Assembly (NCBI GenBank): GCA_030737835.1
Contig: CM060849.1
Location: 30,369,080 to 30,433,079, forward strand
Length of the DNA: 64,000 nt
Reading direction: 5' to 3'
From: Acorus gramineus
Taxonomy: Eukaryota > Streptophyta > Magnoliopsida > Acorales > Acoraceae
Below the pieces are notes generated by a model, which made no database searches, was not told the origin of the DNA, and was given only the letters and a program-made list of their open reading frames with translations. Numbering within the stretch: position 1 is the first letter of the stretch; every line of letters begins with the position of its first letter. This document shows, piece by piece, positions 1 through 64,000 of the stretch. The translations under genes and the position numbers were made by a program.

Positions 1-3000
1 AGCTGGGCCACGGGCCGTGCCGTGCTGGATTGACGAGCTAGATTGACTGGGATATCGGAGAAGGGAAAAGATAAATACAGCCCAATTGTAGTCTATCTCG
101 TTTTTTTTTTTTTAAATCACACACTCACCTTTTGAAGTACATACTGTTAAATGAAATGGAGTATATACTGAGATACATTAGTGTATTTTTTTCAGAGTTA
201 AAAAAAAATAAATTGGGCCATATACTATGATAGGACTCATATACTATGATAGTGTAGTATGTACTACGTTATCATAGCGTATGGGACTACAAAATGGGCT
301 GCAAAAAGGATTGCGTGCATTAGCGCTCATTGGAGAAAGTAACGTTGAACGCCATTTTTCTGTTGGAATATATTTATATATGAAAAATGTTATACTCAAT
401 CTTTTTTACCGTACAGAACATAGACCACACAGGGTTTTTTTTTTTTTAAATAGTAAATATCGTCTAATGATGTTCATGTTTTTATGAACAATGCATATCG
501 TTCTATTTTGAGTTGAACGAATCTTTTTTTAACAAGTATAAGAAAAAAGCTAAATCTTAACTGGATAGCTAATAAGGTATATAGGATAACATTTGGAACA
601 AAAAAAATGATTGTGTAATGATGGCATATTTCTTTATACTAGTAGGTGCACATGTGAGTTGTACATGAATTATATTATTGAAATGTAATGGATGAATAAT
701 AATCAGGATAATTAATTTACTCTGAAGTGAGCATATTTTATAAAAATGAACATTTTGATCTTTCATAAAAAATCATGAACACATTTATTCAACATTGTTC
801 ACACTTAACATAAATATTCACAATTTAAAATAAATATTTGACCATCTTTGTTAAATCATACAACTATATCGCACTTGAGCCACCTGAGGAAGATTGCATT
901 GATACATGTCATATACATGAATTAAAATGACCAATAAGATAAATTTAATTAAGCTAATTGTTCTATAAAAGCGACGAATAATGCTCTGGTGAAGATGTAG
1001 CATAATAGGTATATGGCAATAGAGGATATTTTTTACATGAATTCTTATTTAAATAAAACAAAAAAACCACCTCCCAAATGATTCATCAAACCGAAGTTTC
1101 AAAAAACAAACCACTTCCATTTCAAACAACAACGTGATATCCATGTTAAACCCTAATTAAGTACCAAATTTTGATAAATTCAAAGAAAATGACAAAAAAA
1201 AATTGCATAAACATGAAACTCAATTACCAAACAATTGAAAAATTTGAACAAATTTTAAGTAACTAAAGTAGCAAAGCATGAATTTTTAAGAAAAAAAAAG
1301 ACCAACAAAGAATATGGAAGTCGTTTGAGGTTCCTAACACCGCATCAAACTATTAGCATAACCCATTCATAAAAGATAAGCATCTAGGATATTAATAAAG
1401 GTTGTTTTCTTATAGGAAACTCTGAAAACCTTCTCCTTTGTAGGCCTATCGGTGCCCCCTTCTCATATCGTGTTCCTTGTATTCAATGTAACCTTTTTTA
1501 ATAATTGAATATCATCGTTATCTCAAAGGGTGTTTTCTCTTGATCAAATTTGTAATCCTTTGCTATAGGGTCCAGTAAGCTCTCTATATTGAGGTAGTCT
1601 TTTGACTGGAATATGAAAGCCAATGTTGAAAAAAAAATAAGCACAAAAATAGCGAAGAGAAAAGAATTTAATTTGGAATAAATATCTATTTCTTATACAA
1701 TACAAGGATTTCAACAGCACCATGGGGAAATAAATGTCAAAGACAGTATGTCATTTCAAGTGTATAATAAATAATAGAGACAAAGACAGGATGTTTGTAT
1801 ATTAAATAATACCACGAAAGAACACACACATAACATATAAATATTGTTTTTTTTTTTTTTAATAAAATGTATTTGCACTATCTTAGCGTTCATGCATAAT
1901 GTATTAAAAGTCAATATAACTGTCTTTTTAAACTTATATACAGAATAAGTCTAATTAAACTGATAGCTAAAAACTACAAAAACTCTAATTAAAATCCAAC
2001 AATGTTCAACACATGAAAAATACAGATTGGCCTAAACTTCTCCTAGCTAAATTTTTAAATCAAGAGAAGTTGAATAATTTACTGAAGTCCTCCTATCAAT
2101 TTTTTTTTAAATGTTGGATTAATAAAAACTAATTAAAATATTAAAGCAAATATCTAATATTTTTTAAAAATAATAAATAATGGTGTTACATAAATTAACC
2201 AACATCCATCTATTATATTGACTCCATCAAAATTAAGAAAAGGTCGCACCAACTAACCGAAAGGGAAGATGATGGAAATACTAATGACAAATCAAACTGA
2301 CATTTCATTCATCTTACATTACAATACTAATGACAAATATCACATCAATGGAGACCTCAAAACATAGCTTTTATTGATAGTTTTTCAGCAAAAAAAATAG
2401 AGATCCATGGTTATTTTCCACAAGATATTAAAATTCAGCAACTCCAAAATTTGACACAAACATTGTTAGACCAGACTAATAATCACATTTCATATTAATT
2501 GCATTGATGTTCACATGGTTATTGTTCACATTTCATATTATTGTATTGGTAAGTACCACACCAAAATCTCTATTAACTAAGCATGGTGTACAAATTTTTT
2601 ATTTGGTATTGCATTTTGATGAAAAAACTCGTGTATATCTTTAGTATACATTGAATCTTTGACTCGTTTAAGAGGATAAGTGTGCATGGACACTATCTTG
2701 TAAATTTGAAACATTTTTGTAATCAAGCTACATACACTATTTGAAGTTCTGTGAGTGACAACATTATGGTAAAATGTATATACATCGAATTTTGGTGTTA
2801 TTAGACCGCTTAATATGTTTTTCCTTTCCTCTCATTTTTTTTTATGTTTAATACAATTAGAGTATTATAATGCACATTGACTATAAAATTTCTTGTTATT
2901 AGGTAATGGATGGAACCAGAGGAAATAGTGGAGTGCTATCCCGAAAAATATCTAGGGCGATTATACAAAATCTTTGTTGCATATGTATCCAAATTTATTT

Positions 3001-4277
3001 TTAATCTTCTGATTGTTTGGTCTTTAATTCTTTCTTGAAATATTTTTTATTTTCTTATGAACATGTTTTTGCAAGATCTTAATTTTGTTTTCTCACGATA
3101 CATAATTCTAGAATTTTGGTGGTAGAAACCCTGTTAGATGTGTTCTTTTATATTTTAAGTGGCAAACTATTGGAGGGTAGGACATAATGATGTGCACTTA
3201 AGAAGTTTTAGAGAAAAGATAACTATGGATGTAGCTATGAAATCAGAGCAATGACTGATGTTTATGTTATTTTATAAATTTCATATTTTATTATGTATTA
3301 GTTGATCAAATCAATTTTATTATTAATGTTACGATTAAATAAGACAAAACTAAATAAGACAATACTAAAGGGAAATTCCTTTGGTATTTTCATTTATCAG
3401 TTCTAAGATAGAACATTAGATGTAATATCCAATGAGCAAAGGGATACCTTTTTCCTTGTACCTCTCATCCTATGCCATAAATGTGAACCAAAGCCCTCTT
3501 CCTGGTCCTGTTACAACATAAGTGACATCCGAAAGAACAAAAGGAGCAAACACACTAAGAAAGTGACTCTGCCCAAAATCAGTATTTTTATAATGTTATT
3601 AAACTAATTAAGTGATTTGTACTTATTGCGTGATAATCCAGTCGAGATCCACATCTTATAATATTCAGAAATATGCAACAAATTGACAAGATGTCCAAGA
3701 TGAAAAATATATCACTGTCCCTCAACTGGGTAACATACACAATTTTCTTGCCAAAAAATTAAGTCCATAAAATATTTTTAAAAAAATGGTTCCAGTGTTG
3801 ACAGACATAAATTCTTGACATTCAATCAGAAAAATATGGATGATATGAAAATATAACTGTCGTTTTTATATAAGAAGGCTCACAATCAAAGTGAAAGTTA
3901 ACTGTTCTATATCTGGAGTCAACATTCACTAAAACAATGAATGAGGTATCAAATTTAGAGCAAAATACACATCACCTATAAAATATTGAATATGTTAAAG
4001 ACCCTCTTCCTGACTACAAAATTCTTGACCAAGTACAAAGAATCCATCATAAAGAAAATTCTCTTTTTATTTTTATTTTTTTTACTGAAATAAAGAAAAT
4101 TAACTTATCTGTTAAAGCATATTAAAATTGCAATTGGTGTGAGGATTTACCCCACCAGTACATAGGTTGTGCATCTTCATCATTCGATTGTCTAAAAAAT
4201 CATTAATTTTGTTGGAACTTTTTTTTTTAGAAAAATGGAAGTAACTGTGGATTCATGTTAGAAATTCATATGGACAC
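1..4277. other. AT-rich intergenic region without a supportable gene
   Basis: Long AT-rich DNA with many homopolymer runs and only very short open frames on either strand. The first 50 bases are GC-rich with a GGGCCGTGCCGTGC motif that may be the edge of a repeat starting outside the window. Around 1430-1520 the sequence GTTCCTTGTATTCAATGTAA followed by TTTTTTAATAATTGAATAT resembles the 3' tails of plant LINEs, but no LINE coding sequence was seen beside it. I see no exon, RNA gene or intact transposon here. Confidence 0.6.
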
Positions 4278-4440
4278 TCAACCATAGTTGTCTGGCGGGT
4301 AGGCGGGTTGGGAAGCCCTATGCGCATGAACGCCTAACACAAAGCATCATTAAGCGGGCGCTTAGGCCCATTAGCTCGTTTAACCTGCGCCTAGCCAGCT
4401 TAAACCCGCCCAGCCCGCTTAAACAAGCGCCTAACCCTAA
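4278..4440. repeat. GC-rich cluster of short GCGCCTA/GGCGGG motifs, hAT-like
   Basis: A 160-base island in AT-rich DNA holds many copies of short motifs in both orientations: GGCGGG, GCGCCTA, GCGCTTAGG, CCCGCCCAG and CCCGCTTAAA. Dense inverted short motifs like these are known from the subterminal regions of hAT transposons. No clear terminal inverted repeat or 8-bp target duplication was found, so the assignment is weak. It could also be a short non-autonomous remnant of another family. Confidence 0.3.
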
Positions 4441-6068
4441 TGAAAATTGTTATTAAAAAAAACCGATTAGTATCTCGAAGGTTAGAAAAAAAAAACGGTG
4501 ATTCTTCTCCTCAGCGACGCTCCTCATCTGCAATCCAAGCTCCAGCGATTCGAATCCAGGTTAGTCTATCTCTTCTTTTTGTTTATCTACTATGGGTTTT
4601 ATTAAAGAGTTTTGAACTTTTGATTGGTGTGACTCACTGTCACATGTGTCAACACTGTGAAGATTGTCAATTTAAATAGATCAAGGAAAAACATTAAGTT
4701 CTGTAGACCCACTGGAATCATATATGCTTTTTGAAACATGATTAATTATATTCACTACATGAGAGAATACATGGTCGGGCAGTTGCTTATGCCACTCTAG
4801 CATATAATTTAAATACTGACAACTTAAAAACGTAGAGAAGATGTATTGAGATGCATAAGCAATTATTTTATTTATGTTCTAAAAAATAAGGAGTTGTAAA
4901 ATAATGAGTTTGACTTTGACATCACATTTTAGTGAAAATGGTAGAGGGTAATAAAGAGAAAAACACTCAATATGAAACGAATATCAGGACATAATTAACA
5001 ATCTTATAACATTAGAAAACGAATATCAGGACAAAATTAACAATTTTATAACATTAGAGTGGGAGCTGATAATAGTGAATATCGAGTTTATTAAGGATCT
5101 ATGGGTGACATTAGTGCATGGAACTCCCACAATCCAATTCTTGGACAATTTCATCTCGATAATGTGATAGATTCCCCCAATGAAGGAGCCATTCAATCTG
5201 ATCCATCAGATATCTTTTTTTGTTGAAATATGAGACATGCGTATGAGAAAGTTCAGAATAGTAGGTTGTGAATTTTAAACAAAATTATTATTATTTTTTT
5301 GGAAACTAAATAATAAATTGAAGAAAGAAGATTTACAGACAAAATTATTTATATTAAATGATTTACAACCAAAACAGAGTAATTTTGGGATTGAAGTTCT
5401 AACTATTTAATGGACAGAATTTAAAATAAAAACATAGAGGATTTTCAATTTCAGAATATATTTCCGAAACAAATTTCTATATATATTTTCAATTTCCACG
5501 TTCACCAAAATAGGAAAAAAAGCCAAAAAATGGGACCTGATGTGAGCCCATCTTGAATGAAACCTTATTAACTTTAAAAAACACAAAAAAAAAAAAAAAC
5601 TGAGTGCCAAAAAACTATTAAAAAGTGGAAGTTGGCTTCTCATATATTCAAATTATAAGAAATTTATGTCTTGAACAATGATTTTTTTTTTTTTTTGAAG
5701 ATTATGCATGTACATAATTTAAAAAATAGTTAGGAATTTATGTAAAATCATCTGGCAAGCATTTATCAATGAAAGCATTTTGACAATGAACACAACCACA
5801 ACTTTAAATTGAAAAGCATTTAGATCCGTTTTGGGAAAAAAAATTTAAAAAGCTTTTCCATGAAACCTCAATCAGTTTCTTCATAAAAGCTACTACTATC
5901 AACCAGTTTTTTCATGAAAACTGTATTGTTGATTTTTAACACCCGAAAACCAAAATCTGAAATTAAAAGCTGAAATTCAAAAATACCCATTTGGAACTTA
6001 CTATCTGGATAATTGATTTTGCAAAATCCAACTTAGTTAGACACTTGGTTTAAAATGGATCCTAGCCT
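4441..6068. other. AT-rich intergenic region, nothing recognised
   Basis: No gene is supportable. A short direct duplication lies near 4975-5055, where 'CGAATATCAGGACA(T/A)AATTA' followed by 'ATAACATTAGA' occurs twice about 48 bases apart. The rest is low-complexity AT-rich sequence with homopolymer runs. Confidence 0.55.
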
Positions 6069-6318
6069 GATAACATGGGAAAATCTATTCTCCTCAACAT
6101 ATATCTTATATATTTTTTTCCTTCTTCCGACATCATAATCATGTATGTGTTTATTCAAAGAAAATGTTAATATGATAGTCTTCGCATATATCTGATAACC
6201 TGGGAAAGTCTATTCTCCTCAACATATATCTTATATATTTTTTTCCTTCTTCCGACATCATAATCATGTATGTGTTTATTCAAAGAAAATGTTAATATGA
6301 TAGTCTTCACATATACCT
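6069..6318. repeat. Two-copy tandem duplication, period 125 bp
   Basis: The unit starting GATAACATGGGAAAATC at 6069 is repeated at 6194 (GATAACCTGGGAAAGTC). The copies run 6069-6193 and 6194-6318 and differ at only a few bases, so the duplication is fairly young. It has no coding capacity and no transposon ends. Confidence 0.9.
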
Positions 6319-6429
6319 TAGAGAGAAGCACTTCCTTCACCAATATATAGTTGTTGTTAGCGTGTTTCTTGGTCACCACTTGATTGTCAATCTAGAATAT
6401 ATGTCATTTTGCATAGTCTATTGTCTTAT

Positions 6430-7230
6430 TTTTTTTTTTTTTGGTGGGTAAATGAAATTTTGTATTACTAAGTGAGCATTTACAAAAAGGGAAGATCAAA
6501 CTTTACAAAGGATGAACACAAAAAGAAGCAAGAGGGCAACAACACTATTGTTGTCGTCTACAATGTCATTTCCATTTCGATCTGAGATGGGTCTTTCCTG
6601 CTGCGTCATCCAAAATGAGAGTTTTAAGATCCGACGGCATAAGGAGCTTGACAGAGTTTCTTGTTACAAACCCAAAAAACTGACAGCCCAATCCTTAATG
6701 AGTATAAGAAACAAATACCAATTTGTGTGAGAGAGAGAGAGATAGTGAGTACCTTATGAAGCTGATAATGGATCTACAAGACAATTGAGAAGACACCCCT
6801 CTCCATTACTAACATCACTAATAATTTTGAGATGTAATCGAACAATGCAGTGGCAAGCTCATCTAAATTCTCAAAGATTCTGAAATTTCCTCTGTATTGA
6901 GAACCATTGCAATTAGAAATCATTTGACTTGAGTAGGACCTGTCAAAAACAACAAGAATTTAACTCCGAGATACTTGAAATACTGAGGTACTTCAAATGT
7001 GCCACGAAAAAATCAGTTGAAATCAACCCAGAGAAACAATCAGTCAACAAAAATTGACATGCTTGAACCAAAAGTTTCAGCATCTACAGACCTCTTATTA
7101 CTCGAAAAAATAAATCTAAAGCCCAAGCCTAGCTGAGGAAGAGTTACGGGGAGTAAAACCCCAATATGCTGATTCATACAAGGTGTACTATAGACATTTT
7201 GCTTGACCCATGAACAACAGAGCAAAAACA
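6430..7230 (-). mobile_element. 5'-truncated LINE remnant (reverse-oriented)
   Basis: On the plus strand the segment starts with a poly(T) run at about 6430, the complement of a LINE poly(A) tail, followed by GGTGGGTAAATGAAATTTTG. Read on the minus strand, about 6935-7000 encodes FEVPQYFKYLGVKFL. It matches the conserved YLGV block that follows the reverse transcriptase palm in plant LINE ORF2 proteins. The upstream minus-strand sequence to about 7230 is weakly coding and shifts frame. A similar poly(T)-led LINE tail lies in the last complete intron of the host gene at about 62.9 kb. This is a dead, 5'-truncated copy and its exact ends are uncertain. Confidence 0.55.
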
Positions 7231-8299
7231 ACTAATTCTTGTAAATGTTTTTGCTGGATTTTATTAGATTGCAATTTATAACCTTTTTCTATAAGTGCCA
7301 TATTCGATTTCTCTCAAAACAAGTACCGTATCAGTTTGCTTTGTTGATTTTCTAATGGAGGTACACTTGTCATCAGAATCCAATTAATCACACCAATTGC
7401 TGAGTCCCCTCCTCCTTTTTGAGGCTTGTAAAAACATGTATATGGAACTCTTTTTGGGAATTAATACAATGTACATATACACAATGCACATGCGCAATAT
7501 CTATAAATGATCCAATCATTAACCTTCTGTAAAATTCAATTGCAATACTTTCAATAATGTTGGTTCATATATGATCCTACAATGAGATTGAGTCATGTTG
7601 CTGTTTGTCAATGACCATAAAAATACATATCAAGTTGCTAAGGCAGGAATTGGAATCATGCTAGTTCATCTTTATGGATTATATTAATCTAAATTAGACA
7701 AAACATAAACTACAATATATTGCATTAAAAAATAGAAATATGATAAGGGTGCGGCCATACTCAAAAGGAAGCTTGCTTGACTTAAATCTTGGTGCGTTCA
7801 TGGATTTCCCAGCATGTTTAGAATAATGTGATCATTTGAGAACCATGAACTTGAGGAATTAACACCTGATGCCAACACCTTTCAAATACAATCCTGGTTT
7901 GGACATGAGTGACCACAAGGACTTGATGGTATCTTTTACTTTGGGAAATTAAAAACATTGCCCTCCCACATAAAAGATCCTTTGAAAAACTAAAATACTC
8001 CCCTATGTCTTTTACACTTATGCATAAGGTTGTATTTTCCTTTTTCAAACATTTAGGCATTCAATTTCCTTAAAATATCACAATTGACTCCCCATGCCAA
8101 AGGAAAATTGCCCCTATTACACTCATTTCATGCCCATCCACACACACTTGAGAAGAAATTGCCCTAGTCTTGCCCATTTGAGGTTCCTTTTCATTCTCAC
8201 ACTTGGAATCACTTGGACCCCCTCCCTTTTTTACAACAAGGACGGTTTCTCGCACTCTTTTCCTCACATTACTTTTCGATTACCTTAGATGGGTTGTAG
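7231..8299. other. Intergenic region up to the left edge of the first LTR element
   Basis: There are only short open frames, in both strands and out of register with each other, and no recognisable domain. From about 7.9 kb the base composition becomes richer in C on the plus strand. The left limit of the neighbouring element fragment B1 is therefore uncertain by a few hundred bases. Confidence 0.5.
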
Positions 8300-9107
8300 C
8301 CCTTGACAATTCGAACAAGAAGGACTCGAAAGTCAGTGCAGGGGCACAACCCGGACAGATTTAACACTTGGTCCATGGAAGGAATGTTTTTACAGGTTTT
8401 GAAGGTTGAACAAACGCTAGCCAGGACATTCAGCAGCAGCAGACAAATGGCAGAATCAGAAAATTGTCCCAGGCCAGGGGCGGCTGACCTCAACTAGCCG
8501 CCTGCCACCAGATGGCTGAAACCAAGTAGCCGTCGCCAGACAGGTATATTTACCAGTCCTGGGGCGGCTAAACATGACTAGCCGCCCCTCACTGGGCGGC
8601 TAGTCTGAACTAGCCCCCCTCACCTGCTACCCCCAACCTGCACTGTTAGTCCAACTCAATCAACTCTTCAACCCTTTTAAGACCTGTCAAAAATCTTTAT
8701 TTCAAAAAACCTGTACACACACATTCCATACACATACACAATCCCTAAACCTGCATAAATACAAATCAAACAGCAACCAAAACTAAAAACATATAACAAC
8801 CCATGCATCCATACACCAATCCATCCACGCATTAACACATTCATGCCAAAACCATAAACCATTCCATACATACACCCACTGATTCAAACAAAACTTTCAA
8901 ACCAAACCAAACCATCCATGTCTATCCATAAACCCAAAAGAAAGGATAAATTGTTCATAAAACAAAAAGTTAGAACCAAAGAGAACCAAAGAAAACCTAA
9001 GTTAGAACCAAAGATAAAAGATAGATCCACCAAAAGCTCCAACTCCAATGTCTTGAGCTGTACATCGTCAAAACAAATCACCTAAGCCAAAAGAAAAGAA
9101 GAAAAGC

Positions 9108-12100
9108 ATGAATTCCTTGCATATATATACATTTCTTCTACCAAAACCAAGGCACAAAAGACTTTACCTCGGAGTGTCGTCATCTCCGGGAGGTTGGGCC
9201 GAAGGAGGAGAGGACTGGACCTCTGGAGCATCTAGAGCAGGAGGAGTCTCCCTTACTGAAGAAGCAGCTCTCGTGTATCTCCCACGACTCTACGTCGCCG
9301 AAGGATGAGAAGCCCGACTGAAGGTCGCCCCCGTAGCAAAGGAAGCAGAGACCGAGTGATCAGGCTCGAGAGGTAGAAGGTCGAGGTCCACCTCTGTCAT
9401 GGACCCTCCGCCAACCAGCTCTCATGGTGGCCTCCCAAAGGTGGACTTGCTGCATGTCCCGATCTCTCCTCTCTAACCTCTGGCGAAGGCGACCCTCCAT
9501 GCTCCTGGATCGGTCCTCGGCTACCCTCAACCTCTCTTCCAACTCCCATGCCCTCACCTCCGAAATCCTGAGAGCCTCCTGATCCCTGTCCCCAGCCGCC
9601 TGAAGGGAACGAACCAGGTCTCCCATCAATCCACCAGGCACGCCAGCCGACGCCTCCAACTCTGACACCCTGTCCTGGAGGGAATCCCGCTCACGGCCCA
9701 GAATTGAAGACTCCTCCTCCCTCAGCACGACACGGGACCATAGCTGGTCCATCTTCTCCTCTCTCAAGACTCTCTCAGACCACAACTAATCCACCTCGTC
9801 CTCAGCCCTCGTAGCCCTCTCCCTCGCCTGATCAAACTCCATCCGAGTGGCCAGAAGCTCGCTACGGACCATGCCCAGCTTGTTCACCAACTCGAACTCC
9901 CGATCGGTGGCACTGGACAGAGGAGGAGTAGAAGAGGAAGAAGCACCATCGGCTCTCGCTCTCGACAAAGCATCCACCTGAGCCTCAAGGACCCGAACCT
10001 GGTCCTGCAAGCGTCGCCTCTGCGCCCGCAACCCTTCTACTTGCCCGGCCCGTGCTTGGAGGTGCTCATTGGCGGTCTCAAGCTTCTTCTCCAACTCATT
10101 CAGCTCAACCTACAAAAGAAAACATCATTTAGAACACAAAGAGAAGAAGCAGGGAGGGAAAAGAGAAAGGATCTTTTCTTACATAGGCGTCCGGGATCTC
10201 CTCCTCCATGGTCCCGAGGATGTCGACATATTCCTGGCGGAACCAGGCCATGTACTCCTCGCTGCTAACAACCTCAGGACGACGCTCTACCAAAGTCCCC
10301 CTCTCGACCCATCCTCGCACATACACTGCATAGTTCCTCGGGAGGTTCGTATCCCGAGGAATTCCAGCCACCGGGATTGAAGGACGCCTCGGCAGGGGAT
10401 CTGGCACCCACTGATGGTACCCTAGCTAGCGGAATACCTGGCTAATTGCATGGCAGACCACCTCATTGAAGAAGATCAGCCAGATGTCCCGCGATAGCTC
10501 CTCGGGGACCGCCTCCTCCGTGTAGGGCCTCCAGGTCATCTACAGAACAAGATACAGAAGGATAAGGAAGAGAGCTCAGACAAAAGAAAATCAAATACAA
10601 GCTAGAAAATCAGAAAATATATACCTCTTTTTCCTTTAACGCACGGAAGGCCTCTCGGAATTGAGCGAGGTGGCGCAAGCGAGAAGCCCCTGGAGGCGCC
10701 CATCTCATGGCCCAAGGGAGGGCACGGTCGAAGACCAGCTGGGTCGGGCGAGCGATGGCGAAGTGCTCATACCCAAAAATCTGCAGAAAGAAAGTCAAAA
10801 CCGAAGTCAGGTGAAGTGAATAAACTTAAATCAAATCATTTCTATCTTCACTAAACTATACCTGTAGAAATGCCGCAAAACCGCTGAGATTCTTGCCCCT
10901 GGCCCTCTTCACCTTCTTCGACAACTCCACGAAGAGATGAGCCAGCATGGCTGCCCCCCAAGCAAAACGGCCCATCGTCGCCAAGTCCCTCATCAGCAAC
11001 AGAGAGTGAGAAGAGACTTTGTCGGAGGCCGTCGAGAAGAGAACCCGGCCGAAGAAATAGAGGAAGAACGCCCTCAACTCCCTCCGTGCCCTTTGTGGGC
11101 ACGCGGCCGCCTCTCTAGCCTCGATCATCAGCCGTCTCCTCTCAAAGCTAGCTACAGCTTCACCCTTCTGACACCGCGTGAAGAAGCTGAGGCCGTACTG
11201 CCTCGAAAGCTGTCCGAGAGGGATCCAGTTCAGTGACCTCTCCCGCTCCACGTACTCCCAGCCGCCAATCAACTCCTGGAAGAGCGCCTTGTAGTCTGGG
11301 TTGGTGGCCGCTATCACCGCCTCACCCAAGGCTGGGAGACCCGTGATCCGCTGAACATCCTCCAACGTCGGCATCACCGCACCCGTAGGGAGAATAAAGG
11401 CGCAGCTCTCTGGATCCCATCGCTCCACCAACACCTCTAGATAAGGATGATGGACATGGAACGGCTCTATCAGAAAGAAGGAGAGAAAACCCGTTCCATC
11501 TACTAGGTTCCTCTCCTCTAGCCTTAAGGCGGAGTACCATCTCTTCGTCCCGTGCCACAAGGCTCGAATGCGATTCGGCCGCTGAAACAACAGAAAAAGA
11601 GGGGTTAGTCCAAAGACGTCCGAAAGGTGAGGATCCTAAAATGAAATTTCATTCTAAACCATGCTTAAAGAATTAATATGCAAGCATGAAATATTCGAAA
11701 CATGAATACACCTCTTTTTTACCCCATAAACACTCCCACTGTGGTCTATCTCTAGGAACAAATCGAAATTATTTAAAAGTTCCCCATGCTTAAAACTACA
11801 TAGACACACTTTCTTCTTGCCATGTAATAGCATGCTTATGAAACTCCCACCGTAATTATCAACACATACTTGCTTACCTTTCTATGCCCTTATCACATCA
11901 AAGCATATCTATTCCAAGAATCATCACTCCACTAAAAACTCATGCATATGCAAACCCACCACCAGCTCTTGTACTAAAACAACACCATACCTATATAGGC
12001 AAACCCACTATGCAAGCATGTTAAAACATTCTATAGACTATGAAATAGCATGCTTATAACACTCCCACCGTGATCATTTTTCATACACAAACAAACATGC

Positions 12101-12961
12101 CTATTTTAAAAATGCATATATATATATACTTCTTACACACTTCATGCATACCACCAAAAACATATATATTCATACATTTAGAACAAGGTATACATACATT
12201 TAGAACAAGGTAATAGATAGAGAGAAATGGAGGCATACCACGGCTTGTGTAGCCCCAAAAGCCTCCCGCTCGGCCTCGTTAGGATCGTCTCCCTCCTCGT
12301 CATCCCCCTCCTCCTCGATCACGGCCTCGTCAGGATCGTCTCCCTCCTCATTATCCCTCTCCTCCTCGATCACGGCCTCCTTAGCCCCCTCCACACCAAT
12401 CCCCCGGCCTCTGCGGCCTCAACCCCAGCACCCATGGCCTCCTCGGCCTCAAACCCAATGCCTCCGCCCTCCTCCGTGCCCACCGCACCAGAGGTCAGCA
12501 CCTCGTAGTCATCCAAGGCTCTCCTTGCCTGCTACACTAGCCTCACCATCACCAAGGCCACCCTCGTCCTCACCAAATATCTTACCCAAGATACGGGCCA
12601 TCTTCTCACTAATAACAGCCCCCTCACCCCCTGCCTCCTCGGCTACACCCTTGGCCGATCCTCCAGCCTCAAAACCAACACTTCCGGCTGCCACCGGACG
12701 ATCACTGTGCTTCCTCTTGCGCGTATACCCGATCACCTCACCCCTAGGAACTGTAGAAACTCCCGGGACAGCCCCCGAAGGCACATCCCCAACCAAACCC
12801 GTGCCGGCACCCACCAACGGCGTCTCCGCCGCACCTATCACGTCACCCACGACCTCCTCCTCCACCCTATCGCTCTCCGACGATAAGGAGCTTGAGCTAC
12901 GCTTTCCACGAGCCACCCGCGGTCGTTTCCCCCTCAAAGCAATCGTCTTCGACCTCGTCAT
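9108..12961 (-). pseudogene. Antisense gene of element B1: plant mobile domain plus coiled coil
   Basis: A multi-block coding region runs against the element's own direction, starting near the 3' LTR at an ATG at 12961. The first block (12961 to about 12240) is Ser/Gly/Glu-rich with a basic start (MTRSKTIALRGKRPR) and a KRKHSDRP nuclear-localisation-like patch. The next (about 11579-10856) is a plant-mobile-domain-like core (PF10536 type; GFLSFF, LPTGAVMPTLEDVQRITGLP). A short block follows at about 10783-10625, then one at about 10540-10180. The last (10111-9360) is a long Glu/Arg-rich coiled coil. The gaps start with GT and end with AG and look like introns. Similar domains occur in host MAIL-type genes, but the position between element sequence and its LTR favours an element-borne gene. 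It looks broken in one or two places. Confidence 0.6.
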
Positions 12962-13806
12962 CTTCTCGGGTTACAAAGAAAAAGGAGAACCCAAAGACTT
13001 AGGGTTTCAAAATCAAGAAGAGAAGATCGATTGGGTTGAAATGGAGGAAGAAAGGGTAAAGAAAATAAAAGTTTTTCTATTTCAAACGGAGAAGAAGAAG
13101 AGAGGGAGGAAGAACTGTTTTTGAAAGCGTGCGGGAGAGAGAGGGTCCTTTTCGGTTATAAGGGACCCAGTCAGCCGGCGGCTATGCGCGAGTAACTGCC
13201 CCCTGCTCGACGGCTAAATACAACTAGCCGCCCCTCCCTGCCGGCTAAACACAACTAGCCGCCCCCTGCCAGCTTCTCAAACACACTTATTTCCAAGTTT
13301 TCTAAAACAAACAGCCATGTATTGGTTTATTTCCAAGTTTTACTTGATCAAACAGAACTTTCTCAAAGTTTTACCACAAATTCCAAATACCGTTCAGTTC
13401 AAATTTCCTCAGTTCTGGTTCTTTTTCAGAATCTTTGTCTTTCGAATGATCCAATTCACCAAATCAAACACACCTTTTCTTTCTTTCTGTCGGCGATATC
13501 CCCTCTTTGCTGAGCTACCCAAGCACGGGTACGGTAGGCATGAGGAAACTGACGCTAGGCTGCTCTGTTCGAGGGTTGGATAACTCGCTTCTTTACTTTT
13601 ACTCACTCTCCCATCTGGATCACTCCTTAGATAACCATTCTAGTTAAAACCCAGCCTTTGATGACCTAAATTACCTCCCTGAATGGTATTTGGTCATGTG
13701 TCCTAAACTTCGTGAAGGTTGGGCCGGCCAAAATAAGGGTCTCTTTCCTTATCATCGATCGAAGTCTTTCTGTTTCACACAAAGACTCCGTCCGATGAGG
13801 GACAAT

Positions 13807-15090
13807 TGTAGATACCCTAATTTTGACCATCCAAAGAAAAGAAATTTACTTCAAGTAATATTGGAAACAACCACTTTTGGACATCCAAATAGAAAACTTC
13901 CTTAGAAGTCGAAACCAGAAACCCTAGTCCAACACTTAGAAATATCTAAGAGCCTGGACAGGGGCGGTTGCTTGAGAGTAACCACCCCATACCAGGCGGC
14001 TAGTTTCAACTAGCCGCCCCCCTGACCGACCCTAAACTGCCTTCCTAGATGGGACATAAAGCAAGCATGATTGCGGCGGATTGTCCCTTCTAGCCGCCCC
14101 ATCTCAGCCAGTTCATCCTTAGTAACCGACCCAAGCCACCGCTTGTCAGAGATGGGATATATGGCAGGTTATGATGGGGGCGGCTACCTGAGAGTAGCCG
14201 CCCCTCACTGGGTGGCTAAATACCATTAGCCGCCCCTCACCTGGACACTGTCAGAACAAAGATCTAAGGGGAGGTCAAATATGGCACCTTATTACCCATT
14301 TTGATCTATTGTCTAGTGGACATTCCCATACCCCTATTTTACTATAAATAGGGGGGGGGGGCAATCAACATCATCAATAAGAATCAATACACATTCAATA
14401 CCCATCAATAACCCCCAACCACCCACATTCCCAACCATCAAGCCACACCACCACCTCAAACCCTTGAGAGAAAAGTGAGAGAGAAATCCATTTCCTACAT
14501 AAATCCATTCTCTAAATCCACTCTCCAAAACCCAGGTTAAACCCAGTTTAACCTCTGCCAAAACCAAACCCAAACCCTACCCAGGTTCTGCCCAAATTGA
14601 ACCAGACACCAGGCGGCTACCCAGAACTAGCCGCCCCCCCACCAGGCGGCTAAACCCAACTAGCCGGCCATTCCTTATCCCACCTCAAGTCCCAATTCTC
14701 CTCTAGTCAGTTTCCCGAAGCAGAAGAGGATCCCTTTCTTCACCTCTGTGCACGGCATATCTGTGTTTCATAGCGGAGACCCCACAAACTCCCCACGAAG
14801 GTGATCAAATTCGCCCCAACTTTTCCTGCTTTTTGAGAAAAGCAGGTGGCGATCACAACCACCCTAAATCCTCCAGAGGACCCGTCGGCTGCCTCAGCCA
14901 GGAACGAAAACCCCACCACCCCTTCCGAGAGACGATCTGACCGAGCCCGCCAAGGCGCAGCTCTCCAGATCCGAGCCTCCAAAGAATCCCCACACACGCA
15001 CAGACCTATCGGAGGAGGAGCCGAAGAGGAAGGAAGAGAAGGCCCCTACCCTTTCATTCCCCTTTTTCCTTCCAAAATCCAATACCGACA
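13807..15090 (+). repeat. LTR of element B1 (1,284 bp)
   Basis: Starts TGTAGATACCCTAATTTTG and ends AATACCGACA, so it has TG...CA termini. The same LTR in reverse orientation lies at 48395-49651, by eye roughly 80-85% similar. U3 carries several GGCGGCTA...TAGCCGCC hairpins (13971-14235) before a TATA box at 14343. A further hairpin pair lies in the transcribed leader (14611-14669). Only this LTR of B1 is present. Confidence 0.8.
14343..14350 (+). promoter_or_regulatory. TATA box of the B1 LTR promoter
   Basis: TATAAATA is followed by a G run and about 540 bases of LTR upstream. The same box occurs in mirrored position in the B2 LTR (49136-49143, minus strand), which supports a conserved U3 promoter. 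Confidence 0.6.
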
Positions 15091-15095
15091 ACAAT

Positions 15096-15330
15096 GTAGA
15101 GATCCTAAGGGAAGGTTGAGAGGGTTTTAAGAGAGGGTAATTCCATGGGAGAGTTTGTGAGTCTCTTAATGTATCTCAACTATCAAAGTGGATTCTCTGT
15201 TTTTTACCCCGTGGATGTAGGCCTAGGCCGAACCACGTATATCTTGTGTTCTTCATGTGATGTGGTGTTTCGTTCTTGCGTTCGATCTTGGATTTATATT
15301 TGGCTTCCGCAATGACCTTCCCAACACATA
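15096..15330 (+). repeat. Probable Ty1/copia LTR remnant (R-U5-like)
   Basis: The sequence contains ACCCCGTGGATGTAGGCC followed by CCGAACCACGTATATCTTG, then TTCTTGCGTTCG and a GGCTTCCGCA stretch. This order is typical of the 3' part of plant Ty1/copia LTRs. It directly abuts the end of the B1 LTR. The left part of the copia LTR and its internal region are missing. This is family-level recognition by motif only. Confidence 0.45.
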
Positions 15331-16506
15331 CTTGCTATCCAACCAAAACCTGGTGGTGGGTAGTATTCTCTACACCAAAAGCCAGAGAAAAGTTTTAATT
15401 TTCAGGAACATTGGAAGTCCACATATATATGACTTTCAAACTTTAATTTAATTCCCCCGTTGCTGTTTCAACTGCAATATGCTAATATAACAAATTTTGT
15501 ACTAGGCCTATCATTTAGCTCAAACTGTATGTACTTGTTAATTCAATTTTTTGACAGGTTAAAACTAGGGTATGTTTGGCAACTCTAGTATAGAGAAAAA
15601 TTCCTCTTTCACAGGAATTCATTTATGATAAATCCTATGAAAAGAAATTTTTTGTCTAGTATGTTTAAGGATTAATACATAAATGAAAGATATCAAATAT
15701 AATATTTTTAACACTCCAATAGAAGAAGAATGAGAATAAACATTACACTGACCTAGGTCAAGTTCAACATTGCATTTGCATCCACTAATTAATCAAGGCG
15801 TAGGAAAACCAATCCGCAAGCGTCAATAATTGATAGAGCACGGTTACAGTCTCTTTTTTAGCCCCAATATACTCACATTAACAAGATATATATATCTCGT
15901 TAGAAATTTTTCACATTTTCTAAATGAGTCCTGCTACATGAGCCTCAAAGTTTAGGCCTCATTGAGAAACTCCAATATGTGTCATTATCTCATTGGTTTT
16001 TTGTTTGACTTTTTAAAAAGATAAAAACTGCAAAGACAATACTACCCTTCTTAGTTATTCACTCCAATACAACACTTCTTCATTATCGTCATTATGTAAC
16101 CGCCTCCCAATACAACACCCCCTATTTCAAAAAAATTGTTTTTTACCCTCCTAAGTCATCCGTCACTTCAAAATTTTATTCCGATCGGCCTCCTCATCTC
16201 TGGTGACTAGCGTCACCACCCCTGGATTTCTCTTGCTGCCCTCTATCATATGAAAAGTGGTTTGACTACCTTTCGAGTCCTCCAGCCTCCACCTCCTCCA
16301 ACCTTCACCTTTTTTTAAAAAAATCAGGTACATTGCAAAACGTATTTTACTTTTAAAATAAAAATAAAATTTGTTTAGCAGAACAAAAACATGAAAATAT
16401 AATGCATATAAAGATTAAATACATTTGGAATATAACTGAATTTCAAGAAAAAACAAACATCGTTTAAAAACACAATTAAAACAGGAAGCATAGTACATAT
16501 AGAGAT
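15331..16506. other. Intergenic AT-rich DNA with a decayed tandem repeat at its right end
   Basis: No gene is seen. From about 16390 to 16506 there are degenerate copies of a motif around ATAATGCATATAAA and ATACATTT. The same motif continues beyond the right end of element A1 (28920-29245). This shows that A1 inserted inside a pre-existing AT-rich tandem repeat. Confidence 0.55.
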
Positions 16507-17203
16507 TGAGGTGGATATTTCCCCCTTCAGTTAAATTTATAGATTTTTTTGCGGTAAGCCTCAAAAATAAGAATTTGTGACTATATTTTACTCAATGACT
16601 GATTGTGCTTGACTGGGCCTTTAGAGTGCTGTCGCGCGACCTCTTTATAGGCTGTCACCTCTTTATAGGCTGTTACGTACCCCTTGGGGATCAAGTCACA
16701 CGTAGTTCCTTTTTCACCCTTGTAACCGCCTTGCCACTAAGTGTTTGGTTGGCCTTTTTCCAGGGAAACGTGCCCAGTATTTATGCTCCACGTCGGCCCT
16801 TGCTTACCCACATTCTGTTGGTAGTGGGCTTTAGTGCCAACTTGGCAGTTACAGGTGTTAGTGGTTTTTGACCGTTTCTCCATTCTACTCGTGGTCTCTT
16901 GATGTGCTTGCTTGTACGTCTCACAGTATGATTGCGAGGAGTAAGGTCGATCAACCAGACCTCATGTCTGGTCATGCCTTAGACTGCTCATTTTCGAGAA
17001 GTAAGGTCAACCAACCAGACCTCATGTCTGGTCGTGCCTTAAACTGCTCGAGGTGACAAACCCTTAGTCAAGTCATGCCCACACATTTTAAGATGTCATC
17101 ATAAGATTGCCCGACCTGGATCAGGTCTTTGTGGGCCTCAAGTCAAATAGCCCATGTCTGTCTCGTCTTGACACGTGTCCTAGTGCAGATTTTTACCTCC
17201 ACA
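16507..17203 (-). repeat. 3' LTR of element A1 (697 bp)
   Basis: TG...CA termini; paired with 28203-28896. It contains a two-copy 60-bp tandem repeat (about 16933-17052), each copy centred on the hairpin CCAGACCTCATGTCTGG. It also has an 18-bp duplication of CTCTTTATAGGCTGT (16640-16673) that the partner LTR lacks. Confidence 0.9.
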
Positions 17204-17219
17204 GATGCTCCCCTCTCCT
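17204..17219 (-). other. Polypurine tract of A1
   Basis: On the minus strand AGGAGAGGGGAGCATC lies directly before the 3' LTR. The same tract (GCAGGAGAGGAGGCATC) precedes the LTR of A3 at 42600-42616. Confidence 0.75.
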
Positions 17220-17586
17220 GTTTTCTTGAATTGTCAAGAGAGCAGGAGATATGAAAAAATCATCTCGCATTCCCCCCTTCTCGGGGGGGTCAAAGATCTA
17301 CTTGCTTGTTTCCTTGGGATTCTCTGATTTGTTTAGGATTCAGCGGTTGATTTGCCGTGTCAGCATTAATGGCGCGTGGCCTCCTGTGATGTTTGAAACA
17401 TCCACACGTCAGCGCCTCTTCGGTTTTCATGAAACCCCTTTTATTGGCATTGACTACTTCCTTGATATCTGCAGCGAATAAGTGCTGCCATCTTCTCGAG
17501 GCGTCACTTCAATGATATTTAAGGGGGGCGAGAGGGAGGTGCTCCTCATCCCATCTCGAATCTTCCTTCTGATTTTTTAGAACTCC

Positions 17587-18780
17587 ATGGATATCGCCAC
17601 TATCATGGAGAAAGCTGCCATTGCCGTAGCCCTCCACAGAGAGTTGGGCATCTTGTCGGGCTTCGCGATTGACGAGTTGGTCGAGGATGAGGTCCCCACT
17701 CTCTATCTTGACTCCGTTCTCCTCCACCCTAGCTATTTCAAGGATGGGGGTCTTTCTCTTCGTCTGCCACACTTTGTAGCAGAGTTTCTTGACTTCTTTG
17801 GCTCCATCCTGCCTCGGTTGTTCCCAATGTGTACCGCATCTCGATGTGTGCGGTTGCGTTGGGAAGGAGGACTGGGGTTGAACTGGGCTTGAATGAGATC
17901 CGCTGGATCTATCAAGTCAATACTTCATCTTCCGGATGGTCCCAGTCCTACTACATCTCTCGCCGAGCTAGGGCTCCAGAATTAGTTCTTGGCATGTCCC
18001 GGGGCGAAATCTCCGACCGGCAAGATCGTAGGATCCAGGTTCGGAGTCCCTGGATGCCAGATGGCTGGGACTCTTCCCGCCGCCACCTGTGCCGTCCTCA
18101 GAAGGCGAAGGTGGATGCCCCCCCAGGCCAGATGTCGAGGAGATCAAGAGGGACGACATCTCCTGGGTGATGGAGTATCCGAACTAATCGTGGTGGGAGC
18201 TTCTTGAATTGAAGGAACCGCGACGTGCTCCACCCGTTGCAACGCTTCTTGCCGGTGTGGTTGAGTCTGATGCTGGCCTCGGTTCGGTTCCTCCTCCATC
18301 TGCTCCGTATAATGAGGTGAGGTGGCGCTCTATGAGGCTCCTCCAGTCGGGTTTTGGATCAAATTCCATTGCCCTACCAGTGGACTTAACCTCATCGCCA
18401 TCGCCTTCTGTCTCACCGTCTCCATCACCTGTCGTTCGATCATCTTCCTCTTCTTTTTCTTCATCGTCTGTTCCCCTTGGGGACACTGTTCCTCCCACCC
18501 GTGACATGGATGCTAACGCCCTGCCGGTGGTGCCCCCGATGATTTCGGGTGTCGATGCGGATGCTGCTCTTACTCTGGAGGATCGACTTCTGGGCGTCAA
18601 CCTCCCTATAGGCGATCCATCTAGGAACTTGCAAGTCTCAGTTCACGCAGCCGTCTTCACCATAGATCAACAACTGCGGTTCCTCCGAGAAGCTTGTGAA
18701 GGTGACGGAGAAGATCGCCTTCTAGACTTCATCAACGGCTACTGCGTGGGCTACGTTGACCACTCGCGTGGTTTTTGAGA
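17587..18780 (+). pseudogene. A1 antisense ORF nearer the 3' LTR
   Basis: A coding region antisense to pol, starting at ATG 17587 (MDIATIMEKAAIAVALHREL). Its N-terminal part has the pattern PHFVAEFLDFFGSILPRLFP followed by a helix-rich stretch (GVELGLNEIRWIYQV) and SYYISRRARAPEL. This resembles the plant 'putative gypsy-type transposon' domain (PF04195). The second half is Ser/Pro-rich and ends before a (CA)n tract at 18874. A homologue in the same relative place occurs in A3 (42208-41203, minus). The frame is broken. Function is unknown; extra ORFs at this position are known from Tat-lineage elements. Confidence 0.6.
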
Positions 18781-18873
18781 GATGAGCAACAAGGATCTAC
18801 CCATACTTCACCGCGTCGCACGGGGGAGGAGGTTCCGTGGGAAGGGCCGAGCAGAGAACAGAATAAAGGGTTG

Positions 18874-18918
<45 letters not shown>
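18874..18918. repeat. (AC)n-(TA)n microsatellite
   Basis: About 17 AC units followed by TA units, just after the first antisense ORF of A1. The corresponding place in A3 (about 40975-41000) has no such expansion, so it arose after the two copies split. Confidence 0.95.
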
Positions 18919-19514
18919 TGTGTAACCTTTATCCAATCAGATGAATAAAAAATTACACTTTGTGTCAACCTTGCTCTCGTTACTTGTGTCGTTTAGCCAA
19001 GTCCTAGGCTATCTTCCTTGTCGCACGCTTACTTTTTCCCGCCTTAGCACTTCAAGGCTAGTTGCTTTGATTTCAACCGCAAATTGCCCGTACTAGACTA
19101 CTAGGCTACTCTGCGTGAAACAAACAGAGATGCCTTATGTTATGCCCTCGATCATGATGCTTCTGGTTGCGTCCATCTGGTCGTAACGACCCTTTCGCCG
19201 ATTTGTCCTTTCATGAGGCCATGTGGAAAGTCAGAGATAGAAACGTCATAGACTCGCCACGTAAGTCGCACATCTATCGAAACTGATGCCTCGCCTCCCG
19301 TGCCAGCTGTCCCTTGATTTCTACAGAAGATTTCGATGGTAAATCTTCCACGGTCTCGATTTTCACACCTTTGTCAAGATTGCGGGGAGCTCTCGAGGAA
19401 GATCCACCCCCATAAGCACTCATCACTTGACGAGAAGAGGAGAGAGAATTCAAAAATCAAATCCCCTCGCCATTTTCAAACTTTGCTTCTCCTCGTTTTT
19501 CTTCTCGCACTACC

Positions 19515-21590
19515 ATGTCGATAGACATTGTCCAGAGGCTGCGAACTTCACTATCCATTCCAGATTTCATCATTTTCACTCCACTCCCTTTAAAACCATA
19601 GACGATCTGAAGGGCCACACCTCTGAGAAGCTTTTCATTTATCCCTCTCAGATGCTGAGAAGCTCTCTCTCTTTCCCTCTCCCTAAACTGGTCAGGGATT
19701 TCATGCGCGGATTCAAGCTTCATCTGACTCAGTTCTCCCCCAACTTGTTAAGGGTTTTGATGTGTGTCGTGACGATCAATCGCAAGCTGCAGCTTCATCT
19801 CGGGGTAGATGACATCTACCACCTTTACAACTTGAGGAAGTCAGAACACGCGTACTATCTGCGAGCGAGGCCCGACGCTACTCGTCTGGTGGAAAAGCTT
19901 CCTTCATCTGACAGTGGTTGGCGGGAAGAATGCCTCGTGCAGTTGAGTGGCCCTTGGGTGCTTCCTGCTCCCATTCCGGGTGAAGAGGCTAGGGTGCCAT
20001 GTTGTCTCCATCTGACGAAATTGGGTGAGCATAAAAATCATTGGACTTTTATGCCTTATTTGCCTTCTCCTTTGTAGCCAATGAATCTCATTTGCTCCTT
20101 GCAGATGACTCGAAGTGTGTGACCCCAGACCCGTCAGTGGTAAAGTTCGATCAGATCACCAAGGCTCAAGAGTTGGAGGATAAGGATTTCTGTAAAATCC
20201 TCAGCCTCCCCGTAGCCAGGGCCCCTGGTTCCTCTTTGAAGGTTGATGGCTTGTCTTCGGGAGTCGATGCATCTTCCTCCTTCGTTGAAGCTTCTCCCTC
20301 TACCGTTTCTAAAGAAGTGGGTGAATGGTCTGCTGCCTCCAAAGGCAAGTCAGCTATGAAGAAGAGGCCTAGGCTGCCACTTCCTTCGAAACGGCGAACT
20401 AAGGCTGCTCGTCTGGCTTTATTAGTTGAAGAGGTGGACTCTGAAGGCAGAGCCAAAGCCCTACCAGACGTTTCCCGGACATCCCCTGTGGGAAGTGATC
20501 TTCCTTCGAGTGCTGTTGGTGTGGCTACCGTCGAGCTTCTTGTGCCTTCCAATGAAGAGGGATGCCCACCAAGTCCCCCAGTTATTCGAGTACCAGAGAT
20601 GGTGGAGGTTCCCTCTCCTCTAAAAATCGAGGCGATTGCGGATCTCGTCTCCGATCATCCAGTAGTTGCCTCCAGAACTTTAGTTGGAGAAACTACTGTT
20701 GAACCCTCCCTCGCCGAGGAGGTAGCGGCCATGGCTTTCTCAGCTCCCTTGTCTGGGGTTACTCTAGTTGCTGCGGCAGGCTTAGTGCCTGTGGTTGTTG
20801 TCCCATCGGAGGTGCCCTCAGCCAAGATGTTGGAGAGTACTTTCAACATCTTTCTCCTCTGAGGGTGCCACCAGTCACTTCAACTCCTGTTGGGATGCCC
20901 CCAGTTGCTTCAGCTGTGGTGGATGCACCCTTCATCGCGACGTTCGTGGTTCCATTTGGTGCTGCCCTGAAAGCTGAGGTTCCGCGTTCAGCATCCTTGG
21001 AAACCCCTTTGGCCCCTGCTTCCGCAGCTACAACTGGTACCCATTCAGGAGGTCCTCTTGCTAATCGTGCCAGCAAGGAGTTAGCCAGTACTCATCTCAG
21101 GGACTGTCTTTCGCGAGGGTGACCTGGACTATGCTCGCCGGGCTACGATGGAAGCTCTTTTCACCTGACTAGGCTGGAGCTTTTACAACGTAAGTGTTTG
21201 ACTTCTGTCTTTGAAATTTCTTCTTCAAGGTTTTAACCATTTGCTTTTAAGAACTATGTCATCTGGCAGGTGCTCATTGAGAGAAGCCTGGACGCGATGA
21301 GGTCTGAAGATCTCATGAGGTTAGCCCAAGAGCTCGCTCATCATAGAGAAGCACAGCTGAAGTCGGCTGAGGAACAGATTGTGATCGCGAAGCGAGCATG
21401 CCTTGTTGTGGAACTCGTAGAATCCTTTGCTCGTCGAGGCTTGTCTGCTGCTCAAGTTCGGGTTGTTGCTGCTGAAGAGCCTGTGAGAGAGCTTCTCGAG
21501 TTGAAGCTCTTCCAATCTTTCGATCAGGCTTCTTTCTCCTTGCGGGCGCACAATGCAGAAAAGCGAGTCGAGGGCCTGATGCATGAGTAG
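19515..21590 (+). pseudogene. A1 antisense ORF nearer integrase
   Basis: A second antisense coding region, starting at ATG 19515 (MSIDIVQRLRTSLSIPD). The first part contains LPKLVRDFMRGFKLHLTQF, then LLRVLMCVVTINRKLQLHLG, DDIYHLYNLRKSEHAYYLRA and KLPSSDSGWREECLVQL. This too is PF04195-like. A candidate intron starting GTGAGC lies near 20024-20104. The middle is Ser/Pro/Val-rich with a basic patch (KKRPRLPLPSKRRTKAARL, nuclear-localisation-like). The C-terminal block (21270-21590) is alpha-helical and coiled-coil-like. The A3 homologue (40369-39221) is open for 382 residues over the corresponding N-terminal and middle part. The A1 copy is broken. Confidence 0.6.
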
Positions 21591-22679
21591 CAAGAGGAAC
21601 AAGTCAAACTCTGCGAACTTTGAGCTGACCGTTCTGTTGCTTACGAGGATAGTCTGTTGAAAGGTCGAGGCGAAGCCTTTGCGATAAAGAGGGACTAGAT
21701 GAAGGAAATTTCAGATTCATTGATGACCTGTGCCGAGAAGAACTACAATTGCGGATATCGTCAAGGTTTTGAAGATAGAGCCAACAATGTCTCTCCTCGC
21801 ATTGCTGCTGCTCCTCCTTCTGGTCTTGATCATGGCCTTAATGATGGGTCTCAAATCTAGATGTTTTGTAAAGAACAATGTTTTCATAAATGACTTGTCT
21901 TTTACATGTCTGCTTGTTTTCCATGTAGTCTGAATGCTTGGAGTGCTTACTGTCATGATAATAAAGTTTTGCGCCCACTCAATGGACTAACTCTTGTTTA
22001 TCCCATCATCGCAACCTCTGTAGGGCCAGGGCCCTTCCAGACTCGATAAACATAGGGGAAGATTATCCCTTTCCTCGTCCCCATGGTGTGGGGGCGTCTT
22101 GTGTGTTCCTTCTCCTTCCGTTTGAGAGCTTCGAAGATAGAGTGCTTAGGACGAGAGGGTAGTATCCTTTCAGAACTTTAAGTTTGCGGACTAATTCTGC
22201 TCGTCCTTTCCTAGCGACCTCCAGTTTTTGGTCGTGGAGTCTGGGCTCTTTGAGACCGAGTGAGCATAGGGGGAAGCTTGTGCTTCTTAACGACCTCATC
22301 GTTTGAGTGCAACCTATGTGCCTCACTCTCACGTGCCTTTTACTTGAGTGCTTGTCGATGGATGGGGAGTCCCCTGCGCGACCTCTTACGCAAAGAGTGC
22401 TCATCCGATCGGCCTGAACTGGTCCAACACGCGACCTTCGCAGAGTGCTATTCTCGCGACCTCTTTGTCGAGACTGCTAATCTCATGACCTCTCTACAAG
22501 AGTGCTTTATTTGAAACCAAGTTCACGCGCGACCTTGAACGAGCTTCCATTCACATAAAATTTTCCAAACGACAAATCCTTTTATTTCAAAAGTAATACT
22601 TTTTCAAATGCATTACATTGCGAGGTCTTATAAGTGCCTCACCATTCATTCATTCTAGATAATAAACTCCTTTGGGACC

Positions 22680-23821
22680 CAGTCCGACGACCTTGTACGG
22701 GCCCTCCAGACTGAATCCGAGCTTACCATCAGATCTTTTTCAGGATTCGGGGAATACCTCTTGAAGGACCATGTCTCCGACTCGAAAGCTTTGTCGTGAA
22801 ACCCTTTTCGTTGTAGCTTCGTGCGATCTGGTTCCGGTAGTTTGCCATCCTGATGGAAGCTGCTTCCCTTCGCACGTCCCTCAGGTCCAGGTCAGACGCG
22901 AGAACTTCTTCATTAGCTTGTGGCTCAAAGTTCTCGATCCGAAATGTCAGGATCCCGAGCTCTAAGGGAATCACAGCCTCAACGCCAAAAGTTAGAGAAA
23001 ATGGAGTTTCCCCTATAGCCCTTCGCGCTATGGTGCGGTATGCCCATAACACCGAGGGAAGCTCATCCACCCAGTCTCCTTTGGCCTCGTCGAGCCGCTT
23101 CTTGATCCCGTCTAGGATGGTGCGATTGGTGATCTCTACCTGACCATTTCCTTGGGGGTAGCGCGGAGAGGAGAAAAGGTGTTTTATACCCAACTTCTCG
23201 CAGAACTCCCTCATGGTGGCATTATCGAATTGTGTTCTGTTGTTAGAGATTATGGTGTTCAGTACCTCGAATCGGCACACGATCTCCTTCCAAAGGAAAC
23301 TTCGTACCTCAACATCGCGGATCCTAGCCAGGGCCACAGCCTCCACCCATTTGGTGAAATAGTCAGTGGCGACCAGGAGGATCGCTTCTGGGATGGCGCC
23401 AAAGGCATAGGTCCGACTATATCGAACCCCCATTGTGCGAACGGCCTAGGACATGACAGTGTATTCAAATCCCCGGCTGGTCGGTGAATTAGAGGACTAA
23501 ATCCCTGACACTTGTCGCATTTCCTCACCAGGTCGAGTGAATCCTTTGTGAGGGTCAACCAGAAGTACCCGACAGTCAATACGTATTTCGCCAAGGATCT
23601 TGAGGCCGTATGGCTCCCGCATATTCCGGAATGCATCTCTTCCAACACCTCCTTGGCCTCCTCGAGGGTGATGCATTGAGGAGTGGACCTTTGAAGCTTT
23701 GCTTGCATAGAGTGCCTTGATCAGAAATCAAGAACGGAGCTGATCTGCTCTTTATTTCCCTGGCTTCCTCTCTATCTGCTGGGAGGAAGTTATCCTTCAA
23801 GTAGGACAGGATGGGATCCAT
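22680..23821 (-). pseudogene. A1 integrase
   Basis: Minus-strand integrase with the zinc-binding region (SGICGSHTASRSLAKY, CDKCQGFS), the core (WGFDIVGPMP, ATDYFTKWVEAV, TQFDN, SSPRYPQGNGQVE) and the Ty3/gypsy C-terminal part (RTIARRAIGETPFSLTFG). It is spread over several frames and is broken. It is homologous to the plus-strand integrase of A3 at 29250-30475. The gypsy order, RT before integrase, is kept. Confidence 0.85.
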
Positions 23822-23999
23822 CCAAGTCGTCTCCTAGGGTTCTGATTCCACCGCCATGACCTGCTCGAGGTGGGCGATACTCGGTTCCCCTTAGAACTCG
23901 ATCTGAATTTCTCAGGATGGTTTTCCTTCTAGCGCACTCACCAAATTTTCCAGGGTATCAGCTTGAGTATTATGCTCATGATCGATTGCATGGATTTCT

Positions 24000-24579
24000 C
24001 AATCACTGATCTGTGTGAGTAGAGTACGTGCGAAGCCCTGGTAAGCCACCATGCGATCATCCTTCATCTGATATTCTCCAGTGCTCTGACATACCACGAG
24101 CTGAGAGTCGTTGTAGACTGCCAGTTTACAGACAGCAAGATCTACTGTGAATTTCAAGCCCGCGTTGAGAGCCTCGTATTCAGCTTCGTTGTTAGAAGCC
24201 TTGAACCCAAGCTTGATCGCATGCTCAATTAGGAATCCGTCTTCACTGCGCAAGATCAGCCAAGCTCCTGACCCTTTTCGATTGGACGCCCCATCAACAT
24301 GGAGTGTCCAAGAAATTGGTCTGTAGTCGGAGACAGTGCAGATCTGTTGCTCTACAGGTGTAAGGTCGGCGATGATGTTTGTGACCACCTACCTTCTGAA
24401 TGAGTTCTTGGGCTGGTAGTGGATATCAAAAGCTGAAAGATCCACTGCCCATTTGAGCAACCGCCCAGCGACATCCACCTTCCGCAACACAACTTTGAGA
24501 GGCGAGTCAGTGATGACATGGATAGTATGGGCTTGAAAGTAATGGCTAGCTTTTGGGCAGAAATGAGCAAGGCGAACAC
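24000..24579 (-). pseudogene. A1 RNase H
   Basis: The block SWTLHVDGASNRKGSGAW ... NNEAEYEALNAGL ... AVYNDSQLVV is an RNase H with the D-E-D pattern. The NNEAEYEAL version is the type seen in Tat-lineage elements, which carry an additional archaeal-type RNase H. The preceding segment up to RT is degenerate. The region as a whole is broken. Confidence 0.75.
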
Positions 24580-24879
24580 AAGTTTTTCGATGTGGGAATA
24601 CCTTGTTTCTACCCTGCTGAGTGCCTTGCCTGAATAGTAAACTACCCTCTTCCCCCGGTCAATGTCCTTCGATAGCGCGGAGCTGACAACATGCTCAGAG
24701 GCTGCAATGTAAAGGAGCAGGATATCTCCTAAGGAAGGGCTTACCAGAAGTGGCGGTGTGCTAAGGTACTTTTTTATTTCCTCAAACGCCTTTTGGCATT
24801 CTGGCTTCCATTCGAACCTCTAAGCTTTTCGCAACAGCTGGAAGAAGGGCTGACATCAATCAGTGGCCCTGGAGATGAA

Positions 24880-25586
24880 CCGGTTGAGTGCGGCCAACCT
24901 TCCTGCTAGTTTCTGCACCTCCTTCTTGTTTCACAGAGGTTCCATCTCCATTATCGATTTGATTTGATCAGGATTGGCTTCGATTCCTCGCCGTGTCTCA
25001 GGTACCCCAAAAACTTGCTCGAGGTTACTCCGAAGGAGCATTTCGTCGCATTCAGTTTTAGGCGGTACTTACGCAACACAGCGAAGACTTCCTCCAGGTG
25101 GGCCGAATGGTCAACTCGGCACTCGCTTTTGACCATCATGTCATCGATGTAGACTCACACAGTTTTGTCGATTTGGCGCTGGAAGACCTTAGTCACTAGC
25201 CTCTTATAAGTGGCCCCAGCGTTCTTCAACCTAAACGGCATTACTTTATAGCAATAAATGCCAGTGGGAGTTATGAACATCGTTTTTTCTTGGTCGGGCT
25301 CATACATCGGGATCTGGTGATAGCCTGAATAAGCATTCATGAAACTCATTAGTTCATTACCCAATGAGGAGTCCACAACCTGATCAATCTTTGAAAGTGG
25401 GAAGCTGTCCTTCAAACATGCGCTGTTCAAGTCGGTGAAGTCCACGCAGACCCACCACTTCTTATTCTTCTTGGGAACCACCACGGTGTTGGCCAGCCAC
25501 TCAGGGTGTTGCACTTCGCGGATGAATCCGACAACTAGGAGTTTGTTCACCTCATCTTGTACCACTCCAGCGTGTACAGTGGCCAT
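24880..25586 (-). pseudogene. A1 reverse transcriptase
   Basis: Minus-strand palm motifs are visible: WLANTVVVPKKNKKWWVCVD, FTDLNSACLKDSFPL, a YSGYHQI block, MPFRLKNAGATYKRL and a Y(I/V)DD-type catalytic block near 25145. LNATKCSFGV follows, then a FLGY block. It is a typical Ty3/gypsy RT, broken in more than one place. Confidence 0.85.
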
Positions 25587-25877
25587 TCGTCGTTGATTCT
25601 ATTGGATTGGACGAATGGTAGGCGAGATGAACAGCCGATGGTTTGCCACCTTGGGGTCGATCCCCGACATGTCTTGAGGCTTCCAGGCGAAGATGTCCTT
25701 GTTCTCGACAAGGAGGTCGAGTATTGCTTTTCTCTCTTCCGCAGAGAGTAAACTCCCGACGAGAAAGTATTTCTCGGGGTCAAGGGGATCTATCGGGACC
25801 TGTTCGAGGTCTTCAAGAACCCTGTCTTCGAGACCGGGCCGGCGCTCATCGGCCTTGACTCGGTCCTGAAGTAATTG

Positions 25878-26339
25878 CTACCTTTTTGGATGAATCTCAC
25901 TGTCCTCAGGTTGCTCCTCGAATACGGGCAGGGCTGACTTCCTTGCCATTGCTGCCATGTAGCAACGTTTCACGGCGACTTGGTCTCCTCGGATCTCCAT
26001 TATCCCCTCAGCCGTGGGGAAACAGAGACGTTGGTGATAGGTGGACGGAATCACCTTCATCGCCGCTAGCCAGGTGTGTCCGATGATAGCGTTGTACGGA
26101 GACGGGATGTCCATGACAGTGAACTCCGTCATGGCGGTTTGGTTCCCTGCTCGGACTGGTAATGTAATACGTCCGGCCGGGATGACTCGTGCTCCGTTGA
26201 ATGCAACCAAAGGGTCTTTTGTTGGGGTGAGATCAACGGCTTTCAACCCCATCCGAAGAAAGGGTTTAACGAAGAGGATGTCGGTCGAACTTTCGATCTC
26301 AACAAGAATCCTTTTAACGTCAAAATTAGAGATACGCAA
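25878..26339 (-). pseudogene. A1 aspartic protease region
   Basis: The frame starts MRISNFDVKRILVEIESSTD and continues LFVKPFLRMGLKAVDLTPT and NAIIGHTWLAAM. This is the retroviral-type pepsin fold of plant gypsy elements between gag and RT. The same block in A2 (50527-50100) reads NFDVKRILVDTGISTDILFM, which confirms the assignment. Confidence 0.7.
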
Positions 26340-26469
26340 AGTGATTACCAGCGCATCAGAGTGCGGGGCCTAGACACCTTCCAGGTCGGCGTCAAAGAAA
26401 GTGATGGCCCCTTCATCACCACTTCTTGGTCTCTTCATGACCAGCTTTGGATCCCGATCAATCTGCATC

Positions 26470-28155
26470 ATCTCGAAGGAGACCTACATCTTCCGTGAAA
26501 CTCGTCGGGTGCTTTTTGGGGTGAAGAAGTGCGGTACGCCTCCAAAAATGACGTCAATGACCCCCGCCAAAGTGTTAGGGTCAATATTCGTCACATGCTT
26601 CTCACTGGGAGCTGGGGTCTTCTCGATAGGAACATATTCCTTCAAGCGCCCCTTTGGACCTGGTTCTCCAAGAACCCCTGGAGGATCCGGCATTGGTCGG
26701 TGGTATGACCCACGCTCTTGTGGTAGTCATAGCGGAGAGTTTGATCCCTCTTTGATTCGTTACTCCTCATAGGTGCAGGCCATCGGAACCACGGCTCCCC
26801 TTGGATTTTGGATAGGATCTGCGACAGAGGGATCTTGAAGAACATCCCCCGTCCTTCTCGCACCTCGTTTGTTGAGGCACCAGGCTTCTTGCCCTTCTCG
26901 CCCCGCTAGTTCTTCTGATGCGGCTCCTGCGGGTGTTTTACTGCTGGTGACGAGGTGCTGACCGTTGGTGAAGACCGGGACACAGCCACCGCCTGCTTAA
27001 GGATCCTAGATTCTTCTTCCACCTTGGCGTACTTTTCAGCACGCCCCATCAAATCATGTAAGCCGGACGGAGTGCACTTGATAAGCGACTCCTTAAGGCG
27101 TTTTTCGGATGACAGGCCATTCCGGAAAGCCATTATTGCAGCGTCCTCATTGCAGTCTTCTACTTCAAACTTCAGGATGCAGAACCGATCGACAAACTGC
27201 CAAATCGTCTCCCCTGACAGCATTTGGATCGTCATGAGATCGTCGAGATCCTTCTTCCTCGACTACAGATGAAGTGTTCGGCAAACATGGTGTCGAGCTC
27301 CTTGAAAGTTTTGATTGTCGCAGGTGGAATGAGATGGAACCAAGTCAGCGCGACCCCTTCCAGGCTGGAGGGGAAGAGGCGGCACATAAGCCCATCATAG
27401 AGCTCATACAACGCCATCGAATGTCGGAACGCCAAGATATGATCGTAGGGATCCATCGTACCATTGTATAGCTTGAATTTGGGTTGAACGAACTTCCGGG
27501 GAAGTCGTTCTCTGAGAATCTCTGCACAAAACGGGGAGGTGAATCCCCGTATTGCGTGCTCCACCATCTCGTGATTCGGAACGCGCCGTACCTCAAAGCG
27601 CAAGGCGTAACGAGGCTGCGCAACTGCTCCCCTGGTTTGCTGGTAGGGTGGAGAGTTATACTGATGTCCTTCCGATACTTCGTGCAAGGTCGATCGCCCT
27701 TGGTGTGTTTGCCTCCGAGAGGCCTCCCGCCCGGCTGAGTGTTCTACATGAGGTGAGCGCCTGCCCCTCTGTTCTTCATGAGGCCGTCGACCCGCTCGAG
27801 GAGTGCACTAACGTTGATGGGATCCCTGCCTTTGATTTGAGGAAGAGGTACTTCCCTCCGAACCTTCAACATTGACGGTCAGAAGGTTGGGCAGTACAGG
27901 AGGCGGTGGCCGGATTTCCTCCTGGACTGGCTGTTGTCGATGCATGTTCGTATAGAACTGTTGCATCGAGGCGTCAATCATCTGCTGCATTGATCCCTAC
28001 AGACGGGTAAGTAGAGTTTCTTGTGTGGACTCCATTACTCGCCTGAGGTCCTAGACCTGACTAACCAGGGTTTTCGGTGAGCCGTCAGCAGCATCGGATG
28101 GGAGAACGTTTCGTTCTTGTCGTCCTCTTGCATTGGTGTCACTAGGATTTGACAT
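26470..28155 (-). pseudogene. A1 gag
   Basis: Starts at a minus-strand ATG at 28155 (MSNPSDTNARGRQER), 48 bases inside the 5' LTR boundary. It carries the retrotransposon gag block (FVQPKFKLYNGTMDPYDHI, MCRLFPSSLEGVALTWF, TIKTFKELDTMFAEHF) and a zinc-knuckle-like stretch near 26720 (HKSVGHTTDQC). The homologous gag in A2 spans 52254 to about 50560. It is broken. Confidence 0.75.
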
Positions 28156-28183
28156 TGCGAACACTGGCATTTTGTTTCAGTAT

Positions 28184-28202
28184 CCCATAGACGGCGCCAA
28201 AC
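28184..28202 (-). other. Primer-binding site of A1
   Basis: The minus strand reads TTTGGCGCCGTCTATGGG immediately after the 5' LTR. The TGGCGCC core is complementary to a tRNA 3' end, as usual for Ty3/gypsy. A2 has TTTGGCGCCATCTGTGGG in the same place (52285-52302). Confidence 0.85.
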
Positions 28203-28896
28203 TGAGGTGGATATTTCCCCCTTCAGTTAAATTTGTAGATCTTTTTGTGGTAAGTCTCAAAAATAAGAATTTGTGACTATATTTTTCTCAATGACTGACT
28301 GTGCTTGACTGGGCCTTTAGAGTGCTGTCGCGCGACCTCTTTATAGGCTGCCTACGTACCCCTTGGGGATCAAGTCACACATATTTTCTTTTTTACCCTT
28401 GTAACCGCCTTGCCACTAAGTGTTTAGTGGGCTTTTGTCCAGGGAAAAGTCCCTAGTATTTATGCTCCACGTTGGCCCTTGATTTCCCATGTTTTGCTGG
28501 TAGTGGGCCTTAAGTGCCAACTTGGCAGTTACAGCCGTTAGTGGTTTTCTGACCGTTTCTTCATCCGCTCGGGCTCTCTTGATGTGCTTGCTTGTACGTC
28601 TCACAGTATGTCTACGAGGAGTAAGGACAAGGAGTAAGGTCAACCGATCAGACTTCATATCTGGTCGTGCCTTAGACTGCTCGTTCTCAAGGAGTAAGGT
28701 CGACCGACCAGACCTCATGTCTGGTCATGTCTTAAACTACTCGAGGTGACAAACCCTTAGTCAAGTCGTGTCCGCACATTTGAAGACGTCATCATAAGAT
28801 TGCCCGACCTGGATCGGGTCTTTCTGGGCCTCAAGTCAGATAGCCCATGTCTGTCTCGTCTTGACACGTGTCCTAGTGCAGATTCTTACCTCCACA
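28203..28896 (-). repeat. 5' LTR of element A1 (694 bp)
   Basis: Pairs with 16507-17203; the same TGAGGTGG...CTCCACA ends, and by eye about 10% different. It has the same CCAGAC...GTCTGG hairpins in two spaced copies (about 28647 and 28707). Confidence 0.9.
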
Positions 28897-28919
28897 AAGA
28901 TCAAATTGATTTGGAATGT

Positions 28920-29245
28920 AGCAAAACTTTAATGAAAAATATAAATTGCATAAATGCACAAAAAAATTACAAAATTATAATGTATATAATGTTCAGATAT
29001 ATTTTCAAAATTATTATAAATCTGATAAATGTAACTAACTTTCAAAACAACAAACAAATATTGTTCAAAATCACACTAAAAACATAGTATAATGCATATA
29101 AAATTCAGATACATTTAAAAATGTAACACAAAAATATTCTAAAATATAATGCATAAAATGTTCACATACATTTTCAAAAAAATTAATCTGCGAAATGTAA
29201 TTGACTTTCAAAACAATAAACAAATATTGTTCAAAATCATACTCC
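28920..29245. repeat. Decayed AT-rich tandem repeat flanking A1 and A3
   Basis: Degenerate units start ATAATGTATATAATGTTCAG, ATAATGCATATAAAATTCAG and ATAATGCATAAAATGTTCAC, and CAAACAAATATTGTTCAAAA recurs at about 29045 and 29215. It continues the repeat at 16390-16506 on the other side of A1. It ends abruptly at about 29245, where A3 pol sequence starts. Confidence 0.7.
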
Positions 29246-29249
29246 CATT

Positions 29250-30475
29250 ATGTCATACCTGAAGGATGACATCCTCCCACCAGATAAGGAGGAAGCTAGG
29301 AAAACTAAGAATCGATCCGCTGGGTTCTTGATTTCTGATCAAGGCATGTTGTACAAACAGAGCTTCAGCGGCCCACTCTTGTGATGTGTCACCCTCGTTG
29401 AAGACAAGGAAGTGCTATGGGGGATGCATTCGGGGATATGTGAGAGCCATACTACGTCACGGTCCTGGCTCGTTGCATATTGACCGCTGGTTACTTCTGG
29501 CTGACCCTCGCAAAAGATTCACTCGATCTCGTGAGGAGATGCGACAAATGTCAGTGATTCGACCCGCTGATCCATCGACCCGTCGGGGATTTGAATACCC
29601 TTCAAAGTCCTTGGCCGTTTGCTCAATGGGGGTTCGATATAGTCGGACCCATGTCTATGGCACCATCTCAGAAGCGGTTCCTTCTGGTCGCCACTGACTA
29701 CTTCACCAAATAGGTGGAAGCTGTGGCCCTGGCCAGGATTCGTGATGTCGAGGTGTGAAGTTTCCTATGGAAGGAGATTGTATGCAGGTTCGGGGTGTCG
29801 AATGCTATAATCTCCGACAACGGAACACAGTTTGACAACGCTACCTTAAGGGGGTTTTGCGAGGAGTTGGGAATAAAACATCTGTTCTCTTCTCCTAGTT
29901 ATCCCCAAGGTAATGGGCAGACCGAGATCACCAACCGCACCATCTTGGATGGGATCAAAATGTGCCTCGACGCAGCCAAAGGAAACTGGGTGGACGAACT
30001 CCCCTCGGTATTATGGGCATACCACACAATGGCGCGGAGGGCTACAGGTGAAACTTGATGTTCCTTGGCCTTTGGTGTCGAAGCAGTAATTCCTATAGAG
30101 CTCGGGATCCCAACTTTCAAGATCTAGAACTTCGAGCCACGTGCTAATGAAGAAGTTCTCGCATCCGACCTGGACCGAAGGGACAAGCGAAGAGAAGCTG
30201 CTTCCATCAGAATGGAAAATTACCGGAACAAGATCGCACGAAGCTACAACAAGAAGGTTTCGCGATGAAGCTTTTGAATAGGAGATCTGGTCCTTCAAGA
30301 GGTATTCTCTGAATCCTGAAAAAGATCTGATGGTAAGCTCGGACCCAATTGGGAGGGACCGTATAAGGTTGTCGGGCTCGGTTCGAAAGGAGTTTATTAT
30401 CTAGAATGAATGAATGGAGAGGCACTCATAAGACCTCGCAATGTAATTCATTTGAAAATCTACTACTTTTGAAAT
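29250..30475 (+). pseudogene. A3 integrase
   Basis: Plus-strand integrase homologous to A1: LKDDILPPDKEEARKTKNRS at the start, the core around GTQFDNATLRGFCEELG and YPQGNGQTEITNRTILDG, and a C-terminal end just before TTTTGAAATAAAAAG. It is broken in several places. Confidence 0.75.
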
Positions 30476-32539
30476 AAAAAGTTTTTCTCTTGGTTTCTAT
30501 TCGTTGTGAATATTTTTGTAACCCCCCCAAATCCACGACTCCCTTTTGAAGCGTGAGATCCAGTTGCGTTAACTATTTTCCTCAAATCTCAGAGTTCTTT
30601 TTTTTTCTTTTATCCAGAGATATAATAAATAATACTAAAATAAACTTCATTCTTCAAAGATACCAAAACATCTAAGATTTCAACAATACTCCCAATGTGA
30701 CTGGATATAACTGATACATAAATGGGTTAAAGACATCTAAGTCCTTACAAACATGAAAAAATTCATATAAGTCCCTATTAAAATTGGGACACATGTACGA
30801 ATCCCTAAAAACTTAGAAAAACTCAATTATCATCCATGAGTTAAATTTTCATCCAAACTTAACAGAATATTCTTATAATATTCTATCGCATATAATTGTT
30901 TAGACATTAAAGTCCTTATAAACAGTCATAAAGACAAATAAGTCCCTCCAAAAGACAGAATCACCCCTAAAAGAACTTTTACATTAAATTGTGTACATAT
31001 TGTAGTCCCTATAAATAATCATAAAGACAAATTAGTCCCTGCAAAAGATAAAATTGTCCCTGAAAGACTTTTACATTTAATTGAATAGACATTACAGTCC
31101 TTATAAATAATCATAAAGACAAATTGGTCCCTGTAAAAGACAAAAATACCCCTGAAAGATTTTTACAATTAATTGTGTAGACATTGCAGTCTTTATAAAC
31201 AATTATAAAGATAAATAATATAATTTATTTATTTATTTATTTTATCTTCTATCCTATCGCTCACACTCCACCTAAAGATCTCAATTTGGATGTAAAAAAA
31301 ATATTTTAACCAGTAGGATCCATTCTTTTTATCTTTTTGTTTGTGAGGAAGTAAAAAAAGTGACATGATTTTATTGAAATTCTCTATGCTAGGAATGTAA
31401 ATAAACAAATTTTGTAGAAAATCATGTATAGGTATTTCAAAGCAAGCAAACACCTTAAAGAAAAGAGCATTATTCATTACTTGTTCAGGTAGAGTGTGAA
31501 CAATAAGATAAAAGATGAAAAAATAAATAAATAAATTATATTATTTGTCTTTATAATTGTTTATAAATAAATAAGGACTGCAATGTCTACACAATTAAAT
31601 GTAAAAATACTTCACGGGCATTTTTGTCTTTTAGAGGGACCAATTTCTCTTTATGATTATTTATAAGGACTGTAATGTCTATCCAATTAAATGTAAAAAT
31701 CTTTCAGGGGTAATTTTGCCTTTTGCAGGGACTAATTTGTCTGTCTTTTTCATTGTTTATAGGGATTGCAATGTATACACAATTTAATGTTAAAGTCTTT
31801 CAGGGGCAATTTTATCTTTTACAGTGACTTATTTGTCTTTATAACTGTTTATAAGGACTTCATTGTCTATACCATTATATGTGATGGAATATTCTGGGAA
31901 TATTCCGTTAAATTTGGATTAAAATTTAACTTAGGGATGATAATTGGGTTTTTCTGAGTTTACAGGGACTCGTCCGTCCGTCTCAATTTTAATAGGGACT
32001 GTCACGCCCCGGGCGTCCCCGAGACGCGGCAAGTGTATATAAAATATCAGAATCTACACAGGAGGTCAATAATATATCATACCCAAGCAACCAGAATGAC
32101 ACACAGACAACAAAAACAGGGCTGACATGATATATACACCAAATGCGGAAGCTAAGACTGAATCTGTAATTAAAACGCACTACAGACTCCATACATAATC
32201 ACATGTCCTGTGAGAGCCAATATACATACAAAGACATCCAAATACAACACAAAACGCGTGCCCAAGCACGGAAAATAATACATACAAGCTCAAGGGATGC
32301 TGATAGCCTCTGAAACTCGCGGGACGTGGCGCTACTCCGCTACTGATGAAGTCCCTCGGGGAGCTCCTCCTCCAGATCCGACTCAGATGACACTGAAGAA
32401 AAATATTGTGCGAGGGGTGAGCCACACGCTCAGTGAACGGCACAACCCATGCATCACAGACAATATTGACCACAACCAGGAAATCCTTAACATCCACAAT
32501 CTCATTACCAAAACCACAAAAGATAACAATTCCGCAACC

Positions 32540-32790
32540 TAGTGGGTCGCTACCGCCAACCCACTACACCCTCACCCTCACCCTCACCCTCAATGGGTGA
32601 CCAAGGATATTGGGACTAACTGCACAAAACCAGCGGGTCGCTTCCGCCAACCCGCTACACCCTCACCCTCACCCTCAATGGGTGACCAAGGATATTGGGA
32701 CTTACTATCCAGTGGGTCGCCACATCGCCGGCCCACCATACCCTCACCCTCACCCTCAACAGGTGACCCAGGCTCTTGGGACTGACTAGG
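32540..32790. repeat. Minisatellite in solo LTR D (three units of 80-91 bp)
   Basis: Units begin AGTGGGTCGCTACCGCC (32540), AGCGGGTCGCTTCCGCC (about 32631) and AGTGGGTCGCCACATCGCC (about 32711). Each unit contains a CACCCTCACCCTCACCCT run followed by a GGTGACC(A/C)AGG block. Confidence 0.85.
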
Positions 32791-33699
32791 CTGTTGGTCA
32801 CCCTTGGTCCACCGATAGTCTCTCCTCACTCCGTAGGTCGTTTGGCCACTCCCACGTTCAGCACAGTCCTTCTACCAGATCAGGAGGCGCCTACTAAAGG
32901 GAGCCCCTGCACGGGACAACCTGTCTAACGCTGAGGTAGTCTCTACACGGATCCAACGAAGGGAACAGAACAGCCTATCCATCGCATATGATTCACTCGG
33001 ATCCGCTGACAACACATCATAACAACACTAATGTTCTGAATTCCTCAGAACCCACCAGGGCGCATAACTACGATGCGGGGAACATGCATAAGGTTATAAC
33101 AAGGGTGGAATATCATTGGGGGAAAGAAACTCGGGAGGGCAGCGTGAGTCCCCGTTATAGGGCACCCCGACAACCAAACAAGGAACACGGTGTACCCTAA
33201 CCCGGGTCTCACCGCTGTCCTCGCAAGGCCCCTCCCCTATAATATTCACTATAACATGCAATTTAACATTTACTAGCATTTAATTTAATAATTAAACTAG
33301 TAGGGCACATGCATTGGTCGGGCTTCCTAGCATGGAAACAGGGGACATGGTGCATGGCTCATACCCATATCCTAAGAGTGCAAGTCCCTAACATGCAAAG
33401 TCTAGGGTAACATGCATTCTACAATTAAATCATGCTCGCATGATATACACATTACAACATGTCAATATTCATCCATGGTGCCCCAGGAGAGGTTGGTATA
33501 CGCTCAAGTGCGTATAACAACTCTCTACTGGGTTGGATTATCCCACTCACCGAAATCCGGGTCGTCGCGCGACCGTCCGTCAAGATCTGCAAGACAGGCA
33601 TTTATACGGTGAGTAAAATCCACAATTACCCCAAAATACCCAAAAATACATTAAACATACTCTAAAAATACCCCATACTCGGGCAAACGTACATACGGC

Positions 33700-34640
33700 A
33701 CGTACGCACGCTAGCCCGAGCACTCCGGTTCACTCCCTGCCCGCCGCCCTGGACCCGCAGCCGAGCCACCCGGTGCACCGCGCCCACTGCGCCCCGCCGC
33801 AGCAGCCCGCGCGCACCCCCGCGCTCCCCGCGCACACCACACGAGCACACCGCACGCCCCGCGCGCCCAGCGCCTCGCCCTGCGCGCACCGCCAGCTGCG
33901 CCCCGCGCGCACCCCGCGCGCACCGCCAGCTCCGCCCCGCGCGCACTCCGTGCGCACCACCAGCTCCCACACCGCGCGCACGCCTGCCTCTGCCCAGCGC
34001 CCCGCGCGCACGCCCCACAGTGGTGCCCAGCGCCCAGCGCCCCAGCGCCCAGCACCCTCGGCCAGCACCCGGTACCCGCGACCCAGCGCCCAGCGCTCTG
34101 CGCCCAGCACCCGGGACCCTCACCCAGCGCCCACGCGCACGCACGCGCAACACGCGCCCAGCGCGCCTGCCAGCCTGCCCACGCTCCTGTCCGCGTTGCC
34201 TGCCTGCGCGCGTCGCCGAGTGGCCGGAGCACCGCTCCCCACACGCCCGGGGCACTGCCCGCCTGATGCCCGAGCGCCCCTGCCCTGCTCGCCTGCGCGC
34301 CCAGCCTGCTCGCTCGGCCTGCCAGCGCGCACAGCCCAGCTAGCCTACCCGCACGCATCTCCCTGCACCCCCCGAGCGCACGCCCGCGTGCGCACCCGCG
34401 CGCACGCGCTCGCGCGCCCGGCAAACTGGTGCACCTGCTCCCAGCCTACCCGAGCTAACCCTGCCAGCCTGCCCAGCGCGCACGCCCAGCCCTGCTGGCC
34501 CCCAACACCGCCCGAGCGCACGCACGCGTGCACGCCCGCGCGCACGCGCGCGCGCCCGCGCCAGCCACTGCGCCTGCACCACCCTGCGCTGCTGCCCTGC
34601 CCGAGACAGCAGCCTGCCAGCCCGAGCTTCTCTTCCACCC
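33700..34640. repeat. Extremely GC-rich, CG/CA-alternating block in solo LTR D
   Basis: About 900 bases dominated by CGCGCAC, CCCAGCGCC and CGCACGC repeats. Every frame on both strands stays open for long stretches only because stop codons are rare at this composition. The predicted peptides are Arg/Ala/Pro low complexity, so no gene is called. The surrounding DNA is AT-rich. Confidence 0.85.
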
Positions 34641-37600
34641 ACCTCCGACCACCACCACAGCCTCCGACCACCTCCCACAGCCCCCCGACGGCCACCTACC
34701 GCCGCCAACCTCCACCCAACCCCATTTCCACCCTCCTAGCATACATCTAAGCAAGAAAGAGAGGAAAAAGTGGCTTACCAAGGGGAGGAAGGGAAATCCG
34801 GTTGCCCTCCGCGCACTGAAACCTCTCCCAAAAGGTTTCCCACGCCCGGATCTACCTCCACCACCGAAATGGGCCAAAACAGAGGAGAAGAGAGGGCGGA
34901 CGGAGGGGCAAATCTCGCCGGAAAAGGGATTTGAAACCACCGGGGTGTAGATCGGGACCCGATCTACACTTCCTAGGTTTTAACTTTTAAGGTTTGAGGG
35001 GTCTAAGGGCCTCAAAAGCAAGAAAAACGGAGGAGAGGAGAGAGAGAGCTCAAGGTAGGAGATGATGAATAGTGCCAAGCTATTTTTAGATTTCACTTTA
35101 TATAGCAAGCGACTTAAAAACCCAGATACGCCCCGGAACTGTGAAATTTCGGAAACGTTACCGGAATTCAACGAAATTTTTGTGAGAGGCTTAAAATGGC
35201 ACTAGGACACCAAATATGCAGTTAGATTTCCAATCGGAGTCCTCTAACTCAGGACGATAGCTAACAGTCCAAAAATTAGCGGTATCGATCGAAAATCGAA
35301 AAAAAACAGAAAAACTACAAGAACGCTCCAACGGTTACCAGCAGGCTAAAAGTGACACATATATAACAGGGACTTATATGGGTTATCCCATGTTTGTAGG
35401 GACTTAGATGTCTTTAACCCTACATAAATATATACAACTTGCCATAATCATAGGTACTAGGGAGATGGGCTGACTACATGCCAACAAAATTGATCAAGTC
35501 CTTTGACCAAGCAAGTCTAACGTTCTCGCACCCACGATCTCGTTCGCAGCTACACGAGATCCACCAATCTAAGCCTTAAATCTAAAAGATGGGAAAAAGG
35601 AGGGGTGAGCAACCACACGCTCAGTGAATGGACTTTTAGGTCCCAACAATACAGTATATCAAAAAATAATAATCTTTAATATGATATCGTAAGGAAAATT
35701 CGCAATATACAATAAAGTGATATTTACAAATTCAATAAAATGATATTCCAATAACCAGAACTTAATAAAATTCTCATTTCAAAATGTATGGTCTCATCAA
35801 ATCCTGTCCAAATACATGATGCGCATGAATGCAATGGACACGCATGCCCGTCTTCCAAGGCACCTAGCCATAAGGATTTCGCTCAGGAAATCGTGTCACC
35901 TAGACACACGTCACCTAGACGAAGTCACCTAGACTTGGGTCAATTCTGAACCATAGTCACCTAGACTGAGCCACCTAGGCTGCGCCACCTAGGCGATGCG
36001 ATGCATGCATGATCAACACTTATATTCGTTCCAAAACATATGCATGCGATAGATTTAAGAGTTAAATATTTTCAACACAATACGTAATAAGGCATCCGCC
36101 TATATAATATGACATGCTCGAGTTTTATACATAAAATAGCAATTTAAATCATCATGACATGTCAATAAAATCTTTTGAAAACTACATAAGAGACTAGACC
36201 CACTCACCTTCGGTCCTACGCAAGACGACCAAATTAACAAGAAAGCTAACGAAGTCTACTGCTCCTGAGGGTATTCATACAAATGAACCAGATCAGAAAC
36301 GAGACACATAATAATTAAATAAAAAACAAAGAGCACCAAAAAGACTGGACTCAGCCGGCTACTCAAACTTAGCCGCCATGCCTCCGACGGCTGGTTTCAA
36401 GTAGCCACCCCATGGCAGACCCAAAAATAGCAAATATACCCCTACTGACCCCGATTTCCCACCCAAACATCCAAAAACCCGTACCTACTCTCTCTCTCAT
36501 AAAGAAATAGATAATAACACGTTGAAAACATTTAAGTTTGGTCCCCTAAATGATCGATTCAAAAATAAATCAAAATATCAAAAAACGATAAAATCTCTAT
36601 AGAACAATTTGAAAAATGATGATATTAACACCATATACTTTCATACCTCAAAGTAGTATTACCATATTATATAATAGTAGATTAAATGATGATAAAGTGT
36701 TCTAAGACATGTTTCTATCATGTATGTCGAGTTTGTGTAGAGCTAGGCATGATTTCTGTTCAAATATCGATTTAATCAACAAAACTCAAATCATAAATCA
36801 TGAAATTTGAATCAGTAAACCAGAAAACATCATAACGATAGCAAGATCTATGATATAAACAAATCCAATACGATGTTCATGTCTTTCTAACCCTAGATCC
36901 ATGCAAAGCCATGAATTGTGCATCAAAAGCTCACATAATCCATTCGGAAAACCTTGAAAACCACTGATCTAAAAAGTATACGAATAAATAACATGGATCT
37001 ATGATAAAACTCATCAAAACAGCGATGAAAACACATGAGGTTCTGGTTCATGCAAGGTGGTACCCAAAACAAGGCATTAGAAACCCTAAACATGCTTTCT
37101 ATCTTAAATAGTAAAAAATAGTGTGTAATCTTGTAAAAATATCTTAAAAACATCATCAATGGATTAACATAACATCAAGATCCAAAATAAATCAATATCA
37201 CATAGAAACCATGAAATAATAAAGAAGGAAAACCCTTAAAACCACGTGAATCTGAATCAACTCGGGATGAACCCATCATTGGTGATTAGCAGCAATTAAA
37301 ATTCTTAATTATCATTAAGAAAAACAAAGTAGAGGGACTCACCTTAATCCTCAAAGGATTTCCTTTCAAAAATCACCCAAAAGACCCCTTTTAGGGTTTG
37401 ATAAAATACGATCGAGAGAGAGAGAGAGAGAGAGGACTCAAATTAGGTTTTCAAATGGGGTCCTAGGGCATCCAAAGTTGGGTATTTATAGGGGAAAACA
37501 CGTGCATGACTTGCCCCCTAAGAAAATAATCAATTATATCTGACAGTTCTATTAAACCTTAATTTCTGCACTTCTGCATAGGCGTCCAACGGCTACTTAT

Positions 37601-38127
37601 ATTGAGCCGTCAGTGGAGAGACGACTACTTTCAAGTAGCCACCTCTGGACAAAGACAGCTACTTTCAAGTAGTCATCTTTGGACAGTTTTCCCAGGCCAG
37701 CTGCATACAAGACACAAGAACGGCTATAACTTGATCGATATGTATTTGATTCATGATATGTAAAAAGCGTTGGAAAGCCAACAAAACAAGGATTCCAACC
37801 ATGCCTTAAATTCTGATATTGGAGATATATAAGTCCTCCAAAACCTTACAGAAATATGACCCAATGCACAAAATCAAGAAACGACTAGGAAAATCATAGT
37901 CGTTACAATTTTATGTGAATGAAAGCCTGTTCGAGGTCGCGCAAGAATAGCACTCTTGACAAGAGGTAGCAAGAATAACACTCCAAAGAGGTCACGAGAA
38001 AAGCACTCGATGGAGGTCACGCATTGATCCAGTTCAGGTCGATCAGATGAGCACTCTTCTTAGAAGAGGTCGCGTTGGGGACGCCCCATCCATCGATTAA
38101 GCACTCAAGTAAAAGGCAACAAAAAGT

Positions 38128-38395
38128 GGAATGCATAGGATACACTCACAAGATGAGGTCGTTAGGAAGTACAAGCTTCCCCTATGCCCACTAAGGTCTC
38201 CAAGGGCTATTAAGAAATGGAATGCGTAGGATACACTCACAATATGAGGTTGTTAGGAAGTACAAGCTTCCCCTATGCCCACTAAGGTCTCAAAGCGCCA
38301 ACAAAAAAGTGGAATACATAGGATACACTCACAATATGAGGTCGTTAGGAAGTACAAGCTTCCCCTATGTCCATTAAGGTCTCAAAGGGCCATGC
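38128..38395. repeat. Minisatellite in A3, three units of about 92 bp
   Basis: Units start GGAATGCATAGGATACACTC at 38128, 38219 and 38311 and contain GTTAGGAAGTACAAGCTTCC. The region lies between integrase and the antisense ORFs. A1 has a single related segment at about 22240-22330, so the array expanded in this copy. Confidence 0.9.
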
Positions 38396-38699
38396 CCTAC
38401 AACCAGTTTCTGGAGGTCGCAAGGCAAGGATAAGCAAAATTAGTCCATTAAATGGGCTTAAATTCTGAAAGGGAACATCCCTATTATCCTAGCGAACAAG
38501 CACTCCAAGCATACACATTATTATGCAAACACGAAAAGAAACGAGTAGACATTAAGAGGACAAATCGTTTAAAGAAAACATTGTATTTAAAAAATGTCAA
38601 CCATTCTAAAACCCATCATCGGGATCAGTCCCAAAACCAGAGGAGGACAGAGTTCTAAAAAAGCAGATCATCAGAGCTATAAAGTTGGACATAAAGAAA

Positions 38700-40369
38700 A
38701 CAAAGGAGCTGGATTGCTTACGTTGTATATGCTCCAGCTGAGCGAGTAAAAGCGCCTAAGTCTGGCCTGGCGAGTGCTTTCCAGGTTGTCTTCAAGAAAG
38801 CAACCCCTGACTTGAGCACAAGCAACCTCCTTGTTAGTGCGTCTGGCAAGGGAACTAGCTGAAGCAGCCGTTGTAGAAGCTCTGACATGCATAGCCCCAC
38901 TGGCTAATGTAACCCCTGGGGAGGCCAAGTTCGGAGCATTGACTGTTGCGGAAGGAATGGCCTCCGAGGCCGAGACAAAAGGAACCTCTGAGAGAGAGGG
39001 TTCTAAAGGAACAACAATGATCTGAATGACCGAGAACACCTTCAAAGACGGCAAGATGGAGGATGGAATCTCCACCATAACGGCTGGGGGAACCCCCGAG
39101 GAAACTTCTGGAGGGGATGTTCCCCCATCGCCGCGACTGGGCTCGACCCAGGTACAACCATCGAGGGAGGCTCCATCTCGACGGTCTCGGCTGATGACAA
39201 CTCAGCGCAAGCCAAGTCGACTATCGGATGACCGGGATGGAGGCCTCGATCACCTCAACTTCAGGAGAGGACGGAACCACTACCGCGTCTAGCGACCTGC
39301 TAGCGGTAGGACTCGATGGGCTTTTCGATCCGCCAGAGGTTGGAGCAAACCCCAATCCTTGATCACCAGATGCATTCGTAGGAGGCCCACTTGGACCCTC
39401 AGAAGGAAGAGTCGAAAGTGCGCTAGGTGTGGTGGCCGCCCCCTCTCCTATCTCGTCCTTCTGGACCGATGACTTAGGACGAGGCGTTTTAGACCTTCGT
39501 TTCGAAGGAAGCGGCAATCTGGGCCTCTTCCTTGAAACAGAGGCAGACTTGGCTTTGAGGGCAGCGAGCTGTCCAGCCACCTCCTCGTTCACAACGGGAG
39601 AAGAAGCAGAAGGAGCGTCGAGGCTCGACGATGTGCCAGCGACCACCGAGGAAGAGCCAGCAGCCCGAGAAGCTGGGAGGCTAAGAATTTTGTGAAAATA
39701 TTTATCCTGCAGTTCTTGGGCAAGAGCAATCTGATCAAACTTCACCACCAAAGGACCCAGGGTTGCTCTCTCAAGATCATCTGACAAGAAATAAAGAAAC
39801 TCATCAGGTCTCGATGAAGAAGGGAACGCTCTAAAATAACAATTGCTTTTATGCTTACCCAATTTCATCAGACGAAGACAACAGGGCACCTTCGGCCCAC
39901 CATGCGGTCCGTAGATCAAAAATTCCCAAGGATCGATCAGCTGCATGAGACACTCCTCCCTCCACCCACTGTCGGAGGAAGGAAGCTTCTCCACAATAGG
40001 GGTTATGTCTTTTCTGGCCCGGAGATAGAAATCATGCTCTGCTTTCCTCAGATCATACAGATGGTAGATGCTGTCTACCCCGAGATCGAGGTGCAGCGAA
40101 CGGTTGGTGGTGACAACGCACATCAGAACCCTCAACAGGTTAGGAGAACATTGTGTCGGGTGAAGCTTAAACTGACACATGAAGTCCTTAACCAATTGGT
40201 GGAGAGGAAGAGAAAGGGAACTTCTCAGCATCTGAGAAGGATACATATAAAGCACATCAAGGTTCTGATGCTTCATGAGATAGAAGAATTTCTCCTGTGT
40301 AGGTGTGATTGTGATGGAATCAGGGATTGACAAAGAAGATCTCAATCTCTGAACGATGTCTGTCGACAT
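38700..40369 (-). pseudogene. A3 antisense ORF nearer integrase
   Basis: The minus-strand frame from ATG 40369 is open to 39221 (382 residues; MSTDIVQRLRSSLSIPDSIT). It is homologous to the A1 ORF at 19515-21590. The PF04195-like part contains HQLVKDFMCQFKLHPTQCSP, LRVLMCVVTTNRSLHLDLG, DSIYHLYDLRKAEHDFYLRA and KLPSSDSGWREECLMQL. Then comes a linker with KFDQIALAQELQDKYFHKIL and a basic patch (SRKRPRLPLPSKRRSKTPRP). Coding similarity continues in pieces to about 38700. The N-terminal and middle part looks whole; the gene as a unit is broken. Function is unknown. Confidence 0.65.
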
Positions 40370-41202
40370 GGTGATGCAAGAAGAAAAACGAGAAGAGGCA
40401 AGGTTTGAAAACGAAGAGGGGATTTGATTTTTGAATTCTCTCTCCTCTTCTCAGCGAGTGACGACTACATTAAGGGGACAGTTCTTCCTCAAGAACTTCC
40501 CGTAATCATGGCAAAGGCACAAAAATCGAGATCGTGAAAGATTTGCCGTCGAAAACTTCTACAGAAATCGAGGGACAGCTAGCGTGGGAGACAAGGCATC
40601 AGTTTTGACATATGTACGGCTTGCGTGGTGAGTTTATGATATTTCTATCTCTAACTTTCCACGTGGCCTCATGAAAGGACAGATCGGCGGGAGGGTCATT
40701 ACGACCAGATGGATGCGGCCAGGAACATCCTGATCGAGGGCAAGACACAAGGCATCTCTGCTCGTTTCACGCAGAGTAACCTATTCACCTATCGCGAGTT
40801 GCGGTTGAAATTGAGGCGACTTAACTTTGAAGCGCTAAGGGGGAAAAAGTAAGCATACAATGAGGAAGATAGCCTATGTTCTTTAAGAACTTGGCTAAAC
40901 GACACAAGTACAGAAGACAAGGCAAGGTTGACCCAAAAAGTAATTTTTTTATTCATTTGATTTGATAAAGATTACACAAAAAAAATATACATGTTCAACC
41001 CTCTGTTCTATTTTCTGCTCAGCCCTTCCCACAGAATCTCCTCTCCATGCGACACGGTGAAGTATGGGCAACTCCTCGTTGCTCATCTCTCGGAAACCAC
41101 GTGAGTGGTCAGCATAGCCCAAGCGGTAGCCGCCGATGAAGTCCAGAAGATGAACCTCTTCATCACTTTCACAAGCTTTGCGAAGAAACCGCAGTTGTTG
41201 AT

Positions 41203-42208
41203 CTATGGAGAGGATGGCTGCATGAACTGAGGCTTAAAAATTCCTGGATGGATCATCCATAGGGAGGTTGACACCCAGAAGACGATCCTCAGAATAGGAG
41301 GAGCATCCGCATCAACACCAGGGATCACCGGGGGCACCACCGACGACGTGTCAGCATCCATGTCATGGGTGGGAGGAAAATTATCCCCAAGGGGAACAGG
41401 CGATGAAGAAGAAGACGATGAAGAGGGCAGATATCGAATAGAGGGCAGGGGTGAAGTGGTAAGATCAACCGGTTGGGCAATGGAACATGATCCAGAACCC
41501 AACCGGATGAGCCTCACAGAGTGCCGCCGCGTCCCTTCGACCGGAGCAGGAGGATGGGGAACCGAACCCAGGCCATCTGCGGGCTCAACCACACCAGCAA
41601 GGAACCTCACCTCGGATGGCGCACGCCTCGGTTCCTCCAATCCAAGAAGCTCCCACCATGATCGGTCCGAATACTCCATCACCCCGGAGATGTCATCCAT
41701 TTTGACCTCCTCGACATCCAGCCTGGGGGCATTCACCATCGCCTTCCGGGGATGACACAGGTGGTGGCGGGAAGAATCCCAGCCATCTGGCATCCAAGGA
41801 CCCCGAACCAAGACCCTTCAATCTTGCCAGTCAGAGATTTCACCCCGGGACATGCCAAGGACTAGCTCCGGCGCCCTGGCCCGGTGTGAGATGTAGAAGG
41901 ACGACGATCGTTTGGAGGTTGAAGCCTTAACCTGATAGATCCAGCAGATCTCGGTCAGGCCAAGTTCAACCCCAGTCCTCCTTCCCAACCTGACCACACA
42001 CATCAAGATGTAGTATACATTGGGAACAACCAAGAAGAGAAAGAACCCCATCCTTCAAACAGCTGAGATAGAGGAGAACATAATCAAGATAGAGAGTGGG
42101 GACCTCATCCTCAGCCAACTCGTCAACCGCGAAGTCTGAGGAGATGCCCAGCTCTCTGTGAAGAGCCACGGTAATGGTAGTTTTCTCCATGATAGGGGTA
42201 ATATCCAT
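41203..42208 (-). pseudogene. A3 antisense ORF nearer the 3' LTR
   Basis: Minus-strand coding region from 42208 (MDITPIMEKTTITVALHREL), homologous to the A1 ORF at 17587-18780. It includes the VELGLTEICWIYQV and SFYISHRARAPELVLGMSRG blocks and a Ser/Pro-rich tail with VVPPVIPGVDADAPP. It is interrupted and spread over frames. As in A1 it starts close to the 3' LTR and runs toward integrase. Confidence 0.6.
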
Positions 42209-42616
42209 AGAGTTTTCAAAGATCGAAAGGGGAAAAAAGAGATGGGATGAGGAGCGCCTCCCTCTCGACCCTTAAATACCATCGAAGCAATGCTTCAAAA
42301 AGATGGCAGCACTTATTCGCTACAGATATCAAGATGGCAGCACTTATTTGCTACAGATATCAAGCAACAATCAATGCCAATAGAATGGGCTTCACAAAAT
42401 CCAAAGAGGTGCTGACGTTTGGATGTTCCAAACACCACAGGAGGCCATGCGCCATTAATGCTGACATAGCAAATTAGCAGTCAAATCCTGAACGGATCAG
42501 AAAATCCTGAGGAAACTGATGAGCAGATCTTTGACCTCCCGAGAGGGGCGGAGGCGAGATGTTTTTCTTGATTTCCTGCTCTCTCGACAATTCAAAAGAG
42601 CAGGAGAGGAGGCATC

Positions 42617-43267
42617 TGTGGAGGTAAAAATCCACACCACGATAAGTATTAGGCCAGGACTGACATGTCATAACAAGACGGATATGAGCCATGCGTGGGC
42701 CCTGTGAATCATAGTCTGGATTCTGAGCAATGATGACTTTCCTAGATGCGTTGACACAATTAGATCCAGGGTCTAATCGGACAGTCAGGCACCTCGCAAA
42801 AGAATACCACCCCGAGCAGTTAAGGCACGACCAAACAAGAGGTATGGTTGGACGACCTTGCTCCTCGCGTACGAGCAGAGAAGACACGACCAGACAAGAG
42901 GTCTGGTCGGGTGATCTTCCGTCTCGCAAACGTACTCAAAATGACGTGACGGGTAAATGAGTAGGCCAAAGGGCCACGAGCAGACTGAAGAAATAGTCGG
43001 AGGAACGAAACACCTGTAACTACCAAGTTGGCAATTAAGGCCCACTACTTACGAAACGTGGGTAATCAAGGGTCCGACATGGAGAACATTTCCTAGGAAA
43101 AAAACCCACTAAACACTTAGTGGCAAGGTAGTTATAATGCTAGTTAAGAAACTACGGGTAACTTGATCCTCAAAGAGTACGTAGACAACCTATAAAGAAG
43201 TCACGCGATAACACTCTAAAGGCCCAGTCAGTCATTGAGACAAAAAAGACAGGTTCAAGCTACCAAA
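42617..43267 (+). repeat. 3' LTR of A3, right end truncated
   Basis: Starts TGTGGAGGTAAAAATCCAC right after a purine tract and is about 85% similar by eye to the reverse of the A2 LTR (52303-53049). It stops short of the expected CCTCA end: the last roughly 85 bases of the LTR are absent and a palindrome marks the break. Confidence 0.8.
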
Positions 43268-43300
43268 TTAATTTTCTTTGGTAGCTTGAACCTGTCTTTT
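43244..43300. repeat. Perfect 24-bp palindrome at the A3/B2 junction
   Basis: Arm 43244-43267 (AAAAGACAGGTTCAAGCTAC plus CAAA) is exactly complementary to 43277-43300, with the 9-base loop TTAATTTTC. The first arm is genuine A-type LTR sequence. The second is an inverted copy of it, followed by CTTTGGCATTCGC, which is B2 reverse transcriptase. Confidence 0.9.
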
Positions 43301-43306
43301 AGTAAT

Positions 43307-44692
43307 TTTCTTTGGCATTCGCTATCCCAAGTAAACTTAACTCCTCCTTTTAGTAGTTTGTAAAAGGGGCGACATCGTTCGGCATGCTGTGATATGAATC
43401 TTCTGATAAATTGCAGCCAACCGATGAGCCCTCTCAAGTCCTTTAAGTTTGTAGGTGGGGGCATTTGCGCAATGGCCTTTTCTTTAGTTGGGTCGACTTC
43501 AATTCCCCTCTTGCTTACCATGAATCCCAAGAGCTTTCTGGAAGAGATGCCGAAGCAACATTTTTTCGGGTTCATCTTAAGCGAAAATTCCCTACACCTT
43601 TATAGGACTTATCTAAGTGTATCTGCATGTCCTATGCGAGTCCTAGATTTAACTAGGATGTCATCTACATAAACCTCTACTAACCTATGCATCATATCAT
43701 GAAATATTAAAGTCGTTGCTCTTTGATATGTTGCACCGGCATTTTTGAGTCCAAAAGGCATTACTACATAACAGTAGGTTCCCCATGGTGTGGTGAAAGA
43801 AGTTTTCTCTTGGTTTTCTTCTGCCAATCGGATTTGGTTGTATCCGGAAAAGCCATCCATATCCTGCCGTGTTATCGACAAGGAGATCAGTGTGTGGGAG
43901 TGGGAAGTCGTCCTTCGGGCATGCTCGATTGAGGTCCCTGAAGTCGATCCACACCCAGACTTTGCCGTCTTTTTTGGATACTGGAACGATATTGGCTACC
44001 CATTTTGGGTATAAGACTACACGGATAAACTTAGCCTGGTGGAGTTTGTCCACCTCATCTTTGACTTTTAAGGAAACCTCCGGATGAAGGCGTCATAGCT
44101 TTTGCTTTACCGGTTTTGTATTAGGCTCTAAAATTAATCGGTGCTCGACAAAAGAAGTATCAAGCCTGGGCATGTCTTTATAAGACCAAGTGAAGATATC
44201 AACATATTTGCGTAGTATTTTGACCAGATTTTTTTTTTCATCAGGTTTTAGTTCTGCGCTGATTGTAATGATCTTGGGGCTAGCGTTAGTCCCAAGGTTA
44301 AGTTCTTCCACCCTCTCGTCCGCTTCTTCTGTCTTCTCATTGAATTTTTGGAGGCTCTGCTTAAATTCTTCAGAGATATCTTCTTCTTGTTCGTCGTCTT
44401 CATCGCAGATTTCAAAGACTCCCAGACCATCATCTAAGTTTTCTATGTTGTTTTTGTCTGGTTCTTCTATGACCGCTATGGACTCAAATTTTTCTAGGCC
44501 AAAGATAGCCCCACTATGTCCTTTTACGTGGTTAATGATATGGTCACGTATCTGACTTCTAGAGGGCCTGATTGTTTTAAGTGAGGTACTGGGGCTGGAA
44601 CGTTTAGTCTGGCTGGTCAGACACCGCAAGTTATTTAGGAGATCAGAGTTGACTGAAGGGGTGCCATGATGGGGTGAAGTTATCCTTGTCAA
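43307..44692 (-). pseudogene. B2 reverse transcriptase (3' part missing)
   Basis: Minus strand: a connector (VKILRKYVDIFTWSYKDMP, VEHRLILEPNTKPVKQKLR), then palm blocks WVANIVPVSKKDGKVWVWID, FRDLNRACPKDDFPLP, DGFSGYNQI, MPFGLKNAGATYQRA, the catalytic YVDD in VEVYVDDILVKS, CCFGISSRKLLGFMVSKRGI and LRGLIGWLQFIRRFI. It ends at FTWDSECQ, right at the palindromic junction. Broken, and truncated at its C-terminal side. Confidence 0.85.
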
Positions 44693-44778
44693 ATAAGGAC
44701 CCTAAGGTTTTAACTTCTATTTTTTTTTAAAGGAAAAGACAAATACTATTTTCAACTTATGAGATTATTTCAGGTGCT

Positions 44779-46409
44779 TCACCCGACTTTTCTCCAACAG
44801 CTGGAGCTCCTTTGTTGCGATGCTTGCGCACTCCGAGGAAAGAGCGCTCTGTTAGTTAGACTTTTACTGACTGGTAAGGTGTGTGTTTCTAGGAGTTTAT
44901 CTGGATGTGGAAATAACCAACCAAGGAAGCCTGAGAGATAGTCTGGCTCTCTTTCTTGGACAAGGGTTAAGGGACGAGCGTACGTGGTTTCCTTAACTCG
45001 TTCCATAACTGTTCCTTTTACAAAGTGTTCGTATAATCCCCAATTATATTTTATTTTTAAATTAGCATGTTGGGGAGATGAGCCAATGCCCTTCTTATCC
45101 AGCCATGCTGGGAGTTTGATGGGTTCCAAGATCCCACCTCTCAGCCCTAGTGTTTTTCCTGGGATGTGACCCATGGCTTTCATCATATGCCAGCCTAGGC
45201 TCTTAGGTTTAAGGGGATCCGCCTTTATAGTACTGGTGAGAGTGCCTTGAAGGTTCATCTAATTGATTGGGAAGTCTAAGATGTGGATGGTGGTTTCTTT
45301 TGGCCCTGAGTTGATGGTCTTTATAGTGGTAGTCTCATTATTAGTCAACTCGGATTTTGGCTCCTTGACTGCGTCTCCCCGTATTTTGATTATTTGATTT
45401 CCTAAGGGGAATTTCAAACACTGGTGTAGGGGAGAAGAGACCCCTTGATTGAGGCTAACCATTTATGTCCTAAGATCATGTTATAATCAGAGTCCATTTC
45501 TAAAACATATGCTTTGACGATTGTTTCTAAGGACCCTATTTTTAATGGGAAGTCTTTAAAACCAAGAACTGGGTGAGCCATTTTTCCATAGGCAAATATC
45601 CGAGTATCTGGTTCTAGGAGCATGGTGATATGTCCACTGATGTGTTCAAAGGTGCGTGGCGACATGAGGTTTACTCTTGCACCGGTGTCAACCAGTACTT
45701 TATCCACCAGATGCCCTTCGATATCAACTGTGATGTATAGGGTTGAGGTGTTAATAACTTTATCGCGGACTGCTTCTTTGGGCCTAAATGTTATCATGGG
45801 CCCTAGTCCTATAGAGGCTAAGGCTACTAGTATGTTTAAGGTGGAGATTTGAGGGTCAACTTGGACTCTCTCTAAAAACATCCTCAGGGCTTGTTGGTGA
45901 TGTTCTAAGGTTTCGATGAATTCTAGGATGGAAATCTTTGCATCGATTCTTCGGTGCTGGTCAAGGATGTCAATCCTATCTCCGATATTTGCCTCCTCGG
46001 TCTCTGCTTTAGGTATGGGACGCCTATAGGTGGAGACAACATTAAAGATTCTTCTGACCCTAGTTGTATGATGGTTTAGGGTATCAACCGTGGTTTGGGG
46101 AAATTGGTTCTTTGATAGACTTATGTTTCTGTTAATCGGTAGGATGGGGCTAAGCCTTGGGGATAGCCTTATATGAGAGAAGAGGGGCTTTATGGGGCTT
46201 GGGAGGATGGGGGAAGGTACTGGAAGAATTAGGCCACCCGGAATGATCCTGGGCAGTTCTTCGTGGTTTGTGGCCCCTAAGGTGTAGATGCTTTCAAAAC
46301 TCGGGCTTTTCGATTCTTCTATGGAGGTTTGCATGGTTGGTCTTGGATCTTGGATTTTGGTATCGACTACAGGATTGGGACATACTAGGGCCTGATTTTG
46401 TTTGGGCAA
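44779..46409 (-). pseudogene. B2 protease region and linker
   Basis: An aspartic protease motif lies in HLVDKVLVDTGARVNLMSP (about 45700), followed by YNMILGHKWLASIKGSLLPY. Downstream is the linker with SLGWHMMKAMGHIPGKTLGL and ILEPIKLPAWLDKKGIGSS, a type found between protease and RT in plant Tat/Athila-type gypsy proteins. Broken. Confidence 0.7.
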
Positions 46410-46585
46410 GGGATTCGAGTGGATTCCTAGTGGTTTCGTAGTTGGGCCATTTTTTACTTCCCTGATGGTGGCCCAATCCAGGCATTTCTCTTCATTGAGG
46501 TTGTAAACAATGTCTCTGAATGAGAAGCACTGTTCAATGGTGTGACCATGATGTTGGTGGTATGGGCAGTATTGGCACCAAAAGG

Positions 46586-47902
46586 TTAAGGTCTGGCTAT
46601 GGGTAAAGAAATACTATTGGCTTTTACCAATGCCTTGAAGATGTTTGCTAGGGTTTCCGGGAGCGGTGGATAACAGTCCTTCCTATTTAACCATCTTGGG
46701 CCATAAAATGTTGGAGGGGAGACCTCATTGTAGGGGCCTTGTGTAGGCTGCCTGGGAGCTAAATTTTTTGCTCTTGGGGGAGCAGAGTAGGCAGGGGGAG
46801 TTCGGGATTGACCCTGATTTTGAACTATAGAGTTATGGACTGAAGGGCTTTGGATTACTAGGTTTTGTCGTGTCAGCACAGGGGCAAGTACTGACCGGGG
46901 AGTGAAGTTTTGATTTGTTTGCCGAGGAAGCATATATCCGGATAAACCGGGTGTATACTATCTCGGAGCTGGTCCTTGATCAGGGACTTGCGCTCCGTTT
47001 TGGTAGAGTGCCGAGACTTGTGTGATCCCCTCTACTGTGGGGGTTTGCGCTTTTCTTGGTGGTTGTCCAACCCTATGGCTGATAGGTGGGGACTTGGTTT
47101 GGGCTACTGGGGCTGCATAGCGGGAAATCCTGTTGTGGCGGTCAATTAGAAGCTGGTACGTGGTGCAGTCTCCGTACGAAAGACTCGTACGAAGCTCTGG
47201 ACTTAGGCTCTGTAACATCATGTCAATTTCTTGACATTCCGTTAGTTGTAGGCCAGTTCTGTGGACTAGGGTGCGCCACCTAGACACGTACTGTTCAAAT
47301 TCCTCCCTAGGCCTCATCCTCTCTACGGTTAGGTCTGAGATAGAGGGGGTTCTAATCCTCTGGTAACCGTAACGGCCTAAAAATTTCTCACTTACAATCA
47401 AGAAATTTGACAAATGGTCTATAGGGAGTGTGGAGAACCATTGTAGTGCTTCTCCTTCCAATGATTTTTGGAAAAAGAAGACCAATAGAGGTTGATTGTC
47501 TAGAAAAGGTTGAGCGTCTAGATAAAAAGCAGTTAAATGAATGTCTAGGTCTCCGCGACCATTATACCGATGAAATTTTGGGATTTTAAATCCCTTCGGG
47601 AGACTGACTGACAGAATTTGTTTCAGGTTGTGCAAAGACATGTTTTGGGGTAGAAGGGCCAATCTCGGAGAGGATTCTCCGGATGGTTTCGTCCAGTGTT
47701 TCCACTTTGGGTGGGTAGTTTAGTTTTCCTGGGTTGGACATGGCCTGGTAAGGGCCGGGGTAGAAGCTGCTGGAAATATTGGATTCACGGGGGAATGTGG
47801 GGCGAATGAAAAGGGACTCGGATTGACCCAGAAGCTAGGTGCTAGTGGGATTTTGGGGGTGGGGCAAGCCTTTGGGGTTTTGACAGGGGTTTTCTGCTTC
47901 AA
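46586..47902 (-). pseudogene. B2 gag
   Basis: The minus-strand gag core is FKIPKFHRYNGRGDLDIHLT, LVFFFQKSLEGEALQWFSTL, FLGRYGYQRIRTPSISDLTV and REEFEQYVSRWRTLVHRTGL. Then follows a Pro/Gln-rich region with YCPYHQHHGHTIEQCF-like residues near 46530, the usual zinc-knuckle position. Broken. Confidence 0.75.
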
Positions 47903-48394
47903 GGTCTTGGCCTAGTGATAGTCGGCAAGGTCATTTAACATGTCTTCTACCGATTGATATCCTAAGGTGGCCATCATTCCCTCTGGGTGGCTAAGGAATT
48001 GGGCGGTCTAGTCCCCTTGGTCGACTTTCTCCTCTAATGTTTCCTCATGGAGGTGGGTGTCCATGGTGTGGATGAATGCAAGTGTAAAGCAGTAAATAAA
48101 GCGGCAAAGGGGTGCGCAACTGTGTGCGGCTTAAAGCAATAAAGGGTGTACAGCTGTGTGCGACTTAAAGCAGTAAAAGGATGTGATTAAAGCAAAAAAA
48201 GGTGTGCAGCTGTGTGCGGCTTAAAGCAGTAAAGGATGTTGTAATGCAAAGTAGAGGAGGGCCTGACTTGAAGAGTGAAAAATTTTAGCTTTCCTAAAGG
48301 GGTGATGGCATTCTAGCCAAGTTATGGATGGAAGCAGAAGAGGATTACTTTTGGTTGTTTTTCACGAGAGAAGTCCCACCGTGATCGCCAGGCT

Positions 48395-49651
48395 TGTCAG
48401 TATCGTTTTTTGGGTAGGCTTTTCCGGGGCAGCGGGGTGCACCTGAAAAAGATATTGGCGGCTTTGGGGCCCCTTTCTTTTCCGCGTGTGTGGTGGGTCC
48501 TCGGGGATTTGGATCTGAGGCGTGCCTTGGCAGGCTCGGTCGGATCATCTCCCGGAAGGGGGAAGGGTGTCTTTAGTTCCTTGCTGAGGCGGTCAACAGC
48601 TCCTCAGGAGAATTCAGGGGGTGTTTGTGATCGCCACTTGCTTTCTCAAAAAGCAGGAAAAGTTGGGGTGGATTTGATCACCTTCGTGGGGGAGTTTGTG
48701 GGGGTCTCCGCTCTGAGACACGGGCATGCCGAACATAGAGGTGCAAGACAAGGATCCTCTTCTGCTTTGGGAACTTGACTAAAGGAGTTCTGGAAATCAG
48801 GGTGTAGGTGAGGGCCGGCTAGTGAACATTAGCCGTCTGGTAGGGGGCGGCTACTTAGGAGTAGCCGCCTAGAACTTGGCTCTATTTGGGCAGAGCCTGG
48901 TTAGGAAATGGGTTAGGGTTTGGCAAGGGTTAAGCTAGGTTTAACCTGGGTTTTGGAGAGGGTCTGGGAGAGTTGATTTGGAGTGGGATTGGGTGGAATT
49001 GACTCTCTTTTTCTCTCCTTCTCAAGGGTTTTCAAGTGGTGGGTGTGGGAATATGGGTGGCTTGGGAAGGAAATGTAGGTGTTGATTTTAATTGGGGATT
49101 GGTTGATGATGTTGAAGAAGTGCTTGGAGACAACCTATTTATAGTAAAAAAAAAGGGTAGGGGAGTGTCCATTGGACAATAGATCAAAATGGATAATTAG
49201 GTGCTTGATTTGACCTCCCATTAGATCTTTTGTTCTCTGACAATGTCCAGGTGAGGGGTGGCTAGTTGGAACTAGCCGCCCAGTGAGGGGAGGTTACTCT
49301 CAAGTTGCCGCCCCATCATGACCTGCCAAACGTCTCATCTCTGACAAGCGGTGGCCTGGGTCAGTTACTAAGGTTGAACCGGCTGAGATGGGACGGCTAA
49401 AAGGAACAATCTACCGCAATCATATTGCTTTATGTCCCATCCCAAGGAGGCGGTTTGGGGTCGGTTATGGGGTGGCTACTCTCAAGTAGTCGCCCCTGTC
49501 CTAGTCTCAGATTTCTCTAAGGGTTGGACTTAGGGTTTCCGATTTTGGGTTTCTAAGGAAGCTTTCTTTATGGTTTCCAAATGTGTTCATTTCTAAATGT
49601 TACTTGAAATAAATTTCATCTTTTTGGATGGTCAAAATTAGGGTATCTACA
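48395..49651 (-). repeat. 5' LTR of element B2 (1,257 bp)
   Basis: Reverse-oriented counterpart of 13807-15090: on the minus strand it starts TGTAGATACCCTAATTTTG (49651) and ends CGATACTGACA (48395). It has the same TATAAATA box (49136-49143) with GGCGGCTA-type hairpins upstream (49257-49313 and about 49463-49497) and a hairpin pair in the leader (48813-48870). Confidence 0.85.
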
Positions 49652-50033
49652 GGGATGTAGCACTTCGTGGATGAATTCGGCGATCAAGAGTGTGTTTACC
49701 TCGTCACGTACTGCTTCTGCGTGTATCGAGGCCACTTGCCGCTGCCTCTATTGAACTGGGCGAATGGTGGGCGAAATAAACAACTGGTGATTTGCGACCT
49801 CAGGGTCGATTTCTAGAATATCGCAAGGTTTCGAGGCAAATACATCCTTGTTTTTGACTAGGAGATCGAGTATTTCCCTTCTTTCCTTGGCTGACAGCAA
49901 ACTCCCGATGAGAAAGAATTTCTCGGGGTGAATAGGGTCTATGGGGACCTACTCAAGGTCATCCAGAACCCTGTCTTTGGGACCGGGTCGGCTTTTGTCC
50001 GCCTTGACTTCGTCCTGAAATAATTGATGCCTC

Positions 50034-50527
50034 TTAGGATGGATTTCTCCCTCCTCGGGTAGTTCCTCGGGCAGGGTTGATTTCCCCGCCAAGGCCGCCA
50101 TGTAACATCGTCTCGCGGCTACCTGATCCCCTCAAATCTCCATTATCCCCTTGGACGTGGGAAAACGAAGACGCTGATGATAAGTGGATGGGATCGCCTT
50201 CATCGCCGCCAACCATGTGCGCCAGATAATTGCATTGTATGGCGACAGGAGGTCCATGATGGTAAACTCCGTCATGGACATATGGTTCCCTGCTCAGATC
50301 GACAACGTGATGCGTCCGGCTGGGATGACTCGTTCACCATTGAAGGCGACCAGGGGATCCCTAGTCGGGACAAGGTCAGCTGCCTTCAACCCCATCCGAA
50401 GGAAGGGTTGCATGAAGAGGATGTCGGTTGAGATTCCGGTGTCGACAAGAATCCTCTTCACATCAAAATTAGAGATGCGCAGAGTAATTACCAGAGCATC
50501 AGAATGTGGGGCCTGGACTCCTTCCAA
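50034..50527 (-). pseudogene. A2 aspartic protease region
   Basis: MRISNFDV-type frame: LRISNFDVKRILVDTGISTD, LFMQPFLRMGLKAADLVPTR and FNGERVIPAGRITLSI. The DTG catalytic triplet is visible. Homologous to 26339-25878 in A1. Confidence 0.75.
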
Positions 50528-50559
50528 GTCGGCGTCAGAGAAGGTAATGACCCTTCGTC

Positions 50560-52254
50560 ATCACTCTTTGCTTTCTTTGTGACCAGCTTCGGCTCCTGAT
50601 CGATCTGCATCATTTTGAAGGAGATTTGCATCTTCTTCGAATCTCGTCGGACGCTCTTTGGCTTGACGAAGTGTGGTTCACCTCCAAAGATACCGTCGAT
50701 GACCCTGGTTGAAGTATTGAGGTCAACGTTCGTAACATGCTACTCCTCTGCGCCTTGGGTCTTCTCGGAGGGTACATATTCCTTCAGGCGCTCGTTGCAG
50801 ACCTGTTCTTCCAGGAATCCTCCGAGAATGCGGCATCGATCAGTCGTGTGCCCCACGCTTTTGTGATAGTCGCAGCGTAGAGACTGGTCCCACTTTGACT
50901 CATCACTCTTCATTGGCTCAGGCCACCTGAACCATTGTTGACCCTGAATTTTGGGCAGAATTTGGGATTGTGGGATCTTAAAGAGCGTCCCCGTCTCTCT
51001 CGCACCTCATTCGTTGAGGCGCCCTGCTTCTTGTCATTTTTGCCCCGTCGGTCCTTCTGACAAGACTCCAACGAGCGTTTTGTTGCCGGTGCGGGAGTGG
51101 TGGCCATCGGTGAGGATCAAAATGCTACCACCACTTGCTCGAGGAGCTTGGATTCCTCCTTTACCTTTGTGTACTTTTCAGCACGCCCCATCAGATCACA
51201 TAAATCGGAAGGAGTGCGCTTGATAAGCCATTCCTTCAGGCCGTTGTAGGCTGGTAGTCCGTTGCGAAAAGCCATGACTGCAGCATCCTCGTTGCAGTCT
51301 TCTACTTTGAACTTCAGGATACGGAAACGATCAACATGTTATCGAATCGATTCTCTTTGTTGCATCTGGATCTTCATGAGTTGTCTAAGGTCTTTCTTTC
51401 TTCACCTGCTGCAGATGAAGTGCTCTACAAACATTGTGTTGAGCTCTTCGAAAGTTCGGATCGTCGCAGGTGGAAGAAGATGGAACTAGGTGAGCTTGGC
51501 CCCTTCCAAGCTGGATGGGAAGAGGCGGCACATTAGCCCATCGTACAGCTCGTACAATGCCATGGAGTGACGGAATGCCAAAATGTCGTCGTAAGGATCC
51601 GTCGTGCCATTGTATAGCTTGAACTTGGGCTGAACAAACTTCCGTGGAAGTCGTTCTCTGAAGATGCCGGAGTAAAATGGGGAGGCGAACCCCCGTAATG
51701 CATGCTCCACCATTCCATGATCTCTGGCGCGCCACACCTCTGAACACAGATTGTGGCGGGGCTGCCCGACGGCTCCTTCTGTTTGCATATTGCAAGGTCG
51801 ATCTTTCTTGATCGCAATGCTTCCCTTCGGGCGAACTGTTCCCGGCGCAGGGAACGTCCGCGCCTTTGTTCATCATGGTTCCGTCGGCTAGCCCGCGGGG
51901 AGCGTGAACGTTGACGGCTTTGTTGCCTACGATTTGAGGAAGAAGTACTTCCTTCTGAATCGTGCACGGAGTTGGCTATTGGATTAGGCTGTGCCAGAGG
52001 CGGCGGCAGGACGCCCTGTTGAACGGGCAGTTGCTGACGCTGGTTAGTATAGAATTGTTGCATCGATGCTTCAATCATTTGCTGCATGGATCCTTGGAGG
52101 CGGGTGAAGAGAGTCTCTTGTGCGGACTCCACCACCCACCAGAGATCCTGGGCCTGGCTGGTCAGGGTCCCGGGCGAGTTATCGATGACAACATATGGTG
52201 GGAGGTCAACTCGACTTTGTTGCCTCTTCGAATGGTATCATTTGGATCAGACAT
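50560..52254 (-). pseudogene. A2 gag
   Basis: Gag core FVQPKFKLYNGTTDPYDDIL, MCRLFPSSLEGAKLTWF and the N-terminal GSMQQMIEASMQQFYTN block match the A1 gag at 28155-26470. A CRxLGGFLEE-like stretch near 50830 lies in the zinc-knuckle position. Broken. Confidence 0.75.
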
Positions 52255-52302
52255 TGTGAACATTGACTTTTTAGTTACAAATTCCCACAGATGGCGCCAA
52301 AC

Positions 52303-53049
52303 TGAGGAGGATAATTCCCCCTACAGTTAAATTTGTAGAAGTGGAATTAAAACTTGGACTTTTTGTGGAAAAGAAAATTAAATTGGTAGCTTGAATCAGT
52401 CTTTTTCTGTCTCAATGACTGACTAGACCTTTAGAGTGCTATCTCGCGACCTCTTTATAGGCTGCTTACGTATCCTTTGAGGATCAAGTCACACGTAGTT
52501 CCTTAGAAACCATTGTAACTGCCTTGCCACTAAGTGTTTAGTGGGCTTTTTTTTTCAAAGGAAACGTTCCCCATGTTTACGCTCCACGTCGGACCATTGA
52601 TTACCCACGTTTCATAGGTAGTGGGCCTTAATTGTCAACTTGGCAATTACAGGCGTTGGTGGTCTTCTAACCGTTTCTCCAATCTGCTCAGGGCCTCTTG
52701 GCCTACTCGTTTATCTGTTACGTCTTTCAAGTACATCTACGAGATGGAAGATCGCCCGACCAAACCTCTTGTCTGGTCTTGCCTTCCCTACTCATACACG
52801 AGGAGTCAGGTCATGCAACCAAACCCCTAGTTTGGTCGCGCTTAACTACTCGAGGTGGTATTCTTCCACAAGATGCTTTGACTGTCCGACTAGACCCTGG
52901 ATCTAGTCGTGCCAAGGCATTTGGGAATGTCATCATGGCTAAGAATCCGGACTCAGATTTACGGGTCCCACGCATGGCCCATATCCGTCTTGCTATGACA
53001 CGTCAGTCCTGGCCTAACATGTGTCGTGGTGCGAATTTTTACCTCCACA
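52303..53049 (-). repeat. 5' LTR of element A2 (747 bp)
   Basis: Plus-strand ends TGAGGAGGATAATTCC and TTACCTCCACA. It shares a GGTAGCTTGAA insertion with the A3 LTR that A1 lacks. The hairpin-type CCAAAC/CCAGAC repeats are also present (about 52760-52840). The flank after it is CATGC; no partner LTR in the same orientation lies in the window. Confidence 0.85.
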
Positions 53050-53161
53050 CATGCAAAATAAAATTTTCGTTGATTGCATACAAATTTTTTAATGGCTTCT
53101 AAATTTTTAAATTTAAAATTTTAGACACACTAAAAATATCTAATTTAACATTTCACAATTT

Positions 53162-53648
53162 TCAATAAAAAAAAATCATTTAAATTAAAATTCAATAATG
53201 AAAAAATCCTCAAATTTTGCTTATTTAATCATTCTTCTTCTACTTATGTAATCAATCCTAATTAAGTAGTTAAGACTATAAAAGAATACAATCTCGGATT
53301 GGGTGGCATATGTAATATTTTATAACACTGAAATTGTCACTAAACGCCTAACAATGCAAATACAGTTTTGGTATAGATATTTCACTAAACATTTTCTAAA
53401 CAAGTCAATAAAAAAAATCATTTAAATTAAAATTCAATAATGAAAAAATCCTCAAATTTTGCTTATTTAATCATTCTTCTTCTACTTATGTAATCAATCC
53501 TAATTAGACAGTTAAGACTATAAGAGAATGCAATCTCAGATTGGATGGCATATGTAATGTTGAATAACACTGAAATTGTCACTAAACGCCTAACAATGCA
53601 AATACAGTTTTGGTATAGATATTTCACTAAACATTTTCTATACAAGTC
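53162..53648. repeat. Two-copy tandem duplication, period 243 bp
   Basis: The unit starting TCAATAAAAAAAAATCATTT at 53162 recurs at 53405. The copies differ at roughly ten positions, including GATTGGGTGGC versus GATTGGATGGC. It is non-coding and AT-rich. Confidence 0.9.
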
Positions 53649-54070
53649 ATAAATATCAAAATACTTACAAAATCATACATATATTTTGTCAAGGGAGGCA
53701 GGGACTAATATGAAAAATGTGTTTGATGTTCAAAACTTAAAATGAAATATGAAGAAAGTAGATATTGATCACTAAATAACATGTTTACAAGGACTTAAAA
53801 AATAAACATCACATTTTATAAAGTACTGGTATATGGACGAACGTTTGACGGAGGGACTAAAAATAAAATAGGCGGTTGAAGTTGTGGACTTAAAAAGAAA
53901 TATGATGAATGGGGATCGATCCAGCATATTTATAAAGACTTAAAACTAAAAATCTCTTAAAATAAATATTAAATAAAAAAGCCATATGTACATCCATTCA
54001 AAGCCTTCACTGTGCTGTCCACCTTAGACACTCTCCACGTGTAGCCATTAATCTTTGCTTTAAAAAAAAG
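53649..54070. other. Intergenic spacer
   Basis: AT-rich DNA between the tandem duplication and the TIR element. No gene or repeat was recognised. Confidence 0.5.
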
Positions 54071-56104
54071 GGAAATTTTTCATTTATACCCCTGTTAAAT
54101 ATGATATTTTGCATTATACCCCCCCTTAGAAGGCTAATTGCATCTATATCCCTGAAAAATATTTCGTGTTGCAACTGTGCCTCTCCGTCTGTCTCCGTTA
54201 CCAAGGCTAAACAAACCATAGTTACGAACCTAACTTTACCCCACGAAATGTCTCTTTTACCCCCAAAGAATTTTGCATTTATACCCATGTTAAATATGGT
54301 ATTTTGCGTTATACCCCCATTGAAAAGCTAATTGCCTTTATACCCTTGAAAACTTCTTTCGTGTTACAACTGTGCCCCTCCGTCTGTCTCCGTTACTAAG
54401 GTTGAACATATAAGTTATGTTGTTTTGTATTGCAGTTAGAATAGAACACTCATGTTGATGTACTTTTTAGGTATGAAGGGGTTTGGAAGATTGATAAATG
54501 CTTAGGAAAAAGAACATATAAGAACATATAAGAGAACATATGTCTTGTTGTATTTTTCAATGCTTAAATATTTCACATATCATTGTGATCTTGTTTATTA
54601 AACAGCAAAAATAAGTAGCTGAATAGACAAATATACATAGATCTATTTTTTTTCTTGAAACATTTGTAATATCAACTTTAAAATCAAGACAGTTATATAA
54701 ATAGTTTATCTAAAAAGTATCAAATTTTTACTTGGTTCTTCTATGCGTGGAGTGGATCATTGTTGAGTTCCATATGGTTCCCATTATGCTAACTAGAGAT
54801 TCTATTGTCTTTTGATTTTTGTTCGTGGAATCTCAACATTGAAATAAAATTTATGGTTTTTTACTTTTCTTCATCCTACAATCAATCAGTGTTTTTTTGT
54901 CTCCATGTGGTGCATTCTGCTAATTGGTGCTTATTCTACACGTTGAAGATCATCTGGCATGAAAATTTTGTCAATCAATATTTTTATACTTTTTTCACTG
55001 TGATAGTCAAGATGATTATGCCTTATTTTCTGGTATGGTTATATGATTGAAATAGTATTTGTTGATATTTTCTATTATGGAAAATAATATCTATCAATGA
55101 AACCCAAATAAACACTATCTATCTTAGTCTTTTGAATAATTGTAAGGTTTTCAACATGAAGAATTTAGCTAGATCCTGGTATATTTTGTTTTTATGTTGA
55201 AGAAGATGAGAAAAAAGAGTTTTAATAGGTCTCAAGGTTGCAAAACTAACTCTTGACATGATGTTCACATAAAATTGAAGATATAATTTGATATTAAAAG
55301 TCTTCAAACACATTATGTTTTTTTTTTGTAACATGTAATTTTGATTATTTCATTTAATTCCTATTTAATACTATTGTGTCATTTATACAGAAGATCAAAT
55401 AAATAAATAGAAATCCTAATTTTTAAAGTTTTGTATTATATTATTTTTTTGTAATATGTTTTTAATTTAAATGAACAACCATAACAAAAAAAAATATTTT
55501 AGTAATGTTTTTTCTTTTGTTTTTCACTTTAGAATGAAATACCTAATTTTTGGTTTCAAAAAGAATGAAAGGAACTGGAGTTAACACTTCATAATTTTTT
55601 AAGCGCAATTAGTCATTGCCTTTTTATTTCAAAATGAATTTTGTGATTATTTTCTTGTATGGTTATATGATTGAAATAATGTTTGTTAATAGATTTTTTG
55701 GTATGGAAAATAAAATCTGTAAGTGAAACCCAAATAAACACTATCTTAGTCTTTTGAATAATTATAAGGTTTTCAATCAATCATTGAAGAAGATGAGAAG
55801 AAAAAAGAGTTTTATAAGCATTAGACAGACACAGGGGTATAAATACAATTTGAGACGGACACAGGGGTATAAATGAAAATTTTCAGGCTCTTACGGTCTG
55901 ATGGGTAGTTTGGTCAATTCATTTTACATTTACCGCCGTTAATGGAATATTCCCGGTATATTCCACTCTCATCCGACGGAACTTAACCCCCGGGGCACAG
56001 TTGCAACACGAAAGATTTTTTCAGGGGTATAAATGCAATTAGCTTTTTAAGGGGGGTATAACACAAAATATCATATTTAACAGGAGTATAAATGCAGAAT
56101 TCTC
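54071..56104. mobile_element. Non-autonomous TIR element, about 2.0 kb
   Basis: The left end GGAAATTTTTCATTTATACC and the right end (reverse complement GAGAATTCTGCATTTATACT) start inverted repeats of about 110 bases. These share TGTTAAATATGATATTTTG, GCTAATTGCAT and CGTGTTGCAACTGTGCC. Part of the left repeat is duplicated inside (about 54270-54400). The core is AT-rich and has its own direct repeat (about 55020-55250 and 55635-55830, starting GTATGGTTATATGATTGAAA). No transposase is present. Both flanks are A-runs, so the target duplication cannot be read. Long TIRs with few terminal constraints point to a Mutator-like non-autonomous element. Confidence 0.7.
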
Positions 56105-57838
56105 AAAAAAAAAAAAAAAAGCTGCTGCTTAACTTTACAAAAAAACCCAATCCAACCTCTAATATTTGCATTGTCGGTCGTCCTCAGTCGGTCCTTTTTC
56201 CGTCTTGCATATAAGAGGAAGCTGTTTCATTTTCTCCTCCTATCGGAGCATTCACTCTTTAAAACAACACAGCAAAGTTAGAATTTTTTATTTTTAAAAC
56301 ATTTTTTTTTAGGGTGTTGAAGTTGAATTGAAGTGTTTCATTCGTTCGTCTCTTCATATCAACAAAAGAGGACCAAATAAAGCAAGCAGAAATTCAATCA
56401 CATTAGGTATTTTTCATGCTTTCAGTTCATCTTGCCACACCTCACATGGACTGGGAAAAAAAAAGAAAAAGAAAAATTGATGTCGGTACGCATTATATTA
56501 TCGGTATCAATCGATATATTCGGTCAAGGTTGTACGATTGAATAGTTTTTATGTTTATAAAAAACTGCCTTTGTAATCGTATAACTAAACAATTTTATTG
56601 TAATATTTTTGTATTTAGATTTCAATCAAACAATGTAGAAAAATTAAGAGTTTAAAAGAACTGAGGAAAGAACAATATTTTACAAAATCAATTTAAATCC
56701 AGCGTTCGTCTATAAGATCAGTTACTGTCTGTATGCCTGCCTACTTGGCATACTGAAGTGATAGTAGAGCTAGGGGGTGTGAGGTTATCACGTGTGTTCT
56801 AAGTTATATATGTTTGTGTGTGGTTGATTAATCCACGTTTGAACTTGGACTTTGATGAGATCACCTTTTTGTAGGAAAAGTTGTAATGTACGAATTCTTT
56901 TTATGATTGGGATAATTGGATGTAGAAGTGACACGTAACATGTTCTTGATAGTGGACCGTTTCAGATGTATGGGCGTTGTTAACGAAGGCGTGTCTATTT
57001 TTTTAAACTCGTTTGGGCGTATGTTCGAAAACATTTTGTCTAGGGGAAAATACAAATAACCCCCGGTAAAATGTCAGCATTTTAGGTGATTGTAGGTGAG
57101 GCAGAGTTGTCAGCGTACATAAAACATGCTCATAAATTCGAACTCTTTTTTTTTTTTTTTTTTATTAAAAAAAACGAAGTCTGAAAATTTTTTGAACAGT
57201 GTTGGGGTACATTTTGGATTAAATTATAAAATTGGTTCTTGCATGAAAAAATTGTTTTTATTCAATAAATGGTTTTGCAGTTTAAAAGACACGTTGAATT
57301 CAAAACATACAGTTTATAAGCCAATTACCAAAATGCCCTCGGTTTCGAAGCAGCAACAGTTTGAACGAAAACAAACATTAGACTGTGTTTTGTTTTGTTT
57401 TTTTTTTTTTTGTGGACGAGTGGCTGGGATCTCAGGTTGGGTAAATGAGATCCTTGTCTTTCCTGTCGTGTCTCTTTTTTTTTTCTTTTCATCATGACAT
57501 ATTTTTCTCTTCCTCTCATTCTCTCCCTCTCTCTCTATGGTTTGGTGTGAAAGGAGAAGCCTTTTCAATCCTTACGCGCTTCTGTGAATATGCGCTTCAA
57601 TTCAAACGGGTCTTTGTGTGTTTGTAGTTTATAATTCTCTAAAAATTGTTTCATTTTTTTTGTTGAAAAAAATGAGTTTTTGTTGGGTTGCATTGTAACG
57701 GGAGTTCCGAGGGGGAAAGAAATCAGATTTTGATTTGTTATTGATGAGTTTCAGAGTGATTTCTAAGTTGGGTGTTCTTTGATTGCTTGTTCTTTTGATG
57801 TTGGTGGTGGTGGTGGCTCTTCGTCTAGATGGATAGAT
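56105..57838 (+). promoter_or_regulatory. Upstream region of the SPA gene with candidate core promoter and 5' UTR
   Basis: 1.7 kb between the TIR element and the SPA start codon. A CATATAAG box at about 56206 with a downstream CT-rich stretch is one candidate core promoter. A CT-rich tract at 57470-57540 (CTCTCCCTCTCTCTC) is typical of plant 5' UTRs. Short upstream ATG frames precede the main start: ATG at about 57743 (12 codons), about 57798 (12 codons) and 57829 (overlapping the main start in another frame). Transcription start and any 5' UTR intron cannot be fixed from sequence alone. Confidence 0.4.
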
Positions 57839-60800
57839 ATGGACAGCACAGAAGGGTCAGGCATCAGCTCTCGCGATTTCCGTGAAGGGTCCTCCGGCGC
57901 CGCCTCGGAAGGCGCGTCCGACGACCCTCCACCACCTCCTCAGATTGGGTCCTCTGCGCCGGAGGCTTTGGGGGAGATCATCAGCCTGAGAGAGTGGTTG
58001 GACCGGCCGGAGCGGTCGGTGGACGTCTTCGAGTGCTTGCACATATTCAGGCAGATTGTAGACACTGTTAACCTGGCTCACTCGCAGGGCATTGTGGTTT
58101 ACAACGTCCGGCCGTCGTGCTTTGCTCTGTTGCCTTTCAATCGGGTCTCATTCGTTGAGTCCGCCTCATGTTCGATCTTGGGCTCCATTGAAAAAATTGA
58201 AGAATTGGAGGCAATTCCATTGAAGCGGATATTGGCGATTGAGTTGGATTGGTATACTAGTCCAGAAGAGGCCGTGGGAGCGTCCCCTTCGTTCGCTTCG
58301 GATATTTACCGTCTGGGGGTTCTTCTCTTTGAGGTTTGTGCATGAATTTGTGTTTGAATTTTAATTTTTGGTTGCTGATTTATGTGAATTGTCATTTGAG
58401 TTCTGCACGTGGTGTTTGCTTGAATTGTTGTTCTGTTTTGGGGCAGTTGTTTTGTACATGCAATTCTTTGGATGAGAAGGTGAGGACGATGTTGAACCTG
58501 AGACATCGTGTTCTTCCACCACATTTGCTGCTGAATTGGTCGAAGGAGGCTTCGTTTTGCCTGTGGCTTTTGCATCCTGAGCCAAATACGCGGCCCAAAA
58601 TGAGGTGCAGTTACTTTCACCTGAAAATTAGTGGTTTGATTCTTGGCATTGGTTTCCTAATTGGATTGTATCATGGTGACCATGAATTGTATTTTCACTC
58701 ACTTGAATAAATATTGTAAAGTAGAATCCTTTCTTTGATGCGTGAAGATTGGTCCAGAGTAGTTGGGCTGATATATCTTCTTAAGCAGTTCATAATATAC
58801 GTCCTTTGATGCTTGTAACATTTGATTATATATATTTGATCTATGTTTTTCTTTGATTCAATTTTTGCTCCATGGACAAGATTTGAAGTTTGACTTCTTA
58901 CATCGTCACTGAGTTATTTACTCCCTTTGGCTGATTAACTGAAGAAAATCATTCTTCACACACACACACACACAACGCAGCGTGAAATGATAAAAGGATC
59001 CAATCTACATCAAGATCCTATAATAAACCTTGAATCCATAAGGTACCCTTGAACCACAAGGATAAAAACCCAAAGGGGAGAATATTTTTATCGGTTCACT
59101 TATTCCATACAAAAGGTGGTATCACTCTTTTTGTAGATTACAAGTATTAAAGAAATACTTTCCCAAAAATAGTAAAAGCAAACTTTTAATGATATAATTA
59201 GTGAACATATTATATGCCATTAAATACAACCTCTTATAGAAATAGTAAAAGACACTTTTAATGATAACAATTGAGATCTACTAAAAACAAGAAAATAGTC
59301 TAATGAAAAGCTAAAATTCCAAAACAAGATCCTATAAATTCGAAATTCACCTTTCACTAATGAAATGCAGTTATTATAACACTAAATAAATAGATTTATC
59401 AAAATTGTACATTATCCTTATGACAGATTCTCATAAAAACTGTATTTTGATAACAGATTTGGAATTAAATATCTTCTAATGATTTTTCTCTAAATCTGTC
59501 CTACATCAATATATCACAAGGACGGCTATTTTTATAATGAACCATAAAGTAGTCTTGAAGAACTTTTGTGCTTCTGTCAATGACTTGGAGTAACTGTTCC
59601 ATTTTGGGATCATTTTCAATTTTTTCTATAGTGAATTATCTTGACGAATACAAACAATCTTCAAGAAATAGTTTGGCATTACTTGACATACTGTATTTAT
59701 TTTTTGTGGTCCGACATCTCATATTGGTATGTTCGCGGAAGTTAATGTAACAAACTGTATAAATCTAATGCTACATGCTCATCATCCATTACAATATCAA
59801 TATACTCTTTAAGGCATTTTTTTTAATGCATTATTGAAGGAGAAATGATGCACATGCTTTTTTTTATGAGTTCAACACATTGCTTTTCTTGATTGCCTGC
59901 ATATTCTCAGTTTTGATTGCTCTCTCTTATGTACTTCTTATGACCTTATCTATTTTATACTAAACGTGCTATGAGGCTTCCTGCCAGGTCTTTTTCTGAA
60001 AAACACACAATAAAAGAAAATAAAGGAGAAAAATCTTGCGGGAAGTTGAGATCCAGTTTACTATGGTAATGCCAATATCATAGTTTGGATGATTCTACCT
60101 CCATAGAATGACACATGCTCCTTCGAATTTGTGCATCAATTCTCAATGTGCAAATAAAATTTGTTATTTCTTTTGATAATTCTGCATGCCATAATGCATC
60201 TTTTGATTACTCATTATTGGAATCGATAATATCCTTATTAGCTTTTACTTATGTGATATCTTACAGTGAGATTTTACAAAGCGATTTCCTTAATGAACCA
60301 AGAGACAATTTGGAAGATCATGAAGCTGCAATCGAATTGAAAGAGCAAATAGAAGAGCAGGAGCTGTTGTTGGAGTTTCTCTTGCAACTGCAACATAGAA
60401 AACAAGAGATGGCCAATAAGTTGCACAATGACATCTCTTGCGTGTCATCTGACATTGAAGAGGTTCTCGAGCAGCAGTCGATCCTCAAGAAGAAGGGGAT
60501 TTTACATACCGAAACAGACAAGGATGAGAACTCATCTCTCGAAAAAGCAGATCAACCATCGGCCGAGCCTCCTAGGGTTGATGATTCAGGTAGCTCAAGC
60601 TTGAGAAAACGTTCCCGCTCAGGACTTGAGATGCACCAAGAACAAGACGCACATTTGGAGAAGGAAAGCTTATTGTCCAAAAGTACCCGTCTCATGAAGA
60701 ACTTCAAGAAACTGGAGGCTGCATATTTCTCGACAAGGTGTAGAAGTGCAAGTCTGCCTGCCAGGAGTACTGGTAGAGGGTCACGTGATTGGACCGAAAT

Positions 60801-63800
60801 GAGCTCGGTCAATAATCCGGGCTCTAAGGGAGGCCAATACAGTGGAAAGAGATGTGGGGGGATAAACCCGTTCCTTGAGGGTCTATGCAGATATCTCTCT
60901 TTCAGCAAATTAAAAGTTCGAGCAGACCTGAAGCAAGGAGATTTGTTGAATTCGTCAAGCTTAGTATGTTCTCTGAGTTTTGATCGGGACAAGGAGTTTT
61001 TTGCTACCGCTGGTGTAAATAGAAAAATCAAAGTTTTTGAGTGTGACATGATCTTAAATGAAGATTGTGACATCCATTATCCTGTTGTTGAGATGTCCAG
61101 CAAGTCTAAATTAAGCAGTGTCTGTTGGAATAGTTATATTAAGAGCCAGATTGCATCAAGTGACTTTGAAGGCATCGTGCAGGTAAGCTTATATATTCAT
61201 GCATTTTAAGACTATCTATTTTCTATTCTATTTCTAATATATTATCCTAACTCTCATTTAGGTGTGGGATGTAACAAGAAACCAGGCTTTCATTGAAATG
61301 AAGGAACATGAGAGGCGTGTTTGGTCTTTGGACTTCTCGCAAATGGATCCGACAAGGTTGGCTAGTGGAAGTGATGATGGTACGGTGAAGCTATGGAATA
61401 TCAAACAGGCAATTCTATTCTTGCACTTAGTGTATGTTCACATTGAAACTAAATTTACTGCCATCGTCTAATTGATAACACCCATCTTTTGTATTCCAGA
61501 TGTTTAATAAGTGATTCCCATTACTTGGGTTTATTTTTGCAGGGAGTAAGCATTGGTACTATCAGGACAAAGGCCAATGTGTGCTCTGTCCAGTTTCCTC
61601 CTGATTCTGCTCGTTCTCTCGTGATTGGCTCAGCAGATCATAATGTATACTGCTATGATCTTCGTAACACCAGAATGCCTTGGTGCACGTTAGTCGGTCA
61701 CACTAAGACAGTGAGCTATGTGAGATTTGTTGATTCATCAACCCTTATATCTGCTTCCACAGACAGTACACTAAAGCTTTGGGATCTGTCAATGAGCACC
61801 TCGAGGGTGCTTGACACTCCTGTTCAGACATTCACAGGACACACAAATGTTAAGGTATACTTTCTTGTTTCACTTTATGAAAGTTATGAGAATATTTGAT
61901 GATAAAATTTCACTTTTTGCTCCTACTATACTTCTATGGTGTGCATGGCAATGTGATTTTACTTATAAACTCTGGATGATGGATTTTCCTTGTTAACATA
62001 AAGAGAAGAGTTCCAAGCACCTTAAATAATTATGATGCTTGACGTTCTGTTCTTCTGTCTAAATACAATTTTGTCACATAGGTAATTTGTTTGTTGAAAT
62101 AGGTAGACTAATTTAAATCTGTTAGTTGCTGGTTTGATTACATCTTTGTTTGCTTAATTACAAATTTTCACATGAAACGAAATAGTGAATCTTAGTTATG
62201 TTCTGATGTCTATTTATGTATCAGGTTCTATTTCGTTTCAGCTTCTGATATCTCCTAGATCATGTTTTAGGATATCTTTTTGAGTCATGATAATTAATAT
62301 ATATGTATATATATGAATTTCTATTATGAGACGATGCTTGTAAGATATGAGGAAATTTGAATTGTTTGATTAAAATCACCAGCTATTTCTGTTTTCAGTG
62401 CTGCAATTTACTGTAGAACTTCCTGACCAAAATATTGGCTTAAAAAGAATTGTGAACATATGTAGGTTTCGTTGTTAGCTTATGTGTTCTTTGATTCCCG
62501 TCAACACATTTCTTCTAAGACAAGTCTTCTAATCTTTATAGTGTATTCAAAATTTTATAGTCAGTTGATAGATGCCTTATGAACATTTATATTTGATTGC
62601 AGAATTTTGTTGGGCTATCCATATCTGATGGTTATATTGCCACAGGCTCAGAGACAAATGAGGTATGGTTTTTTCCTTTTATTTTTGTTCAAATTAACTA
62701 ATGTGCAGCTTCACGTCATTCAACTTTTTATGTATAATTCAGTCATTTCTTTAGCTACATATAATTGAAGATCTGAGCATCATCATATGTAAATTGAATG
62801 GATATCATTGGCTGAAATCTTCACATTTCATTAGAGATGTCAGAACACCAACTTATTTTTCTATATCAGAATTTCTTTTTTGTTTTTTATGACTTGAGCA
62901 AATAATTTTATTTGGTAAGTCGATAAATTTGTGTTATAAACAGAGATCACAAGATGTACAAAGTGTTAGCCAAACCAAGTTGATCACGGAGAAATCAACA
63001 GGACAGATAGTGATCCCCAGTCTAAGTTGGATCTGTTCATTCTTGACGGAGAATTCAACAGGACAGAAGCCAGGAAAGGTTTCATGATGAATTTGGCAAC
63101 AACAGTGAGAGGAATAGTATACAGTTTGGTAACCCAGCTGAGGAGGTAGAGACCTCGAGGAATATATATATTTATTTTATATAGAAGGGACTTCCAAATA
63201 TGGGTAGAATAGGCGCATTCAAAAAAGAGGTGATCAAAAGTTTCAGGAAATCCTCGAAATAAAGAACAATCACGAATGATGCTTCTTGATTGAAGTCAGG
63301 AAAGGAGAACCAGCCAGAGAGTATACACATGCTTAGGTATTTTATTAGCTTCCCAAACCCAGCTGGACCAATCCACCTGAGGATGTTTTGCTCTGAAGAA
63401 TTCCTAATCTGATATTTGTAGTGATATTTCATTCAAAGTTGGAAAAAAATTATTTTGTTCAGAAGTAATTCTTTTGTAGAATTTTCAAAACAAACTCTCT
63501 ATTCCCTTTTTTCTCAGCACTCTCCCTTACACTGAATTCTGGAAGATATTCCATTGTATAATTCCTTTCCTTCAACCCATTTATACATGAAGATAAGACG
63601 GGTGATAAATATACTGAGATGCATGGAAACATAAGCAATGATTCATGTGATGCTCATTATAGCGTTAATCTATAGGAAACTAGAACAAATTTACTGTCAG
63701 CAATATCTCTTCTTATCTCATTATCAACATGTAGTTCAACCCATTTGCAGTTGTTTATGAGAAAACGAAAACCAACCTGTCAAGAATCCGCTTTTGATCA

Positions 63801-64000
63801 TTTCATGTGATCCAGGTTTTCATCTACCACAAGGCATTCCCGATGCCGGTCCTGTCATTCAAATTCAACAGCTCAGATCCTGCATCAGGCCAAGACTCGG
63901 ACAATGTCTCGCAGTTTATATCGAGCGTATGCTGGCGTGGTCAGTCCACTACTCTAGTAGCTGCCAACTCCACTGGAAACATCAAACTTTTTGACATGGT
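57839..64000 (+). CDS. SPA3/SPA4: SPA3/SPA4-like COP1-partner protein (3' end cut by window)
   Basis: SUPPRESSOR OF PHYA-105 family protein. With COP1 and CUL4-DDB1 these form the nuclear E3 ligase that degrades light-signalling factors such as HY5 and CO in darkness. Exons by protein continuity and splice signals: 57839-58333, 58447-58604, 60267-61182, 61262-61408, 61543-61854, 62603-62662, 63816-64000+, giving about 757 codons so far. The start ATG 57839 gives [12 protein letters not shown] kinase-like N-terminal part (about residues 50-218: [41 protein letters not shown]) has YNVRPSC (88-94) where active kinases have HRD. A coiled coil follows (about 232-290), then an RKRSR basic patch (about 330) and WD40 repeats from about 449 to the end ([54 protein letters not shown]). 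The ending TGNIKLFDM suggests only a few codons lie beyond the edge. The short N-terminus fits SPA3/SPA4 rather than SPA1/SPA2. Confidence 0.9.
58605..60266 (+). other. Intron 2 of the SPA gene
   Basis: A 1,662-base phase-2 intron between ATG-AG and T-GAG (Met-Ser-Glu), donor GTGCAG, acceptor CTTACAG. It contains a short (AC)n run at about 58956-58973, followed by AT-rich sequence of unknown origin (about 58980-59520) that may be an old insertion. No exon-like frame was seen inside. Confidence 0.75.
61409..61542 (+). other. Intron 4 of the SPA gene with a GC-AG boundary
   Basis: The exon ends LWNIKQ (CAG at 61406-61408) and the next starts [13 protein letters not shown] at 61543. Between them the intron starts GCAATTC and ends TTTTTGCAG. 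The CAG|GCAA context is the usual one for the minor GC-AG class. The protein junction matches the position where SPA proteins continue without a gap. Confidence 0.8.
62663..63815 (+). other. Intron 6 of the SPA gene
   Basis: 1,153-base phase-0 intron, donor GTATGG, acceptor TGATCCAG. Much of it (about 62885-63450) is an antisense LINE remnant. Confidence 0.8.
62885..63450 (-). mobile_element. LINE ORF2 3'-end remnant in SPA intron 6
   Basis: The minus strand at about 63170-63250 encodes [17 protein letters not shown], the zf-RVT motif (H-x3-C type) at the C-terminus of plant LINE ORF2 proteins. Plus-strand sequence to its left is poly(T)-led and resembles the LINE tail at 6430. It is truncated on its 5' side and shifts frame, so it is dead. 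It lies antisense to the host gene. Confidence 0.75.

Follow-up and report, generated by a model that had tools for sequence, protein, structure and literature searches.

Palindromes of 24 bp in the long terminal repeats (LTRs) and around an antisense open reading frame (ORF) of an Acorus gramineus retrotransposon family probably form a cis-regulatory array, one that would be read as double-stranded DNA by a putative dimeric or multimeric protein. We put the probability of this reading at about 0.6. The window, by which we mean the whole stretch analysed, comprises 64,000 nt of contig CM060849.1 (positions 30,369,080-30,433,079, forward strand) and contains pieces of two copies, B1 and B2, of the family, here called B. 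The palindromes take up recurrent positions, keep a near-constant spacing, are constrained in their half-sites but not in their loops, show no sign of compensated pairing and, in the loci examined, are confined to B and to a second family, X.

The unit is GGCGGCTA-N8-TAGCCGCC, found chiefly in tandem twos and threes. When as many as 3 mismatches are allowed the window holds 20 units, whereas 100 shuffles averaged 0.06 and never exceeded 2. Genome-wide (398.6 Mb), with loops of 4-12 permitted, there were 1,625 copies with exact arms, and the loop was exactly 8 in 1,606 of them; the control with reversed letters yielded 0 copies over the whole genome. Hairpins with no more than 2 arm mismatches, loops of 4-12 being again permitted, number 126 in the window and 20 genome loci, and 125 of them have a loop of 8. 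The length of the loop is nearly fixed, then, while its sequence varies. Of 40 steps between the starts of tandem units in the same loci, 33 measure 32 bp, 6 measure 31 bp and 1 measures 33 bp. Since the loop is 8 and the step 32 bp, one half-site would follow another at about 16 bp, or about 1.5 helical turns, with the orientation alternating. In each of 40 LTR pieces retrieved with hairpin-free probes there were between 2 and 7 units when 3 mismatches were allowed, and the CGG-CCG core palindrome occurs in many copies per B LTR.

The coordinates are collected in Table 1. The U3 of B1 carries two pairs of units and a single degenerate one, the TATA box lies 107 bp beyond the end of pair II, and a further pair sits in what is presumed to be the transcribed leader. 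The right arm of leader palindrome b is most commonly TAGCCGGC in young B copies and TAGCCGAC in old ones (these groups are defined below). The hairpins that a first-pass annotation had placed in these elements are present, with slightly corrected coordinates, although their loop is usually 8 instead of 6-10. Its hairpin at 13971-13988 exists, but with limits that cut into the true unit, its body copies at 8480-8617 and 13173-13266 are units at 8479-8618 and 13177-13263, and it had missed the degenerate site. The mirror layout that it described for B2 holds for pair II and the leader pair; the palindrome at 49471-49494, however, is single, its pair I partner being absent. Downstream of the B2 protease ORF there is a G-patch match (PF01585, 44779-45258, minus strand, E 0.00026) just below the gathering score; this domain has been reported previously in plant Gypsy elements (PMC9289625). 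An LTR of another family, A, comes after the B2 gag and protease ORFs at 42612-43279 and appears to interrupt the element.

Table 1. Positions in the window of the palindromes and of the elements that carry them
Feature	Position	Strand	Basis or remark
B1 element	~7,760-15,002	+	3' part of element; limits from alignments
Palindromes on 3' side of antisense ORF (four)	8479-8502, 8511-8534, 8563-8586, 8595-8618	.	
Antisense ORF, plant mobile domain (PF10536, E 2.5e-26)	10856-11635	-	Between B1 body start and 3' LTR
Candidate antisense TATA, CTTATAAC	13155-13162	-	Putative promoter, from sequence
Palindromes on 5' side of antisense ORF (three)	13177-13263 (13177-13200, 13209-13232, 13240-13263)	.	
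B1 3' LTR, ~1.2 kb, begins TGTAGATACCC	13807-15002	+	Aligned to B2 and LTRs of fetched loci; right end approximate
U3 pair I, palindrome a	13963-13986	.	Decayed arms GGCGGTTG/TAACCACC
U3 pair I, palindrome b	13995-14018	.	Exact arms
U3 single degenerate palindrome	14075-14098	.	Left arm GGCGGATT
U3 pair II, palindrome a	14179-14202	.	Exact arms
U3 pair II, palindrome b	14211-14234	.	
B1 TATA box, CTATAAATAGG	14342-14352	+	Near-invariant columns in aligned copies; putative function, from sequence
Leader pair, palindrome a	14612-14635	.	
Leader pair, palindrome b	14645-14668	.	
Family A palindrome pair	16956-16970 and 17016-17030		
Family A palindrome pair	28649-28663 and 28709-28723		
Family X leader palindromes (two in window copy)	36354-36409	-	
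Family X TATA-like box	37483-37490	-	
Family X LTR palindromes (three: 37654, 37620, 37588)	37588-37677	-	Nearest 97 bp upstream of TATA-like box
Family A palindrome pair	42832-42846 and 42891-42905		
B2 ORF, aspartyl-protease matches PF13975/PF09668	45414-46613	-	Both matches just below gathering score
B2 gag ORF (PF03732)	46958-47719	-	
B2 5' LTR	48484-49651	-	Alignment; palindromes at 49471, 49289, 49257, 48846, 48814
B2 palindromes	49471-49494, 49289-49312, 49257-49280; leader 48846-48869, 48814-48837	-	
Family A palindrome pair	52761-52775 and 52820-52834		

The antisense ORF of B1 encodes a plant mobile domain (PMD), and PMD is found antisense in the same region of two further loci (L018 and L019). 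Modules lie on both sides of it; one of the four units on its 3' side, at 8511-8534, is weak, with 4 arm mismatches. A TATA-like motif stands 14 bp away from the first palindrome of the 5' group, its TTATAA is intact in 8 of 10 aligned copies, and judging from its sequence it may drive the ORF from a promoter of its own. For gene23 of maize Grande, antisense transcription from its own upstream promoter is described (PMC7264820). PMD is known in Gypsy elements (PMC9289625; PMC5418596), and its presence here points to Ty3/gypsy for B. The family is perhaps a PMD-bearing, Ogre-like element, although the PMD ORF alone does not define it as Ogre, PMD being present in 57% of Ogre elements (PMC6317226).

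Outside the window, two samples of loci bear on how far the motif is private to these elements. Twenty stretches, chosen from the list of exact matches in their order on contig C1, contained B sequence in every case, and 20 odd-loop stretches (16 two-sided and 4 one-sided variants) contained B elements at 19 loci, 18 of them clear and one, L087, through short matches. The remaining odd-loop locus, L081, is an apparent chance match in low-copy sequence. No host promoter in the loci of these samples showed the 24-bp palindrome; its concentration in B and X is a property of sampled loci and not of a full census. An independently mobile hairpin was rejected as an explanation, the odd-loop matches sitting in B at 19 of 20 loci.

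Family X, an LTR-like family represented by 36,180-37,960 (minus strand) of the window, has at least 40 matches, the window copy included (40 of 50 candidates scored). Leader units are present in 8 of 8 further X copies, three in 7 of them and two in L048, and U3 units in 6 of the 8, L045 and L049 having unrelated upstream sequence. When the B1 LTR was compared in a sensitive search with the window copy and seven further X copies, all matches with E <0.02 overlapped the modules. No significant similarity between B and X was found outside the module in this search, and the weaker matches there (best E 0.05) look like chance. The final leader unit ends in TAGCCGGC in most X and most young B copies, a common end which suggests that the modules are probably homologous. 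In L087 (1-561), a B LTR has its pair I replaced by an expanded array of X type with a repeat of about 70 bp, in which some arms are altered on both sides (GGTGGCTA..TAGCCACC, GACGGCTA..TAGCCGTC). With an X-type cassette in a B LTR, it seems that cassettes move between families, or that X descends from a B lineage of the L087 type. Between two X matches that lie 14.4 kb apart on one strand, the 9.9 kb of L053, presumed to be X interior, had no hairpin at up to 4 arm mismatches and no ORF >181 aa, in a single copy whose frames may be damaged; family X looks non-autonomous, at least in this copy. Positions 8103-8533 of L053, in X orientation, match 35657-35422 and 30722-30517 of the window, which suggests that the window X sequence continues across an insertion.

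Other features of the window deserve mention. The LTRs of family A carry a CAGAC-N5-GTCTG palindrome twice each, 59-60 bp apart and exact in 4 of 8 instances (Table 1). The loose pattern shows no excess over the window (19 found, 20.35 expected), so that only its paired, in-register placement is of note. Near family A sequence, 19343-20077 (plus strand) gives a weak Transposase_28 match (PF04195, E 0.0047, below the gathering score); Transposase_28 is the usual antisense product of Retand elements (PMC11963269). There is also an internally repetitive inverted repeat of about 510 bp (30770-31276 with 32000-31484; 85% identity, spaced by about 210 bp), a 365-aa ORF at 60112-61209 (plus strand) with no Pfam match at E 0.001, and tandem duplications at 6067-6316 (~125-bp units, 97%) and 53168-53649 (242-bp units, 95%).

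Are the arms under selection? A first estimate, which indicated strong conservation (context-matched ratio 0.63), was discarded because its sample, L005-L024, had been chosen for exact hairpins and was biased. It was replaced by sets retrieved through hairpin-free probes: a young, B1-like set (L025-L044, the 20 best matches to the B1 probe after the window itself) and an old, B2-like set (L054-L073, 20 chosen by hand among 39 matches to the B2 probe), together with B1 and B2. At first look the two probes gave about 1,300 candidate B LTRs. L032 was left out of the young set, as its sequence upstream of pair II was not alignable. The final comparison involved 20 young and 21 old copies, that is, 39 fetched LTRs plus B1 and B2, the copies in which the hairpins had first been noticed; the groups are defined by similarity to B1 or B2 and are not a phylogeny. 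Within groups, the arms vary at about the background rate, the ratio of arm to other variation being 1.06 in the young group (1.38 raw) and 0.85 in the old one (bootstrap 0.76-0.97; 0.93 raw) after matching for methylation context. Between groups, the arms had a net divergence of 0.016, compared with 0.094 for other LTR sequence, 0.142 for loops, 0.099 for spacers and 0.102 for the degenerate site, which makes the arms about six times less diverged than the other LTR sequence.

Near-fixed differences, defined as a different majority letter at a frequency of at least 60% in each group, tell the same story. They affect 2/94 arm positions versus 78/637 others (Fisher p 0.0013), and 9/48 loop positions (p 0.0010 against the arms); without the probe stretch the other sites score 34/302 (p 0.0064). 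When the arm geometry was placed 5000 times at other positions of the LTR, the net divergence of the arms was matched 0 times and their near-fixed fraction once. The U3 arms alone have 0/63 near-fixed differences and their neighbours 18/264, the leader arms 2/31 and their neighbours 5/32. The contrast is weaker when only C/G columns are used (arms 2/70, others 33/291, p 0.04), and the degenerate site is unconstrained between groups, with 4/24 near-fixed. Because the arms diverge so little between groups despite varying at the background rate within them, they appear to be constrained in the lineages that spread. Our reading of the aligned sequences is that inserted copies may decay freely, while the lineages that go on spreading would keep the half-sites and release loops and spacers. 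GC-biased conversion between arms could be an alternative cause of their constancy. The first-pass annotation had invoked selection on the inverted pair, to be judged by whether the hairpins are more conserved than the rest of U3, and a background rate of evolution was to count against it. The within-group ratios, taken alone, show such a rate; the between-group constraint does not, and supports selection in a form that had not been foreseen.

If that constraint fell on RNA, through stem-loops in genomic or messenger RNA that serve packaging, dimerisation or the production of hairpin-derived small RNAs, changes in one arm should be matched in the other, and we consider this quite improbable. 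Seven modules do fold better than shuffles (z -2.8 to -7.6), but good folding follows from palindromy itself. Two-sided arm changes exist in X and in L087 (GACGGCT..AGCCGTC; GGTGGCTA..TAGCCACC), and small RNAs map in excess to palindrome clusters of maize Sireviruses according to PMC10760457. Genome-wide, however, pair 3, to which this count refers, is intact in 1,606 copies, changed on one side in 307 and 312, and changed on both sides to T-A in 59, where 59.6 are expected from independent changes. The aligned copies contain 8 doubly changed Watson-Crick pairs, where shuffling gives 6.84 on average and at least 8 in 735 of 2000 rounds. C>T changes, which keep a G-U pair in RNA, are about as frequent (68) as G>A changes, which break the pair (77). 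That set consists of 42 rows, the biased L005-L024 included. It omits the degenerate site, all gapped rows and four misaligned cells (I.a and I.b of L032, leader b of L031, I.a of L023), as well as the final two columns of leader a and, in leader b, pair 2. Because the changes seen are probably mostly decay after insertion, these tests have low power for old compensations. Moreover, leader palindrome b usually has an unpaired position in both B and X, and the equal arms permit rival nested folds. The compensatory arm changes sought by the first-pass annotation thus do not exceed chance, within that power, and the conserved RNA or DNA hairpin that it had considered is not supported. Nor do we give much weight to the view that the units are a functionless by-product, added, removed and made alike through slippage and template switching in reverse transcription, which we regard as very doubtful. 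Turnover is real: units are lost as recurrent 32-bp blocks and by arm-to-arm deletions, and loops are exchanged as whole blocks among the sites of one element. In L033 the loops of I.b, II.b and leader b are all AAAACAAC; the II.b loop of L018 and L026 equals the loop at 13240, and that of L027 the loop at 13209. These exchanges would be expected if reverse transcription switched templates at the arms. Unbiased homogenisation, by our reasoning, should not slow long-term substitution, so that exchange alone leaves unexplained why the arms, and not the loops and spacers, are about sixfold less diverged. It also sits badly with the return of the module at like positions in X, an otherwise dissimilar LTR family.

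Two proposals name the protein that would read the half-sites. In one, host AP2/ERF factors bind the AGCCGCC of each arm and confer an ethylene or jasmonate response, which we hold unlikely as an account of the array. ERF factors are possible binders on sequence grounds because AGCCGCC stands in most U3 arms: copies of either group most often have it in both arms at pair I and II.b, as do the young ones at II.a, and the left-arm changes at II.a (in about half of the old copies) and at the degenerate site hit the inner TA and spare GGCGG. Boxes in plant LTRs are, as background in PMC2829016 has it, often sites of stress-related factors. The AGCCGCC content on which the first-pass annotation had relied is thus borne out at most U3 sites but varies elsewhere, the right leader arm being commonly TAGCCGTC, TAGCCGAC or TAGCCGGC, depending on the group, and the internal left arms in the window GACGGCTA or GCCGGCTA. 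With GCC-box letters often altered in leader and internal arms, there is no sign of a GCC box kept in both arms at every site, and the absence of the 24-bp palindrome from host promoters among the loci examined (B sequence in 20/20 and 19/20 stretches) also argues against this proposal. In the other, to which we give rather little credence, the array is an operator to which the antisense PMD protein of the element binds, for self-activation or anti-silencing, with X riding along. An element-encoded binder would fit, partly by analogy, the concentration of the motif in B and X among the loci examined and the arrangement of units around the PMD ORF and the LTR promoters; the presumed X interior, 9.9 kb in one copy, is without any ORF >181 aa. 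VANC proteins of VANDAL elements bind short, family-enriched motifs amplified in non-coding regions (PMC5735166; see also PMC10398659), and DNA binding is predicted for TRP28, the antisense proteins of Retand (PMC11963269). Against this, direct DNA binding by a PMD protein was not found in the literature examined, the DOWN promoter motif is linked to MAIN and MAIL1 by association only (PMC7156037), and PMD is present in 57% of Ogre elements as reported in PMC6317226. Its fullest version is similarly speculative: a retrotransposon with its own operator and factor, in which the antisense PMD or another protein of the element would bind half-sites at the LTR and at its own promoter and activate or un-silence the family, the apparently non-coding X having taken the cassette and using the factor in trans.

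We favour an array of DNA half-sites whose binder may come from the host or from the element. Each unit would present two inverted TAGCCGCC half-sites 16 bp apart, and units would follow at steps of about 32 bp, close to three helical turns, so as to be used by a putative dimeric or multimeric DNA-binding protein. The pattern looks more like a docking array for protein than an RNA hairpin, and a constraint on a double-stranded half-site array is supported. From position and constraint we infer protein binding and control of transcription: most likely, the array would set the transcription or chromatin state of both the LTR promoter and the putative antisense promoter, the latter being a probable target. 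Consistent with this model, X, dissimilar outside the modules, has the same module in its leader and upstream of its TATA-like box, and modules flank the antisense PMD ORF and a TATA-like motif; Sireviruses provide a precedent, with palindromic CGG-CCG boxes that precede both the TATA box and ENV (PMC2829016). A module downstream of the TATA box, which is less usual for an enhancer, argues against it.

The palindromic RM boxes of Sirevirus LTRs (Ty1/copia), as presented in PMC2829016, are the nearest described system. Like the units of B, they are high-copy CGG-CCG palindromes upstream of the TATA box, and ENV-bearing Sireviruses have extra boxes 5' of ENV, comparable to the B units at 13177-13263 on the 5' side of the PMD ORF, a likeness of accessory genes that we take as an analogy; the account given there names no common binder. 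B differs in being a gag/protease element with an antisense PMD ORF, in having half-sites 8 bp apart around a variable N8 loop and units at about 32 bp in twos and threes, in its leader copies, in sharing the module with a dissimilar LTR family and in a constraint measured between groups. Arrays of VANC targets in VANDAL elements resemble those of B as short, family-enriched motifs in tandem units, in several non-coding regions and with an accessory gene; however, as PMC5735166 describes them, they have one orientation, belong to a DNA transposon and are bound demonstrably, while B has inverted half-sites, is an LTR retrotransposon and has a putative binder. PMD is shared with the 57% of Ogre elements that carry it (PMC6317226), and the part of Retand elements that lies between pol and the 3' LTR holds antisense ORFs and, in roughly half of the elements, tandem arrays (PMC11963269). 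Palindromic LTR arrays are not mentioned in the main texts on Retand (PMC11963269, 'palindrom' occurring in references only) or Ogre (PMC6317226).

Open-access literature on GCC boxes, ERF, hairpins and Tnt1-type boxes offered nothing closer than the Sirevirus boxes. The LTR activator boxes of Tnt1 type are, like the B units, repeated or dyad-symmetric promoter elements of U3; Tnt1 is a Ty1/copia element with a defined stress response. We know of no copies of its boxes around an accessory gene, unlike in B. PMC2829016 refers to the symmetry of Tnt1 box I. Palindromic LTR arrays and PMD genes were each known before. What is new, within the open-access literature searched, is the combination of array and PMD, the variable loop of near-fixed length, the cassette common to a dissimilar family and the pattern of free variation within groups and constraint between them.

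Family B thus offers a very numerous array, with 1,606 exact units, in a PMD-bearing family, and one in which the free variation of inserted copies can be separated from the constraint on lineages. The 56-bp module of two units is a defined probe with which a host- or element-encoded binder could be fished out, and the array bears on the role that antisense genes may have in such retrotransposons.
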